NCBI RefSeq assembly: GCF_029537235.1
Contig: NZ_CP120638.1
Coordinates: 4,032,501 to 4,096,500, forward strand
Direction: 5' to 3'
Length of the DNA stretch: 64,000 bases
Source of the DNA: Rhizobium sp. 32-5/1
GTDB taxonomy: Bacteria > Pseudomonadota > Alphaproteobacteria > Rhizobiales > Rhizobiaceae
Positions 1-64,000 of the stretch are shown here, piece by piece; position 1 is the stretch's first letter; every line of letters starts with the position of its first letter. The position numbers were made by a program, and so were the translations under genes. Below the pieces are notes generated by a model that saw only the letters and a program-made list of their open reading frames with translations, was not told the DNA's origin and did not search any database.

Positions 1-895
1 GGATACGGGCAAAGGCGAAGAGCGGTTGATGCCAGAGATAGGCGCTGTAGCTGATCAGGCCGATGCCGACCATCGGGGCTGTCGACAGGATGCGGGCGAC
101 AAGCGTGCCTTGTGCGGCAAACAGGATGATCAGGGCCGTACCGATGACCGGGGGAAGGGCGTAGAAGGACGGGAAGGGTGTCAGTTCATCATAGGCGACG
201 ATCGAGAAGAGGATCAAAGCGAGGCCTGTGAGCGACAGGATTTCGTTCGGCTTCTGTGTTCTGCCGGAAAGGATGAAGGCCGTCAGCGAGCCTGCCAGCA
301 GTTCCCAGGCCCGGGTGGTCGGCAGGTAGAAATTGGCGGAGGCGAAGTGGACCGAGCCATAATCTGCAAGGAGCAGGCTGAGGATGGCGACAATAGCAAT
401 GATGGCCACCAGGGTCTTTCGACCGAACCGCCAGCAGAACATGACGAACAGCGGGAAGACGAGATAATATTGCTCCTCGACGGCAAGGCTCCAGGTGTGG
501 AGCAGCGGCTGTTCCTCGGCGGCGGCCGCAAAATAGCCGGTCTCCTTCCAGAACAGGAAATTCGAGACGAACAGGCAGACGGCGATGATGCTGTGGCCGA
601 AATCCTTCATCTGCATCGGCAGCATCCAGGCCCAGGCAAAGGGCAGGCAGCAGAGAAGCACGAAGAACAGCACGGGCATGATGCGCCGCGCGCGCCGCTC
701 ATAGAATTTCAGAATCGAGAACCGGCCCTTTTCCTGCTCACCAATGATGATCGAGGTGATCAGGTAACCGCTGATGACGAAGAAGATGTCGACGCCGACG
801 AAGCCGCCGGAGAAGACGTCGATGCCGGCGTGGAACAGAATGACCGGGACGACTGCCAAGGCCCGCAGCCCGTCGATTTCGCGTCTGTAAAGCAT
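1..895 (-). CDS. Acyltransferase 3 family membrane protein (OafA/YrhL type), 3' end outside window
   Basis: The reading frame starts at an ATG at 893-895 (complement) and stays open to the window edge, giving about 298 residues with no stop. The N-terminus begins with MLYRREIDGLRALAVV, the opening motif of the acyltransferase-3 family with its REIDGLRA signature. It continues with family landmarks such as GGFVGVDIFFVISGYLI, a WSLAVEEQYY box and a run of hydrophobic helices. These inner-membrane enzymes move acyl (often acetyl) groups onto surface or secreted polysaccharides. A periplasmic SGNH domain often follows but lies outside the window. The substrate cannot be inferred. It lies downstream of the sulfate operon on the same strand, separated by about 140 bp. 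Confidence 0.85.
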   Translation of the reverse strand, partial: MLYRREIDGLRALAVVPVILFHAGIDVFSGGFVGVDIFFVISGYLITSIIIGEQEKGRFSILKFYERRARRIMPVLFFVLLCCLPFAWAWMLPMQMKDFGHSIIAVCLFVSNFLFWKETGYFAAAAEEQPLLHTWSLAVEEQYYLVFPLFVMFCWRFGRKTLVAIIAIVAILSLLLADYGSVHFASANFYLPTTRAWELLAGSLTAFILSGRTQKPNEILSLTGLALILFSIVAYDELTPFPSFYALPPVIGTALIILFAAQGTLVARILSTAPMVGIGLISYSAYLWHQPLFAFARI

Positions 896-1034
896 CTAAA
901 AATCCATGTCGGTAAAAAGAAATCTGCCATGCGGTCAAGCGTCTGCAGCGCAAAGAAATCGGCCCCGGATGCGAGGCTGCAACCGGAGCAGGATAAGGAA
1001 ACCAGCTTTGGATCAAAGGTCAACCGGGGGATGG

Positions 1035-2071
1035 TCAGTTCCGGAACAATTTCCACCGTGTCGGGCGAAATGCGATGCGTGACCGATCGGTTGCGGTCTT
1101 TTCCGGGGTAGCTCGATCTCGACCTTGCCCTGCGTCGAGCCGATGTCGAGTTCGACATGGCGCGTTCCGGCGACCCGGCGGCTGGCGGTGACGAGACCGG
1201 CAATGCAGCCGCCACAGCCATCGAGCAACTCGATGTCGTGGGGGCGGAAATAGAGCTGCGCTGCCCCGTCCTTTTCACCGGGCGCGCTGATGCCGATCGA
1301 GCGGTCCTCGATCCACAGCTGGCCGTTTTCGATGCGCACCGGCAAAATATTCGACTGGCCGATGAAGCCGAAGACGAAGGGTGAAACCGGCGTGTCGTAG
1401 ATTTCGTCGGGCGTGCCCACCTGCTCGATCTGGCCCTTGCTCATCACCACGACGCGGTCGGCGAGTTCCAGCGCTTCCTCCTGGTCGTGGGTGACGAAGA
1501 TTGTCGTGTGCCCGGTGCGGTCGTGGATTTCGCGTAGCCAGCGCCGCAGTTCCTTGCGGACCTGGGCATCGAGTGCACCGAAAGGTTCGTCGAGCAGCAG
1601 GACATTGGGCTCCACCGCCATGGCGCGGGCAAGTGCCACCCGCTGGCGCTGGCCGCCGGAGAGCTGGGCGGGATAGCGTTTTTCAAGCCCGGTCAGCTGG
1701 ACGAGGTCGATCAGCTCCATCGCGCGTCGTTTGATCTCCGCCGAGGATGGCCGGCGGCCGGCAGGACGGATTTTCAGGCCGAAGGAGACGTTGTCCAGCA
1801 CCGTCATGTGCCGGAACAGCGCATAGTGCTGGAACACGAAACCGATATTGCGCTGCTGGACCGTCTTGCGCGAGGCGTCCTCGTCACCGAAATAGATCGT
1901 GCCGTCCGTCGGGGTCTCGAGACCGGCCACCAGGCGAAGAAGCGTAGTCTTGCCGGAGCCGGAAGGACCGAGCAGCGCGATCAGTTCGCCCGAACGAATG
2001 TCGAGGGACACATCGTTGAGGGCGGGAAAGCGGCTGAATTCCTTGCGTATGTTTTGAACGCGTACTTCCAT
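1035..2071 (-). CDS. cysA: Sulfate/thiosulfate ABC transporter ATP-binding protein CysA (C-terminus frameshifted)
   Basis: This is the ATPase of the sulfate importer and acts on the cytoplasmic face. Walker A (GPSGSGKTT) is near residues 35-43, the LSGGQ signature near 137-141 and Walker B (LLLDEP) near 158-163, followed by a C-terminal TOBE-like regulatory region. The uninterrupted frame runs on to 1013 with a tail unlike CysA. The neighbouring frame instead encodes RIAFRPTRWKLFRN and stops at 1035-1037, which is the usual CysA ending. One missing base in the C/G/A-rich run near 1097-1109 explains this, so I end the gene at 1035. It is the last gene of sbp-cysT-cysW-cysA, 15 bp behind cysW. 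Confidence 0.93.
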
Positions 2072-2086
2072 GGATGTTTAGACCTT

Positions 2087-2977
2087 TCAATGCCGGCGGC
2101 TGGCGGCGATCTGTTCGCTGAACTTCATTTCAAGCAGCGATTTCAGAACGAGCGTGACGAGCGCCAGCAGGGCGAGAAGCGTTGCGACCGCAAAGGCGGC
2201 AACGAAGTTATATTCATTGTAGAGGATTTCGACCTGAAGCGGCATGGTGTTGGTCAGGCCGCGAATATGGCCTGAGACCACCGAGACCGCTCCGAACTCG
2301 CCCATGGCGCGGGCGTTGCACAGCAGCACCCCGTAGAGCAGTCCCCATTTGATGTTGGGCAGCGTGACATACCAGAAAGTTTGCCAGCCGCTTGCCCCCA
2401 GCGAAAGGGCCGCTTCCTCGTCGCTGGTGCCCTGTTCCTGCATGAGCGGGATCAGTTCGCGCGCCACGAAGGGAAAGGTCACGAAGACGGTTGCGAGCAC
2501 GATGCCGGGCACCGCGAACAGAATCTGGATGCCATTGCCCTGCAGCCAGGGGCCAAGAAGGCTGTGCGAGCCGAAGAGCAGGATGAAAACCAGGCCTGAA
2601 ATGACAGGCGAGACCGAAAAGGGAAGATCGATCAGCGTCGTCAGGAAGGCCTTGCCCTTGAATTCGAACTTGGCGATTGCCCAGGCCGCAGCGACGCCGA
2701 AGACGACGTTGAGCGGGACTGCGATTACAGCGACGAGAAGGGTCAGTCGAATGGCCGAAAAGGTTTCCGGATCGGAAAGCACCGTCAGGAACTCGCCGGG
2801 GCCGTTGCGCATGGCCTCCGTGAACACCGCAGCGAGCGGCATCAGCACGAAGAGGCCCATGAAACAGAGGGCAAGGCCGATCAGCACATAACGTGCCAGC
2901 CGGCTTTCGGAGGTTGCAGTGCGAACCATTTCGGAGGTGCCGTGATGGCCGGCCGGATCGGGAATATCATGCGCCAT
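2087..2977 (-). CDS. cysW: Sulfate/thiosulfate ABC transporter permease CysW
   Basis: This is an inner-membrane permease of the sulfate/thiosulfate importer, about 296 residues with six predicted hydrophobic segments. The binding-protein-dependent transport (EAA) loop is visible around [21 protein letters not shown], the contact site for CysA. Motifs [14 protein letters not shown] and [15 protein letters not shown] are typical of CysW. I choose the ATG at 2977 because GGAGG lies seven bases upstream of it, while the in-frame ATG at 2983 almost touches that ribosome binding site. The gene overlaps the end of cysT by 11 bp, which implies translational coupling in the operon. Confidence 0.94.
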
Positions 2978-3824
2978 AACCATACCTCCGTCTACTCCAG
3001 GCCTGGATCAGGTTGATGACCAGCAGCATGGCGAATGAAATCACCAGCATGACCGCGGCGATCGCCGTTGCGGCCGGATAATTGAATTCCTCGAGCCGGA
3101 TGACGATGAGAAGCGGCGCGATTTCCGAAACATAGGGAAGATTTCCGGCAATGAAGATGACGGAACCGTATTCGCCGACGCCGCGTGCGAAGGCGAGCGC
3201 AAAGCCGGTCAGGACCGCCGGGGTCAGGCCTGGCAAAAGCACGCGGCTGATCGTCTGGAAACGGTTTGCGCCAAGCGTCGCTGCGGCTTCCTCGACCTCC
3301 TTGTCGATCTCTTCCATGATCGGCTGTACAGTTCGCACGACGAAGGGCAGGCCGACAAAGACAAGGGCGATGACGATGCCGATGGGGGTGAAGGCGATCT
3401 TGATGCCGAGGGGCGTCAGTAGCGAGCCGATCCAGCCGTTCGGCGCATAGAGCGTCGTCAGGGCGATGCCGGCAACGGCGGTCGGCAGGGCAAAGGGGAG
3501 ATCCACCATGGCGTCGATGATGCGCTTGCCGGGAAAGCTGTAGCGCACCAGCACCCAGGCGAGGATGACGCCGAAGACGACATTGACCAGCGCTGCTGCA
3601 AAGGCGGTGCCAAAGCTGATGCGGAGGGCATTGATGGTCCGTTCATCGGTGGCCAGCGTCCAGAACGTGCTCCAGCCGAGCGCGCTGGACCGCCAGAGCA
3701 GGCCCGAGAGAGGAATGAGAATGATGAGTATGAGCCATGACAAAGTGACGCCGAGCGCCAATCCGAATCCCGGAATGACGCTCGGCTGTCGAAATTGCCA
3801 CCGCTTGCGTGTGCTTGCGGTCAT
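2967..3824 (-). CDS. cysT: Sulfate/thiosulfate ABC transporter permease CysT (CysU)
   Basis: This is the second permease of the sulfate importer, about 285 residues from the ATG at 3824. The longer open frame upstream (to 3920) runs into the binding-protein gene and is not conserved-looking. Hydrophobic helices and the motifs [20 protein letters not shown] and [15 protein letters not shown] are characteristic of CysT. The EAA loop is at [17 protein letters not shown]. It lies 7 bp after the binding-protein gene and overlaps cysW. With CysW it forms the membrane channel energised by CysA. Confidence 0.94.
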
Positions 3825-3831
3825 GTAAAAC

Positions 3832-4857
3832 TTATTGCCCCGGCTTGTAGATCTGATCGAAGAGGCCACCGTCCCCGAAGAATTTCGGCTGAGCTTCCTT
3901 CCATCCACCGAATTCGTCAATAGTGGAAAGCTTCACATCGGCAAAGCGGGCAATATCCTCAGGGGCTGCCGCTTCCGGCTTGAACGGCCGGTAGTAGTGC
4001 TTGGCAGCGATCTTCTGGCCGACATCCGAATAGAGATATTGCAGATAGGCCTCTGCCACCTTGCGGGTGCCCTTAGCATCGACGTTGCCATCGACCAGCG
4101 CGACCGGCGGCTCTGCCTTGATGGAAACGGAAGGCGTGACGATCTCGAAACTATCAGGGCCGAGTTCCTCGAGCGACAGGTAGGCTTCGTTTTCCCAGGC
4201 GAGCAGAACGTCGCCGAGACCGCGCTGGACGAATGTCGTCGTTGCACCACGAGCGCCAGTGTCGAGAACCGGGACATGCTTGAAGAGACTAGCGACGTAT
4301 TCCTGGGCCTTTGTGTCATCGCCGCCATTGGCCTGCCGTGCCCATGCCCATGCCGCGAGGAAGTTCCAGCGCGCGCCGCCGGAGGTCTTTGGGTTCGGTG
4401 TGATTACCTGGATATCGTCCTTGACCAGGTCGCCCCAGTCCTTGATCCCCTTGGGATTGCCCTTGCGCACCAGGAAGACGATGGTCGAGGTGTAGGGTGC
4501 GCTGTTGTTCTCGAACTTGCTCTTCCAGTCCGCCGGGATCTTGCCCGTGTTTGCGGCAATGGCGTCGATGTCGGCCTCAAGCGCCAGCGTCACGACGTCC
4601 GCGTCCAGACCATCGATGACGGAGCGGGCCTGTTTGCCGGATCCGCCATGCGACGTCTGGATCGTCACGGTTTCGCCGGTGTCCGTCTTCCATTTTTCAG
4701 CGAAGGCCGCGTTGAAGTCCTTGTAGAGTTCCCGCGTCGGGTCGTAGGACACGTTGAGTATCGTCGTATCGGCAAATGCGAAACCGAGCCCACCCACCTG
4801 AATGCTGCTTGCCAGCAGGGCCACCGTGATAAATCGCGTCAGTCGTTTCGCGTGCAT
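3832..4857 (-). CDS. sbp: Sulfate ABC transporter periplasmic substrate-binding protein
   Basis: This is the periplasmic receptor for sulfate (possibly also thiosulfate), about 341 residues. It starts MHAKRLTRF and has a signal peptide ending around GLGFAFA before [11 protein letters not shown]. The motifs [25 protein letters not shown] and [13 protein letters not shown] are hallmarks of the Sbp/CysP family. The ATG at 4857 is preceded by a strong CGGAGGTA ribosome binding site at 4861-4868, so the more upstream ATG at 4893 is rejected. It is the first gene of the sulfate operon. The A/T-rich stretch at 4885-4925 upstream probably contains the promoter. Whether the preferred ligand is sulfate or thiosulfate cannot be read from sequence. 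Confidence 0.92.
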
Positions 4858-5014
4858 GTCTACCTCCGTTGTTAGTAGGCATACTCTATGCAAATTATCG
4901 ATTATTATAACGCAGAACTTTCTCCACTATCGGTCAAGGGGAGCAAAGTCGTGCTTTTGCGATCACTCATATAGAAAACTTTACCTCCAAGCACTTTTCC
5001 GTGCCCCTCCCTGA

Positions 5015-5278
5015 TTAAGGGTCCGGGAAGAAGGCATCCTGGCGGCGCCGATCGACGATCTTCAGCGTCCGGTCGGGCTGGATCTTATAGGTTTCATAAA
5101 CCTGTTCGCCCATGTCGCCGGTAAAGAGATGGGTGAAGGTGCTGCCAACAGGCGATTTGGTCAGCTTTGTTCGTGGCTGTCCATTGTAGGTGATACTGCC
5201 GGGGATCGGCTGAAGTTCGGTCGTCGTGCAGCCGGCGAGTAAAAGGGCAATGGCTGCGGCTGAAAGGGCGGTCTTCAT
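5015..5278 (-). CDS. Small putative lipoprotein of unknown function
   Basis: This is a predicted 87-residue lipoprotein. The N-terminus MKTALSAAAIALLLAGC is a signal peptide with the lipobox LLAGC, so the mature protein would be lipidated at Cys17 and tethered to a membrane. An alternative start four codons upstream (5290) exists. The mature part (TTTELQPIPGSITYNGQPRT onward) resembles small hypothetical lipoproteins of Rhizobiaceae, but I do not recognise a named family. It stands alone, convergent with nothing, upstream of the sulfate operon on the same strand. Confidence 0.7.
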   Translation of the reverse strand: MKTALSAAAIALLLAGCTTTELQPIPGSITYNGQPRTKLTKSPVGSTFTHLFTGDMGEQVYETYKIQPDRTLKIVDRRRQDAFFPDP

Positions 5279-5489
5279 GGTCTGCTCCATTTCTTAAGCG
5301 CGCTCTGCGCATCCAACAAAGAGATAGGGCGTGCACTGCATCTTTCCATTGCTTGTCGCGATCGTGAGCCTGCGTGATCGGCCATTCTGCGGGCTTGCCT
5401 GAGGCTTACGGGCCGAAATCGGGCCCACTTGTATCCATCAGCGAATCAGCCAGAATGAATTGGGGAGGTTTCACGGGGACTTAGATGTC

Positions 5490-5840
5490 ATGAATCTCTT
5501 TGCCTATGCTTCTCTCCTTGTTCTCCTCATCTCCCACATCGATTCCGTCGATGCCAAGAGTGCACGCGACGATCTCATGGAAAAGATCGCCGATGTCGTC
5601 GCCTTCGCCCGGGTTTGCCCGGCATTGGAGATGGACACCGCCTCTATCACCACGATCGCCATCGGCCAGAGCATCGGAAAATCCAACCGCGACTATGACG
5701 TGATCGACGCCATGGCCAATGCGCGGGAAGGGGCCATGCGTCGCGGCGGTGATTCCTGGAGCGCCTGCGAAGCCGGGCGTCGTCAGTATGGTCCCGGCGG
5801 AATCGCGTTGCCGGGCATGTTGCGCGAACGCGGCCTATAG
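5490..5840 (+). CDS. Hypothetical exported protein
   Basis: This open frame gives 116 residues from the ATG at 5490. The N-terminus MNLFAYASLLVLLISHIDSVDA looks like a cleavable signal peptide, so a periplasmic protein is likely. The mature region has two cysteines (ARVCPAL and WSACEAG) that could form a disulfide, and ends GPGGIALPGMLRERGL. I do not recognise the family. Codon third positions are GC-rich as in neighbouring real genes. The upstream in-frame ATG at 5460 would add ten residues ahead of the signal peptide and is less likely. Confidence 0.6.
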   Translation: MNLFAYASLLVLLISHIDSVDAKSARDDLMEKIADVVAFARVCPALEMDTASITTIAIGQSIGKSNRDYDVIDAMANAREGAMRRGGDSWSACEAGRRQYGPGGIALPGMLRERGL

Positions 5841-5942
5841 CGGCGAGTTTTTCACAAGTGCGGAACTTTGGCTGTCGGGAACGCTTTAAATTGTCGAAGG
5901 TGATGCTATACCAGCGGCTCCGATCCCATTGCAGGCTTTCCG

Positions 5943-7715
5943 ATGACCGTCGATCAATATCTTGCGTTTGCGGTCATCGGGTTGATGATGGCGTTTTTCA
6001 TCTGGGGCCGATTCCGCTACGACATTATTGGCTGCTGCGCGCTGATGCTGGCGGTTGCGGTCGGCATCGTCCCCTATGACAAGGCGTTCACCGGCTTCAG
6101 TGACGATATCGTCATCATCGTCGCCAGTGCCCTGATCGTCAGCGCCGGTGTCGCTCGCTCGGGTCTTGTCGATGCAGCGATCGAGCGCTACCTGCCGCGG
6201 CTCGGCTCCGTGCGTGGCCAATTGTTCATTCTCGTCGTGCTCGTCACCGTCCTGTCCGCCTTCATCAAGAACATCGGGGCGCTGGCGATCATGATGCCGG
6301 TCGCCTTTCAGTTTGCGCGCCGCTCCAACATCCAGCCTTCGCGCTTCCTGATGCCGATGGCGTTCGGCGCTTTGCTGGGCGGCCTGATGACACAGATCGG
6401 CACGTCGCCGAATATCGTGGTGTCTCGTGTGCGCGAAGAACTGACCGGCGAAAGCTTCACGATGTTCGACTTCACGCCTGTCGGTGCCACCCTCGCGCTG
6501 GTCGGAACGGTGTTTCTGCTGTTTGCCTACAAGCTGGTTCCGGAGCGGGTCAGCCAGCAGTTCTCGATCGAGGAAGCCATCGAGATCAGCAATTATGCGT
6601 CCGAGGCGGCGGTGCCGGCAGGCTCGCCCTTCGTCGGCAAGTCGCTCAGCGCTTTGCTCAAGGCCAGCGATGGCGAGGCCATCGTCACCTCGGTCATTCG
6701 AAAGGCACAGCATCGCACACCTTTGCCGGATGTGGCGCTGGAGGCTGATGATATCCTGCTTCTCGAAGGCAGCCCGCTGGCGCTGGACAGGGTCGTCTCG
6801 CAGGGCAAGCTCAAGCTTTCCGGCGATCGATCGCCGTCCGGCACGAAGCCCGGAGCGGAAATCGAGGCGATCGAGGCCGTCATCGGCAGTGAAAGCACGC
6901 TTGCGGGCATGTCGGCAACGCGGCTTGCGCTCTTTAATGCCCACAATATCAACCTGCTCGCCGTCAGCCGCCAGGGACAGCGATTGAAGGAGCGGCTCGG
7001 CAACGTAACGCTGCAGGTCGGCGATATCATCGTGCTCCAGGGCTCACGCAAGGAACTGCCGGGTTTCCTGCAGGAGTTCGGCTGCCTGCCGCTGGCGCAG
7101 CGGGAAATCCTGCTCGGTACGATCCGGCGTGCCTATCTGCCGCTTCTGGTGCTTTTTGCGGCCATGGGCAGCACGGCTATTGGCATTCTGCCGGTGCCGA
7201 TCGCGTTTTTCGGCGCGGCACTGGCTATGGTTGTGTTTCGGGTCATTCCGCTGCGTGATGTTTATCGCTCCGTCGACGGGCCGATTCTGGTGATGCTGGC
7301 GACGCTCATTCCGGTCAGCGATTCCTTGCGCACAAGTGGTGGAACCGATGTCATCGCCAACTGGCTGGGCGAGGTGGCATCGCAATTGCCACCGGCCGGT
7401 GCGCTGGCCCTAATCCTGATAGCCGCCATGGCGGTGACGCCCTTTCTCAACAATGCGGCGACCGTGCTGGTCATGGCGCCGATCGCCGCCAGCTTCGCCA
7501 CGGCGCTTGGATACAGGCCTGAAGCCTTCCTGATGGCGGTTGCCATCGGCGCCGGCTGTGATTTTCTGACCCCGATCGGGCACCAGTGCAACACGCTGGT
7601 GATGGGCCCGGGCGGTTACCGCTTCAGCGACTATCCGAGGCTGGGACTGCCCCTGTCCCTGGTCATCATCATCGTCAGCATCCCGGCGCTCACCTATGTC
7701 TGGCCGCTGCAGTAG
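5943..7715 (+). CDS. SLC13/DASS-type anion transporter with two TrkA-C (RCK_C) domains
   Basis: This is a 590-residue inner-membrane protein. The hydrophobic N-terminal half (about residues 1-200) carries the family motif TQIGTSPNIVVS. Two cytosolic TrkA-C-like domains follow at about 205-290 and 305-385, marked by phrases such as ADDILLLEGSPLAL and VGDIIVLQGSRKELPG. A second membrane half contains MAVTPFLNNAATVLVMAPIA and GCDFLTPIGHQCNTLVMGPG. This TM-TrkA_C-TrkA_C-TM layout is typical of bacterial SLC13 permeases for sulfate, other divalent anions or dicarboxylates. Sulfate is plausible given the nearby sulfate operon, but that is inference. Confidence 0.85.
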   Translation: MTVDQYLAFAVIGLMMAFFIWGRFRYDIIGCCALMLAVAVGIVPYDKAFTGFSDDIVIIVASALIVSAGVARSGLVDAAIERYLPRLGSVRGQLFILVVLVTVLSAFIKNIGALAIMMPVAFQFARRSNIQPSRFLMPMAFGALLGGLMTQIGTSPNIVVSRVREELTGESFTMFDFTPVGATLALVGTVFLLFAYKLVPERVSQQFSIEEAIEISNYASEAAVPAGSPFVGKSLSALLKASDGEAIVTSVIRKAQHRTPLPDVALEADDILLLEGSPLALDRVVSQGKLKLSGDRSPSGTKPGAEIEAIEAVIGSESTLAGMSATRLALFNAHNINLLAVSRQGQRLKERLGNVTLQVGDIIVLQGSRKELPGFLQEFGCLPLAQREILLGTIRRAYLPLLVLFAAMGSTAIGILPVPIAFFGAALAMVVFRVIPLRDVYRSVDGPILVMLATLIPVSDSLRTSGGTDVIANWLGEVASQLPPAGALALILIAAMAVTPFLNNAATVLVMAPIAASFATALGYRPEAFLMAVAIGAGCDFLTPIGHQCNTLVMGPGGYRFSDYPRLGLPLSLVIIIVSIPALTYVWPLQ

Positions 7716-7916
7716 TCATTGCTGGTAAGGCGATGGCGCGATAGAACCGCCACGGTCGCCCCCAACGCCAACCTCGGAGGTTAGGGGTAAAGAATTTTCT
7801 GTTTGCTTTATGTAATGTTATTTCGTAACAAGGCAAACATCGACTGCGTCCGCTGAAATTTCACAGGGAGGTGGCGCAGGGGTGGTTGTGACTTTTTACA
7901 GGATGTGTCAGGTCTT

Positions 7917-8111
7917 GGTTTGATGGTGCTGCTTCCAACAAGACTCGGAAGCGGCTGAAAAGGGAACACGGTGAGGACGACCCAATAGGGGCCGAAACCG
8001 TGGCTGCCCCCGCAACTGTAAGCGGAGAGTGCGTTCACGATATCCCACTGGCGACGCCGGGAAGGGGTGAATGCGCATCGACCCGCAAGCCAGGAGACCT
8101 GCCATCAAACC
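7917..8111 (+). promoter_or_regulatory. Cobalamin riboswitch upstream of DUF1636 and FecBCD-type transporter
   Basis: The conserved blocks of the adenosylcobalamin riboswitch appear in order: an AGGGAACACGGTG block (about 7956), GCTGCCCCCGCAACTGTAAGCGG (about 8000-8022), CCACTGG with GCCGGGAAGGGG (8045-8068), and the B12 box GCCAGGAGACCTGCC (8090-8104). The closing P1 helix can be read directly: 7917-7926 (GGTTTGATGG) pairs perfectly with 8102-8111 (CCATCAAACC). It is oriented toward the DUF1636/ABC genes, so corrinoid should repress them. Confidence 0.95.
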
Positions 8112-8200
8112 GATCAACCGCAACGGACGGGGTGTTCCGATGGAAAAAATCTGGCTTGCTGCCGGGGGCTCTGCGCCCCTGCGCATGATTGCCATTTTGT

Positions 8201-8222
8201 CTCCGGGAAAAACCACCGGAGG
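8201..8222 (+). promoter_or_regulatory. Hairpin sequestering the ribosome binding site (expression platform)
   Basis: CTCCGG at 8201-8206 can pair perfectly with CCGGAG at 8216-8221, a nine-base loop apart. The 3' arm is the GGAGG ribosome binding site of the DUF1636 gene, whose ATG is at 8229. A second GGGGC/GCCCC hairpin lies at 8165-8179. Together these suggest that the riboswitch at 7917-8111 controls translation initiation; this is inferred from pairing only. Confidence 0.6.
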
Positions 8223-8228
8223 AATGGA

Positions 8229-8645
8229 ATGGCGACATCATCTTCGAACAAACAACACACGATCACTGTTTGCACCGACTGCCGGATTACCGGCAAGCCC
8301 TGCCGGCCAGGACTTGAGCTGCTTGCCCGGCTGAACGAGAGCCTCGCGGCACTGAAGCAGCCGCTGGACCAGGACTTTTCGGTTTCGGGCACGGCCTGCA
8401 TGGCCGGTTGCACGCGACCCTGCACCATTGCGTTCCAGGCGAGCGGCAAGGCGACATACCTGTTCGGCGACATCCTGCCGGATCAGGATATCGACGATCT
8501 CGTGGCCTTCGCGGCCGTTTATGCAGACCGGGCCGACGGCCTGACGCGGCAGGCGGAGCGTCCGCGCGGATTGAACGGCAAGACCATTGCGCGGGTGCCT
8601 GCAACCTTGCTTGCATCGGAGTTGCTTGCGGAGCGCCTGCAATGA
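8229..8645 (+). CDS. DUF1636 family metal-binding-type protein, riboswitch controlled
   Basis: This is a 138-residue cytosolic protein starting MATSSSNKQHTITVCTDCR. It has several cysteines in DUF1636-like motifs: CTDCR, GKPCRPG, TACMAGCTRPCT. These look like a metal or Fe-S binding site and recall thioredoxin-like ferredoxins. DUF1636 genes are frequently found under B12 riboswitches in proteobacteria; their biochemical role is not established. The ATG at 8229 sits seven bases behind GGAGG. It is the first gene of a four-gene transport operon, so a role in corrinoid or cobalt handling is the simplest inference. Confidence 0.85.
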   Translation: MATSSSNKQHTITVCTDCRITGKPCRPGLELLARLNESLAALKQPLDQDFSVSGTACMAGCTRPCTIAFQASGKATYLFGDILPDQDIDDLVAFAAVYADRADGLTRQAERPRGLNGKTIARVPATLLASELLAERLQ

Positions 8646-8670
8646 CGGGCCTGATCACGGGGTGGCGCCC

Positions 8671-9459
8671 ATGAATTGCGCTTCCGAAGGGGCACGGGTC
8701 GTCGCCCGCGCGCTCAGCTGGGGGCCGCGTCCCGGTCTTATGCTGGTTCGCGATGTCAGCTTTTCCATCGAGCCGGGCAGCCGGCTCGTGATCCTGGGTC
8801 CCAATGGTGCCGGGAAATCATCGCTGCTGCGATGCCTCTATCGCGCCGTGCGGCCGCTGCAGGGCACGGTCGAGATCGACGGCGAGGATCTTTGGAGCCT
8901 GACGGCCCGCGACGCTGCCCGGACAATTGCCGTCGTGCTGCAGGAAATGCCCGCGGATTTTCCGTTCAGCGTCCGCGATGTCGTCACCATGGGGCGGATC
9001 CCGCGCCGCCAGGGCATGAACGGCTGGACCGATGTCGACCGGGAAAGGGTGACCCACGCCCTCGACCATCTCGATCTCGCCCATCTGGCCGGACGCCAGT
9101 TTTCAACATTGTCCGGTGGCGAGAAGCAGCGTGTCCTGGTGGCACGCGCGCTGGCGCAGGAGCCGCGCATCATCATCCTCGATGAGCCGACCAATCACCT
9201 GGATATCCGCCACCAGCTGGAAATCCTCGGCCTTTTGCGTAGCCTGCAGCTCACCATCGTGACTACCCTCCACGATATCAATCTTGCTGCGGATTTCGCG
9301 ACCGAGGTCGCCATCATGCAGGACAGCCGCATGACCTATTTTGGCGTGCCGGATGAGGTTCTGACGTCGACGGCGATCTCATCGACCTTCGGCGTTACGG
9401 CCACCGCCCATCGCCCTTCGGGCAATCACGCCCGCTTTTCCTTTTCCCTTTCACACTGA
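8671..9459 (+). CDS. FecE/BtuD-type ABC transporter ATP-binding protein
   Basis: This is a 262-residue ATPase. Walker A (GPNGAGKSS) is near residues 43-51; the signature LSGGEKQRVLVARAL and Walker B IIILDEPTNHLD follow in the order typical of importers for iron-siderophore, heme and vitamin B12. The start at 8671 is chosen because the longer frame overlaps DUF1636 and adds non-conserved residues. It lies 25 bp after DUF1636 and 12 bp before the binding-protein gene. Control by the upstream cobalamin riboswitch suggests a corrinoid or cobalt-chelate substrate, but the protein alone does not distinguish B12 from siderophores. Confidence 0.88.
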   Translation: MNCASEGARVVARALSWGPRPGLMLVRDVSFSIEPGSRLVILGPNGAGKSSLLRCLYRAVRPLQGTVEIDGEDLWSLTARDAARTIAVVLQEMPADFPFSVRDVVTMGRIPRRQGMNGWTDVDRERVTHALDHLDLAHLAGRQFSTLSGGEKQRVLVARALAQEPRIIILDEPTNHLDIRHQLEILGLLRSLQLTIVTTLHDINLAADFATEVAIMQDSRMTYFGVPDEVLTSTAISSTFGVTATAHRPSGNHARFSFSLSH

Positions 9460-9471
9460 ACGGAGACAATC

Positions 9472-10434
9472 ATGATCAGAAAAGTGCTTTCAACAGCGGC
9501 CGCGAGCCTGCTTTTTACAGCGATCCTGGCCGCTCCGGCGGTTGCGCAGCCTACGACGGTCAAAAGCTGCAACCGCGATGTGACCTTCGATACGGTGCCT
9601 AAGCGGGCGGTCTCAAATGACGTCAACCTGACCGAGATGATGCTCGCCCTGAAGCTGCAGGATCATATGGTCGGCTACACCGGCGTCTCGGGCTGGAAGA
9701 CGCTCGACGAAACGCTCCGTGCGGGTGTCAAAGCCCTGCCGGAACTTTCGGCGAAATATCCGACCAAGGAGGTTTTGCTGAATGTCGATGCCGACTTTTA
9801 TTTTGCCGGCTGGAACTATGGCATGAAGGTCGGCGGTGAGGTGACGCCCGAAACGCTCGCGCCTTTCGGGATCAAGGTTTACGAACTGACTGAATCCTGC
9901 ATTCACATCATGGCCAAGGGAAAGCCGACGATGGACGACATGTTTGTCGATCTGCTCAATCTCGGCAAGATCTTCCAGGTCGAGGACCGGGCCGAGGCGT
10001 TGGTCGCCGGATACCGCGAGAAACTAGAGGGCATCAGTGCCAAGATCGGCACGGTCAAGGAGCCGGTCCGAGTCTTCGTGTATGATTCCGGCGAAGAGAA
10101 GCCCTTTACCTCCGGTCGCTTCGGCATTCCGACCGCGATGATCGAGGCCGCGGGCGGGCGCAATGTCATGGACGGCGTCGAAAAGAGCTGGACGGAAGTC
10201 TCCTGGGAGCCGGTCATCGAATCCAACCCGCAGGTGATCGTCATCGTCAATTATGGCGAGGTGACTGCGGAACAGAAGATCGCCTTCATGAAGAACAATC
10301 CCGCCTTCAAAGCGATCGATGCCGTCAAGAACGGCCGTTTCGTGGTTCTCGAATACATCGAGGCGACACCGGGACCGCGCAATGTCGATGCCATCGCCCG
10401 GCTGGCCGCCGCGTTCCACCCCAATACCATGTAG
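9472..10434 (+). CDS. FepB/BtuF-type periplasmic substrate-binding protein
   Basis: This is a 320-residue secreted receptor. The signal peptide MIRKVLSTAAASLLFTAILAAPAVA precedes QPTTVKSCNRDVTF. The mature protein shows the cluster A-II/III helical-backbone binding fold seen in siderophore and cobalamin receptors, with phrases such as VPKRAVSNDVNLTEMMLALKL, EAAGGRNVMDGVEKSW and WEPVIESNPQVIVIVNYG. It belongs to the riboswitch-led operon between the ATPase and permease genes. The ligand is probably a corrinoid because of that regulation; a siderophore cannot be excluded. Confidence 0.87.
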   Translation: MIRKVLSTAAASLLFTAILAAPAVAQPTTVKSCNRDVTFDTVPKRAVSNDVNLTEMMLALKLQDHMVGYTGVSGWKTLDETLRAGVKALPELSAKYPTKEVLLNVDADFYFAGWNYGMKVGGEVTPETLAPFGIKVYELTESCIHIMAKGKPTMDDMFVDLLNLGKIFQVEDRAEALVAGYREKLEGISAKIGTVKEPVRVFVYDSGEEKPFTSGRFGIPTAMIEAAGGRNVMDGVEKSWTEVSWEPVIESNPQVIVIVNYGEVTAEQKIAFMKNNPAFKAIDAVKNGRFVVLEYIEATPGPRNVDAIARLAAAFHPNTM

Positions 10435-10501
10435 CTTTGCCAGGCTCTGATGCCGCCGGACGGATTTCGGCGGCATCTTCGCCACGGGACCATATCGAAC
10501 A

Positions 10502-11515
10502 ATGACTATGAAAACTTCCCTTGCCGGCTTAACCGTCCTCCTGCTGCTGGCCCTGTCGGTCTCGGCCGGCGTCTCGCTGGGCTCCGCACCTGTGCCCCTC
10601 TCGACAGTCTGGTCGATCCTCGTCAACAGGCTGATGCCGGGGATGCTTGACGTCGTCTGGTCGGCGGGGCGTGAAAGCATTGTCTGGGACGTGCGGTTTC
10701 CGCGGGTGATCCTTGGCGGCCTCGTCGGTGCGGGTCTGGCCGTCACCGGTGCGGTGCTGCAGTCGGTGACGCGCAATCCGCTGGCCGATCCACATCTGCT
10801 GGGGGTCTCTTCAGGCGGAGCCCTGGGAGCGATCATCGCCCTTCTGCATACAGGGCTGGTCTTTGGGCTCGTCACGGTTCCCTTGTTTTCCTTTGCCGGT
10901 GCGCTGCTGGCAACCCTTGCCGTTGCCGGTGTCAGCCGATTGACCGGGCAGGGGGCCGACAGGCTGGTTCTGTCGGGCGTCGCCGTCGCCTTCGTCCTGA
11001 CTGCGCTGGCCAATCTGATGATCTTTCTCGGCGATCCGCGCGCCGTCCACACCGTCATCTTCTGGATGCTCGGAGGGCTCGGACTGGCGCAATGGTCGCA
11101 TCTGAGCTATCCGGCGATCGTTCTTGGCGTCTGCCTTTCATGGCTTGTCTTAAGGGCACGGGAGATCAATGCGCTTGCCATGGGAGATGAGACGGCACTG
11201 ACGCTTGGCATCCCCGTTCCGCGGTTTCGCATGATGCTGTTCGTCGTCACGGCGCTGCTGACCGGTGTCATGGTCGCCTTTTCCGGCGCGATCGGCTTCA
11301 TCGGGTTAATGGTGCCGCATTTCGTGCGGCTGATCGTCGGTAGCGACAATATCCGGGTCATTCCATTGTCGGCGGCGTTCGGTGCCATAGCGCTGATCTG
11401 GGCGGATGTCGTGGCGCGGATCGTCATGGCACCGGAGGACATGCCGATCGGCGTTGTGACCGGACTGGTGGGCGGTATTGCCTTCATCGCGATTTTGCGC
11501 CGGCGTTCCTTCTGA
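10502..11515 (+). CDS. FecCD/BtuC-type ABC transporter permease
   Basis: This is a 337-residue inner-membrane protein with about ten hydrophobic segments. Diagnostic FecCD motifs are present: RFPRVILGGLVGAGLAVTGA near residue 62, QSVTRNPLADPHLLGVSSGG, and near the C-terminus GAIGFIGLMVPHFVRLIVGSDN. It completes the importer formed with the ATPase (8671) and binding protein (9472). One homodimer-type permease gene is present, as in BtuC systems. The 67-bp gap after the binding-protein gene shows no clear terminator, so a single transcript from the riboswitch is likely. Confidence 0.9.
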   Translation: MTMKTSLAGLTVLLLLALSVSAGVSLGSAPVPLSTVWSILVNRLMPGMLDVVWSAGRESIVWDVRFPRVILGGLVGAGLAVTGAVLQSVTRNPLADPHLLGVSSGGALGAIIALLHTGLVFGLVTVPLFSFAGALLATLAVAGVSRLTGQGADRLVLSGVAVAFVLTALANLMIFLGDPRAVHTVIFWMLGGLGLAQWSHLSYPAIVLGVCLSWLVLRAREINALAMGDETALTLGIPVPRFRMMLFVVTALLTGVMVAFSGAIGFIGLMVPHFVRLIVGSDNIRVIPLSAAFGAIALIWADVVARIVMAPEDMPIGVVTGLVGGIAFIAILRRRSF

Positions 11516-11615
11516 TGCCCATGGAAAAGACCCATTCAAATCCTAATTGCCTCGCCTATGATAAGTGTGGCTATGACTTTTGTGTCGACACGAGGCAGTG
11601 AACAGGAATGAAGCG

Positions 11616-12175
11616 ATGAGCATGGATGCGCCGTTGTGCACCCCGACAGAGATCTTGTCCTTCTGGTTTGAGGAGTTGCAGCCGGAACATTGGTTCCAGC
11701 CACCGCCGGGGCTTGACGAGCAATGTCAGCGGCGGTTTCTCTCAACGCATCTGTCGTTGGCACGTGGCATCGCACCTCTCTGGCGCGCAACCCCGGAAAA
11801 CCGGCTTGCGGCCCTCATCGTTCTCGATCAACTGCCACGCAATATCTACCGCGCCACGCCAATGGCCTTTGCCACCGATGGTCTGGCGCTCAACGAGGCG
11901 AAGCTTGCCATCGCCGAGGGCGCTGATTTGGCCGTTCCACCGGATCACCGTTGCTTTTTTACATGCCCTTTGAACACTCCGAAAATCTCGCCGATCAGGT
12001 TCTGTCGGTGCAGCTGTTTACCGAACTGGCTGATCCACATTATCTCGATTTCGCTATTCGCCACCACGAAGTCATCCGCCTGTTCGGTCGCTTCCCGCAC
12101 CGCAACCGGATAATGGGTCGGGCCTCGACATCGGCGGAAGAGGCCTATCTCAGCCAGCCAGGCGCTGGTTTTTAG
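11616..12175 (+). CDS. DUF924 family protein, frameshifted in this sequence
   Basis: This is a small DUF924 protein of unknown function, related to a TPR-like superfamily. The first part (from ATG 11616 or 11622) contains ILSFWFEELQPEHWFQPPPGLDE and LIVLDQLPRNIYRATPMAFATD, both family motifs. The frame breaks inside the T6 run at 11955-11960, and FYMPFEHSENLADQ continues in the +1 frame to the stop at 12175. Restoring a seventh T joins the two parts as RCFFYMPFEHSEN. The repaired length of about 186 residues fits the family. Confidence 0.8.
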
Positions 12176-12314
12176 AGGATTTGTTTCTGTGTCACTATTT
12201 TAGGTGCATGCGCCTTTTGCATCCGAAGTCACTGATCCCTATTCATTCGGAATGATGAGATCGTTCGACGATTCTCGATCGCGCATTTCCAGACTATGTT
12301 CAAAGGACCAAAGC

Positions 12315-14834
12315 TTGCCGACGCCATTTAAATTTCTGGTCGTTTTACTCTCGCTGTGGATGACGCTGTCAGCTCTGCCCGCACGTGCGCAGGATGCCGC
12401 AGCACCCGTTCCCGAAGCGCAGACGGATGTTGTGAGCGCGCAGAGCCAGGCGACCGACCAACTGAATGCTGCCCGCGAAGAGCTGAAGCGCCTAACCGAT
12501 CTGGTCGATAAAGCCAAAACCGACGACAATCGGTTGGCCGAACTCAAAGTCGATGTCGATGCAACGGCCAAGAGTATCATCGGGACCTCTATCGCCACCC
12601 GGCCGCGGCTAGACGAAATCAAAGCGCGCCTGGCGGAACTCGGAGACCCACCGGCGGAGGGCGCGCCGCCGGAAGCCGGTATCGTCAGCCAGGAGCGGGA
12701 ACGACTGATCGCGGAACGCGGCGAGATCAACGCGTTGACGGGGGATGCTGAAAACCTGTCGATCCAGGCGACAAAACTCTCCAATTCAATCACGGCAACA
12801 CGGCGCGCACTGTTTTCCAATACGCTCCTGCAGCATACCACGATCAATCTGGAGGTTCTGCAGAGTGCCTCCTCCTCCTTTGTAACCGAGGGTCAGGAAC
12901 TGTCACGCAGCCTGACGAGCTGGATTTCCTTTGCCTGGAAATATAAGCGCCTGCAGCTGCTGACAGCGATTTTCCTGTCGCTCTGCGCGGCGCTGTTTTT
13001 CCTGTCCGGCAGCTACCGCCTGTTTTCCCCGCTGATCCGTCGCGATGTCACGGATATGGAGCCGGGTTACATCACCAGGCTGTCCGTTGCTTTCTGGTCG
13101 ACGATGATTCCAACGACCGCGGCGAGCGCCTTCGTGCTGTCGAGCTACTTTTTCCTGCAGTCCTTCAATGTCCTGCGCCCCGACATTGCGCCGATTATCG
13201 CGATCACGCTTGCCGTCAGTGTCGGCCTTTTGTTCGTGGCGACGTTGGCCAATGCCGTGCTGGCGCCCAGTGAAGGCAATTGGCGTCTGGTGCGCGTCTC
13301 CAATCTTGGTGCGCGACGCTTGATGTTCGCGATTATCGCGATGGCTACGATCAATTGCCTGGATTATCTGCTCGGCGGTATCAGCGAAGCCATGGGCTCG
13401 CCTGTCGTGCTGACCGTGGTCAAGAGCCTTTTTGCCTCGCTTTTCATCGGTTTCATTCTGATGATCATGGCGCTGATCAAGCCCATCCTGCCTGTCGGTG
13501 CGCCGCTTGACAGCCCTGGTCTTCCCTGGCCGCGGGCCATGTCGGTCCTTTTCGTCGTTGCCGGCGGCCTTCTGATTGCGACGGCGGTGATTGGCTATGT
13601 CGGGCTTGCGCGGTTCATCGCGACGCAGATCGTGGTGACCAGCGCGATCCTGGTCACGGCCTATATCGGGATCCTGACCGGCAAGGCTGTGGCCAAGCAG
13701 AATGCTTTTGCCGATACGGTCGTCGGGCGTTTTCTCGAAAAACGTTTCGGCATGGGGCAGGTGGCTCTCGACCAAGCCGGGCTCGCTGCTGGCCTTGGCA
13801 TCTATGCGCTGGTTGTTGTGTTTTTTATTCCGCTGATCCTGCTGCAATGGGGCTTCAAGATCGCCGATATCCAAGCCTGGGCTTACAGGCTGTTCACGGA
13901 AATCAAGATCGGCAGCATTACGATTTCGCTGGTCGGAATCTTTGCGGGCATTCTGCTGTTTGCCGCCGGCTATCTGATAACGCGTTGGTTTCAGCGCTGG
14001 CTCGATGGTAGCGTCATGGCGCGTTCACGCGTCGATGCCGGGGTGCGAAACTCGATCAGGACCGGCGTCGGCTACCTCGGGGTCGGCCTCGCCGGGCTTA
14101 TCGGCATCTCAGCCGCGGGTCTCGATCTTTCCAGTCTTGCGCTGGTCGCCGGTGCCTTGTCGCTCGGTGTCGGTTTCGGCCTGCAGAACATCGTCTCCAA
14201 CTTCGTCTCCGGCCTTATCTTGCTCGTCGAGCGCCCTTTCAAGGTCGGAGACTGGGTGGTCACCGGCACGACTGAGGGGTTCGTCAAGCGGATTTCGGTT
14301 CGCGCCACCGAGATTGAAACCTTCCAACGCCAGTCGATCATGGTGCCAAATTCGCTGTTCATCAATGCGTCCGTCGGCAACTGGACCCATCGCAACAAGC
14401 TCGGCCGTTCGGATATACCCGTCATTGTCGGTTACGACACCGCGCCTAGGAAGGTGATGGACTTGCTCCTGGAAATTGCCGAGGCGCATCCTCTGGTCCT
14501 GCGCAATCCGTCGCCAATGGCAGTCTTCACGGCTTTTGGCGAGACGACCATGACGTTCGAACTACGGGTCTATGTTGCCGATATCGTTAATGGTGGCGGG
14601 GTGCGCAACGATCTGCGGTTGGAAATTTTCGAGCGCTTCCGCGCCGAAGGCATCGGTTCGCCGTTCCTGCAGCAGACCGTCGAAGAGGAGCCAGCGCTTG
14701 CAGTGCAGGAGGTTGCGAGGGACGCACCTGCGGTGACCGACGAGGACGCGCCAATGGCGGTTGATGCCAAGCCGGTCACAACACCGCGCCGGCCGCGTCG
14801 TGTCGGGTCCAGCACGCCGGGTGAACCATCGTAA
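12315..14834 (+). CDS. Large mechanosensitive ion channel (MscS family) with DUF3772-type periplasmic domain
   Basis: This is a large membrane protein of about 839 residues. I favour a TTG start at 12315: AAAGGA lies seven bases upstream and the product then begins with a clean signal peptide ending LSALPARA before QDAAAP. In-frame ATGs exist at 12204, 12252 and 12255. After the signal comes a periplasmic, coiled-coil-rich domain (to about residue 180), then many membrane helices and the MscS pore/beta domain with GALSLGVGFGLQNIVSNFVSG and VERPFKVGDWV. Such channels open under membrane tension and protect cells from hypo-osmotic shock. The C-terminal tail is low-complexity and basic. Confidence 0.85.
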   Translation: MPTPFKFLVVLLSLWMTLSALPARAQDAAAPVPEAQTDVVSAQSQATDQLNAAREELKRLTDLVDKAKTDDNRLAELKVDVDATAKSIIGTSIATRPRLDEIKARLAELGDPPAEGAPPEAGIVSQERERLIAERGEINALTGDAENLSIQATKLSNSITATRRALFSNTLLQHTTINLEVLQSASSSFVTEGQELSRSLTSWISFAWKYKRLQLLTAIFLSLCAALFFLSGSYRLFSPLIRRDVTDMEPGYITRLSVAFWSTMIPTTAASAFVLSSYFFLQSFNVLRPDIAPIIAITLAVSVGLLFVATLANAVLAPSEGNWRLVRVSNLGARRLMFAIIAMATINCLDYLLGGISEAMGSPVVLTVVKSLFASLFIGFILMIMALIKPILPVGAPLDSPGLPWPRAMSVLFVVAGGLLIATAVIGYVGLARFIATQIVVTSAILVTAYIGILTGKAVAKQNAFADTVVGRFLEKRFGMGQVALDQAGLAAGLGIYALVVVFFIPLILLQWGFKIADIQAWAYRLFTEIKIGSITISLVGIFAGILLFAAGYLITRWFQRWLDGSVMARSRVDAGVRNSIRTGVGYLGVGLAGLIGISAAGLDLSSLALVAGALSLGVGFGLQNIVSNFVSGLILLVERPFKVGDWVVTGTTEGFVKRISVRATEIETFQRQSIMVPNSLFINASVGNWTHRNKLGRSDIPVIVGYDTAPRKVMDLLLEIAEAHPLVLRNPSPMAVFTAFGETTMTFELRVYVADIVNGGGVRNDLRLEIFERFRAEGIGSPFLQQTVEEEPALAVQEVARDAPAVTDEDAPMAVDAKPVTTPRRPRRVGSSTPGEPS

Positions 14835-15003
14835 TGCTCATCACGACCATATTCACGCTGTATTCAGCCGCCTTGCAATAAAACCTGTGCAACGCCTTCA
14901 TTCACAGTCTAGTCTTTGAACGGCTGAAAAAGGATAGCGTTTTATCCATGGCATGTCGCTTTGGAACTGCGCGCATAGAGGGCGGCGTTCGCGCCGATGG
15001 GCA

Positions 15004-15267
15004 ATGAAGACAGCGTCGTGTGCATTTCTTCTCGTCATTCTTGCTGCTGTTCCGGCAGCGGCCGCCACCATTACCAACAAGGACACTGAAACAGCGGTGC
15101 TTGTCGTGGTCGAAGGCGAAAGCCGTATGGAGATTGCAATTGATGCCGGTGGCTCGGAATCGATATGCCCGGCCGGCTGTTTTCTCACCACCCCGAGCGG
15201 CGACCGTATTGGGCTGCAGGGCGATGAGAACGTTGAGATCATCAACGGTTCCGCGGTCGTCAAGTAA
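15004..15267 (+). CDS. Small secreted hypothetical protein
   Basis: This 87-residue protein starts MKTASCAFLLVILAAVPAAAA, a signal peptide with cleavage after AAA. The mature part (TITNKDTETAVLVVVEGESR) is predicted to be a small beta-rich periplasmic domain with two cysteines (SICPAGCF) that could form a disulfide. I do not recognise a named family, but similar short secreted proteins are common in Rhizobiaceae. The ORF extends upstream to 14953 without a plausible start. It stands alone between the MscS gene and the signalling cluster. Confidence 0.65.
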   Translation: MKTASCAFLLVILAAVPAAAATITNKDTETAVLVVVEGESRMEIAIDAGGSESICPAGCFLTTPSGDRIGLQGDENVEIINGSAVVK

Positions 15268-15497
15268 AGGGCACTCCCTCCGGGCTGTTTACTGATGGCC
15301 ACATGCGGCAAAGCTGGAACGGTTGCCTCGCGAAGAATGCCATCCCCCATGCAGATCGAGAGAAACAGCGTTTTTTCATTGGCTGCTTCTGATACCCACC
15401 GGTCTATTTCCATCATCTATTTCAGCAAGCGGTTAACGACTGCGAAAACCTTTCTGCGTAGCTTGTTTGCGGGGACAATCTTTCAGATAGGCGATCT

Positions 15498-16331
15498 ATG
15501 TCATTTTTTGGCGTTTCCGGAATGTACTATTCCGGTGAATCCTTGCAGCAGCACCGCATTGTGCTTGCCGAAGACTCAAACCTTTTTTCGGCCATGGTGT
15601 CGAAGCGGCTCAAGGAGCTGCTTGATATCGATGTAATCGTCTGCCGTGACTACGACGATCTTCAGTTTTCGGTGGAGAATTCATCCTTCCCCGCGACGCT
15701 GGCGATATCCAACATCAATCTTCCCGGTGCCGAAAACGGCGAAGCGCTATCTTATCTCACGGATATGAGCGTTCCAACGATCGTGTTCACGGGGACTTTC
15801 CAGGAAAGCATACGCGAGAAGATCCTTGCCAAGGACATCGTCGATTATGTCCTCAAGGATAGCGTCTTTGCCGTCGATATGCTGGCGGAATCGGTCTGCC
15901 GCTTTCTCACCAACCACCAACACCATGTGCTGATCGTCGATGACAGTCCGACGGCACGGGCGCTGTTGACGACGCAGCTCAAGCGTTACAATTTCCGTAC
16001 GAGCTCCGCGGAAAATGGTGCGATTGCGCTTGAGATTTTGAAGGCCAATCCGGATATCGGCCTGATGATTACCGACTACAACATGCCCGATATGGATGGT
16101 TTCGAGTTGACGCGACGCATTCGCGGCAGCCACGGCCCGCACCAGCTGCGCATCATCGGCGTGTCCTCCTCTGCAAACCGCCTCTTGTCGGCCCGTTTTC
16201 TCAAGGCAGGTGGCAATGACTTCATGCTGCGCCCCTTTATCAACGAAGAGTTCTATTGCCGCGTGAACCAGAATCTGGACACTTTGACAAGGATTCAGAC
16301 AATGACCCCGAAGGCGGTACGTAAGGCGTAA
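15498..16331 (+). CDS. Response regulator with two receiver domains, the first lacking the phosphoacceptor Asp
   Basis: This is a 277-residue cytosolic protein made of two receiver (REC) domains and no output domain. REC1 (about 20-125) has the acidic pair in LAEDSN and the switch region VFTGTF with a following lysine. The expected phosphoacceptor position reads ISNINLPG, with Asn where Asp is expected, so it is probably not phosphorylated. REC2 (about 142-265) has IVDDSPT, phosphoacceptor MITDYNMPDMDG and LRPF in place of the usual Lys-Pro, so it lacks the canonical lysine. It resembles the receiver part of the next gene and is probably its paralogue. Confidence 0.88.
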   Translation: MSFFGVSGMYYSGESLQQHRIVLAEDSNLFSAMVSKRLKELLDIDVIVCRDYDDLQFSVENSSFPATLAISNINLPGAENGEALSYLTDMSVPTIVFTGTFQESIREKILAKDIVDYVLKDSVFAVDMLAESVCRFLTNHQHHVLIVDDSPTARALLTTQLKRYNFRTSSAENGAIALEILKANPDIGLMITDYNMPDMDGFELTRRIRGSHGPHQLRIIGVSSSANRLLSARFLKAGGNDFMLRPFINEEFYCRVNQNLDTLTRIQTMTPKAVRKA

Positions 16332-16555
16332 TTTTATTAGAAGTTACTGATTTTCCTCTGTTTTCAGCGAATTGTGCAACACCGCGGGTATAATTCTGCG
16401 TTCTCACTCATTCCGCGTTCCAAATTAACCAATTTGAAACAACGAAACGGTTTGATTGTGCCAACGAGGAGAATTGATGGGCGAGGTGAAACGGCAAATT
16501 GTGCCAATTGCCCGCCTCTTTTTCCACCTAAATAAAATGTTCGAGTCAGCCTTTC

Positions 16556-17930
16556 ATGGGGAAGCGCCTCCGGCTCAACGATGGGATTGGTAGGAACGTG
16601 AGCTTTCTCAAAGCGCTAGGGCATGGGAACAACGTGCAGAAGCATCCCGACAAGCGGATGCTTCTCGTTGAAGATTCCCGGATGTTCTCGACGGCGCTGA
16701 AGCATGGCTTGGAAACCACGCATGGAATCGCGGTGACGCACTGCTCATCACTGGAGGCGCTGCAGGCTTTGTTAGTGGACGTCGCTGCTGCAGATTTTTC
16801 CCTTGCCGTGCTTGATCTCAACCTGCCCGATGCGCCCAACTGCGAGGCTCTGGATTTCGTTCTCTCAAAGGGGATTGCCGCTATTGTTTTCACGGGTACT
16901 TTCAACAATACGACGCGCGACTATATCCTTTCGAAGAATGTGCTTGATTGTGTCCTGAAGAACCAACCGGACTCCATCGGCCTTCTCATCGCAGCGGTTG
17001 ATAGGGCGCTGACCAATAGCAAGACCCATGTCCTGCTTGCCGATCTCGGATGAAGCGTCCCGCTGTGAACTCGTTCAACTGCTGACACGACAACAGTTCC
17101 AAGTTACTGCTGTTGAAAGCGGTGTAAGGGTTTTGGAGTTGTTGGAGAGTGCCGAGATTTTTGACGTCGTCGTGACGGATGGCACCCTGTCTGACATGTC
17201 GGCATATGATCTGTTATCGGAAATCCGGCTTCGTTATGGCGAGGACGCCTTGGGCGTTGTTGCACTTGACGATCGTGAAGACCGCCAGCAGGTGGTGCGG
17301 TTCCTGCGCAACGGCGGCAGCGATTGCATACAAAAGCCTTTTCTGGCCGACGAATTTATAAGCCGTATATTTCAGGTGGCCAGTATTCAGAGGCGTGTTC
17401 AAGCGCTGCACAGTATCGCTGCACGGGACTATCTGACGGACATCTACAATCGCCGCTATTTTTTCCAGGTCGGTCCCCGCCTGGTTGATCAATGCCTGCG
17501 ACGGGGCGGCGTTACCTCGATCGCCATCCTTGATATCGACCATTTCAAGCGCTTAAACGACACCTATGGCCACGAGGTCGGTGATTTGGTGCTGAAAGCC
17601 GTCGCCAAAAGGCTTCTTGCGCAAGTGGGGGAAGAGCATTTGCTGGCGCGCCTTGGTGGCGAGGAGTTCGGGATCCTTTTCAACAACCTCAACGTCGCCG
17701 ATGCGAGCAGCTTCTGTGAAGATTTGAGGATTGACCTCGCCTCTGCGAAGGTGGTTGCGGATGACGAGGAACTCTCCGTGACCGTCTCCATTGGCTTGGC
17801 GACGATCGAGAGCCATGAATCCTTCGACAATTACCTGAATGCAGCGGACCAGTTCCTCTATATGGCTAAATATGCTGGTCGCAATCGGATTGTATCGGAA
17901 TTGACGCTTCTCAACTCCATCGCGTCCTGA
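16556..17930 (+). CDS. REC-REC-GGDEF response regulator (PleD-like diguanylate cyclase), frameshifted
   Basis: This is a predicted diguanylate cyclase making c-di-GMP. REC1 (LLVEDSRMF; phosphoacceptor VLDLNLPDAP; VFTGTF) ends in one frame at the stop near 17053. REC2 and the GGDEF domain follow in another frame to 17930. Replacing GATCTCGG at 17042 by GATTCGG joins the parts as LLADSDEASRCEL. REC2 is degenerate (VVTDGTLSDMS). The catalytic domain has DYLTDIYNRRYF, DIDHFKRLND and the active-site motif GGEEF. No EAL domain is present. The domain order matches PleD. Its tandem position with the previous gene and a kinase suggests one pathway. Confidence 0.88.
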
Positions 17931-18041
17931 CCGCAGGCGTATCGCCCGGCGAATTTCCCTGAGAATATTAGCAAAGATTTAGATTTTTTTGTAGATACTC
18001 GCAAAGGATGTGTTTTTGCGCATCCTTAACAAAGGTAAGTT

Positions 18042-19603
18042 ATGACGCACGACTTTGAGAATATTCTAGACATTCTCCGGCAGGGCATCCTAATGCTGGA
18101 TTCCGGCAACCGCGTCAGCTTCGTCAACCAGAATGTTCCGCTGATTTTCGGTCTTCCCCAGGGCGTCATCCGGGAAGGAATGACGGTGGGTGAACTCCAG
18201 ACGGTCGTGGGGGCGTTTTGACAGCGCCGGACGGGCTGGACACTTGGTTGGAGCGACTGGATCCCGCAAGCTCCGATTCTTTTCAGCTTTCCCTTATCAG
18301 TGGACGAACAGTATCGCTGACCTGTTTGCAATCCCGTGTCGGCGGTTGGATTGTTATCTGTGATGATATCTCGATGCTTGTCCGCGTCGAAGTTAGCCTG
18401 CAGCTGCAGAATCACCGTTTTGACGCTGCCCTGAACAACATGCCACATGGGCTCTGCATGTTCGATTCGGAGACAAAGCTTATATTGTGCAATGCGTCTT
18501 ATGCAAAAATGTACATGTTGCCCGAACGGCTCACGCAACCTGGAACGTCGCTGGGGGATATCCTCAGCTATCGTCATAAGGCTGGGAACGGGCCTGCCAA
18601 TAGCCAAACCTATCACAATGTTGCCGTGGAGGCGAATGCCAAGGGGCTGATAGCAAGCCAGAACATTATTCTGATGGATGGTCGAATCATCAAGATCACC
18701 CACAATCCCATGCAGAACGGGGGCTACGTCGCCACACATGAGGATGTAACCCAGACCGTCCGCCTCTCGGAGGAAGTGCTGCAGCATCGCGACAAGCTCG
18801 AAGCCACTGTACAGGCAAGAACCGCTCAAATAGAGCGGCAGGCTCTGGAGCTGGAACGCATGCTCGACCAGGAGCGGAATATCAACGAGTTGCAGCGGCA
18901 GTTCGTGGCAATGGCTTCACACGAGTTTCGCACGCCGTTGGCGATTATCGATGCCGCCGCGCAGCGGTTACAGCGGAAAAAAGGCGATGTCGCACCGGAA
19001 TTTCTCAGTGAAAAAGTCGATCAGATCTCGGATGTCGGTTTCCCGAATTGTCGATCTCATGGAAAGCATTCTTTCCGCTGGGCGTCTGGACAATGGAAAA
19101 ATCGAAATCAGCTATCAAGATTGCGGTATTGCTCAACTTGTGAAGCAGTGTTGCGACCGGCAGGCGATGATCAGCCGTGCGCACAATTTTCACCTTGATC
19201 TGGAAGGGCTGCCCGCGCATATCGACGCGGACAATCAAACACTGGGCCAGGTTTTCACCAATCTCTTGTCGAATGCGGTCAAATATTCGCCCGGCGCACC
19301 TGATATTCGGGTCACGGGTTGGGAAGAAAGGGGAAACGTGAAGATCTCGATCAGCGACAATGGCGTCGGGATCGACGCAGAGGATCTGCCCCGGATGTTC
19401 CAGCGTTACTTTCGGGCGCGCACCTCCACGGGTATCGCAGGAACGGGCATTGGCCTGAACCTGGTAAAGCAGATCATCGAGTTACACCAAGGCTCTGTTG
19501 ATATCGAAAGTAAGAGGGAGGAGGAACGACATTTACTGTGACGCTCCCCGTGAAAGCACCAAACCAGACACCGTCCTTGTCCAAGCACACTGATGCTGCC
19601 TAA
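18042..19603 (+). CDS. PAS-domain histidine kinase, frameshifted three times in this sequence
   Basis: This is a cytosolic-looking sensor kinase with no obvious membrane helices. An N-terminal PAS-like part (MTHDFENILDILRQGILML) is followed by a second PAS_7-type domain (FDAALNNMPHGLCMFDS), a coiled coil, HisKA with the phosphorylatable His in ASHEFRTPLAIID, and an ATPase domain with N box NLLSNAVKYSP and G boxes DNGVGIDAEDL and GTGIGLNLVKQI. Three single-base changes restore one frame: T4 to T5 at 18216-18219, GATCTCGG to GATTCGG at 19024, and GG to GGG near 19531. The repaired end, GTTFTVTLPVKAP, is a normal kinase terminus. Confidence 0.87.
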
Positions 19604-19618
19604 AGAAATGATGCGACC

Positions 19619-20020
19619 ATGATAACAATTCTTTGCATTGATGATGAAGCCGATATCCGCTCGCTGATCGTGGAGGAACTGCAGGAGGCAGGATTCAACA
19701 CGCTCGAGGCATCCAACGGCCGGGAAGGCCTCGAGGTGCTGATCGCAAAATGGCCCGATATCGTCATCTGTGATATCACAATGCCGGAGATGGATGGACA
19801 TAGCTTGATTGCGGAAATTCAGGTCAACTATCCTGATCTCACCAATATCCCGTTCATTTTCCTGACCGCCCTGACCGACCGGCAGAACAAGCTCGATGGA
19901 CTCAAAGCCGGCGCTGCCGACTACCTCACCAAGCCGATCGACTTCGATCTCTTGATGGCAAAGGTCTCCGGCTGCGTCGTCCGCATCGAGAACGATCGCA
20001 AGACCGGCCGCTCCTTCTAG
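19619..20020 (+). CDS. Single-domain response regulator
   Basis: This is a 133-residue stand-alone receiver domain with no output domain. The acidic pair is in CIDDEAD, the phosphoacceptor in VICDITMPEMDGH, the switch Thr in IFLTALTDR and the conserved Lys in YLTKPID. It starts 15 bp after the repaired stop of the histidine kinase gene, so the two are almost certainly co-transcribed and likely cognate partners. It could act as a phosphate shuttle to the other receiver proteins in the cluster; that is inference from gene order. Confidence 0.9.
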   Translation: MITILCIDDEADIRSLIVEELQEAGFNTLEASNGREGLEVLIAKWPDIVICDITMPEMDGHSLIAEIQVNYPDLTNIPFIFLTALTDRQNKLDGLKAGAADYLTKPIDFDLLMAKVSGCVVRIENDRKTGRSF

Positions 20021-20062
20021 GCTCGTCATATGACGCAAACGACGCTTCGGGACTGTCGCCGT

Positions 20063-21066
20063 TCAGCGTGCGGCCTGTAGCGTCAGCTTGCGCTCGGCGC
20101 GTTCCTGTTGGGGTGAGCGGTTATAGAGCTCGCGATAACACTTGGAAAAATGCGAGGCGGAAACGAAGCCGCAGGCGACCGCCACTTCAACGACGGGCAT
20201 GGCCGACTGGACGAGTAGATGGCGTGCGCGGTCCAGCCGGATTTCCAGATAGTAGCGGGCAGGGGAGCGACCCATTTCCTGGCGGAACAGGCGTTCGATC
20301 TGGCGGCGCGAAAGGCCGGCGCTGTCGGCGATCTCCAGCAGCGACAAGGGCTCCGAGAGGTTGCCTTCCATCAGTTCGATGATCGACAGGACCTTGGCAT
20401 TCTGGACCCCCAGACGGGCGCGCAGTGGCAGGCGCTGGCGGTCATGCGGGCCGCGCACGCGGTCGGTCAGGGCCTGCTCGCAGACGCGGTTGACGAGGTT
20501 TTCGCCAAAATCCTGGTCGATCAGGTTGAGCATCATGTCGAGCGAGGCCGTACCGCCGGCGCAGGTGTAGATATTTCCGTCGATTTCGTAGAGATCGGCA
20601 TAGACATCGACCTGGGGAAGCTTTCGGCAAAGCCGGGCAGGTTTTCCCAGTGAATAGCACAACGCTTGCCAGTCAAGAGGCCGGCAGAGGCCAGCACATG
20701 GGCGCCCGTACAGAGGCTGCCGACGGAGACGCCGCGATTGTAGACTTCGCGCAGCCAGGCATTGACGGATTTGTTGTAGAAATCTTCGACATAAATGCCG
20801 GAACAGACCAGCACCATGGAGGGACGGTTTTCGCCGCCCAGATATTTGCGTTCGTCGGCCAAGGATGAATTGACCTCGATACCGATACCGCTCGACGACA
20901 GCACCTGAAGGCCATCGGTCGAGGCGAGGCGCCACGTATAGGCCTCGTAGCCGAGCATGCGGTTTGCTATGCGCAGGGTCTCGATCGCCGCGGAAAACGG
21001 CAGCATGGAAAAGTTCGGCACCAGAAAGAAAACGAGGGATCGTTTTTTAGTCATTGGCTTGTTCAT
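20063..21066 (-). CDS. GlxA family AraC-type transcriptional regulator, frameshifted
   Basis: This is a transcription regulator with an N-terminal DJ-1/PfpI-like (class I amidotransferase-like) domain and a C-terminal AraC DNA-binding domain. The first part carries VGSLCTGAHVLASAGLLTGKR and breaks at a C4 run near 20618-20622. Adding one C joins it to QVDVYADLYEIDGNIYTCAGGTA in the other frame. The HTH region includes LLEIADSAGLSRRQIERLF and CGFVSASHFSKCYRE. GlxA-type regulators include the betaine and carnitine catabolism regulators GbdR and CdhR. It lies 3 kb from the methyl-transfer module, so a link is possible but unproven. ATGs at 21066 and 21054 are both possible starts. Confidence 0.87.
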
Positions 21067-21426
21067 GAGACGGTTCCATGGCCAGAGGATGTCGCATTTG
21101 TCACGTGGAATCTGGATTCCCAGCTGGCCTGAATACGACATTCGCATGGATGTCCGCGACGGGGAAGAAATAAATATTTGCGACATGGGGCGTGCCGCCT
21201 CAAAACTGGTCATTCGGCGATGCGGGCGCCTATTCTTTTTGCCTTCAGCGACGAATATGTCGTTTTCGGAAAACTATGCTGGAAGATGAACGGTCGTTCG
21301 TGGAGGTTCCCAATGGTTGCAGAGTTTGCAATTTGCGACGTGTGCGGCTCGCCCATTGCCGCATGTCGGATTTGGAGTATTCGAAGTTTGTGACCCTGTC
21401 GTTGCGTACCGAAAGACGCTGAATCA
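21067..21426. other. Intergenic region, no gene recognised
   Basis: This stretch lies upstream of the GlxA-type regulator (minus strand) and downstream of the DUF1127 gene terminator. The short frames present overlap on both strands and show no conserved motif, signal peptide or convincing ribosome binding site. The regulator's promoter is expected here, but I cannot place it. Confidence 0.4.
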
Positions 21427-21460
21427 AAAGGGCACTCCGCCGTCATGGTGGAATGCCCTT
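21427..21460 (-). terminator. Rho-independent terminator downstream of DUF1127 gene
   Basis: AAGGGCA at 21428-21434 pairs with TGCCCTT at 21454-21460, with further inner pairing (CTCCGCC against GGTGGAA, imperfect). On the minus strand the stem is followed by TTTT. It lies about 65 bp downstream of the DUF1127 gene ending at 21524. Confidence 0.65.
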
Positions 21461-21523
21461 ATCATGCGTCGATCCGATTTCGACAGGACGGTTCGTCCTT
21501 TTGTTCTGCCGGGATCAGTGATG

Positions 21524-21739
21524 TCATCGTGTCGGTTTGCCGCTCTTGGAGGCGGAGGCGGATGGGAAGCCGATATCCTTCAGCGTATCGTAGGAAAGGC
21601 CTTCGAAGGCACGTTCGGTGCGGTGCTGCTGCCATGCGCCGACCATACGAGCGCGCAGGGCGAGCACGGACAGGAACAGGCTGGTGGAAAGCGTCGGACG
21701 ACGTCCGGAAGCGCTGTGTTCAAAGCTTGAGAAAGTCAT
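21524..21739 (-). CDS. DUF1127 domain small protein
   Basis: This is a 71-residue protein from the ATG at 21739. The C-terminal region reads FEGLSYDTLKDIGFPSAS, the core DUF1127 motif (L-x-x-L-x-x-x-x-L-x-D-IG). DUF1127 proteins of alphaproteobacteria are short, basic, and in Agrobacterium have been linked to RNA turnover and to phosphate and carbon physiology. The upstream half is variable (MTFSSFEHSASGRRPT). It is followed by a terminator and lies about 100 bp downstream of a second DUF1127-like gene on the same strand. Confidence 0.8.
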   Translation of the reverse strand: MTFSSFEHSASGRRPTLSTSLFLSVLALRARMVGAWQQHRTERAFEGLSYDTLKDIGFPSASASKSGKPTR

Positions 21740-21844
21740 TGTTCTGGTTCCTTTTGAGGTTTTGGGTTTCAAAAGGTCGCGACCATGTCAGGATAATGCC
21801 GCAACCTCATTCATCATTCCAACGAATATATTTGATGTTCTGCA

Positions 21845-22078
21845 TCAAATATCGTTGTGCTTTAGCTTCCGTGAAAACGCGATGTCCTGATGCAGCGATG
21901 GGGGCAGGGCATCGATTTCCCGTGCCGCCTTGCGGCGGTTATCGGCAATTCTGCGGACTTGCCGATCACGCGTCATTTGCAGCAGCAGCGGTGCGATCAC
22001 ACGACGGACAACAAAGGCGAAGTTTCCGGCGCGCAGGCGGACTGCGGTTTCGGTTTGCAGACTCGACTTTAGGGACAT
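21845..22078 (-). CDS. Small DUF1127-like protein
   Basis: This is a 77-residue basic protein. Its C-terminal half, REIDALPPSLHQDIAFSRK, resembles DUF1127 (leucine spacing followed by D-I), though the usual IG is IA here. The N-terminal half is helical and arginine-rich. It is transcribed divergently from the LysR gene at 22197 across a 118-bp gap, an arrangement that often means the LysR protein regulates it. GGGAGGCTCC around 22079-22088 on the plus strand corresponds to a good minus-strand ribosome binding site. Confidence 0.65.
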   Translation of the reverse strand: MSLKSSLQTETAVRLRAGNFAFVVRRVIAPLLLQMTRDRQVRRIADNRRKAAREIDALPPSLHQDIAFSRKLKHNDI

Positions 22079-22196
22079 GGGAGGCTCCTTTCGTCTCGTT
22101 CGATGTTTGCAACTTGACTATCGCGCTTCGGTGATGTTCAATCAAACGAAATGATGTGATGTTATCTTGAAGAAAAATTGATCCTGGAGCTTCCCC

Positions 22197-23080
22197 ATGA
22201 ACATGATGCTGCGACATGCCCTTCCGCTTCTGGAAATGGACATTCTGAAAACCTTCGTCGCCATCGCCGAAACCGGAAACTTCACCACGGCGGCCGAAAC
22301 GGTCTACAGAACGCCATCTGCGGTTTCGATGCAGATCAAGAAGCTTGAGGAAATGCTCGGCTGCGTGCTGTTCTTGCGGGACGCCCGTTCGGTGTCACTG
22401 ACGCCGAACGGGGAACTGCTGCTTGGCTATGCGCGCCGCCTGCTGGCGCTCAACAACGAGGCCGTATCGCGCTTCCTGCTCCCGGATATGAACGGCGTCG
22501 TGCGCGTCGGTGCGCCTGAGGATATCGGCGAGCGTATTCTTCCAGAGGTGTTGAAGCGCTTTGCGGAATCCTATCCCAACGTCACCGTCGATGTGATGAT
22601 CGGCAACAGCAGTGTCCTTCGCAAGCGTGTCGAGGAGCACCGGATGGATATTGCCCTGTTCAACAGCATGGCCGGCGAGAATTCCGGGGCGGAGAAATTC
22701 TCATGTCGGAAAGACTGGTCTGGACCGGCACCAAATGCGGCACGGCGCATACGCGTGACCCCTTGCCCATCTCGATGTGGGAGGATGGCTGCGTCTGGCG
22801 CGCCGACGCCGTCGAAAAGCTTTCGAGAGCCGGGCGCAAATTCCGCGTTGCCTTCCTCAGCGCCCATACGACGGGCCAGCGGGCAGCCATTCAGGCGGAT
22901 CTGGCCATTGCGCCCCTACCGCGTTACCTCGTGCAGGGTGACCTCGTGGCGCTGGGCGAGAGCAACGGCCTGCCGGAACTAGGCTATTACAATATCGGCC
23001 TGCAGGTCATCGACAAAGCATCGCCGCCAGTGCTGGCCGTGGCCGATCACGTGCGTGCGGCCTTCGTCGATCTGCAGTAG
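22197..23080 (+). CDS. LysR family transcriptional regulator, frameshifted
   Basis: The N-terminal winged helix-turn-helix (MDILKTFVAIAETGNFTTAAETVYRTPSAVSMQIKKLEE) is a classic LysR domain. The effector domain starts at VRVGAPEDIGERILPEVL. The frame breaks near 22696-22699, where adding an A to GAGAAATTC gives EKILMSERLVWTGTK and joins the C-terminal half that runs to 23080. The repaired length of about 294 residues is normal for the family. It faces the DUF1127-like gene at 22078. The effector ligand is not predictable. Confidence 0.87.
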
Positions 23081-23105
23081 AGCTTCGTTCGGGGGCGAAC
23101 AGCGA

Positions 23106-24181
23106 TCAGTCGTCTGCCTTTTTCAGCCAGCGCAGCACCCTGATTTCATCCTCGTCCATCCAGCGCGTCAGGGTTTCGCTGCGGCTAGGCCGTATTTTTA
23201 GGAGCGCGGAAAGCTCATTGGCCTCGAAATCGGCAAAAACCTTAGGATGGATATAGGACGAGCGGCAGACGGCGCGCGTGTTGACCAGACGGGCGGCGAC
23301 GGAATCGATGATCTCGTTGACCTGCCGCGTCCGCTGGCTCTGGCTTGACGCGGGCTCGATCGCCGCAAGCGCAGTCGCCGCCATGCGGGTCGCACCCCAG
23401 GTCCGGAACTGGCGCGAGGAGAAGGCACCGCCGCTGGCGTCGCGGATATAGGCGTTGACGTCCTGCGAGCGGATCGCATGCCGCTTGCCCTCTTCGTCCA
23501 TATATTGGAACAGATGCTGGCCGGGCAGTTCCTGCAGCATGCGGATGGCGCGTGTGATGCGCCGGTCGCTGTGGCTGAGGCGCCATTCCTTGCCGGATTT
23601 CCCCTTGAAATTGAAATGCACGCTGGAGCCTTCGATCTTCACATGCCGGTTGCGCAATGTGGTGAGCCCGTAGGAGCCGTTTTCCTGCGCGTAGGTCGCG
23701 TTGCCGACACGAATGAAAAGATTGTCCAGCAGCCAGACGACGGTTGCGAGCGCCTTATCGATGCCCAGCTTGCGCAAGCGAAGATCGCCGTCCACCCGTT
23801 CGCGGATCTTCGGCAGACGGGCTGCAAAGGCGGGGAGTTGCGCGAATTTCGCCTTGCCGCGTTCCTCGGACCAGTCCGGATGGTATCGGTATTGTTTCCG
23901 ACCCTTGGCATCGCGTCCGGTCGCCTGCAGGTGCGTGCGCGGTTCGGCGGAGATGACAACGTCGGTATAGGCGGGGGAATGGCCAGTGCCGAGATACGGT
24001 CGATCACGTCAGAATCGGTGACGCGCTTGCCGTTCTCGTCATAATACAGAAAGCCGCGCTTGCCCGCCTTTCGCGTGATGCCGCTCTCCAGACCATCGAT
24101 ATAGAGGAGGTCGGCGGCGGCATCGCTGCTGCGAGCCTCTCCGTCGTCCTCCGGCCTGATATGGGTGATGATCTGATCCAC
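23106..24181 (-). CDS. DNA topoisomerase IB (eukaryotic/poxvirus type), frameshifted
   Basis: This is a type IB topoisomerase that relaxes supercoils via a 3'-phosphotyrosyl intermediate. The N-terminal part (LLYIDGLESGITRKAGKRGFLYYDENGKRV) breaks at a C5 run near 23971-23976. Adding one C gives [34 protein letters not shown], the family's conserved core. Later motifs include LLDNLFIRVGNATYAQENGSYGLTTLRNRHV, SDRRITRAIR and the catalytic Tyr in SSYIHPKVF. These small enzymes are common accessory genes in rhizobia. It is the last gene before the strand switch, 57 bp downstream of the ASKHA gene. Confidence 0.9.
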
Positions 24182-24238
24182 AGCCGCAGAACGCCGTTCC
24201 GCGAACTTGGTTCCGGGACTGCTGATACCAGGTCGAAA

Positions 24239-26278
24239 TCAGTCGCGGCTGCGCCGCCTGCGCCGTCCGCCACCTTCGCCATCGTCGGCCAGCACCTTGC
24301 GCTCCGGCAGGGTCACCACGGCCGAAAGCTTGGGGAAGGTATCGACCTTGTTCGGCAGAGCCATGGCGTAGACGAAATGCTCCTGGAACTTCGGCTCCAG
24401 CGCCGTCTCGATCTTCTCGATGCGGTTGACCGTCTGCTCGATTTCGCGGCGGTGGCTACGGTTGAGCAGAGCCATCAGCGCGCCGGTTCCGGCCGCGTTT
24501 CCAACAGCCTTCACTTCGGACAGGTCGCAGTCCGGAATGAGCCCGAGCACCATGGCGTATTTGGGATCGATGAACGAGCCGAAAGCGCCGGCAAAGCGGA
24601 TCGTATCGACATGCTCGATCTCGAGCTTTTCCATCAGAAGCTTGATGCCGGCATAGAGTGCGGCCTTGGCGAGCTGGATGGCGCGCACGTCGTTCTGGGT
24701 AACCGTGATGCGCTGCTCGCCGTCGTGCAGCAGATAGGAGAACGTGCGGCCGTTTTGGAGGATACGCGGGCTCTTTTCCGCCATCGCACCATCGACGACG
24801 CCGTCTTCCGAGATGATGCCGGCAAGATACATTTCCGCGACCACCTCGATAATCGCCGAGCCGCAGATGCCGGTGACGCCCACCGCAGCCGCATCCTCGG
24901 CAAAACCCTCTTCATCCGACCACTTCTCGACACCGATGACGCGGAATTTCGGCTCCAGCGTCACGGGATCGATGCGCACGCGCTCTATTGCACCGGGAGC
25001 GGCCCGCTGTCCCGAGGAGATTTCGGCACCTTCGAAGGCCGGGCCGGTGGGCGAGGAGGCGGCGACGCAGCGTTTGCTGTTGCCGAGCACGATTTCGGCA
25101 TTGGTGCCGACATCGACGAGCAGCATCATCTTGTCTTGCCGATAGGGGCCTTCGGCAAGCGTTGCGCCTGCGGCGTCAGCGCCGACATGGCCAGCGATGC
25201 AGGGCAACATGTAGAGCCGTGCGCCCCTGTTGACGTCGATGTCGATCTCGTGCGCCCAGAACTGCAGCGCACCGGAAACCGCGAGCGCAAACGGCGCCTG
25301 ACCGAGTTCGGTCGGGTCGATGCCTAGGAACAGGTGGTGCATGATCGGATTGCCGACAAAGACCATGTCGAGAATGTCGTGACGGTCGACTTCGCCTTCC
25401 GCGCAGACCTTGCCGATCAGCACGTTAATTGCCTCGCGTACGGCCTTGGTCATGGCTTCCCGGCCATCCGGGTTCATCATGACATAGGAGACGCGGCTCA
25501 TCAGGTCTTCGCCGAAGCGGATCTGCGGATTGGAGGTGCCGGAGGAGGCAACGATGCGGCCGGACAGCAACGAGACAAGGTGCATGGCGATCGTCGTCGA
25601 GCCGATGTCGCAGGCAATGCCATAGGCCTCGTTCTTCAGGCCGGGATAAAGCGCGACGATGAACGGGCGCGAACTATCCATGTCGCGATGGATGGCGGCG
25701 GTCACGCCCCAGTTACCCTTGCGCAGGATGCCCTGAACTTGCGGGATCAGGTGTGGCGCGATCAGCAGATCCTTCCAGCCCCAGTCCTTTTCCAGCATGA
25801 CCTTCAGCCGGTCGAGATCACCGAGCGGCTTGTGCATGTCGGGCTCATCGACTTCGACATAACACAGCTGGATCGCCGCATTGCGCTCGATAACGCGGTC
25901 CGTTGCGGCCTTGCGCACCACCTGTGCGTTGATCACCGTATCTTGCGGCACGTCGATGACGAGGTCACCGAGGATTTGAGCGGAGCAGGAGAGGCGCCGG
26001 CCATCGGGCAGGTCGCGGACCGAGGCGTAGCGCTGTTCCTTGGGGCCGAGCGGCGAGATATGGTCGTTGGACGAGACGATCTTGTGCTTGGCGAAATTGC
26101 CTTCCTGCACGGTCACCTGACAGCGCCCGCAGGTGGCTCGCCCGCCGCAGACGCTCTCGACATAGACGCCAAGCTGACGTGCGGCATCGAGCACCGGCGT
26201 GCCAACCGGAAAACGGCCGCGCTTGCCCGAAGGCATGAAGAGGACGAGGGGATCGCTTTTGTTCTGCTCTGCCGACAC
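24239..26278 (-). CDS. [2Fe-2S] ferredoxin-ASKHA (DUF4445) corrinoid-reactivating protein, RamA/RACo-like
   Basis: This 679-residue cytosolic protein is predicted to reduce and reactivate inactive Co(II) corrinoid proteins with ATP. Residues 1-110 form a plant-type [2Fe-2S] ferredoxin with Cys44, Cys50, Cys53 and Cys98 (CX5CX2C...C). After a linker, the ASKHA ATPase domain contains GIACDIGSTTIAMHLV, FGEDLMSRVSY, VGNPIMHHL, DVGTNAEIVLG and GICGSAIIEVVAEMY, all DUF4445 landmarks. The C-terminus is arginine-rich (GGGRRRRRSRD). It lies at the 3' end of the corrinoid methyl-transfer operon, just as reactivases accompany methyltransferases in methanogens and acetogens. Confidence 0.92.
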   Translation of the reverse strand: MSAEQNKSDPLVLFMPSGKRGRFPVGTPVLDAARQLGVYVESVCGGRATCGRCQVTVQEGNFAKHKIVSSNDHISPLGPKEQRYASVRDLPDGRRLSCSAQILGDLVIDVPQDTVINAQVVRKAATDRVIERNAAIQLCYVEVDEPDMHKPLGDLDRLKVMLEKDWGWKDLLIAPHLIPQVQGILRKGNWGVTAAIHRDMDSSRPFIVALYPGLKNEAYGIACDIGSTTIAMHLVSLLSGRIVASSGTSNPQIRFGEDLMSRVSYVMMNPDGREAMTKAVREAINVLIGKVCAEGEVDRHDILDMVFVGNPIMHHLFLGIDPTELGQAPFALAVSGALQFWAHEIDIDVNRGARLYMLPCIAGHVGADAAGATLAEGPYRQDKMMLLVDVGTNAEIVLGNSKRCVAASSPTGPAFEGAEISSGQRAAPGAIERVRIDPVTLEPKFRVIGVEKWSDEEGFAEDAAAVGVTGICGSAIIEVVAEMYLAGIISEDGVVDGAMAEKSPRILQNGRTFSYLLHDGEQRITVTQNDVRAIQLAKAALYAGIKLLMEKLEIEHVDTIRFAGAFGSFIDPKYAMVLGLIPDCDLSEVKAVGNAAGTGALMALLNRSHRREIEQTVNRIEKIETALEPKFQEHFVYAMALPNKVDTFPKLSAVVTLPERKVLADDGEGGGRRRRRSRD

Positions 26279-26304
26279 GATCAGTTTCTTCCTTATGCCT
26301 TGGC

Positions 26305-26646
26305 CTATTCGCTCAGACGTCGCGCATTGGCGCGGACACGGCTGCCATAGGGTTTCAGGGCCGCGACAGCGACGCGGTCGGAGGCGCCTGAAAGGCCAGC
26401 GCAGGTGCCGGTTGCAAGCGCCGCGACGGCGATCATGCCTTCCTTCACCATGGCCGTATTCACGGCCATGACGCTTTCCATGGCGGCAGACAGTTTCTCG
26501 GTGATCATCTGCCCGATTTCCGCAGCACCTCCGGTCGATCCGTTCATGCCGGAGATGGCAAGGTCCTGCATGCGCGAGGACACGACCATCGGGGCCTGGA
26601 ACCAGAGGCTCGCAAATTCGTCGAGCAGGTCTGCACTGAAAAACAT
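26305..26646 (-). CDS. Small helical protein of unknown function in the methyl-transfer operon
   Basis: This is a 113-residue protein, rich in Ala and Met and predicted to be mainly alpha-helical: MFFSADLLDEFASLWFQAPM, then GGAAEIGQMITEKLSAAMES and KEGMIAVAALATGTCAGLSG. It has no signal peptide and no known catalytic motif. Its heptad-like character recalls phasins or helical scaffolds, but I cannot assign a family. It lies 26 bp upstream of the ASKHA reactivase gene and 72 bp after the pterin-dependent methyltransferase gene, all on one strand, so it is probably a conserved accessory of the module. Confidence 0.65.
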   Translation of the reverse strand: MFFSADLLDEFASLWFQAPMVVSSRMQDLAISGMNGSTGGAAEIGQMITEKLSAAMESVMAVNTAMVKEGMIAVAALATGTCAGLSGASDRVAVAALKPYGSRVRANARRLSE

Positions 26647-26718
26647 GGTGTCTCTTTCCGGGCGGGTATACCGCCGTTTGTGCCTGGCCCTTCCGAATGA
26701 TTCCGGACGGGCGTGGCT

Positions 26719-27666
26719 TTATTCCGGGCGTGCGCGCCCCGCACGTCCACCGCGACGACCGCTGGAGGCACCCGGCGCTGCTGTCGATGCCGCGGCGGCT
26801 TCTCCGGGCTTGTGGTCACGATAGCTCATGATCCAGTTGCCGCAGTTCGGGTCCGTTCCGTTCAGCACGTTGGCTGCGCGGACCGCTTCCATTTCCTGCG
26901 GACGGCAGGGGTTCATGATCGCCGACGTCATGCCGGCGCCGATGACCATCGGGATGAAGCCGGCATTGATGCCATGGCGATGCGGCAGGCCGAACGAGAT
27001 GTTCGACAGGCCGCAGGTGGTGTTGACCTTCAGTTCGTTGCGCAGGCGGTAGAGCAGCGCGAAGACCTGACGGCCGGCATCGCCGAGCGCACCGATCGGC
27101 ATGACCAGCGGGTCGACGATGATATCGTGCGGCTTGATACCATAATCCATGGCCCGCTCGACAATTTTCTTCGCAACTGCGAAACGCACGTCCGGATCCA
27201 TGGAAATGCCGGTTTCGTCATTCGAGATCGCGACAACAGGAACGTCGTATTTCTTGCAAAGCGGCAGGATAGCTTCGAGCTTTTCCTCTTCGCCGGTCAC
27301 CGAATTGACCAGCGGCCGGCCCTTGGCGACTTTCAGTGCAGCCTCGATGGCGGCGGTAACGGAGCTGTCGATCGACAGGGGAACGTCAACGAGGCCCTGG
27401 ACGATTTCCATGGTCTGGACAAGCAGGCCCGGTTCGGTTTCGTTCGGATTGACCGAAGTGACGCCGGCATTGACGTCGAGCATGGTGGCGCCGGCGGCGA
27501 CCTGTTCCAGCGCGTCCTTGATGACGGTGTCGAAATTGCCGACGATCATTTCCGCAGCGAGCTTCTTGCGGCCCGTCGGGTTGATGCGCTCGCCGATCAC
27601 GCAAAAGGGCTGGTCGAAGCCGATGATGATTTCGCGGGTGGCGGAGGCAACGATGGTGCGGGTCAT
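26719..27666 (-). CDS. Pterin-binding methyltransferase (methyltetrahydrofolate:corrinoid type, AcsE/MtrH-like)
   Basis: This is a predicted enzyme moving a methyl group between a corrinoid protein and tetrahydrofolate. It contains the pterin-binding TIM-barrel motifs VIGERINPTGRKKL, TMLDVNAG, PLSIDSS, NSVTGEEEKLE, ISNDETG, IVDPLVMPIG and TTCGLSNISFGLP with its conserved Asn, in the order seen in AcsE and the MetH pterin domain. I choose the ATG at 27666 (MTRTIVASATRE). The C-terminal tail after residue about 290 is low-complexity and basic (GRRGGRAGRARPE). In this operon it probably accepts methyl from the corrinoid protein to make 5-methyl-THF. Confidence 0.92.
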   Translation of the reverse strand: MTRTIVASATREIIIGFDQPFCVIGERINPTGRKKLAAEMIVGNFDTVIKDALEQVAAGATMLDVNAGVTSVNPNETEPGLLVQTMEIVQGLVDVPLSIDSSVTAAIEAALKVAKGRPLVNSVTGEEEKLEAILPLCKKYDVPVVAISNDETGISMDPDVRFAVAKKIVERAMDYGIKPHDIIVDPLVMPIGALGDAGRQVFALLYRLRNELKVNTTCGLSNISFGLPHRHGINAGFIPMVIGAGMTSAIMNPCRPQEMEAVRAANVLNGTDPNCGNWIMSYRDHKPGEAAAASTAAPGASSGRRGGRAGRARPE

Positions 27667-27770
27667 GTCTGATCCTCTGGTCGGGTGGCGCATCCGCTTT
27701 GCTTACGGCGGCTGGTGTGTTTTGGGAAGATGCGCCGGACGACGCATCCCGATTGTTTTTCAGCAGGCGG

Positions 27771-28866
27771 TCAGTGCGGGCGATGCGCCGCGACGTCGGC
27801 CATTTCCTGCTGGTTTTCGGTCTTGCCCTCGCGCAGCGCTTCCATGCGCTCGGCAACGAGCTGGTCGCCGAGGTTGGATCTCGCGCTTCCAGGGCGTGCG
27901 GCCCTTCAGGACGCCCGATTCGTGGACGATCTCGGCGACATATTCTTCCTGGCGATAGGCCATGACGTGCACGCCCGAGACGCCGGCAATTTCCTTGACC
28001 TCGTTGATGATGTCGATGCAGAGCTGCTTGCCTTCCTTCTTCTGGTCCTGCGCGCCTTCCAGGCGGGCGATGATCGAATCAGGAATATGGATGCCCGGAA
28101 CGTTCGAGCGGATCCACTTGGCGGTCTTGGCGGATGCCAGCGGGCCGACGCCGCAGAGGATGTAGCATTTCTCGTCGAAGCCGAGATCGCGGACCTTCTG
28201 CATGTAGCTCCGGAACATCGGCACGTCGAAGCAATACTGGCTCTGGACGAACTGCGCGCCGGCCTCGATCTTCTTGCCGAGCCGGTAGGGACGGAAATCA
28301 TAGGGCGGGGCGAAAGGATTGATGGCAGCACCGAGGAAGACCTGCGGCGGCGTCGTCAGCTTGCGGCCGGACAGGAACTTGCCGTTGTCGCGCATGATCC
28401 GCACGGTTTCCAGCAGCGACATGCAGTCGAGATCGAAGACCGGCTTTGCGCCCGGCTGGTCGCCGGCCTGCACGCCGTCGCCGGTCAGGCACATGATGTT
28501 GGTGACGCCCATGGCGGCAGCGCCCAGTACGTCGCCCTGGATGGCGATGCGATTCTTGTCGCGGCAGGCGATCTGCATGATCGGCGCATAACCCATGCGG
28601 GTGAGCAGCGCGCAGATGCCGACGGACGACATATGGCAATTGGCGCCGGAGGCATCCACCGCGTTGATGCCGTCTACCCAGCCCTCGAAGATCGCGGCGC
28701 GCTCGTAGACGTCCTGCGGATCGGCGCTGTCGGGCGGGTTGAGTTCGGCAGTGACGGCGAATTCGCCGCGGCGCAGGACGCGTTCCAACCGCCCGCGCGA
28801 GGAATGGCCGGGCAGGGGATCGAGCGGCAGGTCACGGCCAAGGGGATTTTCGTCAATATGCGCCAT
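27771..28866 (-). CDS. Methylenetetrahydrofolate reductase family protein (MetF-like), C-terminus frameshifted
   Basis: This is a TIM-barrel protein of the MTHFR family, here probably working in the oxidative direction (5-methyl-THF to methylene-THF) for assimilation or oxidation of demethylation products. Conserved parts include FAVTAELNPPDSADP, the flavin region NIMCLTGDGVQAGDQPGA, DLDCMSLLETV and EAGAQFVQSQYCFD. The plain frame ends in a basic nonsense tail. Removing one base in GAGATCC (27877-27882, plus strand GATCTC) gives SNLGDQLVAERMEALREGK and a stop at 27771. It lies 3 bp from the MTHFR_C gene upstream. A housekeeping metF could exist elsewhere. Confidence 0.9.
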
Positions 28867-28869
28867 GGC

Positions 28870-29442
28870 TCAAGCGTCCTTTGCTGCCGCTTCGCGGGCT
28901 TCGGCGGCCTGCGCGGTCACGCGCAGCCAGGAGGATGTTTCGCGCAGCGACTGGTTGACCGGCTTCTGCACATTGAGGATCGCATCGCCGCCAACCATGT
29001 TGCGCGAGCCTTCCCAGGCCTTGACCCAGACGCAGGGCATGTCGGGTTCGACCTCGCAATTGCCGTTGGCGCGAACGCCGCCGCAGGGGCCGTTGCGCAG
29101 CTGTTTTGGGCAGTTCATCGGGCAGGACATGCCCGTGGACGACAGCGCGCACTGGCCGCACATGCGACAGTCGAACAGCAGGCCCTTGACGTTGCGCTCG
29201 ATGAAGGTGATCGGCGTTTCCACACGGCTGTAGCCGACCGCCTTCCACAGCGGATGCAGCAGAAGGAAAACATCGGCGAAGCGGTGGTAGAACCACTCGA
29301 GGAAGCGGGAGTGACGCACGGCCCAGAGGCGGATCGTGTAGCTGCGGCGGGCGCGGCGGTTGGGGGACACGCCTGCCGGCGTATAGGCGCCAGTGGTGGC
29401 CTTTTTGGCGGGAGCGGCATTGCCGGGTTTTGCGTCAGCCAT
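28870..29442 (-). CDS. Cysteine-rich MTHFR C-terminal-type protein (partner of MetF-like protein)
   Basis: This 190-residue protein belongs to the 'methylene-tetrahydrofolate reductase C-terminal' family. It has a dense cysteine motif CRMCGQCALSSTGMSCPMNCP then KQLRNGPCGGVR and CEVEPDMPCVWV, which likely binds Zn or an Fe-S cluster. In acetogens a homologous protein partners with MetF in an MTHFR complex. The ATG at 29442 overlaps the upstream 29435-29737 gene by 8 bp and the stop lies 3 bp from the metF-like start, so expression is tightly coupled. A role in passing electrons to or from the MetF-like flavin is inference from family and context. Confidence 0.88.
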   Translation of the reverse strand: MADAKPGNAAPAKKATTGAYTPAGVSPNRRARRSYTIRLWAVRHSRFLEWFYHRFADVFLLLHPLWKAVGYSRVETPITFIERNVKGLLFDCRMCGQCALSSTGMSCPMNCPKQLRNGPCGGVRANGNCEVEPDMPCVWVKAWEGSRNMVGGDAILNVQKPVNQSLRETSSWLRVTAQAAEAREAAAKDA

Positions 29443-29737
29443 TGTCCTTGCCACCCGCCTTTACCAGTGCAACCAGCCGTTCCTTGTCATAGGCCGCCTC
29501 GATTTCGGCGGCTGCCGTGTCGGCTTCGGCTTCCAGATCGTCGGAAACGGGCGTGGGATCTGCCTTGCGCCACTCGGCAAGGTAATCGCCGGATTCGGCA
29601 GCACCCGTGCGCATGGCCGCCATGTCGATTGCTTCGGTAAAGCGCAGGGAAAGTTCGCGCTTGGCGGTCTTGCGTCCCTGCTTGATGATGACCTGCGCGG
29701 GAATATCGCGCCAATAGACGATGATGCGGTCTGCCAT
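29435..29737 (-). CDS. 'Virulence factor' family small protein (PF13769-like)
   Basis: This is a 100-residue protein from the ATG at 29737: MADRIIVYWRDIPAQVIIKQGRKTAKREL. It matches the short 'virulence factor' family found across alphaproteobacteria, whose biochemical role is unknown despite the name. The C-terminal half is acidic and Ala-rich (EAEADTAAAEIEAAYDKE). It overlaps the MTHFR_C gene by 8 bp, so it is part of the methyl-transfer operon. The retained coupling to one-carbon genes suggests a role there rather than in virulence. Confidence 0.78.
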   Translation of the reverse strand: MADRIIVYWRDIPAQVIIKQGRKTAKRELSLRFTEAIDMAAMRTGAAESGDYLAEWRKADPTPVSDDLEAEADTAAAEIEAAYDKERLVALVKAGGKDNG

Positions 29738-29884
29738 GTGTCCCAAATTCTCCTCTTGACCGACAATGCGCATGTCGCGGCCGCATGGCTCATCTCGCCA
29801 CGACGCAGGATATGCTCAAAAGCGACCTTGATGTTCCCCAGGCGAAATAGTCCTAAGATCGATGATAGGGCTTGCGGTCGCGGA

Positions 29885-30669
29885 CTACCAGATGCCGCGT
29901 GCAACACCGTTCCAGAGCCATGTCCAGATCGGCGGATGGTACCACTGTCTTGATGGTCCTGAGGTGGGAACCGGGCGGATCGTGCTATCAAACACGTCCT
30001 CGATGGCCTTGATGGCGATATCGGTCGAGGCTGCCGTCTGCAGCAGCGGATAGGTATGCAGGGTGTCGCGTTTCGATGGCGTCATCCGTGATTGATAAAG
30101 CACGTCGCCGGTATCGACACCCTCGTCGACCAGATGCACCGTTGCGCCGAAATTGGCCGTGTCACCGGTCGCCCGCGCCCAATATCCGCCCATCAGGCCG
30201 CGATATTGCGGGTTGATACCGGCGTGGAAATTCAGGACGGGGCAGGGCATGGCTGACAGCGTCGCGCGGCTCAGCATCCGACAACTGATCAGGAAGACGA
30301 CGTTAGGTGCGAGCTCGCGGATGCGTTCGGCGGATGAAGGTGCATTGATGCTGGCAACGCGGATCACGGCAATATCAGGGTTTTCCGTATCGCTTGCGCC
30401 GTAGTCGCGCAGGATCTCGGCAGCGCGCAAGCGCGTAAAGCGTTTGCCGAATTTGGAGACGGCCATGGTCGCGAACTGGCCACCAGCGGCAAACCATCCC
30501 AGTTTTTTTGCCCGGCGTTTCAAGAAGACCGATTTCGATTCCGGCTCTTCGAGGACGACGGTGATGGCGCTTGCGCCGAACCGGCCCGCGAGCGCATTGA
30601 TCATGACTTGCGGATTTGTGCCCCCGCCGTGACGACGACGATGCGCTTCTCTGGGTGGGTTCCCTTCAT
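29885..30669 (-). CDS. Formyltransferase family protein (Fmt/GART fold), frameshifted at N-terminus
   Basis: This is a predicted N10-formyl-THF-dependent enzyme of the formyl transferase fold, about 261 residues. The conserved core reads VLNFHAGINPQYRGLMGGYWARATGD and TVHLVDEGVDTGDVLYQ, including the catalytic-type Asn/His/Asp set. The start is the ATG at 30669 (MKGTHPEKRIVVVTAG). A G5 run near 30622-30626 must gain one G to give VVVTAGGTNPQVMINALAGR. It lies 9 bp after the exoD-like gene. It could be a formyltransferase for a sugar or amine, or act on a folate pool linked to the methyl-transfer operon; the substrate is unknown. Confidence 0.82.
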
Positions 30670-30678
30670 GCCTGGCTC

Positions 30679-31322
30679 CTAGAAAATGAAGCTGACGAGG
30701 GCTCCGGCTGCGGCAACAACGGCTGCAGCGACGGCGATCGATCCGACACCGATCGTCGTGCCGATCAGGAGACTGATGCCGTCACGTTCCGTGTGAGCAA
30801 AGCCGATGACGGCAAGCGCAAAGGCCGGCAGCCAGTTTCCGAAGGGGATAGGCAGGAAGATGATCACGGCAAGGATGAGGGCGAGCAGACCGACAAGGCG
30901 CTCGGAAAAACGGCTGCCGAGGAACCAGGCGCGTGGTTTCACCAGCGTTTCGGCGCGCACCAACCAGGGCGTGATGCGGGTGACGATCGCGGCAAAGCTT
31001 GCCTGTTCGAAGGCATAGTCGCCCATGCGCTTCGGCAGCCAGATGCGTGTGCGGCGCGAGGCGAACATCTGCCAGGCAACGAAGATCAGCGGCAGGCCGA
31101 GGATGAAGGTGGCGCCCGGCGGCAGGGAATGAGATTGGGAAGCGCGAAGACGACGAGGAAGGCGCCGAAGGACCGGTCCTCCATGGCAACGGCGAGATCG
31201 CGAAGCGTCACTTTTGGGCCGGAATTGAGGGCGAGATTGCGAAGGAGATGGGAGAGTTGGCGATCGGTATGGCCGTAAGATTGCGCTCTGGCCTGTGCCC
31301 CGTTTGAAAACGTATCCGTCAT
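30679..31322 (-). CDS. ExoD family membrane protein, frameshifted
   Basis: This is an ExoD-type inner-membrane protein of about 214 residues after repair. ExoD was named for an exopolysaccharide and alkaline-sensitivity phenotype in Sinorhizobium; its mechanism is unknown. The N-terminal half from ATG 31322 (MTDTFSNGAQARA; LAVAMEDRSFGAFLVVFALPNLIP) breaks at a C3 run near 31126-31128. One added C continues LPPGATFILGLPLIFVAWQM and three more hydrophobic helices. It lies between the DUF1638 and formyltransferase genes on the same strand, so it is probably in the operon or read through. Confidence 0.84.
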
Positions 31323-31453
31323 CTCGTCCCCGTTCCGTTTCTTGCTTGTTGTCAATCAGTCTGGCGGGGTGTGTTTACGATCGACTTAAGGCAGGAACGG
31401 GGAAATGCTTAAAATTGTTCGCAAGGCTAACGGAAGGTTTCGACCGCGCGTCG

Positions 31454-32052
31454 TCAGAGGGTGAGCAATGCGGGTGTAAGATCGCCATATCCGGTGTAGC
31501 GATATTCGTAGGCAAGACCGAGCTTTTCCGCCGCGGCTTTGGCCTTTCGCTGGAGGGTTTCGTCTTCCACCTGCGAGAGGTAAATCAGCTTTCGGTAATG
31601 GCCGAAATACATATCGCGCAGTTCCGGATGGCGATCGAGCCCCAGCGGTTCGATGACGAAGGCCTCGAACTGGCGGGCGAGAAAGTCCGTCAGGAAAAAG
31701 CGGTCAGGTCCTCATCCCAGCGCTGCTCGAAATCGGCATTGCCGGCAAAGAACGAAAAACAGTGCGGACCGGCGATGCGTCCGACCTTTTCTTCCTCGCA
31801 GAGCCGGTCGAGATGGCCCCCTGTACCGCAATCGGCATAGGCGACAAAGATGCGGCTGAAGCCTGCCAGCCGTGCCTTGTCGATTGCGGCCTTGATGCCG
31901 GGCGTGATCTTGTCGGGGGTGTTGTGCCAGATGGCGGGAAGACAGCTCAGCTCGATATGATCAAGGCCGTTTGCTTCGCAGACAGCCAGAATTTCGCGGG
32001 CGATAGCACCGCAACCAATCACGTGAACTTTTTCAGCACTCGTGCGTTTCAT
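31454..32052 (-). CDS. DUF1638 family protein, frameshifted
   Basis: This protein of unknown function, about 199 residues after repair, often neighbours MttB-type methyltransferases and corrinoid proteins. It starts at ATG 32052 (MKRTSAEKVHVIGCGAIAREI) and contains IELSCLPAIWHNTPDKI and RIFVAYADCGTGGHLDRL, with conserved cysteines typical of DUF1638. The frame breaks at a T5 run near 31695-31700; adding a T yields LTAFFLTDFLARQFEAF and then MYFGHYRKLIYLSQ to a stop at 31454. The cysteines and G-C-G motifs suggest metal or cofactor handling, but no activity is established. It lies 300 bp from the corrinoid-protein gene, with a small plus-strand gene between. Confidence 0.85.
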
Positions 32053-32110
32053 GACTGTTGGATCACTTCCATCGCAGTTTCGTGTTGAACCATCTAAAGG
32101 AATCCAGACC

Positions 32111-32269
32111 ATGACAGCAAAGACAATCGCGACCGTTGGCGTCGTTCTCCTCGCACTCACCACACTGAGCGCCTGCGGCAATACGATCCGGGGTGTTGGC
32201 CGTGATGCCGCCAATACGGTGGATGCAACTCAGGATGCCGGCCGCAACGTCGAGAATGCTGCCCAGTAA
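32111..32269 (+). CDS. Entericidin A/B family small lipoprotein
   Basis: This is a 52-residue lipoprotein: signal MTAKTIATVGVVLLALTTLSAC with lipobox LSAC, then GNTIRGVGRDAANTVDATQDAG, the hallmark of the entericidin EcnA/B family. These proteins sit at the cell envelope and have been described as toxin/antidote-like or stress-related in enteric bacteria; the rhizobial role is unknown. It is the only plus-strand gene inside the minus-strand operon region and is followed by its own terminator at 32294-32327. Confidence 0.88.
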   Translation: MTAKTIATVGVVLLALTTLSACGNTIRGVGRDAANTVDATQDAGRNVENAAQ

Positions 32270-32293
32270 AGGGTTCCTGATGAGCATATAGTG

Positions 32294-32327
32294 AAACGGC
32301 CGCTCCCGTAACAGGGGCGGCCGTTTT
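32294..32327 (+). terminator. Rho-independent terminator after entericidin gene
   Basis: AAACGGCCGC at 32294-32303 pairs with GCGGCCGTTT at 32317-32326, with further CC/GG pairs inside, followed by a short T run. The stem is nearly symmetrical, so it may also act on the minus-strand transcript from the corrinoid protein gene ending at 32355. Confidence 0.85.
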
Positions 32328-32354
32328 CGCTTTCAGCTTTGAAATCCGCAGCGA

Positions 32355-33053
32355 TCAGGCGCCGGACATCTGATTGTGCTTGCGTTTCATGAATTCCTTG
32401 GCGGTCTCAACGGCCACGGCCGCATCGCGGCAATAGGCATCGGCGCCGACGGCCTTGCCGAATTCCTCGTTGAGTGGTGCGCCGCCGACAAGCACGACGT
32501 AATCGTCGCGCATGCCTTTTTCCTTCATCGTGTCGATGACGACCTTCATATAGGGCATAGTCGTCGTCAGAAGGGCGGACATGCCCAGGATATCGGGTTG
32601 TTCACGCTCAATGGCCTCGAGATAGTTTTCGACCGGATTGTTGATGCCGAGATCGATCACGTCGAAGCCGGCCCCTTCCATCATCATACCCACGAGGTTC
32701 TTGCCGATGTCGTGGATGTCGCCCTTGACGGTGCCGATAACCATCTTGCCCTGCTTGGGGGCGCCTGTGGCAGCGAGCAGCGGACGCAGGATGAACATGC
32801 CGGCCTTCATGGCATTGGCCGACAGCAGAACTTCCGGAACGAACAGGATGCCATCCCGGAAATCGACGCCAACGATCCGCATACCTTCGACCAGAGCCTG
32901 GGTCAGGATGTCGTAGGGTACCCAGCCGCGCTTCAGCAGGATATTGGTCGCATCCTCGATTTCTTCCTTCAGGCCGTCATAGAGGTCGTCGTGCATCTGC
33001 TGCACGAGTTCGTCGTCGGAGAGATCCTCGAGAATGATTTCGTCGTCTGCCAT
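32355..33053 (-). CDS. Corrinoid (B12-binding) methyl carrier protein, MtbC/MttC-like
   Basis: This 232-residue cytosolic protein carries the methyl group on a bound corrinoid. It has an N-terminal helical cap domain (about 1-95: EEIEDATNILLKRGWVPYDIL, FVPEVLLSANAMKAG) and a C-terminal Rossmann-like B12 domain. The axial-ligand motif DxHxxG is GDIHDIGKNL, with His114. SALLTTTMPYMK and VLVGGAPLNEEF complete the binding site. The start is the ATG at 33053. It faces mttB (33519) across a 465-bp divergent region, as expected for partner proteins: the MttB protein methylates this carrier, and the pterin-dependent enzyme at 26719 demethylates it. Confidence 0.94.
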   Translation of the reverse strand: MADDEIILEDLSDDELVQQMHDDLYDGLKEEIEDATNILLKRGWVPYDILTQALVEGMRIVGVDFRDGILFVPEVLLSANAMKAGMFILRPLLAATGAPKQGKMVIGTVKGDIHDIGKNLVGMMMEGAGFDVIDLGINNPVENYLEAIEREQPDILGMSALLTTTMPYMKVVIDTMKEKGMRDDYVVLVGGAPLNEEFGKAVGADAYCRDAAVAVETAKEFMKRKHNQMSGA

Positions 33054-33518
33054 GATCGGTTTCCTCGGTTTGTGCGCTCGGTCAGCATGGTCCCGTCGCG
33101 ACACATCTGTCAATAAAACATCTATACCGGCATTGTTCCGTCCCAATGGCACAACACCCAGGCGAGGCCTGAAGGCGACTCGATCCTGCTCCTCCTGCCA
33201 TCGTTATCCGTCTTGCGACGGAAATCCCTTTTCGAAAGCGACGCTGCATGCGATGAAAAACGACGACGGCTGCCCGACGGCATTTTGTAGCCTGATGTGC
33301 TTAACAAAAACAACAGATTATGAAGCGGTTGAGCGCCGAAACGGATAGGACGGAACAAGGATTGCGACATACGACGCGAGGCGCAAAAGCGTGTTGCTGC
33401 CACCGGTGTCCGACCTGCGTCACTTGGTGGCGCATTAAGAACCGTATCGCCTTGGCCTGTTGGTAGCATAGTTTCAAATGACAGTGCAGCGACTGCACGG
33501 GAGCGAGGAAAGACAGAG
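33054..33518. promoter_or_regulatory. Divergent promoter region between corrinoid protein and mttB genes
   Basis: This 465-bp gap separates two divergent operons of the methyl-transfer module and should contain both promoters. The frames found here are antisense extensions without conserved motifs. I see no riboswitch elements and no clear palindromic operator. The ribosome binding site of mttB (GAGGAAAG) is at about 33505-33512. Confidence 0.5.
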
Positions 33519-35092
33519 ATGAGCGACAAGATCGAACTGACCGAAGCTGAGGCTGGCGGTCGCCGCACGCGCGGTGAGGGCCGCGGAGCCGCAGCCCGTA
33601 GGGCCTCCCGTACCGGTGGTGGTGCCGGCCCCTCGCTGCCGTTCATTACCCGCAAGATCAAGGAATACGAGGTTCTCGATGAGGAAGGCCTGCAACTGAT
33701 CGAGAACAATGCCGATCTGATCCTTGAAGAGATCGGCATCGAGTTCCGCGAGGACCCGGAAGCGCTCGAACTCTGGCGTAAGGCCGGTGCCGACGTTCGC
33801 GGCGAACGCGTGCATTTCCCGAAGGGCCTCTGCCGCGAAATCCTGAAGACTGCACCGTCCAGCTTCACCTGGCATGCCCGCAATCCGGAGCGCAATGTCA
33901 CGATCGGCGGCAAGGCCACCGTGTTCGCACCGGTCTACGGCCCTCCCTTCGTGCGCGATCTCGAGGGTGTGCGCCGTTACGCGACGATCGAGGATTTCCG
34001 CAATTTCGTGAAACTCGCCTATTTGGCGCCGTCTGTCCATTCCTCGGGCGGCACCGTCTGCGAGCCGGTCGATGTGCCGGTCAACAAGCGCCATCTCGAC
34101 ATGATCTACAGCCACATCAAATATTCCGACAAGCCGTTCATGGGATCGGTCACGGCGCCGGAACGCGCCGAAGACACAATCGCCATGGCCAAGCTCGTCT
34201 TCGGCGATAATTTTGTCGAAAACAATTGCGTGACGCTCAACCTGATCAATGCCAATTCGCCGATGGTCTTCGACGAAACCATGGTCGGCGCACTCAAGGT
34301 CTATGCACGTCACAATCAGGCCTGTGTGATTTCGCCATTCATCCTGTCGGGCGCCATGAGCCCGGTAACCGTGGCCGGCACGCTGACGCAGATCCTGGCC
34401 GAAGTTCTGGCCGGTGCTGCCTTCACGCAGCTGATCCGGCCGGGCGCTCCGGTCCTGTTCGGCACTTTTGCCGCCTCGATCTCGATGCAGTCAGGTGCGC
34501 CGACCTTCGGTTCGCCCGAGCCGTCGCTCGTTTCCTATGGCGCGGCCCAGCTCGCCCGTCGCCTCGGACTGCCGTTCCGTACCGGCGGCTCGCTCTGCGG
34601 CTCCAAAGTTCCCGACGCGCAGGCCGCACACGAATCGGCCAACACGATCAACATGACGCTGCTCGCCGGCACGAATTTCGTGCTTCACGCCGCCGGCTGG
34701 CTGGAAGGGGGCTCGTCTCCTCCTATGAAAAGTTCATGATCGACCAGGACCAGCTCGGCATGATGCAGAAGCTCGCGCAGGGCGTCGATCTGTCTGAAAA
34801 CGCCCAGGCGCTGGATGCTATCCGCGAAGTCGGCCCCGGCAGCCACTATCTCGGCTGCGCCCACACGCAGGCCAATTTCCAGACGGCATTCTACCGTTCG
34901 GCGCTGGCCGACAACAATTCCTATGAGCAATGGGAAGTCGAAGGCGAAAAGCGCATCGAGCAGCGGGCGAACGCCTTGTGCCGCAGCTGGCTCGACCAGT
35001 ATGAGGCGCCCTATCTCGATCCGGCGATCGACGATGCGCTGAAGCAGTTCATCGCTCAGAAGAAGGATTCGATGCCTGACGCCTTCACCTGA
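33519..35092 (+). CDS. MttB/MtgB superfamily corrinoid methyltransferase (non-pyrrolysine), frameshifted
   Basis: This is a predicted methyltransferase taking a methyl group from a quaternary or tertiary amine to the corrinoid protein, about 524 residues after repair. Family landmarks include EYEVLDEEGLQLIENNADLIL, FVRDLEGVRRYATIEDFRNF, SDKPFMGSVTAPERAED, SPFILSGAMSPVTVAGTLTQ and GTNFVLHAAGWLEGG. The frame breaks in a G5 run (34708-34712); one G restores GGLVSSYEKFMIDQDQLGM. No in-frame TAG is present in the conserved part, so it belongs to the non-pyrrolysine clade that includes glycine betaine methyltransferase MtgB. The N-terminus has a basic, Gly-rich extension. The true substrate is unknown; betaine fits bmt and the transporter in this window. 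Confidence 0.9.
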
Positions 35093-35202
35093 AGCGAGCC
35101 CGAAAGCGCCAGGGAGCAAGGCGGCGCGTCGCAGGTGGCGGACTTCATACAGAAGGCAGTCTGGCGGTCGCACTACAACACGGTTCGAGGGCCCATGCCG
35201 AA

Positions 35203-35893
35203 ATGACGGATGGCAATCGCCTGATCAATGAAGTCCGTGCGGTTCTTAAGCCGCACGGACTTTTTGCGCGGTACCGTCAATTTCGAGCCGGGCGAGGCGG
35301 GGCCTGCGCTCGTTGTTGGGGGCACCGCCCGATCCGTTGTCCTGGTCGGCAATATCGGCAGCTCCTTCTGGCCGGCCTTCCAGCGCTGGCGTAACGGCTC
35401 GCTGGCAACGGATCATCCCCTCGATGACTGGTCGAAAGCGGTCATCCGCCCGATCGCCAAGGCATTTGATGCAACGCCGTTCTTTCCGTCCGATCAACCC
35501 TTCCAGCCATTTCAGCAATGGGCGATGCGGGCGGAAGGTCTGAAAAGCTCGCCGCTTGGAATTCTGATCCATCCGCAATTCGGGCTCTGGCATGGCTACC
35601 GTGCCGCCCTGGCGTTCGACCGTCCCTTGCCGCAGACAGGGTCTTCGCCAGCAGCGCATCCCTGCGATACCTGCATGGACAAACCCTGCCTTTCGCGCTG
35701 TCCCGCCGATGCGGTGACGCCGGTAGCATTCGATGTCGCCGCCTGCCGCACGCATCTGGCGACGCCGGAAGGTGATGCCGGCTGCATGGTCGGTGGGTGT
35801 CTGGCGCGGGGGCACTGTCCCGTCGGTGCGTCCTATCGCTATGATCAGGCGCAGTTGCAGTTTCACATGGCAGCGCTCTGGCGGCTCTTTTAA
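35203..35893 (+). CDS. 4Fe-4S ferredoxin-like protein, frameshifted near the N-terminus
   Basis: This is about 230 residues after repair. The ATG at 35203 gives MTDGNRLINEVRAVLKPHGL; a T5 run near 35262-35266 needs one more T to continue FLRGTVNFEPGEAGPALVVGG. The C-terminal third has a ferredoxin-like cysteine set, CDTCMDKPCLSRCP then CRTHLATPEGDAGCMVGGCLARGHCP, resembling the epoxyqueuosine reductase (QueG)-type Fe-S region. It is 110 bp downstream of mttB on the same strand and could supply low-potential electrons for corrinoid reactivation; that is inference. Confidence 0.8.
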
Positions 35894-35962
35894 CACCTCC
35901 ACCCTCTGCATTTCGCCGCAATCCTCGCCGATGGAAAAGCGAGGCGACGAAAGGATACCGAT

Positions 35963-36706
35963 TTGACCGCGCTGAAATTGCTGATGGCGACGATTGCAGC
36001 GCTTGGTCTCGGGCTGACGGCTGCCAAGGCCGCCTGCCGTGAACTGGCGCAGGCCGGGCAACCCTCCACGATCTGCAGCTTCGATCCCGCAAAGGTGGAA
36101 ATCCGCACCTATAACAAGGACAGGACAGGCAAGCCCTACAGCTCTTTCAAGGCGCTCGCCGATGATCTGCGCTTCGATCGTGAATACATGACCTTCGCCG
36201 TCAATGGCGGCATGTATCACGCGGACCTGTCGCCGGTCGGATTGTTCACGGAGGTCGGTATCGAGAAGAATCCGATCAGCACCAAGGCCGGCTGGGGCAA
36301 TTTCCACCTCCTGCCGAACGGCGTGTTTTTCATCGAGCCCGGAAAAGCCGGCGTTCTGGAAACGGACGCCTTTTTGAAATCCGGCATCAAGCCGATCTAC
36401 GCCACCCAGTCAGGGCCGATGCTGGTTATCGATGGCGCCCTGCATCCGCGATTTCTGACCGACAGTGATTCCTTGAAAATCCGCAACGGTGTCGGCATCA
36501 GCCGCGACGGCATGGTGCATTTTGTCGTGTCGAACACTCCGGTGCGATTCTACGATTTCGCCGTTCTGTTTCGCGATGCTCTTGATTGCCCGAATGCGCT
36601 GTTTCTCGACGGCTCGATTTCCAGCCTGTTCGTACCCGCGATCGGCCGGCATGACCGGATTTTCCCGATGGGACCAATCATCGCGGTGGTGGAACGCCGT
36701 CGCTAA
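35963..36706 (+). CDS. Phosphodiester glycosidase (NAGPA-like, DUF2233) family secreted protein
   Basis: This is a 247-residue protein with a signal peptide (LLMATIAALGLGLTAAKA) starting at a TTG codon. The domain includes MTFAVNGGMYHADLSPVGLF, QSGPMLVIDGALHPRF, RNGVGISRDGMVHFVVSN and CPNALFLDGSISSLF, matching the NAGPA phosphodiester glycosidase-like fold. Such proteins are exported and may act on glycan phosphodiesters; the substrate here is not known. It lies about 70 bp after the ferredoxin-like gene and is probably functionally unrelated to it. Confidence 0.82.
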   Translation: MTALKLLMATIAALGLGLTAAKAACRELAQAGQPSTICSFDPAKVEIRTYNKDRTGKPYSSFKALADDLRFDREYMTFAVNGGMYHADLSPVGLFTEVGIEKNPISTKAGWGNFHLLPNGVFFIEPGKAGVLETDAFLKSGIKPIYATQSGPMLVIDGALHPRFLTDSDSLKIRNGVGISRDGMVHFVVSNTPVRFYDFAVLFRDALDCPNALFLDGSISSLFVPAIGRHDRIFPMGPIIAVVERRR

Positions 36707-36793
36707 AAAATATCAAAAAATTCGGCAGATACCCAAGGATCGGCGGGCGGCAAACGTCTAGTCTATAGAGGACATGAAAAAGCGGGCAGGCTC

Positions 36794-37324
36794 TTGGACG
36801 CGACATTGATCGAAAGTGCACAGCGGGGGGACCGGCAGGCGTTCAGCGCGCTTCTGGAACGACACTATGATTTCGTCCACGCCGTTGCCTGGCGCTGGTC
36901 CGGCAATCTCGCCGATGCCGAGGATATTGCGCAGGATGTCTGCGTGAAGCTCGGACAGGCGATCCGCAGCTTTCGCGGCACGAGCCGGTTCCGGACCTGG
37001 CTCTATACATTGACGCTCAACGCTGCCCGCGACCATCAGCGCAAGGTTTCGCGGGAGCGGCGCAATGCCGGGAGTTTCGCTGCGGACCCGGCATTTGCGG
37101 CTGTCGATGCAGCCAACGACAATACCGAGCAGGCGGAAGCGCTCTGGGCTGCGGTGCGCTGCCTGCCGGAAAAACAATGCGACGCCGTGCTGCTGGTTTA
37201 TGCCGAAGGATTGAACCATGCGGCGGCGGCCGACGTCATGGGCTGTTCGGAGGCAACCGTGTCCTGGCATGTGCACGAAGCCCGCAAAAGATTGAAAATC
37301 CTGCTCGGCAGGGAGACGGTGTGA
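36794..37324 (+). CDS. ECF-type RNA polymerase sigma factor
   Basis: This is a 176-residue sigma-70 family factor. Region 2 is LLERHYDFVHAVAWRWSGNLADAEDIAQDVCVKLGQ and region 4 is CLPEKQCDAVLLVYAEGLNHAAAADVMGCSEATVSWHVHEARKRL. The ORF opens at TTG 36794, but an ATG at 36774 with a good AGAGGA site just upstream would be in frame if the A5 run at 36776-36780 had one more A (MKKAGRLLDATLIE). It overlaps nothing and lies 3 bp before the vWA membrane protein, which probably acts as its regulator. Confidence 0.88.
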   Translation: MDATLIESAQRGDRQAFSALLERHYDFVHAVAWRWSGNLADAEDIAQDVCVKLGQAIRSFRGTSRFRTWLYTLTLNAARDHQRKVSRERRNAGSFAADPAFAAVDAANDNTEQAEALWAAVRCLPEKQCDAVLLVYAEGLNHAAAADVMGCSEATVSWHVHEARKRLKILLGRETV

Positions 37325-37326
37325 TC

Positions 37327-39438
37327 ATGACCGACAAACTCGACAGACTTTCCAACATCAAAGCGCCTGCACCGGCGTCAGATGCGCGGGCGCGCGCGCT
37401 TGCCGCCGCCATGCAGGCTTTCGACGCGCCGGAGAACGATTTCGAAAATATTTCGACCGCACCCCAAGGAACGGCGAAGGGCGGGCGTCAAAGCTCCATT
37501 ATCAACTGGATATGGAGCCCGATCATGAACAGGAAACTTCTCGCCGGCTCGGCACTTGCCACGCTGCTCGTCGTGCCTGCCGCTGCCTTTCTCACGCTCG
37601 AACTGACGCGCGGCACTCTGCCGGTGAGCGCACCGGAGGTAGAAATTGCCGGCGGCGAGCTGCCGAAGAAGACGGAACTTGCCGTAGAAAGCAAAAAGCA
37701 GTCACCCCAGAAAGCCAGCGAGGCCGAGCAGCAAACGACGCAGGTTGCCGAAAAGCCGGTGAACGCTCAAGACAGCGGCACAGTCTCCCCTTCGCCGGAG
37801 ATAGCGGAAGTGCAGCCGGATACATTGGCCGATACCGAAGCCGCTGCTTCCGGCGTACAGCCCCAGCGCGGAGAAGAATTGTCCACCGATGCTGCGGCAC
37901 CGATGGGGACGCTCAGCCGGACACGGCAGGTTACCACGATGATGCAGGAAGCCATGCCTGCGCCGGCAATGCTGCCTAACGATATCCTGCCGCCGCAGGA
38001 AGAGAGCCGGGACCGGTTTTCGAGCGGAGAGACGAACCCGGTGAAGAGCGTCGCCACCGATCCGGTGTCGACTTTCTCTGCCGATGTCGACACAGCCTCC
38101 TATTCCTTCGTCCGCAAGGCGCTTCTGGCGGGCGGGCTGCCGGAGAAGGACAGCGTGCGGGTTGAGGAGATGATCAATTATTTCCCGTATGACTGGCCCG
38201 GTCCGCAGAGTGATGCGGAGCCGTTCAAGGCGACGGTCAAGCTCCTGCCCACGCCCTGGAACCCGAACACCCGGCTCATGCATATCGGCATCAAGGGGTA
38301 CGATGTCGTGCCGGCGATGCAGCCGCGCGCCAATCTCGTCTTCCTCATCGATGTCTCCGGTTCAATGGATGAACCGGACAAGCTGCCGCTCCTGAAAAGC
38401 GCCTTCCGTCTGTTGGTCGAAAAACTGAAGGCCGATGACACGGTTTCCATCGTCACCTATGCCGGCAATGCCGGAACGGTGCTGGAGCCGACCAAGGTCA
38501 AGGACAAGCAGAAGATCCTGTCGGCCATCGACACGCTGCAGCCCGGCGGCGGGACGGCGGGCGCGCAAGGAATCGAGGCGGCCTATGCGCTGGCGAAGGC
38601 CGCCTTCGTCAAGGATGGCGTCAACCGGATCATGCTGGCGACCGACGGCGATTTCAACGTCGGCCCCGCCAGCGATGAGGCACTGAAGACGATGATCGAA
38701 GAGAAGCGCAAGGGAGGCATCTTTCTCTCTGTGCTTGGCTTCGGGCGCGGCAATTACAATGACGCTCTGATGCAGACGCTGGCGCAGAACGGCAACGGCA
38801 CGGCTGCCTATATCGACACGCTGGCGGAAGCGCAGAAATCACTGGTGGAGGAGGCGGGCTCGTCGCTCTTCCCGATCGCCAAGGACGTCAAGTTCCAGGT
38901 CGAGTTCAACCCGGCGCAGATCGCCGAATACCGACTGATAGGCTACGAGACACGAGCGTTGAAACGCGAGGATTTCAACAATGACCGTGTCGATGCCGGC
39001 GATATCGGCTCCGGCCATCGCGTCACGGCGATCTACGAGGTAACGCCGAAGGGTAGCCCGGCTGTTCTGAACGACGATCTGCGCTATCAGGCCGAAAAGG
39101 CGCCGGCAACGGAGGCCGTGCCGCAGGCCAAGGGCAGCGAACTGGCTTTCCTGAAAATCCGCTACAAGAAGCCGGATAGTGACACGAGCAGCCTGATCAC
39201 CACGACGGTTACGGAAGACAACGCCGTGCCGAGCCTGGATGCGGTGGGAGCGGATGCGCGGTTCTCGATCGCGGTCGCCGCCTTCGGGCAGAAGCTGCGC
39301 GGCACGGATGCGGTCGCAGCTTACCCCTATGGTTCGATCCTTGATCTCGCCGCCGGCGCTAGGGGTGACGATCCCTATGGCTACCGCGCCGAATTTCTCA
39401 ATCTGGTGCGGCTCGCCAAGAGTCTTTCGGGAGAATAA
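37327..39438 (+). CDS. Membrane-anchored von Willebrand factor A (YfbK-type) protein, probable partner of the ECF sigma factor
   Basis: This is a 703-residue protein. A short cytosolic N-terminus (about 1-60) is followed by one membrane helix (LLAGSALATLLVVPAAAFLTL), a low-complexity linker, the YfbK-type N domain (VKSVATDPVSTFSADVDTASYSFVRKALL) and a vWA domain with the MIDAS motif DVSGSMDE. A DUF3520-type C-terminal region follows. The ATG at 37327 is chosen because the open frame upstream overlaps the sigma gene. The single membrane anchor, the cytosolic tail and the tight linkage to an ECF factor suggest an anti-sigma or surface-sensing role. Confidence 0.85.
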   Translation: MTDKLDRLSNIKAPAPASDARARALAAAMQAFDAPENDFENISTAPQGTAKGGRQSSIINWIWSPIMNRKLLAGSALATLLVVPAAAFLTLELTRGTLPVSAPEVEIAGGELPKKTELAVESKKQSPQKASEAEQQTTQVAEKPVNAQDSGTVSPSPEIAEVQPDTLADTEAAASGVQPQRGEELSTDAAAPMGTLSRTRQVTTMMQEAMPAPAMLPNDILPPQEESRDRFSSGETNPVKSVATDPVSTFSADVDTASYSFVRKALLAGGLPEKDSVRVEEMINYFPYDWPGPQSDAEPFKATVKLLPTPWNPNTRLMHIGIKGYDVVPAMQPRANLVFLIDVSGSMDEPDKLPLLKSAFRLLVEKLKADDTVSIVTYAGNAGTVLEPTKVKDKQKILSAIDTLQPGGGTAGAQGIEAAYALAKAAFVKDGVNRIMLATDGDFNVGPASDEALKTMIEEKRKGGIFLSVLGFGRGNYNDALMQTLAQNGNGTAAYIDTLAEAQKSLVEEAGSSLFPIAKDVKFQVEFNPAQIAEYRLIGYETRALKREDFNNDRVDAGDIGSGHRVTAIYEVTPKGSPAVLNDDLRYQAEKAPATEAVPQAKGSELAFLKIRYKKPDSDTSSLITTTVTEDNAVPSLDAVGADARFSIAVAAFGQKLRGTDAVAAYPYGSILDLAAGARGDDPYGYRAEFLNLVRLAKSLSGE

Positions 39439-39451
39439 ACACAGGCGCGCG

Positions 39452-39799
39452 TCAGGCCTTCGGGTAGGCGCGCTCCAGCCCACCGGATCGGGTCAGCCCG
39501 GTTCTGAAAGAAATGAACGCGGCGTGCTGGCTCGAGCGCGCCGTTTCCATGAGACGGATCTGCAGGCGGGCAGGGGCATTCGTGCCGAGCCACTCGCCAG
39601 TTGTTTCCAGTTTCAGCGAGTTGAGAAACCGCGCTTCCGAGGCGAGATCGAGATAGCGGTAAATGCCTTCAAGGAGATTTTCGTCCTGGGCCGCGTTCTC
39701 CATCAGGAGACGCAGATAGGACTGATCGGCTTCGCCAAAGGCGGCAAGCTTATCCGCGACGGCGTCGCGATCGGGAAATGCGGCGGCTGTACCGTTCAT
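39452..39799 (-). CDS. Hypothetical protein
   Basis: This 115-residue protein is predicted to be soluble and helical: DAVADKLAAFGEADQSYLRLLMENAAQDENLLEGIYRYLDLASEARFL. There is no signal peptide or known motif. Codon third positions are GC-rich, supporting a real gene. Its stop faces the vWA gene end (39438) and it lies 48 bp downstream of the SPINDLY-type glycosyltransferase on the same strand, so co-transcription is possible. I do not recognise the family. Confidence 0.6.
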   Translation of the reverse strand: MNGTAAAFPDRDAVADKLAAFGEADQSYLRLLMENAAQDENLLEGIYRYLDLASEARFLNSLKLETTGEWLGTNAPARLQIRLMETARSSQHAAFISFRTGLTRSGGLERAYPKA

Positions 39800-39846
39800 G
39801 CTCAGTTCTTCCAGTCTTTCTTCATCGTATCGACGTTGTTTCGAGC

Positions 39847-41566
39847 TTAAGCGCGAAAGGGTTCGGTTCTCGCGGGACGTGCCGGGATATCGATATGATC
39901 CGGCTCCAGCCCGGCCTTCGCCCGCTCAACCATTCGCACATAGGCATCCTCAAGATGGCGCGTGAAACGCTCCGTGTCGAAAAGCGGTGCCGTAAACCGT
40001 TTGCCAAGGAGCTTTTCGCGGATTGCCTTCAGCCGGTGCGGATCGCGGGCCAGGTCTGCGCATAATTTCACATAACCCGCAGCGTCAGGCGCCACGAGTT
40101 CCGGCATTTCGAGCGCGGTCAGCAGGCTTTCCGACACGCGGGACGCGAAATGGCTGCCTTTCATCGTCACCACTGGAAGACCGGCCCAGAGCTTGTCCGA
40201 TGTTGTCGTATGGCCGTTATAGGGGAAGGTATCGAGGCCGATATCGGCCGCCTGCAATCTTGCGATATGCTGCTCGTATGGCGCAGATTTCGCGAAGATG
40301 ACCCGGTCCTCCTCCAGACCAACATCCGTCACATATTGCAGGAAATTGCTGCGGGCGAATTCGTCCTCGCACATCATCCACAAGACGCTGTCCGGAACAG
40401 CATCAAGGATTTTCACCCAAAGGCGGGCGGCGGCGGGCGTGATCTTGCGGATGGCATTGAACGAGGCAAAGACGATGCCCGTTTCCGGCAGTCCGGCCTC
40501 GGTGCGCGTCGCGGCGTGCGGCAAGGTCCGGTGCGTGTCGTCGTTCGCCTGGTAGCTTTCCGGCAGCCGGCAAAGCTTTTCGTGATAGTGCGGCTTGCTG
40601 CTGTCAGGGGTGACGATCGGATCGCTGATCACATAGTCGCAGTCGATGCCGGTGCCGCTGCCGGGAAAGCCGAGATAGGCCGACTGGATCGGAGCAGGGC
40701 CAAGATTGATGAGATCGATACGGGTGCGCTTTGTATGTCCCTTGAGGTCGACGAGGATGTCGATGCCCTGCTTGCGGATTAACTGCGCGGCCTTCTCGTC
40801 GCTGAGATGGCCGATCTGAACGATGCGACCGTAGCGTTTGCGCATGCCCTTGTCCGTACCAATAACCTTGTCTTCGGTATGGCAGAACAGGGTCACGTCG
40901 AATTTCTCCGGGTCGTGCCTGATAATGACACCCTGGAACAGGCGCATGGTGGCATGCTGGTCGGCAAAGTCGTTGGAAAGATAGCCGATCCTTACTCGAT
41001 CGGCATAGACATGCGGCTGCGCGCGCCGTGCGGCGCGGGATTGCGCGGTGAAAGCCTTGCCGTTCTGGATGCGGGTCAGCTTTGCATTGATCGCTTCATC
41101 GGCGCACCAGCTGATGTTGTCGAACGGATTTTCAACTGCAAAATAGGCCGCTTCCCCTGATTTCAGCTTCTGCAGGAACCGCTGGTCCTCGATCGCGGCC
41201 TCTTCGAGACAGAGATAGTTGTGCAGGCAGCGCCGATAGGTTTCCTCTGAGTCGATATTGAAATCGCCGGAGCGTGCCGCATGCCGGGCGGCGGTCAACG
41301 CCTGCTTCGATCTCGTTGGCGCGCATCAGCATGGCTGCGGCCAGCGTCTTGAACATCGCCTGTTTGCCGCCGTCGAGCTCCGATGCTCGACCGTAGAGTT
41401 TCGCCGCATCGCTGTATTGCTCGGCCTTGGCGTGACATTGCGCAGCCAAAAGAACCGTCTGCAAGCCGGCGTCGGCCTTGGCCAGCAGCGGCGTGAGCAG
41501 CGACAAGCTATGACGGTACTTGCCTGCTTGGTAGCTTTTGAGCGCGTTCTGAAGAATGATCGACAT
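39847..41566 (-). CDS. TPR-containing SPINDLY/OGT-type glycosyltransferase (GT41), frameshifted
   Basis: This is a predicted soluble protein glycosyltransferase of the O-GlcNAc/O-fucose transferase superfamily, about 573 residues after repair. The N-terminal TPR part from ATG 41566 (MSIILQNALKSYQAGKYRHSL) breaks at GATCTC (41309-41314, plus strand); removing one base gives ANESKQALTAARHAARSGDF and joins the catalytic part. The GT-B region has RIGYLSNDFADQHATMRL, VDLKGHTKRTRIDLI, APIQSAYLGFPGSGTG, FASFNAIRKITPAA and DTFPYNGHTTTSDKLWAGLPVVT. Bacterial SPY-like enzymes can modify flagellin or other proteins; the target here is unknown. Confidence 0.88.
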
Positions 41567-41737
41567 GGAGATTCCGGAAGGCTGAATGGAGTGACACCTC
41601 ATTTCCTAGCCTTTGAGGCTGGGGCAAGACTGGATTCCTTCACTGGCCCGATGCTGCGCAAGCTTGGCACAGCCGTTGTCTGCCATATTTGCTGGCAGGC
41701 CGCGCTCGCGACCGCCTTTATCAATCCGGAAAAGACC

Positions 41738-42756
41738 ATGCCCCAATTGTCGATCTGCATGCCGAGCAACCGCAACCTGGCCCGATCGAAGGCTTCGATC
41801 GAAAGTGCTTTGGCCTATGCGGAAGCGGTGGGTGCCCGTTTCATCCTTTCGGACAATTCCCGCGATCCGGAAAAGCGGGCCTATTTTGAAGGGCGCTCGG
41901 CCTGCCTGACCTATGTCGTGCCTGACAATGATGATGCGATGTTCAACATGATGACGGCGCTGTCAAAGGTGGACACCCCGTTTTTGTTGCCCATGGGCGA
42001 TGACGACGAGGTGCATCTGCTCGACGGCGAGATCCCGATCGATTTGGCGACCTTGCCCCCGGATGTTGCCGGCGTGCGGCCGCGCACGCAGATCTGGACG
42101 ACGGCCGATGGTGTTACCCGGACCGAGCGTTTCACGATTGATGCCGATGGCTCCGCCGAGCGACTTTTGGAATACAATCAGAAGGCCAAGGGCAACAATA
42201 CAATTTATTACAGCATCTACAGGACCAGCCTTTTCAAGCCCTTGCTTGAGCTGTTTTATGCCGCGCATCCGACGCGCGGCGGCTATTGCGACTGGGCGAT
42301 CTGCCTGTCCGTCTTTGCCTGCGGAAAGATGGTTTATGATCCATCGATGGTCTACCGCTATGATCTGGGCCGCTGGTCGCACCAGAAGGACATCGACGAC
42401 ACCAAGCTCTTCCTGTACCGCATGGTCGGCTTGCCGGATACGGCGGAGAACTTCTGGGCGCTGCTCGTGTTTGTGGATCTCTATATCTTCCTCATGCGCG
42501 GTGGTCTCCCCTGACATCCGAGGATCGGCAAAAGACGCTGATGATGAATTGTCGTATCTCGTTGGCGACCTTTGTCCGCGAGGTGCGTGCCAATCCGGAA
42601 AAATACGATGAAACAACACTCTATCTCGTTGAACTGATCGAAGCGGAAACGCAGCTCGATGCCATTTTCCAGATCGCCCTGGTGTTGACGGATTGCGTCC
42701 AGCCTGGCTTGAAAGAGCGCTATGTCCGCTTCTACCAGGCAGCCATCGCCGCTTGA
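41738..42756 (+). CDS. Glycosyltransferase-like protein (GT2-type N-terminus), frameshifted near C-terminus
   Basis: This is a predicted GT-A glycosyltransferase of about 340 residues. The N-terminus from ATG 41738 (MPQLSICMPSNRNLARSKASIESALAYAE) and the LPMGDDDEVH DDD motif are typical of family 2-like enzymes. The frame ends early at 42514. Adding a C to the C4 run (42508-42511) gives GGLPLTSEDRQKTLMMNCR and a C-terminus running to 42756. Four Trp/Tyr-rich segments (GGYCDWAICLSVFACGKM) follow the catalytic part. It is divergent from the SPINDLY-type gene and may act in the same glycan pathway. Confidence 0.72.
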
Positions 42757-42767
42757 CAATCGGACAA

Positions 42768-42801
42768 AGAAAAGCGCCCGAGGTTTCCCCGAGCGCTTTG
42801 A
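42768..42801. terminator. Bidirectional terminator between glycosyltransferase and bmt
   Basis: AAAGCGC at 42771-42777 pairs with GCGCTTT at 42793-42799, with G/C-rich inner pairs. It lies between the convergent ends of the glycosyltransferase gene (42756) and bmt (42825). A and T runs on both sides make it usable in both directions. Confidence 0.75.
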
Positions 42802-42824
42802 CTGTCTAGAATCGGAATGTCGGC

Positions 42825-43844
42825 TTACTGGCGGCGACGACCCGTGCGTTCGCGCGGTGCGCCGGTCGGGCCTTCATTGGCGGTCTTGTTGCGCATGGGC
42901 CCGATACGTTCGACAATGGTCTCGATGGTCGGCCGCTCTCCGGGCGTATACTCGTCCAGCGCCACGCGCATCGCGGCCAGGTGTTCGCAGGACGTGCCGC
43001 AGCAGCCGCCGATGATGCGCGCGCCGGCATCGCGGGCGAGCCGCGCATAGTCCGCCATCAGCGGCGGCGTGCCGGAGTAAAAGATCTCGGTGCCGCGGAA
43101 TTCCGGAATGCCGCAATTGCCCTTGACGACGATCGTTGCCGAGGGATCGGCGTCCGTCATGTCAAGCAATGATGACAGGATGTCCGAGGCACCGACACCA
43201 CAATTGGCACCAACGGCGACAGGACCGTCACCAATGTCTTTTGCGACGCCGTGGATGTCGCGCGGGTGCACGCCCATCATCGTCTTGCCGGCGGTATCAA
43301 AAGAGCCGGTGTAGACATAGGGCATGCCGAGCTTGACGGCGGCCTCGGCTGCGGCACGGATTTCGTCGGCGGACGACATCGTCTCGATCCAGGCGACTTC
43401 GGCGCCGCCAGCCTTCAGGCCTTCGATCTGTTCGGCAAAGGCTGAAACCGCATCCTCATAGGACATCGCGCCGAGCGGGATGAGCAGTTCTCCTGTCGGG
43501 CCGACGGAGCCGGCGGTAATCACCTTGCGCGGCGCCTGATCGGCAACAGCCCGGGCAATTTCGGCCGCCCGCTTGTTGAGTTCGAACACGCGGTCCTGCG
43601 CATGGTGGAGCTTGAGGCGGTGACGGGTGCCGCCGAAGGAGTTCGTCAGGATAATGTCGGCGCCGGCATCGACGAAGTCCTGGTGCAGCTTTGTGATATT
43701 CTCCGGCTTGGTTTCGTTCCACAGTTCCGGCGCCTCGCCGGCTTCCAGGCCCATGGCAAACAGCGACGTCCCGGTCGCACCGTCTGCAAGCAGCACGCCC
43801 TTTTCTGCAAGGAGGGCGGAGAGTGGGTTGGCATGCGCGCTCAT
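42825..43844 (-). CDS. bmt: Betaine-homocysteine S-methyltransferase
   Basis: This 339-residue zinc enzyme transfers one methyl from glycine betaine to homocysteine, giving dimethylglycine and methionine. The zinc ligands of the Hcy-binding family are seen as Cys215 (GANCGVG) and Cys281/Cys282 (GGCCGTS). Other motifs are LLADGATGTSLFAMGLEAGE, DIILTNSFGGTRHRLK, AGSVGPTGELL and WIETMSSADE. The ATG at 43844 is chosen because the upstream ATG at 43877 lies in a palindrome. Rhizobial Bmt proteins of this type are known to support methionine synthesis from betaine. Its upstream palindrome (43874-43897) suggests control by methionine-cycle metabolites. Confidence 0.9.
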   Translation of the reverse strand: MSAHANPLSALLAEKGVLLADGATGTSLFAMGLEAGEAPELWNETKPENITKLHQDFVDAGADIILTNSFGGTRHRLKLHHAQDRVFELNKRAAEIARAVADQAPRKVITAGSVGPTGELLIPLGAMSYEDAVSAFAEQIEGLKAGGAEVAWIETMSSADEIRAAAEAAVKLGMPYVYTGSFDTAGKTMMGVHPRDIHGVAKDIGDGPVAVGANCGVGASDILSSLLDMTDADPSATIVVKGNCGIPEFRGTEIFYSGTPPLMADYARLARDAGARIIGGCCGTSCEHLAAMRVALDEYTPGERPTIETIVERIGPMRNKTANEGPTGAPRERTGRRRQ

Positions 43845-43873
43845 GGTCTGGTCCTTAACTGTCCTGTTGGTCA

Positions 43874-43897
43874 TCATATAAAGATATCGTTATATGA
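43874..43897. promoter_or_regulatory. 24-bp palindromic operator-like site upstream of bmt
   Basis: TCATATAAAGAT and ATCGTTATATGA form a palindrome with 11 of 12 pairs matching, centred on GATATC. It lies 30 bp upstream of the chosen bmt start. The shape resembles operators of SAH/SAM-responsive ArsR-type regulators of methionine-cycle genes in alphaproteobacteria; I have no direct evidence for which protein binds it. Confidence 0.6.
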
Positions 43898-43932
43898 TTG
43901 CAACGTTTTTGCGTATCCTGCTGGAGAGGTGG

Positions 43933-45285
43933 TCAGTGTGGCGCCGCGCGAACGCCGAGCCGTGCGGCCAAGCCTAGTCCGAAAACGGCAAGGGCAGTCA
44001 GCAGCCACATCGGATCGGCGCGGTTGAGGAGAAAACTCTCCATCATCCCGTTATAGGTCATGAAGATCACGACCATGATGCAGAAGTCGGCAAAATGCCT
44101 GCCAGCAGGTCTTCGGTTGGCGCGTACATAGTCGTAGAACGGCTTGACGAACAGGAGCAGAAGGATGGTGATGCCGCCCGGCAACCCAAAGGTCAAGACG
44201 GCATCAAGATAGCTGTTGTGCCCTGAAACAATGCCGCGAACGTCCCAGTTCGCCTCGAAATCCGCTTCGAGCCCACGGATGACGGGGGACAGCCAGAAGC
44301 TGGCATAGCCATGGCCGAGCCAGAGATGATCGGAAATACTGGCGCTGGCGAAACGCCAGATTGAGCCGCGTCCCGTGTATGTCGGATCTTCCAGAATCGC
44401 CGTTGTCAGCGCCAATAGATGATCTGAATAGATTGTTCCCAGCGTCAGTGCGAAGATCAGTATCGTGAAGATGAAATGGACGACGATCATCAGGCCGGGC
44501 CTCGCCACAGCGCGCCCGATGAGCACAAGCATGATGGCGATCGGTAGGAAGCCGATCGTCGTTTTCGAGCCAGTGTGAAGCACGAAATTCATCGCCAGAA
44601 TCGCGATCAGGGCGCCACGCACCCGCGCTCCGGTACGGATGCAGTAGATGCCGAAGACGCAAAGTACGGAAAACACCGGCGCTGTCACGTTCTTGTGCAG
44701 CAGATGCCCTTTCCAGAATCCTGCGTGCCAAGGCTCGTCGCCGAAAGCCGAGTGGATGGCGCGGTCGGGGGCGACGAAGAGGGCGGCATAGTCGATGACG
44801 ATCAGTAGCAGGATGGCATTGGCACCGGCACCAACGAAATCCGCCTCGCTGCGCGGCAGCAGCAGAACACCGGCAACCAATATCATCGCAACCAGACTAA
44901 GCATCAGGCCACGTGCCGAGGCCGTTGGATCGTAGGATTGCAGACAGGACAAAAAGGCAACAGCGAAAATCAGTGCCCATGTCGGCGAAACCATTCGCCA
45001 CAATGTCCGTCGCTCCACAATGACCAGCATGGCAGCGAGATAGATTGTTCCCAGCCCGAGATAACCGAGTTGGTTGATGATGTTTCCTTCATTGCCGGCA
45101 TTGGGATCGACTTCCAGGCTTCCCGGAAACGGAATGAGTGTCAGCGCGATAAGAAAAAGCCCGGTCCCCGACAGGACCGCTGCCACGGCCTTGGTAAGCC
45201 TCGCGCTCAACTGGTCGGGCGTGTCTATCGAGACGGTCGCGGCCGAGTGAAATGTCCGTGTGTTCATCGATACATGGTCTTGCAT
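43933..45285 (-). CDS. O-antigen ligase family membrane protein (Wzy/WaaL-like)
   Basis: This is a polytopic inner-membrane protein of about 450 residues with ten or more hydrophobic segments. A large periplasmic loop is characteristic of the O-antigen ligase/polymerase family; the part around DPTYTGRGSIWRFASASI and LGHGYASFWL contains the conserved RxxxW-type and H/G motifs. Starts at 45285 (MQDHVSMNTRTFH) or 45267 are both possible. In rhizobia such genes polymerise or ligate surface polysaccharides. The nearest neighbours are glycosyltransferases, but the target polysaccharide is unknown. Confidence 0.82.
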   Translation of the reverse strand: MQDHVSMNTRTFHSAATVSIDTPDQLSARLTKAVAAVLSGTGLFLIALTLIPFPGSLEVDPNAGNEGNIINQLGYLGLGTIYLAAMLVIVERRTLWRMVSPTWALIFAVAFLSCLQSYDPTASARGLMLSLVAMILVAGVLLLPRSEADFVGAGANAILLLIVIDYAALFVAPDRAIHSAFGDEPWHAGFWKGHLLHKNVTAPVFSVLCVFGIYCIRTGARVRGALIAILAMNFVLHTGSKTTIGFLPIAIMLVLIGRAVARPGLMIVVHFIFTILIFALTLGTIYSDHLLALTTAILEDPTYTGRGSIWRFASASISDHLWLGHGYASFWLSPVIRGLEADFEANWDVRGIVSGHNSYLDAVLTFGLPGGITILLLLFVKPFYDYVRANRRPAGRHFADFCIMVVIFMTYNGMMESFLLNRADPMWLLTALAVFGLGLAARLGVRAAPH

Positions 45286-45470
45286 ATGGACCGCCCCGAC
45301 GGCGACGACAGTGTGCGGCTTGATGGCAGGGTGATGATTTGCTGACTCTGCGCTTTCGACAAGGCAAGCTCCCGGACGAGACAGCGCTCCGTCAAGCATC
45401 CACCATGCCGCTTTATGGTTAACCGTTCGTGAATGGAGCGCGCTGAGTGCTGACGTACAAGCGCAAAACA

Positions 45471-45500
45471 AAAAGGGCATCCATTTCGGGATGCCCTTTG
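45471..45500 (-). terminator. Rho-independent terminator of the betaine/choline transporter operon
   Basis: AAAGGGCATCC at 45472-45482 pairs with GGATGCCCTTT at 45489-45499, loop ATTTCG. On the minus strand it is followed by TTTTTGTTTTG. It lies about 20 bp after the stop of the ATPase gene at 45522. Confidence 0.88.
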
Positions 45501-45521
45501 TCGTCTGCAAGACCGAACGGG

Positions 45522-46573
45522 CTATTCCGCGGCCTGCATTGCCGGCTCATGGCTGATAGGTGTGACCATGGCTGAGATGATTGCGGACAGATCGATCGAG
45601 CCAACCGTTTTACCGTCAAGCGTCACGACATGCGCCTTCGTCTGGTTGGCCACCGTCATCATGCGGGCCGCAACTTCCAGAACTGTACCAATGACCACAG
45701 GAATGCCTTCGGGGTTTCCGGAAAGCGGCCTCATGATGGTTTCGACGTTGATCACCCGGCCACGGTTCACTTCCTTGACGAAGGCGGTGATATATTCATC
45801 CGCCGGTTTCAGGACGATTTCCTGACCGCTTCCCTGCTGGATGACCTTCCCGTCGCGCAGGATGGCGATCTTGTCGCCGAGACGCAGCGCCTCGTCGAGA
45901 TCGTGGGTGATGAACACCACGGTCTTTTTCAGTTCCTTCTGCAGGTCGAGAAGAACCGTCTGCATATCGACGCGGATCAGCGGGTCAAGTGCCGAATAGG
46001 CTTCGTCCATAAGCAGGATGTCGGCATCATTCGTCAGTGCGCGCGCAAGACCTACACGCTGCTGCATGCCGCCCGACAACTGGTTTGGATAGTGATTCTC
46101 GAAACCCTTGAGGCCGACACGCTCGATCCATTGCTGGGCTCGCTTGCGGCTTTCCGCATCCGGAACCCCTGAATTTCGAGACCGTAGATGGTGTTCTCGA
46201 TGATCGTCCGGTGCGGCAGAAGCGCGAACTTCTGGAAGACCATCGCCGTCTTGTGGCGGCGGAATTCCCGAAGGTCGTTTTCGTTCATCTTGCAGACGTC
46301 GACGCCGTCATAAAGGACTTCGCCTGCCGTCGGGTCGATCAGCCGGTTTATATGTCGAATGAGGGTGGACTTGCCGGAGCCGGACAGACCCATGACCACC
46401 ATGACGCCGCCGGCGGGCATGGAGATGTTGATATCCTGGAGGCCCAGAACATGGCCGTGTTTCTCGTTGAGTTCGCCCTTGCCAAGGCCAGCCTTGACCT
46501 GATCGACGAAGTCGCGGCCGCGTGGTCCGAAGATCTTGTAGAGGTTCTTGACCTCGATTGCATGACTAGCCAT
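45522..46573 (-). CDS. choV: Betaine/choline ABC transporter ATP-binding protein (ProV/ChoV), frameshifted
   Basis: This is an ATPase of about 350 residues for quaternary amine import. The N-terminal part (MASHAIEVKNLYKIFG; Walker A GLSGSGKST; Q-loop MVFQKFALLPHRT) breaks at a G4 run near 46165-46168; one added G gives QGVPDAESRKRAQQWIERVGLKGF. Then follow the signature LSGGMQQRVGLARAL, Walker B ILLMDEAYSALDP and a C-terminal CBS-type region (VIGTVLEVAARMMTVANQTKAHVV). It starts inside the permease gene end (8-bp overlap). Whether choline, glycine betaine or proline betaine is the main substrate cannot be told from sequence; the gene symbol is by family. Confidence 0.87.
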
Positions 46574-47477
46574 GGATCACCTCCGAGTGCTTCTGCAGAC
46601 GCTTGCCATAGGCTTGGCTCGTCCGGTCAAAAATGATGGCGATGGCGACCAGCGCAAAGCCGTTCAGGAATCCGACGGTGAAGAACTGGTTGTTGATCGC
46701 CTGCAGCACGTTGCGGCCGAGACCGCCGACGCCAACCATGGATGCGACCACGACCATGGCGAGCGACATCATGATGGTCTGGTTGATGCCAGCCATGATG
46801 GTCGGCAGGGCAAGCGGGATCTGCACGTTCTTCAGGCGCTGCCACTGGGATGAACCGAACGCATCGGCTGCTTCCAGCACTTCCTTGTCGACCAGCCGAA
46901 TACCCAGGTTGGTCAGGCGGATCATCGGCGGAACCGCATAGATGACGACGGCGATCAGGCCGGGCACCTTGCCGATGCCGAAGATCATGACGACGGGAAT
47001 GAGGTAGACGAAGCTTGGCATCGTCTGCATCACGTCGAGGACCGGATTGATCACCGACTGCGCCCGCTCGGAACGCGCCATAAGAATGCCGATTGGTATG
47101 CCGACCAGAATGGCGATTAAGGTACAGACCGTGACCATGGCCAGGGTGACCATCGTATCGTTCCACAACCCGACAAGGCCGATCGCCAGCATTGAGGCGA
47201 TGGTACCAACGGTGATCTTGATGTCGCGGCTGCCGTAATAGACGATCGCGACCATCGCCGCGAGAATGATGATCCACGGTGAGTTGACGAAAAGATTTTC
47301 GAGAAAGTTCAAAAACACCTGGAGCGGCTGCACCAGGACGTCGATGGCATTCGTGTAGGCACGGACAAGCCCCTTGAAGCCTTCGTCCACGCTTTTGCGG
47401 ACCATGCGGATAGTCGTATCGTCGATCGCTGGAAATTTACAAAGCAGATCTGGCAAGAAACTGCATACTGTCGCCAT
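46566..47477 (-). CDS. choW: Betaine/choline ABC transporter permease (ProW/ChoW)
   Basis: This is a 303-residue inner-membrane permease. It has hydrophobic helices and the binding-protein-dependent transport loop GIRLVDKEVLEAADAFGSSQWQRLKNVQIPLALPTIMAG. The middle segment SERAQSVINPVLDVMQTMPSFVYLIPVVMIFGIGKVPGLIA is typical of ProW-type permeases for compatible solutes. It starts around 47477 (MATVCSFLPDLL). The binding-protein gene lies 323 bp upstream with a terminator in between, which would reduce its expression relative to the binding protein. Confidence 0.92.
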   Translation of the reverse strand: MATVCSFLPDLLCKFPAIDDTTIRMVRKSVDEGFKGLVRAYTNAIDVLVQPLQVFLNFLENLFVNSPWIIILAAMVAIVYYGSRDIKITVGTIASMLAIGLVGLWNDTMVTLAMVTVCTLIAILVGIPIGILMARSERAQSVINPVLDVMQTMPSFVYLIPVVMIFGIGKVPGLIAVVIYAVPPMIRLTNLGIRLVDKEVLEAADAFGSSQWQRLKNVQIPLALPTIMAGINQTIMMSLAMVVVASMVGVGGLGRNVLQAINNQFFTVGFLNGFALVAIAIIFDRTSQAYGKRLQKHSEVIHG

Positions 47478-47753
47478 GTCGTTCCCCTTTTTTAACCGGA
47501 AATTTTATAGGCCGGCCGTGTCATCGAACAGGTTACCTGTTCCAGCACGGACTTTTCGCTGGTCTCTGCGGACCCCGGCATGTTTTTTGATCCGTCGTGC
47601 GCCCCTCCGGACGTCATGACATTTCAACATCGAACATGAACGTTGAAAAGGGCGCTGGCCGTATTTCGTTCATGGGCTGAAACGTGGCAGTTTCCGGTCT
47701 CGCCTGCTTTGTTGTTTGCGACGCCTAGACCGGGTGTTTTGCGCATCAAGCGC

Positions 47754-47788
47754 AAAAAGGCAGCGAACCGCTACGGTCCACTGCCTTC
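47754..47788 (-). terminator. Intra-operon (attenuating) terminator between binding protein and permease genes
   Basis: AAGGCAG at 47757-47763 pairs with CTGCCTT at 47781-47787, with CCGTAGCGG-type inner pairing. On the minus strand a TTTTT run follows. It lies 13 bp after the binding-protein stop (47801). Such partial terminators often keep the periplasmic receptor in excess over the membrane complex. Confidence 0.8.
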
Positions 47789-47800
47789 TTCCTTATCGGA

Positions 47801-48799
47801 TCAAAGCGCTGCCTTGACCTTTTCAGCGACGTCAGGAGCAACCCACTTGGTCCACATGTCGGGATAGGTTTCCAGGAAGTGCTTTGCTGCATCTTCGTTG
47901 GTGCCCTGGTTTTCATCCATCCAGGCGAGAACCTTGTTGACCGTGCCGTTGTCCCAGTTGCGGGCCTTGACATAATCCATGGCAACGCCGGCCTTCTCGG
48001 AGAAAGCCTTGGTAACGACCGTGAAGACGTCGGACGTCGGGTAGGAGTTCACCTTCGGGTCTGCGCAATCCGGCACTGCCGTGCACTTGTCCCACTCGGC
48101 CTTGTCGTTCTCGACGCCGAAGCTCAGGCGGGTCATCTCGTACTTGCCGAGGATGGCGGTCGGTGCCCAATAGTAGCCAAGCCAGCCCTTCTGCGAGCTG
48201 AAGGCGTTGGAGATCGATCCGTCGAGACCGGCAGCCGAGCCGGTATCTACCAGCGTGAAGCCTGCTTCTTCAGCCTTGAGAGCCTTGAACAGGTTGGCCG
48301 TCGAAACCTGGCAGTTCCAGCCCGAAGGGCAATTGATGATGGCGGCCTTGGACGCGTCTTCCGGAGCCGGGAACAGTTCCGGATGCTTCAGGGCATCCTG
48401 AACTGTCTTGATGTCGGGGTTGGCGTCGGCGAGGAATTTCGGAATCCACCAGCCTTCGACGCCGCCTTCATTGAGGATCTTGGCTGCCTCGATCAGGCGG
48501 CCTTCCTTGATGGCAGCATCCAGGGGCGTGCGCACGGCATTGACCCACATTTCCGGAGCCATGTCGGGCTGGCCCTTCTCGTTCATCGACGTGAAGGTCG
48601 GCATTGTATCGCCGGTGACGAGTGTTGCCGTGCAACCGTAGCCGTTCTCAAGAATGAACTTGTCGACATGCGCGGCGACGCCGGCTGATGCCCAGTTCAT
48701 TTCAGCGATGCTGACTTCGCCGCAATCGGCGGCAGATGCGGAACCGGCGATCGCGTAGAACCCGGCGGCGATGATGGTGGAAGCGAGGAGCTTCTTCAT
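47801..48799 (-). CDS. choX: Betaine/choline ABC transporter periplasmic binding protein (ProX/ChoX-like)
   Basis: This is a 332-residue secreted receptor. The signal peptide MKKLLASTIIAAGFYAIAGSASA precedes ADCGEVSIAEMNWASAGVAAHV, a start typical of glycine betaine/choline receptors. Aromatic residues for a cation-pi cage are present (EGWWIPKFL, GYYWAPTAIL, AEMNWASAG), as expected for quaternary ammonium ligands. It is the first gene of the transporter operon (promoter in the A/T-rich gap above 48800). With bmt next to it and the methyl-transfer module in the window, glycine betaine or a related betaine is the likely ligand. Confidence 0.9.
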   Translation of the reverse strand: MKKLLASTIIAAGFYAIAGSASAADCGEVSIAEMNWASAGVAAHVDKFILENGYGCTATLVTGDTMPTFTSMNEKGQPDMAPEMWVNAVRTPLDAAIKEGRLIEAAKILNEGGVEGWWIPKFLADANPDIKTVQDALKHPELFPAPEDASKAAIINCPSGWNCQVSTANLFKALKAEEAGFTLVDTGSAAGLDGSISNAFSSQKGWLGYYWAPTAILGKYEMTRLSFGVENDKAEWDKCTAVPDCADPKVNSYPTSDVFTVVTKAFSEKAGVAMDYVKARNWDNGTVNKVLAWMDENQGTNEDAAKHFLETYPDMWTKWVAPDVAEKVKAAL

Positions 48800-49526
48800 G
48801 TTTAAGACCTCCCAGTCTTAATGCAGCGGAAAATCTGGAGGCAACGCGGGATACTGCCCTCCCGGCCACCCAATTGATTGATATCAGCAGCATAGGGGCG
48901 CGCTTTCGGGCAATGCCGCATATGGTGCCCCCGCTGCAACGGTGTAGAGCTTTTTGTCCGGCCGCGGAACCCTGTCGCCAGCCGGCTCTCTTTTGACCGC
49001 ATAGGGGCAGCCTATTTGTTCCTCCGCAGAAATCAACCTCCGGAATTGGCCATCACGGCCTTTTGCGGCGCAAGGCATGGCTGCAGGGGGCTGACAAGCC
49101 GTTGATTTGTCTTGATGCCGGCACCATTTTTGAGCATGACAGCCGCGAATTGCCGCAAAATTTGCCCTGACCTTCAATTGTCGCGTTTTGCCCGTTTTAT
49201 TGCAGACGTTTTTTATCCCGAATGCGCCGTGTCGCGTTTTTTTGCAGTCTCAAAAAAATTCGAAAAATAATGAAATTCATCTTTGATTCATCTCTCACTA
49301 ACCATCCGGTAACGATGTCAGGCTAATTGTTTTCCTGCGGCGGGGGACAACTGCCGCCCGCCCGGATCAGGTTTTGCGTCCCGGGCCGGAGCGATCTTCG
49401 GCGTATTTTCGAAGAGGCCATGCGTATTGTGGCAGACCGCACAGTTCCTGACGGGGCTGGTGCGGTTTTCGCGTTTGGGGCCTGACTGTCCTTCAGAGCG
49501 TTTTGTTTGTTGTTTTCTCCGCGCAC
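48800..49526. other. Long intergenic region upstream of the transporter operon, no gene recognised
   Basis: These 730 bp hold only short overlapping frames without conserved motifs, so I see no gene. The promoter of the binding-protein gene should lie just above 48800. The A/T-rich stretch around 49190-49320 (runs of T and A, for example AAAAAAATTCGAAAAATAATGAAATTC) stands out from the GC-rich surroundings and may hold regulatory DNA. Confidence 0.4.
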
Positions 49527-49558
49527 GAAAAAACCGCATCGCTTGCGCGATGCGGTTT
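49527..49558 (-). terminator. Strong Rho-independent terminator (minus strand)
   Basis: AAACCGCATCGC (49531-49542) and GCGATGCGGTTT (49547-49558) form a perfect 12-bp stem with a TTGC loop. On the minus strand it is followed by TTTTTT. It implies a minus-strand transcript entering from the right, i.e. a small gene or RNA between 49559 and 49983. Confidence 0.9.
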
Positions 49559-49591
49559 CCAAATTTCATTGCCTATGGCCGTCGGTGGTGT

Positions 49592-49735
49592 TCAGCCGAC
49601 GCTACGCGTGCGGATGAAGCCGAGCGGGCCGATCGGCGCCGTCATGACAGTGTTACGGACACGCGACTGGTTGTCCGGGACAACAGAGTTCCAGGCGATC
49701 TGGACGAAATTTGGCTTGCTGAAGATGAACAACAT
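49592..49735 (-). CDS. Putative small protein upstream of a strong terminator
   Basis: A 47-codon frame from ATG 49735 reads MLFIFSKPNFVQIAWNSVV and ends GPLGFIRTRSVG just before a perfect terminator. Nearly all codons end in G or C, as in real genes here. AAGG lies about ten bases upstream. The frame is open further upstream to 49954, so a longer product is possible. I do not recognise the family. It might also be a small RNA that merely looks coding. Confidence 0.45.
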   Translation of the reverse strand: MLFIFSKPNFVQIAWNSVVPDNQSRVRNTVMTAPIGPLGFIRTRSVG

Positions 49736-49983
49736 GGGGCGTGTGACCTTGGATGTGGCGCGGACATCCGCGCCGTGATGGCATGGCGCTGATATACGCC
49801 TGATATGGTGCAAATCAACAATCAAATTCGCCATGCGATGTCGCATTCTGGAAGGTTCATGCTTCCGGTTCAGCAAGAGTTGAAACGGGTTGAAATACGG
49901 CGTGAAGACACCGGGTCGAACAAGGCGGAATTGCGGCAAAACAAGGCTTTGCATGGGGCGGACGCGGTGCTAATGAAACAGCC

Positions 49984-51438
49984 ATGACAAAGACGATCAT
50001 GCTTCAGGGAACCGGCTCGGATGTCGGAAAAACGGTATTGGTGGCTGGTCTCTGCCGGCTTGCCGCAAACAGAGGCTTGAAGGTTCGCCCGTTCAAGCCA
50101 CAGAACATGTCGAACAATGCGGCCGTGGCCGATGACGGCGGCGAAATCGGCCGGGCTCAATGGCTTCAGTCGATGGCCGCGCGCGTTCCGTCCTCCATCC
50201 ACATGAACCCCGTTTTGCTCAAGCCGCAGTCGGAGACCGGCAGCCAGATCATCGTTCAGGGCAGGGTCGCCGGACAGGCGCGCGGACGCGATTACCAGGC
50301 GCTCAAGCCAAAGCTGCTCGGCGCCGTCATGCAGAGTTTCGAGACCATCTGTTCCGGAGCCGATCTGGTCATCGTCGAGGGGGCCGGTTCACCGGCGGAA
50401 ATCAACCTGCGGGCAGGGGATATCGCCAATATGGGCTTTGCTACCAGGGCCAATGTGCCGGTCGTGCTGGTCGGCGATATCGATCGCGGTGGCGTGATTG
50501 CGTCGCTGGTCGGCACGCACACGATCCTGCCGGAGGACGACCGTCGGATGATCACAGGCTACTTGATCAACAAGTTCCGGGGCGACGTGTCGCTTTTCGA
50601 CGACGGCATTGCTGCCGTCAGCCGTTTTACCGGCTGGCCTTGTTTCGGTGTCGTTCCCTGGCTGAAAAGTGCCACGCGTCTGCCGGCGGAAGATTCTGTG
50701 GTTCTCGACAAGCTGACGCGCGGTACCGGCAGGGCGCTGAAGGTTGCAGTCCCCATGCTGTCGCGGATTGCCAATTTCGACGATCTTGATCCCTTGGCAT
50801 CGGAGCCGGAGGTCGATCTCGTCTTTGTGCCACCTGGCGAACCTCTGCCTGTCGATGCCGGTCTTGTGGTCATCCCCGGTTCGAAATCGACCATTTCCGA
50901 TCTTCGCGATTTCCGCGCCCAAGGGTGGGATCGCGACCTTCAGGGACATGTCCGCCGCGGCGGCCATGTCATCGGACTTTGTGGCGGCTTCCAGATGCTC
51001 GGCAGTCGGGTTACGGATCCCTCGGGCATCGAGGGTGATCTCACGGAAATTGAAGGGCTCGGCCTTCTGGATGTCGAAACGGCAATGGCACCTGAAAAGA
51101 CGGTGAGAAATGTGCAGGCCTGGTCACTGCAGCATGACGTGGTGCTGCAGGGTTACGAGATCCATCTCGGCGTGACGACCGGGCCTGATTGCATGCGCGC
51201 ACCGGTGTCGATTGACGGGAGACCGGACGGCGCCATGTCGCCAAACGGACGGATCCTCGGAACTTACTTGCACGGTCTGTTTTCAAGTGATGCCTATCGC
51301 GCGGCGTTGCTCGCGGACTTCGGCATTGTCGGCAGCGGCCTCAACTATCGTCAGACGGTAGATGATGCGCTGGATTCCGTTGCGGGCGAACTGGAGGCCG
51401 TCCTCGATCGCCAATGGCTCGATACGCTGATGTCCTGA
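49984..51438 (+). CDS. cobQ: Cobyric acid synthase
   Basis: This 484-residue enzyme amidates the b, d, e and g carboxyls of adenosylcobyrinic acid a,c-diamide using glutamine and ATP. The N-terminus has the BioD-like P-loop TGSDVGKTVLVAGL and the motif RPFKPQNMSNNAAV. The C-terminal type 1 glutamine amidotransferase shows the nucleophile Cys in GLCGGFQMLG and the catalytic His in YLHGLFSSDAYR. It begins at ATG 49984. It is followed by the cobalamin riboswitch of the next operon and has its own upstream region, so it may be regulated separately. Confidence 0.96.
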   Translation: MTKTIMLQGTGSDVGKTVLVAGLCRLAANRGLKVRPFKPQNMSNNAAVADDGGEIGRAQWLQSMAARVPSSIHMNPVLLKPQSETGSQIIVQGRVAGQARGRDYQALKPKLLGAVMQSFETICSGADLVIVEGAGSPAEINLRAGDIANMGFATRANVPVVLVGDIDRGGVIASLVGTHTILPEDDRRMITGYLINKFRGDVSLFDDGIAAVSRFTGWPCFGVVPWLKSATRLPAEDSVVLDKLTRGTGRALKVAVPMLSRIANFDDLDPLASEPEVDLVFVPPGEPLPVDAGLVVIPGSKSTISDLRDFRAQGWDRDLQGHVRRGGHVIGLCGGFQMLGSRVTDPSGIEGDLTEIEGLGLLDVETAMAPEKTVRNVQAWSLQHDVVLQGYEIHLGVTTGPDCMRAPVSIDGRPDGAMSPNGRILGTYLHGLFSSDAYRAALLADFGIVGSGLNYRQTVDDALDSVAGELEAVLDRQWLDTLMS

Positions 51439-51590
51439 AACTCGACCCCACGGGTGAGATTCACACAGGACTTCGCATCGACGGTCGGCGAGTGGATGAC
51501 CGTAGGCATGGTCGCACTTGTCCAATCCGCTGATTGACTTTGCCGCCAGCCGCCCATAATCATCGGCCATTGGATGGTTCCCGCAGGGCG

Positions 51591-51951
51591 CTTTGTCTTG
51601 CGGGAGTAAATGGGAATGCGACAGGGTGGACCCAGATCGGGCACTCTTATCGCAGCCGACCCCGCGACTGTAGAGCGGTCAGGGTTCGCCATCCGGGAAA
51701 GCCTGTCCTTCGGGAGATGCCGCATGGTGCGGCACGCTGGAGACGCAGGCCCAACCGGAAAAGCCACTGGAGTGGCATCATGATCAGCCGGGGCAGGACG
51801 CCTCTTTGTCTACGAATCGTCCACCTCTTCATGATGTCCGTCGATTGCGATCTTGCAATCTGGCGCGAAAACTCCGGGAAGGCGAGGCGGACCCGTTCGC
51901 ACCTTTTCGGTGCGTGAACCCGCGAGCCAGGAGACCTGCCACCCGACAAGG
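51591..51951 (+). promoter_or_regulatory. Long cobalamin riboswitch upstream of cobP-cobW-cobN operon
   Basis: The core blocks appear in order: GGGAATGCGACAGGGTGG (51611-51628), a GCAGCCGACCCCGCGACTGTAGAGCGG block (51652-51679), CCACTGGAG (51763), CCGGGAAGGCG (51876) and the B12 box CGAGCCAGGAGACCTGCC (51923-51940). P1 can be 51591-51597 paired with 51945-51951 (one wobble). At about 360 nt it is much longer than usual because one arm carries some 150 nt of extra sequence. Corrinoid is expected to repress the cob operon. Confidence 0.9.
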
Positions 51952-52001
51952 GCATACTGCCCGCCTACGGGACGTTTCCCGATGCCAGCACGGAGGTTGT
52001 C

Positions 52002-52091
52002 ATGGCTCTATCAACCGGTTTGCGCGTGCGCGCGACCTTGCGCTTGCGTCGATTCAAAAGCCCACCCGTTCTTTTGCGCGCCATCGGCTGA
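52002..52091 (+). CDS. Putative 29-residue leader peptide/small protein between riboswitch and cobP
   Basis: An ATG at 52002 with a good CGGAGG site six bases upstream opens a 29-codon frame, MALSTGLRVRATLRLRRF and ending PPVLLRAIG, stop at 52089-52091. It is arginine-rich and amphipathic in character. cobP begins 15 bp later. It could be a translation-coupling leader for the riboswitch platform or an uncharacterised small protein. No family is recognised. Confidence 0.5.
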   Translation: MALSTGLRVRATLRLRRFKSPPVLLRAIG

Positions 52092-52106
52092 CGGCGGGAT
52101 CACATC

Positions 52107-52631
52107 ATGACATCGACAGCAACCGGATCCGTGCTCGTTCTGGGCGGCGCCCGATCCGGAAAATCGAGCTTTGCCGAGGCGCTGGTGACGGCGTCGGGGC
52201 TCGACATGTATTATGTCGCCACGGGACGGGCCTGGGATGGCGAGATGACGGCAAGGATTAGCGAACATCGCAGCCGCCGCGGCTGCGAATGGACGACATG
52301 CGAAGAGCCGCTGGCGCTGGTCGATTGCCTGGCCGGGATCGATGCACCCGGTCGCGTCGTTCTGGTGGATTGCCTGACGCTATGGGTCACCAATCTGATG
52401 ATGGAGGAGCGCGACATGACGGCGGAATTTTCGCGCCTTGCCGACTACATCCCGACCGCCGCCGCAAAGCTGATTTTCGTTTCCAATGAAGTCGGCCTTG
52501 GCATCGTGCCGGAAAACCGCATGGCGCGCGATTTTCGCGACCATGCCGGCCGGCTGCACCAGATCATCGCGGCAAAGGCCGCCGAAGTTTACTTTATCGC
52601 GGCCGGACTGCCGTTGAAAATGAAGGGTTGA
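52107..52631 (+). CDS. cobP: Bifunctional adenosylcobinamide kinase/guanylyltransferase
   Basis: This 174-residue enzyme phosphorylates adenosylcobinamide and then forms GDP-cobinamide. The P-loop [14 protein letters not shown] is at residues 11-22; the guanylylation His is likely in [23 protein letters not shown] and [18 protein letters not shown] are conserved family motifs. It is the first standard gene after the riboswitch and leader ORF. cobW starts 2 bp behind its stop, which indicates coupling. Confidence 0.95.
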
Positions 52632-52633
52632 AC

Positions 52634-53713
52634 ATGACACTCGCAAAAGCCCCACTCGCCAAGGGCGGCAACGGAAAGATTCCGGCCACCGTGATCACCG
52701 GCTTCCTCGGCGCCGGCAAGACGACGATGATCCGCAACATCCTGCAGAATGCCGGCGGCCGCCGCATTGCGCTGATCATCAACGAATTCGGCGATCTCGG
52801 CGTGGACGGCGATGTGCTGAAGGGCTGTGGTGCTGAAGCCTGCAGCGAGGACGACATCATCGAACTGACCAATGGCTGCATCTGCTGCACCGTCGCCGAC
52901 GATTTCATCCCGACCATGACCAAGTTGCTCGACCGCGAAAATCGCCCCGATCACATCGTCATCGAGACCTCCGGGCTTGCGTTGCCACAGCCGCTGATCG
53001 CCGCCTTCAACTGGCCGGACATCCGCACGCAGGTGACCGTCGATGGCGTGATTACCGTGGTCGACAGCGCCGCCGTTGCGGCCGGTCGTTTTGCCGACGA
53101 TCACGACAAGGTCGATGCGTTGCGTGTCGAGGACGACAATCTCGACCATGAAAGCCCGATCGAGGAGCTTTTCGAGGACCAGTTGACCGCGGCCGATCTG
53201 ATCGTTCTCAACAAGACAGATCTGCTCGATGCCGCCGGCCTGCAGTTCGTGCGCGGCGAAGTCGCCTCGCGGACCAGCCGCAAGCCGACGATGATCGAGG
53301 CGAAGCACGGCGAGGTTTCCGCCGCCATCCTGCTGGGCCTCAACGTCGGTACCGAAAGCGACATCGCCAACCGCAAGTCGCATCACGAAATGGAGCATGA
53401 GGCCGGCGAGGAGCATGACCACGACGAGTTCGACAGTTTCGTCGTCGAACTCGGCGCGCTTGCCGATCCCGCCGCCTTCATCGAAAAACTAAAGGGGATC
53501 ATTGCCGAACACGATGTGCTGCGCGTCAAGGGCTTTGCCGACGTGCCGGGCAAGCCGATGCGCCTGCTGATCCAGGGCGTCGGCACCCGCATCGACCAGT
53601 ATTTCGACCGCGCCTGGGCGACCGGTGAAGTTCGCCGCACGCGTCTCGTCGTCATCGGCCTGCACGACATGGACGAGGCCGCGGTGCGCGCGGCCATCGA
53701 AGCGGCGGTTTAA
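52634..53713 (+). CDS. cobW: Cobalamin biosynthesis GTPase/metallochaperone CobW
   Basis: This 359-residue G3E-family GTPase is thought to deliver cobalt for the CobN-catalysed insertion. The P-loop TGFLGAGKTT is near residues 22-31, the metal site GCICCTV contains the conserved CxCC motif, and TKxD is NKTDLL. A histidine- and acid-rich segment HHEMEHEAGEEHDHDEF lies between the GTPase and C-terminal domains and probably binds metal. ATG 52634 is preferred to a TTG six bases upstream. Repeated DNA follows the stop before cobN. Confidence 0.94.
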   Translation: MTLAKAPLAKGGNGKIPATVITGFLGAGKTTMIRNILQNAGGRRIALIINEFGDLGVDGDVLKGCGAEACSEDDIIELTNGCICCTVADDFIPTMTKLLDRENRPDHIVIETSGLALPQPLIAAFNWPDIRTQVTVDGVITVVDSAAVAAGRFADDHDKVDALRVEDDNLDHESPIEELFEDQLTAADLIVLNKTDLLDAAGLQFVRGEVASRTSRKPTMIEAKHGEVSAAILLGLNVGTESDIANRKSHHEMEHEAGEEHDHDEFDSFVVELGALADPAAFIEKLKGIIAEHDVLRVKGFADVPGKPMRLLIQGVGTRIDQYFDRAWATGEVRRTRLVVIGLHDMDEAAVRAAIEAAV

Positions 53714-53744
53714 AAATGTCGAGCAGGTCAAAGAGAAACCCCTC

Positions 53745-53893
53745 TCCAACCCCTCCCCACAAGGGGAGGGGCTTGGCCTGCGGTTGCGGCCTGCTCTGTA
53801 TTTCACTCCCAAGTCTTCTATCAGCTCGATTGCCGTTTGCCTGGGTATGAAGGTGCAACGAGTTAGTCCCTCCCCTTGTGGGCAGGGGTTGGG
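53745..53893. repeat. Pair of inverted palindromic repeats (MITE-like) between cobW and cobN
   Basis: CTCCAACCCCTCCCCACAAGG with GGGAGGG (53745-53773) is matched in inverted orientation at 53867-53893 (CCCTCCCCTTGTGGG with CAGGGGTTGG). The core CTCCCC-CAAG-GGGAG is itself palindromic and is related to the elements inside cobN. The two copies bracket about 95 bp, giving a MITE-like unit of roughly 150 bp. Confidence 0.75.
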
Positions 53894-53928
53894 TTGCGGA
53901 CTTTCCTCTCGGAGAACCGGAGGTCTTC

Positions 53929-56900
53929 ATGCACCTCCTCCTAGCCCAGAAAGGCACCATCACCGACGGCGAGGAGGCGATCGATCTTGGGCAGTCGCCG
54001 GGCGATATCCTGTTCCTGTCGGCGGCCGATACCGAGCTGTCCTCGATCGCTGCCGCACACCGGTCTCGACCGGGCAATACCAGCCTGCGAGTCGCGAGCC
54101 TGCTGATCCTCAAGCATCCGATGTCGGTCGATACCTATGTCGAGCGGACAGCGCGGCATGCGAAGCTGATCGTCGTGCGGCCGCTCGGCGGCGCCAGCTA
54201 TTTCCACTATGTGCTCGAAGCCCTGCACGCCGCCGCTATCAACCACGGCTTCCAGATCGCTGTGCTGCCGGGCTGTGACAAGCCGGATCCCGGTCTCGAA
54301 CCGTTTTCGACTGTTGGCACCGAGGATCGCGCAGCGATGTGGGCCTATTTCACCGAGGGCGGCGCCGACAACATGGCGCGGCTGCTCGACTATGGCGAGG
54401 CGCTGATCGACGGTTCCGAACTCCCCAGCCGGCATCGACCTTGCTCAAGGCCGGCATCTGGTGGCCGGGCGCCGGCGTGATCGGGGTGGAGCGGTGGAAG
54501 GCGATTGCCGGTTTTCGTACCGGTGGAGAAACACCCCCTCTGTCGGCCCGGCCGACATCTCCCCCACAAGGGGGAGATCAATCCGGGGCCAATTGTTGGG
54601 CGAAAACTCACTCCATCGATCTCCCCCTTGTGGGGGAGATGTCCGACAGGACAGAGGGGGTATTTCTCCCTACGCTCCGTCCCGTCCCATTATCGCCATC
54701 TCCTTCTACCGCGCTCTTGTCCAGAGCGGCGAGACCAAGCCTGTCGAGGCCCTGATCGAGGCCTTGGCCGCGGAGGGCATTGCTGCCTTGCCGGTCTTCG
54801 TCTCTAGCCTCAAGGATGCGGTCTCCGTCGGCACGCTGGAGGCAATCTTTGCCGAGGCGAGGCCCGATGTGGTGATGAACGCCACCGGTTTTGCCGTATC
54901 CGCGCCCGGCGCCGACCGCAAGCCGACGGTGCTTGAATTCACCGATGCACCGGTGCTGCAGGTGATCTTTTCCGGCTCATCCCGGAAGGCATGGGAAACA
55001 TCTGCGCAAGGGCTGATGGCGCGGGATCTGGCGATGAACGTCGCGCTGCCGGAGGTCGATGGCCGCATTCTGTCTCGCGCCGTGTCCTTCAAGGCGGCCG
55101 CGATCTACGACCCGCAGGTCGAGGCGAATATCGTCGGTCATGAGCCGCTTGCCGACCGGGTTCTGTTTACCGCGCGGCTTGCCGCCAACTGGGCGCGTCT
55201 GCGCCGGGCTTTGCCGGCGGAGCGGCGTGTCGTCATCATCCTGGCGAACTATCCGAACCGCGACGGGCGTCTCGGCAACGGCGTCGGCCTCGACACGCCG
55301 GCCGGCACGATCGAAGTGCTGCGGGCCATGCGGGATGCCGGTTATGCGGTCGATGACGTGCCCGACGATGGCGACGCGCTGATCACGCATCTGATGGCAG
55401 GACCGACCAATGATGCAGGCGGCGACCGCGAGGTTCGCGAGACGCTTTCCCTGAGTCAATATAAGGCGTTCTTTGCGTCTCTTCCGGTTCAGATTCAGGA
55501 TGAGGTGACGGCCCGCTGGGGTGCGCCGGAGACCGACCCATATTTCCGCGATGGTCGTTTTGCCCTGCCGCTGACGCGCTTCGGCGAGACGCTGGTCGGC
55601 ATCCAGCCTGCGCGCGGTTACAATATCGATCCCAAGGAAACCTACCACTCGCCCGATCTCGTGCCGCCGCACGGCTATCTCGCCTTCTACGCCTTCCTGC
55701 GTCGGGAATATGGCGCCCATGCCGTCATCCACATGGGCAAACACGGCAATCTTGAATGGCTGCCCGGTAAGGCGCTGGCGCTGTCGGAAACGTGCTATCC
55801 CGAAGCGATCTTCGGGCCGATGCCGCATCTCTATCCCTTCATCGTCAACGATCCGGGCGAGGGTACGCAGGCCAAGCGCCGCACGGCTGCCGTCATCATC
55901 GATCACCTGACGCCGCCTTTGACGCGGGCCGAATCCTACGGGCCGCTCAAGGATCTGGAGGCGCTGGTCGATGAATACTACGACGCGGCGGGTGGCGACC
56001 CGCGCCGCCTGCGGCTCCTGAGCAAACAGATCCTCGACCTCGTGCGCGATATCGGCCTCGATCAGGATGCCGGAATCGGTGTGTCCGATGGCGAAGACAA
56101 GGCGCTGGAAAAGCTAGATGCCTATCTCTGCGACCTGAAAGAACTGCAGATCCGCGACGGTCTGCATGTGTTCGGCGTGGCTCCGGAGGGGCGCCTGTTG
56201 ACGGACCTGACGGTCGCTCTGGCGCGCGTGCCGCGGGGCCAGGGCGAGGGCGGTGATTGCAGCCTGCAGCGGGCGATTGCGCGGGATGCGGGGCTGGGGT
56301 TTTCCAAGTCGATCTCTCCCCTTGTGGGGGAGATGTCCGACAGGACAGAGGGGGAAATCTTTCCGCCCTCTCCGTGCCGACCGTACCCCCTCTGTCGGCC
56401 CGGCCGACATCTCCCCCACAAGGGGGAGATCAATCCTGAGCGGCCTTTCGATCCCCTCGACTGCATCCTCTCCGATCCCTGGACCGGCCCAAAACCCGAA
56501 ATCCTCGCAAACCAGACCGACGCCCCATGGCGCACCGCCGGTGATACCGTCGAACGCATCGAACTCTTGGCGGCGCAATTTGTATCCGGCGAACGGCCGT
56601 GCCCGACCGATTGGATGGCGACACAAGCCGTTCTTGCTGAAATCGAAACCCGCCTGAAGCCCTCCATCGTCCAGTCCGGACCGGCGGAAATTGCAGCCTT
56701 TCTGACCGGCCTTGATGGCCGTTTCGTGCCGCCCGGACCCTCGGGCGCGCCGACCCGCGGACGGCCCGATGTCTTGCCGACGGGCCGCAATTTCTACTCG
56801 GTCGACAGCCGCGCCGTGCCGACGCCGGCGGCTTTCGAGCTCGGCAAAAAATCTGCCGAACTGCTCATTCGGCGCTACCTGCAGGATCATGGCGACTGGC

Positions 56901-57976
56901 CGACATCCTTCGGACTGACGGCCTGGGGCACCTCCAATATGCGCACCGGCGGCGACGATATCGCCCAGGCCATGGCGCTGATCGGCACCAAGCCGGTCTG
57001 GGATATGATGTCGCGTCGGGTCACCGGCTACGAGATCGTGCCGCTTGCCCTGCTCGGTCGGCCGCGGGTCGATGTCACCTTGCGGATTTCCGGGTTCTTC
57101 CGCGATGCCTTCCCGGACCAGATCGCGCTGTTCGACAACGCGATCCGCGCCGTCGGCGCACTCGACGATGACGATGCCGACAACATGATCGCGGCGCGCA
57201 TGCGTTCGGAGACCGCACGTCTCGTCGCTGAGGGTATCGACGGGAAGGAGGCCGCCCGCCGCGCCTCCTACCGCATCTTCGGGGCAAAGCCCGGTGCCTA
57301 TGGTGCGGGCCTTCAGGCGCTGATCGACGAGAAGGGCTGGGAAGACAAGCAGGATCTTGCGGAAGCTTACCTCACCTGGGGCGGTTATGCCTATGGCGCC
57401 GGTGAGGATGGCAAGGCGGAGCGCGGGCTTCTCGAGGAGCGGTTGAAATCGGTCGAGGCCGTGGTCCAGAATCAGGACAACCGCGAACACGACCTGCTCG
57501 ACAGCGACGACTACTACCAGTTCGAAGGCGGCATGAGCCTTGCCATTGAGACGCTGGCCGGCAGCCGGCCGTCGATCTATCACAATGATCATTCCCGCCC
57601 GGAAAAGCCGGTCATACGCTCGCTGGAAGAAGAGATCGGACGCGTCGTGCGCGGCCGGGTCGTCAATCCGAAATGGATCGCCGGCGTCATGCGGCACGGC
57701 TACAAGGGCGCCTTCGAGATCGCCGCAACTGTCGACTACATGTTCGCGTTCGCGGCGACCACCGGGGCGGTGCGTGATCATCATTTCGAAGCCGTCTATC
57801 AGGCCTTCGTGCTCGACGACAACGTCCGCGGCTTCATGGAAGACAAGAACCCCGCCGCCTTCCGCGACCTGGCCGACAAGCTGCTGGAAGCCATTGACAG
57901 GGGACTCTGGACGCCACGGTCCAACTCGGCGCGGTTTGCGCTGGCTGCGCATGCTGAGCAAAGGAGAGCCTCATGA
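53929..57976 (+). CDS. cobN: Cobaltochelatase subunit CobN with two inserted repeat-encoded segments; frameshifted
   Basis: This is the large subunit of the ATP-dependent cobaltochelatase that inserts Co(II) into hydrogenobyrinic acid a,c-diamide together with CobS and CobT. It starts at ATG 53929 (MHLLLAQKGTITDGEEAIDL) with GGAGG just upstream. Landmarks include LVGIQPARGYNIDPKETYHSP, AVIHMGKHGNLEWLPGKALAL, AWGTSNMRTGGDDIAQAMALIG and DNREHDLLDSDDYYQFEGG. Frame breaks at 54424 (C run) and 54688 need one base each. Palindromic repeats at 54534-54660 and 56311-56436 are translated, adding about 85 residues, so the repaired 1349 residues exceed the usual 1250-1275. The stop overlaps the GFA start. 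Confidence 0.93.
54534..54660. repeat. Palindromic repeat element inserted in cobN (copy 1)
   Basis: An outer inverted pair begins CCCCCTCTGTCGGCC at 54534 and ends GACAGGACAGAGGGGG at 54660. Each arm also contains an internal palindrome (ATCTCCCCCACAAGGGGGAGAT at 54557-54578 and its partner at 54618-54640). The 127-bp block is read through as protein (peptide including PLVGEMSDRTEG). Confidence 0.88.
56311..56436. repeat. Palindromic repeat element inserted in cobN (copy 2, inside-out order)
   Basis: The same two half-elements occur here in the opposite order: the arm ending GACAGGACAGAGGGGG (56311-56354) comes first, and the arm starting CCCCCTCTGTCGGCC (56386-56436) second. The 126-bp block equals 42 codons and keeps the reading frame, encoding SPLVGEMSDRTEG among other residues. 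Confidence 0.9.
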
Positions 57977-58362
57977 TCACCCTGTCCGGATCATGCCTGT
58001 GCAAGGCGGTGCGCTTTCAGATTTCCGGCCCGATTATGAAGACGGGACACTGCCACTGCGAAAGCTGCCGACGCGCGACCTCCTCACCGGTCACGACCTT
58101 TCTTTCCTCAGCAATCAAACACGTCGCGTTTACCGGCGCGCCTCGCCGAATCTTCGCATCTTCACCGGGTGTGTCGCGGGGATTTTGCGGGGCCTGCGGC
58201 TCGCCGCTGAGCTTTGAGACCGAGGCGCGCCCAGGCGAAATCGATCTCTACGTCGCTTCGCTTGAAGGGGCCGCTGGTGTCCCCATCGAGCAACACTGGT
58301 ACTGGAACGAGCGCGTCGATTGGCTGACTTGCCAGGACGACCTGCCAAAACATGATGATTGA
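57973..58362 (+). CDS. GFA/CENP-V family zinc-binding protein
   Basis: This 129-residue protein has a Zn-binding mss4-like fold: CLCKAVRF, GHCHCESCRR and GFCGACGSPLSF provide the typical cysteine pairs. The family was named for glutathione-dependent formaldehyde activation, but most members have no shown activity. Its ATG overlaps the cobN stop (ATGA at 57973), and cobO follows 7 bp later, so it is firmly in the cob operon. A role in cobalamin synthesis is not established. It may detoxify or chaperone a metal. Confidence 0.88.
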   Translation: MITLSGSCLCKAVRFQISGPIMKTGHCHCESCRRATSSPVTTFLSSAIKHVAFTGAPRRIFASSPGVSRGFCGACGSPLSFETEARPGEIDLYVASLEGAAGVPIEQHWYWNERVDWLTCQDDLPKHDD

Positions 58363-58369
58363 GGAAGCT

Positions 58370-59008
58370 ATGACCGAGATTGAGACCGACACCGAAATGA
58401 GCGAAGCCGATCTTGCCCGCCACGCCATGAAGATGGCGAAGAAGAAGACCGCGCGCGAAAAGATCATGGCGACAAAGACGGACCAGAAGGGCCTGATCAT
58501 CGTCAATACGGGCAAGGGCAAGGGCAAGTCGACGGCCGGCTTCGGCATGATCTTCCGCCACATCGCCCATGGCATGCCGTCTGCCGTCGTGCAGTTTATC
58601 AAGGGCGCCTGGGAGACCGGCGAGCGCAACCTGATCGAGAAACATTTCAGCGATCTCTGCCAGTTCTATACGCTGGGCGAAGGTTTTACCTGGGAAACAC
58701 AGGACCGCACCCGCGACATCGCCATGGCGCAGAAAGCCTGGGAAAAGGCCAAAGAACTGATCCGCGACGAGCGCAATTCCATGGTGCTTCTCGACGAGAT
58801 CAACATCGCGCTGCGCTACGACTACATCGACATCGCTGAAGTCGTTCGCTTTCTCGTTGAGGAAAAGCCGCACATGACCCATGTCGTGCTGACGGGCCGC
58901 AATGCCAAGGAAGAACTGATCGAGATCGCCGATCTCGTGACCGAGATGGAACTGCTCAAGCATCCCTTCCGCTCGGGCATCAAGGCGCAAGTCGGAGTTG
59001 AGTATTGA
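58370..59008 (+). CDS. cobO: Cob(I)yrinic acid a,c-diamide adenosyltransferase
   Basis: This 212-residue enzyme attaches the 5'-deoxyadenosyl ligand to the cobalt of corrinoids using ATP. P-loop: NTGKGKGKSTAGFGM. Further motifs are GAWETGERNLIEKHF, GEGFTWETQDRTRD and VLLDEINIALRY, all typical CobO/BtuR. The ATG at 58370 (MTEIETDTEMSEADL) is chosen; the N-terminal basic helix KKKTAREKIMATKT precedes the domain. It is the last gene of the cobP operon, convergent with a TSUP gene on the minus strand. Confidence 0.95.
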   Translation: MTEIETDTEMSEADLARHAMKMAKKKTAREKIMATKTDQKGLIIVNTGKGKGKSTAGFGMIFRHIAHGMPSAVVQFIKGAWETGERNLIEKHFSDLCQFYTLGEGFTWETQDRTRDIAMAQKAWEKAKELIRDERNSMVLLDEINIALRYDYIDIAEVVRFLVEEKPHMTHVVLTGRNAKEELIEIADLVTEMELLKHPFRSGIKAQVGVEY

Positions 59009-59020
59009 CTAAATGACGTT

Positions 59021-59806
59021 CTATAGGCCCATCGATACCCTGATCGGATGGGCCGGATCAGCAAGCAGCTTGATGGCAAGCGCGATGCAGGTGACGACCA
59101 GCAGCGGTTTGATGATCCTGGCGCCGTTCTTCATGGCGAAACGCGAGCCGATCTGTGCGCCGATGAACTGGCCGGCGCCCATGACCAGGCCTGTTTTCCA
59201 CAGCACGACGCCGTAGAAGGCGAACACCACGAAGCTGCCGATATTGGAGCCGAAGTTCAGGAACTTGGTGTGGGCCGTCGCCTTCAGGACGCCGAAGCCG
59301 GCCAACGTCACGAAGCCGAGCATGAAGAAGGACCCGGTGCCGGGTCCGAACACCCCGTCATAGAAACCGATCAGCGGAACGAAGGTCAGGCCGAACAGGA
59401 AGGGCGTCATCCGGCGTGTCTGGTCTACGTCGCTGATATTGGGCTTGAAGCCGAAATAGAGCGCGATGGCGATCAGCAGGAACGGCATGACGATCTTCAG
59501 CACGTCGCCGGGAACGATCGTCGCCAGCGCCGCGCCGACGGCACCGCCGAGGATTGCCGATGCCACCATCGGCAATTGCTCGATGAGGTTGACATGGCCG
59601 CTGCGCGCATAGGCGATGCTCGCCGAACCCGAGCCGAACAGCGATTGCAATTTGTTGGTGCCCAGCGTCTCCAAGGGTGGAATGCCGGCGATCAGCATGG
59701 CGGGTATCGTGATCATGCCGCCGCCGCCGGCGATCGAATCAATAAAGCCGGCAAGCAGGGCGGCGATGAAAAGGAAGGCGAGAAGGTGGACTGCGATATC
59801 GTGCAC
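59021..59806 (-). CDS. TSUP (TauE/SafE/YfcA) family sulfite/anion exporter-like membrane protein
   Basis: This is a 261-residue polytopic membrane protein of the TSUP family. Motifs: FIDSIAGGGGMITIPAMLIAGIPPLETLGTNKLQSLFGSGSA and PLIGFYDGVFGPGTGSFFMLGF. I favour the GTG at 59806 (VHDIAVHLLAFLFIAALLAG) because the open frame upstream to 59956 is hydrophilic and non-conserved. TSUP proteins move sulfur oxyanions or small organic anions. The gene is on the opposite strand inside the cob region, so it is probably not part of cobalamin synthesis, though it may be a regular rhizobial neighbour. Confidence 0.87.
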   Translation of the reverse strand: MHDIAVHLLAFLFIAALLAGFIDSIAGGGGMITIPAMLIAGIPPLETLGTNKLQSLFGSGSASIAYARSGHVNLIEQLPMVASAILGGAVGAALATIVPGDVLKIVMPFLLIAIALYFGFKPNISDVDQTRRMTPFLFGLTFVPLIGFYDGVFGPGTGSFFMLGFVTLAGFGVLKATAHTKFLNFGSNIGSFVVFAFYGVVLWKTGLVMGAGQFIGAQIGSRFAMKNGARIIKPLLVVTCIALAIKLLADPAHPIRVSMGL

Positions 59807-60135
59807 GGGGAGGGACTCGGGGATAAGGAGGGGATTGAGGCGGGCGTTCCCCTTTTGGCAGAGTGTATCGTAAAGTGCAAAGACGCGTTTTGCGTCATCC
59901 GGATGGCGTATCCGGCATGGGCAATGGCGCAAACCGGTTTGACCCGGCATGACCACTTCGGTAAGCTTACACGGCGTGCGACGGTGCCTTTATAAAAAGG
60001 CTGAAAGAGCGTCCGGTGCGGCCGACCCAGTCAGGGGCTTCATCCGGTGCTGTCCAGACCGCTTCGAGCAGGAGGCTGCTTGAGGGCCCCGGCGTTTCGT
60101 TCAGGATATCCGACGAGGGGGCGCGGGTTATTTCC

Positions 60136-60570
60136 ATGCAGGTGACATCCATAAGGCCGAACGCGGCGCGATTTGTTCTCGGCCTTGGCTGCGAACGTGG
60201 CACGCCGGCTGCGGAAGTGATCGCGCTTGCTGAAAATGCGCTGGCCTCTATCGGTGCCAGCGGCGAGGATATCGCCTGCATCGCATCCCTCGACAACCGT
60301 GCCGATGAGCCGGCAATCCAGGCCGCGGCCCTTCATTTTAACGTTTCCTCTCGTTTTTTTGCAGCGCCGATTCTCGAGGCCGAGACGCCGCGTCTACGCC
60401 ATCCGTCTGACCGCGTGTTCGCGCTTACCGGTTGCCATGGTGTGGCGGAAGCATCGGCATTGGCTGGCGCTGGCGCTTGTGCGGATTTGGTCGTGCCGAA
60501 GATCAAATCGGCCCATGCGACGGCAGCGCTCGCCCGGACCGGGGTCGCTTCGCAGGATGCTGTGTCATGA
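60136..60570 (+). CDS. cobE: Cobalamin biosynthesis protein CobE
   Basis: This is a 144-residue protein starting MQVTSIRPNAARFVLGLGCERGTPAAEV. CobE corresponds to the C-terminal domain of CbiG, and the exact aerobic role is not firmly settled. The family start GLGCERGTPAAEV and the motifs ASLDNRADEPAIQAAA and VFALTGCHGVAEASAL are visible. The open frame extends upstream to 60016, but the conserved part begins at this ATG. It is the first gene of cobE-cobA-cobB-cobC-cobD. The 330-bp gap before it shows no riboswitch blocks. Confidence 0.9.
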   Translation: MQVTSIRPNAARFVLGLGCERGTPAAEVIALAENALASIGASGEDIACIASLDNRADEPAIQAAALHFNVSSRFFAAPILEAETPRLRHPSDRVFALTGCHGVAEASALAGAGACADLVVPKIKSAHATAALARTGVASQDAVS

Positions 60571-60706
60571 ATGCTGCAATTCTTCATTGGGTGATTTTGG
60601 ATTCTTTCCAGCTGGATAGGGCTCTTTCCTCACGGGTTGAATCCGGATGTTCATGTGGTGATTCAACCGGCGCCCGCCGCGATCGCTCTGGCCATGGTTT
60701 GCGATG

Positions 60707-61543
60707 ATGGACGCCCTTTTTCCGGCCTTCCTGTCCTTGAAAAGGGCTCCGTCTGGCTCGTTGGCGCCGGGCCGGGTGATCCGGGCCTTCTGACCCTGCA
60801 TGCCGTGAATGCGCTCCGCCAGGCCGATGTCATCGTCCATGATGCGCTGGTCAATGCCGATTGCCTGAAAATGGCCAAGCCCGGCGCCGTGCTGGAATTT
60901 GCCGGCAAACGCGGCGGAAAACCGTCGCCCAAGCAGCGGGATATTTCGCTGCGCCTGGTGGAACTGGCCCGTGCCGGCCACCGCGTGTTGCGGCTGAAGG
61001 GCGGTGATCCCTTTGTCTTCGGTCGCGGCGGCGAGGAGGCTCTGACGCTGGTCGAAAACCGCATTCCGTTCCGGATCGTGCCCGGCATAACGGCTGGTAT
61101 CGGCGGCCTTGCCTATGCCGGGATCCCGGTGACCCACCGCGAGGTGACGCATGCGGTGACGTTCCTCACCGGCCATGATCTCGGCCGGCGTCGTGCCTGA
61201 TCGTATCCACTGGGATGCCATCGCCAAGGGCTCGCCTGTCATCGTCATGTATATGGCGATGAAGCATATCGGCCAGATCACCCGTAACCTGATCGCGGCC
61301 GGCCGTTCGCGCGACGAGCCGGTAGCTTTCGTCTGCAATGCGTCGACGACCGAGCAGTCGGTGCTGGAAACGACACTGGAACGGGCGGAAGCCGATGTCG
61401 TCGCTTCCGGCCTCGAGCCGCCGGCAATCGTCGTCGTCGGCGAGGTCGTGCGGCTGCGCAGCGCGCTCGACTGGCTGGGCGCGCTCGACGGGCGTATTCT
61501 GCAGGCCGATCCGTTTTCGCACGGCCTCAAGGATCCGGCATGA
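60707..61543 (+). CDS. cobA: Uroporphyrinogen-III C-methyltransferase, frameshifted
   Basis: This SAM-dependent enzyme makes precorrin-2 from uroporphyrinogen III, about 279 residues. Key motifs: VWLVGAGPGDPGLLTL, VLRLKGGDPFVFGRGGEEA and IPVTHREVTHAVTFLTGHD. The frame breaks at GATCTC (61177-61182); GATTC restores GHDSAGVVPDRIHWDAI and the rest to 61543. The start is uncertain. ATG 60707 gives MDALFSGLPVLEKGSVW, the usual family N-terminus, if the T5 run at 60717-60721 has one more T. Without that, 60694 or TTG 60637 are possible. The stop overlaps the cobB start (ATGA). Confidence 0.92.
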
Positions 61544-62836
61544 GTGGTCTCCTGATCGCCGCGCCGTCTTCCGGCTCCGGCAAGACGACGATCACGCTTG
61601 GCCTTCTCAGGGCCTTGCGCAATCGCGGCGTGGCTGTTGCCCCCGGCAAGGCTGGCCCAGACTATATCGATCCTGCCTTCCATACGGCCGCGAGCGGGCA
61701 ACCCTGCCTTAACTACGATCCCTGGGCGATGCGCGCCGATCTCCTGCGCTTCAATGCCGCTGAGGCGGCAAGGGATCGCCGGCCCTTCATCGTCGAGGCG
61801 ATGATGGGCCTGCATGATGCCTCCGTCGATGGTACCGGATCGCCCGCCGATCTGGCGGCGACCCTTGAGCTGGCTGTCGTCCTCGTGGTCGATTGCGGAC
61901 GCATGGCGCAATCCGTGGCGGCGCTGGTGCGCGGTTACGCGGACCACCGTCGCGATATCCGGATCGCCGGCGTCATCCTCAACAAGGTCGGCAGCGACCG
62001 GCACGAGGCCATGCTGCGCGGTGCACTCGACAGAGTGCATATGCCCGTCCTTGGCGTTGTCCGCCAGGAAAGCGGCATGAAGCTGCCGGAGCGCCATCTC
62101 GGTCTGGTTCAGGCAGGCGAGCACGGCGGGCTCGACGACTTCATCGAACATGCCGCTACGCGGGTGGTTGATGGCTGCGATCTGGATTCTATTCTTGCGC
62201 TTGCCGGCGAGGGTCAACGCGATGCTCCGACCGTGACCGGTCTAAAACCGCTGGGGCAGCACATTTCCATCGCCCGGGATATCGCGTTTGCCTTTTGCTA
62301 CGAGCATCTGCTGCTCGACTGGCGACGCCGGGGCGTGCAGATTTCCTTCTTTCGCCGCTGGCCGATGAGGCGCCGGATCCGCAGGCCGATGCCATCTATC
62401 TTCCGGGTGGCTATCCGGAATTGCACGCCGAGCAGCTCTCGAATGCACAGTTGTTTCGCGAGGGCATGGTGTGTGCGGAGGCCCGCGGCGTTCGCATTTT
62501 TGGGGAGTGTGGCGGCTATATGACTCTGGGTGAGGGGCTCGTGGCGGCCGATGGCAAACGTTACGGAATGCTTGGTCTTTTGCCGCTGGTCACCAGCTTT
62601 GCCGAGCGCAAGCGGCATCTCGGCTATCGCCGCGCAACGCCGCGCAATGACAGCTTTTTCAATGGCCCTCTGATGGCGCACGAGTTTCACTACGCAACGA
62701 TCGTTTCCGAGGGGATGCCGATCCTCTGTTCGATACGACGGATGCGGCAGGTGAGATTGTCGGTCCCGTCGGTCTCCAGCGTGGCGCCGTTGCGGGCTCT
62801 TTCATGCACCTGATCGACAAGGCTGCCGACGCATGA
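61540..62836 (+). CDS. cobB: Hydrogenobyrinic acid a,c-diamide synthase (cobyrinate a,c-diamide synthase), frameshifted
   Basis: This enzyme amidates carboxyls a and c of hydrogenobyrinic acid with glutamine and ATP, about 432 residues after repair. The N-terminal P-loop is APSSGSGKTTITLGLL; GKAGPDYIDPAFH and VEAMMGLHD are family motifs. The glutaminase part starts in another frame after a T3 run near 62347-62352 (one T needed) with ISFFSPLADEAPD, then LPGGYPELHAEQL and the nucleophile in FGECGGYM. A second break at GAGGGGATG near 62715 needs one G; the true ending DKAADA stops at 62836, overlapping cobC by ATGA. Confidence 0.92.
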
Positions 62837-63836
62837 GTCGTCCCATCGTCCATGGCGGCGGCATCACGCAGGCCGCTGCTCAATTCGGAGGCCGACCTGA
62901 AGACTGGCTCGACCTGTCCACCGGTATCAACCCGCGCTCTGCACCCCTGCCGGCCATACCCGAACACGCCTGGCATCGTCTTCCGGATCAACACCTGATC
63001 GACGCGGCGCGAAAGCCGCGGCGCTCTACTACGGAAGCGGCCACAATCTGCCCCTGCCGGTACCCGGCACACAATCCGTTATCCAGCTGCTGCCACGCCT
63101 TGCAGTTCCCGGACGACGGGTGGCGATTTTCGGCCCGACCTACGGCGAATATGCCCGCGCCTTTACGGAAGCCGGCTTCGGTATCGATCAGATCACGTCC
63201 CGAGAGGAGATTTCGGCGAGCCACGGCCTTGTCGTCCTGGTCAACCCGAACAATCCGACGGGGCGAACCTTTCCGATTGAGGAGGTCGAATCCATCCGCA
63301 AGGCCATTGTCGGCCAAGGCGGCATTCTGCTTGTGGACGAAGCTTTCGCAGACCATGAGCCTAAGTCGGGCATCGCCCGTAAACAGGCTGACATGGAGAG
63401 CCTGATTGTCTTCCGCTCGTTCGGCAAATTCTTCGGTCTCGCCGGACTGCGCCTCGGCTTCGTCATCGCTTCCCAGGATGTCACTGAGCAATTCCAGCAG
63501 TGGCTCGGCCCCTGGGCGGTGTCCGGTCCTGCACTGGTTATTGCCAACGCACTGATGACTGACGGACCCGCCGCTGCTATCCGCACCTCGATCCTTGAGC
63601 GGAAATTGGCGCTCGATGCCGTCTTGCAGCGGGCAGGGCTGTCTATGGCCGGCGGTACGGCGCTGTTCAGCCTCGTCGAGCATGATAGGGCTTCCGACCT
63701 TCACGTCCATCTCTGCCGCGCGCATATTCTGACGCGGCGTTTCGACTATGCGCCGAAGTGGTTGCGAATCGGGCTTGCGCCCGATGCGGCAGGGGATAAA
63801 CGTCTGGCGGAAGCTTTGCGACTATCGGACCTTTGA
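62833..63836 (+). CDS. cobC: Threonine-phosphate decarboxylase/aminotransferase-like CobC, frameshifted
   Basis: This is a PLP-dependent protein of the class I aminotransferase fold, about 334 residues after repair. CobC is involved in making or attaching the aminopropanol arm, like CobD of Salmonella. The N-terminus MSRPIVHGGGITQAAAQFGGRPEDWLDLSTGINP breaks near 63010-63018; adding one G in CGAAAGCC gives KAAALYYGSGHNLPLPVPGTQ. NPNNPTGR, VDEAFADHEP and the PLP lysine region SFGKFFGLAGLRLGF follow. The stop is 2 bp from cobD. Confidence 0.92.
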
Positions 63837-63838
63837 TC

Positions 63839-64000
63839 ATGTCTGTTGAAATTCTGCTCGTCCTGGCCGCGGCCCTACTGCTCGACCGGATCGTCGGCGA
63901 TCCCGATTGGCTTTGGCGCCGCCTGCCGCATCCTGTCGTGCTGTTCGGCGCCGCCATCGGCTGGTTCGACCGGTCCTTCAACCGCAAGCGCCTGGGCGAC
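63839..64000 (+). CDS. cobD: Adenosylcobinamide-phosphate synthase CobD (CbiB), 5' part only
   Basis: This membrane protein joins the aminopropanol arm to adenosylcobyric acid. The visible 54 residues begin MSVEILLVLAAALLLDRIVGDP and continue WRRLPHPVVLFGAAIGWFDRSFN, matching the CbiB/CobD opening (first membrane helix plus the conserved LDRIVGDP and PHPV motifs). It starts 2 bp after the cobC stop (TGATCATG) and runs out of the window. Confidence 0.92.
   Translation, partial: MSVEILLVLAAALLLDRIVGDPDWLWRRLPHPVVLFGAAIGWFDRSFNRKRLGD

What the first reader, a model, noticed from the sequence alone, without database searches (positions are those of the whole stretch)
24239..35893. Complete corrinoid-dependent methyl-transfer module in an apparently aerobic rhizobial genome
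One locus holds all the parts seen in anaerobic methylamine/betaine demethylation: an MttB-type methyltransferase, a corrinoid carrier with DxHxxG, a pterin-dependent methyltransferase (AcsE/MtrH-like), MetF-like and MTHFR_C proteins, and a [2Fe-2S]-ASKHA reactivase. This would take methyl groups from a quaternary amine to tetrahydrofolate and onward. Such modules are best studied in methanogens and acetogens; here they sit with aerobic-type cobalamin synthesis. Substrate and redox partner are unknown.
Basis: partly seen in the sequence, partly recalled or inferred. Interest (0 to 1): 0.85.

Follow-up and report, generated by a model that had tools for sequence, protein, structure and literature searches.

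The report
B12-dependent betaine demethylation cluster in rhizobia
A rhizobium carries a vitamin-B12 gene set, of a kind already published for aerobic bacteria, that most likely strips methyl groups from glycine betaine and passes them to folate and partly to methionine; what looks new is a tiny protein labelled 'virulence factor' that travels with this gene set.

Summary
In detail: all named parts are there, although mttB and the DUF1638 gene are frameshifted in this assembly, most likely by assembly error: the mttB frame is open in 80 of 80 named relatives and in 23 of 25 other genomes of the genus. The surprise is mostly gone. This is the aerobic MtgBCDE system: in Ruegeria pomeroyi MtgC and MtgD are needed for growth on glycine betaine and for methionine, and that paper names the clustered Sinorhizobium locus (PMC12478193). 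Glycine betaine is the likeliest substrate. MetH is also present, so the methionine role may be minor here. New: PF13769 (29435-29737). In 172 sampled genomes of the class, 32 of 32 carriers also have MttB and RACo. It is in 70 of 70 rhizobial loci that span RACo to MttB, also in the 14 without MetF2 and MetV, and beside a module gene in 20 of 20 loci I picked from 67 carriers. My searches found no paper linking it to B12.

The parts
20063..21213 (-). GbdR-like AraC/DJ-1 regulator, in two frames (20063-20935 and 20533-21213); candidate betaine-responsive activator
   Evidence: NCBIfam GbdR 120.8 bits, below its 480 cut-off, on the N-terminal piece; HTH_18 and DJ-1_PfpI. Conservation beside the module not tested.
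24239..26278 (-). RACo/RamA-type [2Fe-2S] ASKHA corrinoid reactivase
   Evidence: PF14574 E 2.3e-89; 3zyy over residues 11-649; Cys 44/50/53/98
26719..27693 (-). MtgD: pterin-binding methyl-THF:corrinoid methyltransferase
   Evidence: PF00809; NF005719 390.5 bits, over its 259 cut-off; PDB relatives include methyl-THF corrinoid/iron-sulfur methyltransferases and methionine synthases
27760..28866 (-). MetF2: second MTHFR, likely run in the oxidising direction (inferred)
   Evidence: PF02219; a separate, higher-scoring MetF lies elsewhere in the genome
28870..29454 (-). MetV-like MTHFR C-terminal-domain protein (PF12225); the name MetV is recalled
   Evidence: present with MetF2 in 56 and absent with it in 14 of 70 spanning loci
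29435..29737 (-). Small protein PF13769 ('Virulence_fact'); proposed unrecognised subunit or accessory factor; its ORF overlaps the metV ORF by 20 nt
   Evidence: PF13769 E 3.9e-26; profile and neighbourhood
31472..32052 (-). DUF1638 protein (PF07796), frameshifted here; predicted cobalamin-reactivation partner (low end approximate)
   Evidence: two-piece match, N-terminal piece; intact relatives aligned
32355..33053 (-). MtgC: corrinoid carrier protein (ORF opens at 33152; probable ATG at 33053)
   Evidence: PF02310, PF02607, NF047996 MtgC 211.8 bits, below its 370 cut-off; DIHDIG
33519..35092 (+). MtgB/MttB-type methyltransferase; frameshifted near 34.7 kb in this assembly
   Evidence: PF06253; solved close relative 4yyc, 811.8 bits
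35228..35893 (+). Ferredoxin-like protein, 8 Cys in two [4Fe-4S]-type sets (reading of the motif is mine); candidate electron donor
   Evidence: no Pfam hit; Cys pattern; about 130-300 nt after mttB in 76 of 80 loci; in 34 of 172 genomes, 25 of them with MttB
42825..43877 (-). MtgE: homocysteine methyltransferase (NCBIfam 'betaine--homocysteine S-methyltransferase')
   Evidence: PF02574, NF005718 571.3 bits, over its 338 cut-off; Cys 226, 292, 293, zinc ligands by recall
45522..48799 (-). Choline/betaine-type ABC transporter
   Evidence: ChoXWV/ProVW-type matches below the NCBIfam cut-offs; OpuAC substrate-binding domain 197.3 bits
49984..63836 (+). Aerobic-type cobalamin synthesis genes (cobQ, cobW, cobO and others)
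   Evidence: ORFs; cobQ, CobW and the adenosyltransferase scanned, the rest read from translations only
51558..51957 (+). Cobalamin riboswitch
   Evidence: RF00174, 49.2 bits

Best explanation
It is the rhizobial form of the aerobic MtgBCDE system. MtgB moves one methyl group from a betaine, most likely glycine betaine, to Co(I) of the corrinoid protein MtgC; MtgD passes it to tetrahydrofolate; MetF2 with MetV oxidises methyl-THF to methylene-THF for C1 oxidation or serine. Run backwards, MtgD and MtgC can hand methyl to MtgE, which makes methionine from homocysteine. When Co(I) is oxidised to Co(II), RACo with ATP and electrons re-reduces it, helped by DUF1638. PF13769 is a fixed small partner, probably a docking or cofactor-handling factor of the MtgC/MtgD/reactivase core. 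Shown by others in R. pomeroyi: MtgC and MtgD needed for growth on glycine betaine and for methionine. Inferred here: the substrate of this MtgB, the direction of MetF2, the electron donor, the roles of DUF1638 and PF13769.
For: Domains and motifs. Published genetics and the S. meliloti synteny (PMC12478193); three-part synthase plus RamA-like and DUF1638 proteins in Phaeobacter (PMC5764234, passages). Of 70 loci chosen for having RACo, MtgC and MttB, MtgD, PF13769 and DUF1638 are in 70; MtgE is within the fetched flank in 64 of 80 loci. Betaine context: ABC transporter and GbdR-like regulator. Of three MttB paralogs in the genome this one is nearest to D. hafniense MtgB (47.6% against 43.3%, and 35.3 and 39.4% for the two pieces of the third) and keeps the four residues proposed from docking of glycine betaine in PMC6855144 (Y94, N199, R309, H345 = Y140, N244, R354, H390; passages). 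A separate, better-scoring MetF (275.4 against 117.1 bits) leaves MetF2 free for catabolism.
Against: No biochemistry on this MtgB; in the paper the mutants were in mtgC and mtgD, not mtgB. The four docked residues come from docking only and paralog L005 has them too; the partner of DhMtgB F353 falls on a Gly here by my own reading of the numbering. MetH is present over model positions 2-1182, so the methionine branch may be idle. The window copy of mttB is broken as assembled.
Confidence: 0.8

Rival explanations
1. Same machine, other donor: MtgB demethylates proline betaine, trigonelline, carnitine or another plant quaternary amine.
For: MttB-superfamily enzymes with different donors share one corrinoid protein in Eubacterium, and several MtgB-like genes per genome are common (PMC12478193 Discussion). 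This genome has three MttB genes; others show up to eight scored matches, eight being the most that the search scored. The docked residues do not separate this copy from paralog L005.
Against: MtgC lies beside this copy in 78 of 80 loci (the other two loci are cut short or lack it); betaine transport lies near; this copy is the nearest to DhMtgB.
Confidence: 0.17
2. The main job is methionine synthesis (split MetH); betaine use is secondary.
For: MtgC and MtgD are needed for methionine in R. pomeroyi and their counterparts in Phaeobacter; MtgE is near.
Against: This genome has MetH in two adjacent pieces, 1293.7 and 425.2 bits, with the B12 activation domain. MttB and MetF2 have no place in methionine synthesis by this route.
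Confidence: 0.15
3. A dying module: mttB and DUF1638 are true pseudogenes in this strain.
For: Both are frameshifted. The comparison with L042 shows no homopolymer bias of the indels: 4 of 30 frameshifting ones in named genes lie next to a run of 4 or more.
Against: Unrelated genes are also in pieces; the low completeness score fits indel errors; open in 80 of 80 named relatives and 23 of 25 of the genus. No reads were seen.
Confidence: 0.06
4. PF13769 is only an operon passenger, kept by synteny.
For: Its ORF overlaps that of metV; one operon passed on as a block would give the same profile; no structure match supports a role.
Against: It stays in 14 of 14 spanning loci without MetF2 and MetV; it lies with DUF1638 in some lineages and with an MTHFR and MtgD in others, so the neighbour changes but the link does not.
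Confidence: 0.25

Closest known systems
MtgBCDE of Ruegeria pomeroyi (Mausz et al. 2025, PMC12478193)
   Same: MtgB, MtgC, MtgD, MtgE, RamA-like reactivase, DUF1638, second MTHFR; aerobic host; the clustered S. meliloti locus is cited there
   Different: Here clustered with cobalamin synthesis, MetH kept, and an MTHFR of a type that comes with MetV. In 7 of 7 loci of family f24 another MTHFR-like protein lies beside PF13769, and no MtgC, DUF1638 or MttB lies within those 20 kb; that f24 is Rhodobacteraceae is my guess
Split methionine synthase of Phaeobacter inhibens (Price et al. 2018, PMC5764234, passages)
   Same: Homocysteine, pterin and B12 proteins apart; RamA-like and DUF1638 proteins
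   Different: No PF02965 activation domain found in P. inhibens; here MetH with that domain is present
MtgB of Desulfitobacterium hafniense (2qne; recalled as the source of that entry, and named so in PMC6855144)
   Same: 47.6% identity over 349 columns
   Different: Anaerobic host; no entry named MtgA among the PDB matches of MtgD
RACo-type reactivase (3zyy)
   Same: Full-length match, [2Fe-2S] Cys pattern
   Different: By recall it serves the corrinoid protein of the acetyl-CoA pathway, which I did not search for here
Pyrrolysine MttB (7xcl)
   Same: Same superfamily
   Different: E 5e-26 only; frames of 80 relatives run on without a stop

Membership tests
Aerobic MtgBCDE system | MtgB (PF06253), MtgC (B12 domains), MtgD (pterin) and MtgE (homocysteine) as separate proteins | tested here: met
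   mttB frameshifted as assembled
Aerobic MtgBCDE system | RamA-like reactivase and DUF1638 | tested here: met
   DUF1638 frameshifted as assembled
Aerobic MtgBCDE system | MtgC/MtgD needed for growth on glycine betaine and for methionine | not testable with these tools
   needs mutants
Aerobic MtgBCDE system | MtgC groups with the roseobacter MtgC rather than the anaerobic ones | not tested
   no tree was built; MtgC matches are 81-99% identical in named loci and 72-84% in the 10 unnamed loci that hold one
Glycine betaine methyltransferase MtgB | Non-pyrrolysine MttB that transfers methyl from glycine betaine to Co(I) | tested here: inconclusive
   4 of 4 conserved docked residues kept; activity not testable
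Pyrrolysine MttB (trimethylamine) | In-frame amber codon for pyrrolysine; TIGR02369 over cut-off | tested here: not met
   frames of 80 relatives run 487-526 aa from match start without a stop; 196.2 bits against 525, though scored on the first 406 aa only
True betaine-homocysteine methyltransferase (Bhmt) | Betaine-binding residues of human BHMT | not tested
   PMC12478193 says the S. meliloti homolog lacks them
Classical MetH | One chain with homocysteine, pterin, B12 and activation domains | tested here: not met
   the domains lie on separate genes in the window; a MetH lies elsewhere in the genome
RACo/RamA reactivase | N-terminal [2Fe-2S] domain and RACo ASKHA domains | tested here: met

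The most novel reading that the evidence does not exclude
The small PF13769 protein, filed as 'virulence factor', is a dedicated and so far unrecognised component of the aerobic B12 methyl-transfer core (MtgC, MtgD, RACo, DUF1638), perhaps an adaptor that couples the carrier to reactivation; a two-cluster ferredoxin beside mttB may be the missing electron donor.
Probability: 0.6. Interest if true: 0.6.

Novelty: new member of a known kind. Interest (0 to 1): 0.42.

Why it matters
Keeping a cob(I)alamin methyl carrier working in an aerobic cell is a real chemical problem. DUF1638 is needed for methionine in Phaeobacter and its exact function was left open there (PMC5764234). A further fixed partner (PF13769) and a candidate ferredoxin give two concrete genes to test for that problem. 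The locus also lets one ask why rhizobia that keep MetH retain a second, split methionine route.

Tried and rejected
Substrate from sequence alone: the docked residues do not separate paralog L005 from the window copy; paralog L006 lacks the Tyr. Context of the paralogs: among 10 ORFs scanned at each, a LysR regulator and a sugar kinase near L005 and nothing telling near L006. Fold of DUF1638: confident model (pLDDT 91.6) but no PDB match at E 0.001; best were weak Rossmann-like hits, glutamate racemase with TMq 0.49; no sequence match below E 0.1. Invariant Cys and His suggest metal or cofactor binding; not shown. Fold of PF13769: pLDDT 75.7, no match at E 0.001, no sequence match below E 0.7. 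MetH loss as a sign of a split synthase: 15 of 36 MttB genomes carry the MetH activation domain against 78 of 136 others, a weak trend. The P-values ignore relatedness; the 32 PF13769 carriers fall in 27 families. Against PF13769: 4 of 36 MttB genomes and 4 of 36 RACo genomes have none, and 9 of the 32 carriers do not have it within 10 kb of DUF1638 on one contig. The ferredoxin link is looser: 9 of 34 carriers lack MttB, and beyond the window's kin I saw it within 2.3 kb of a module gene in 5 genomes, picked out by eye from the listings. The indel comparison with L042 does not show a homopolymer bias. GbcAB, MetE and dimethylglycine genes were not searched.
Full report
Observation. Two points need correction. 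First, mttB is split over two frames here (33519-34739 and 34226-35092), and DUF1638 is split too. Other genes are in pieces as well: metH lies in two overlapping frames, the third mttB of the genome in two pieces, and the regulator at 20063-21213 in two frames. The assembly scores 87.47% complete. In the genus, 23 of the 25 other genomes have one frame of 524-566 aa; G015 (78% complete) is broken and G022 is cut by contig ends. In 80 of 80 named relatives the frame runs 487-526 aa from the match start to its stop. I take the break as an assembly error, without reads to prove it. A DNA comparison with the relative L042 gave 94 indels over 21 kb at 84% identity; of 30 frameshifting ones in named genes 4 lie next to a run of four or more equal bases, so it does not show a homopolymer bias and neither proves nor excludes that reading.

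Second, several parts were missed: DUF1638 (about 31472-32052), the small PF13769 protein (29435-29737), a homocysteine methyltransferase (42825-43877), a GbdR-like regulator and a choline/betaine-type ABC transporter. Cobalamin genes follow, with a cobalamin riboswitch at 51558-51957.

What is known. PMC12478193 (abstract, Results and Discussion read) describes this system in aerobic bacteria: MtgC and MtgD are needed in R. pomeroyi for growth on glycine betaine and for methionine; MetF2, RamA and DUF1638 rise on N-osmolytes; and in S. meliloti MtgBCDE, the reductive modules and the cobalamin operon are said to be colocalised. [quoted passage not shown] PMC5764234 (passages) showed the three-part methionine synthase with RamA-like and DUF1638 proteins in Phaeobacter and makes no specific proposal for DUF1638. 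So the kind of system, and nearly this locus, is in print. The nearest named relatives are Rhizobiales isolates, Rhizobium, Shinella and Pararhizobium, then Ensifer/Sinorhizobium. A solved structure of a close relative exists (4yyc, 811.8 bits); its source organism is not given by that call.

Mechanism. The most likely flow is betaine -> MtgC-Co(I) -> THF (MtgD) -> methylene-THF (MetF2/MetV), with a branch to methionine through MtgE, and RACo plus DUF1638 for rescue of Co(II). Glycine betaine is favoured because of the published genetics, the transporter and regulator nearby, and because this copy is the nearest of three paralogs to D. hafniense MtgB (47.6% against 43.3%, and 35.3 and 39.4% for the two pieces of the third). 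Four residues proposed from docking in PMC6855144 (passages) are kept, but they are kept in paralog L005 too. MetH is present here, so the methionine branch may matter little. Of three MTHFR-family matches in the genome, one elsewhere scores 275.4 bits, the window's 117.1 and a third 26.3, which fits MetF2 being an extra, catabolic one.

Conservation. Of 80 named loci, 70 hold RACo, MtgC and MttB, which was my condition for counting; of these 70, MtgD, PF13769 and DUF1638 are in 70. MetF2 and MetV are in 56 of 70, always together. In the other 14, MtgD and PF13769 are neighbours in 9 (gap 50-94 nt), and in 5 another MTHFR-like ORF fills the slot; the one of L089 scores 23.3 bits against the 24-bit cut-off of PF02219 (the other four were not scanned). 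Over all 80 loci, some cut short: MtgC 78, DUF1638 77, PF13769 74, MtgD 73, RACo 70, MtgE 64.

PF13769. In 172 sampled genomes of the class: PF13769 32, DUF1638 31, MttB 36, RACo C-terminal domain 36, MTHFR C-terminal domain 16, MetH activation domain 93. All 32 PF13769 carriers have MttB and RACo; 29 have DUF1638. The MttB genomes without it are G089, G096, G102 and G152, three of them under 85% complete; the RACo genomes without it are G096, G102, G106 and G150. The carriers fall in 27 families. PF13769 and DUF1638 are on one contig within 10 kb in 23 genomes, always on the same strand, with a gap of at most 119 nt in 21; the window (1753) and G082 (3743) are the exceptions. In 398 genomes of the phylum PF13769 is in 41; one of them, G272, is outside the class and has the module around it (L163). 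Of the 67 carriers I looked at 20, picked across genera: PF13769 lies beside DUF1638, MtgD or an MTHFR in 20 of 20. In the 7 of these from family f24 an MTHFR-like gene is next to it and MtgD within 4 kb, but MtgC, DUF1638 and MttB are not within the 20 kb fetched. Neither key paper has the words 'virulence' or 'PF13769' in its main text, a joint search listed only those two papers, without PF13769, and the accession strings gave no hit in main texts; a further joint search showed 10 of 51 papers, none of them on this. Supplements were not searchable. I therefore propose it as an unrecognised partner. I recall that in Firmicutes this domain is part of larger proteins named CvfC; no call tested that.

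Candidate electron donor. The ORF after mttB (35228-35893) has eight Cys in two sets and follows mttB by about 130-300 nt in 76 of 80 loci. Over the class 34 of 172 genomes have it and 25 of those have MttB. Nine do not, so the link is weaker than for PF13769.

Verdict. A real system of a published kind, intact in relatives; interest moderate. The part worth follow-up is PF13769, then the ferredoxin.

Noticed in passing
window 7907-8120 (+): Strong cobalamin riboswitch (141.5 bits) ahead of an ABC transporter and substrate-binding protein set around 8067-11515, read from translations only; perhaps corrinoid uptake.
   Followed up: no
window 35228-35893 (+): Ferredoxin-like protein with eight Cys and no Pfam family, after mttB in 76 of 80 rhizobial loci.
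   Followed up: partly
L089, L107, L111, L113, L117 (between MtgD and PF13769): A different, divergent MTHFR-like protein takes the place of MetF2 and MetV; a relative of it lies beside PF13769 in 7 of 7 loci of family f24.
   Followed up: partly
G000:C1:1164777-1166270 and 3589120-3590621: Two further MttB-family genes in the genome, the second in two frames; no other module family among the 10 neighbouring ORFs scanned at each.
   Followed up: partly
window 20063-24181, 30679-31278, 31472-32052: Several neighbouring genes appear in two frames, as expected of an indel-prone assembly.
   Followed up: partly
window 26305-26646 (-): Phasin-like ORF between the reactivase and mtgD genes (NCBIfam PhaP6, 52.3 bits, below its cut-off of 100), found in 27 of 80 loci.
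   Followed up: no
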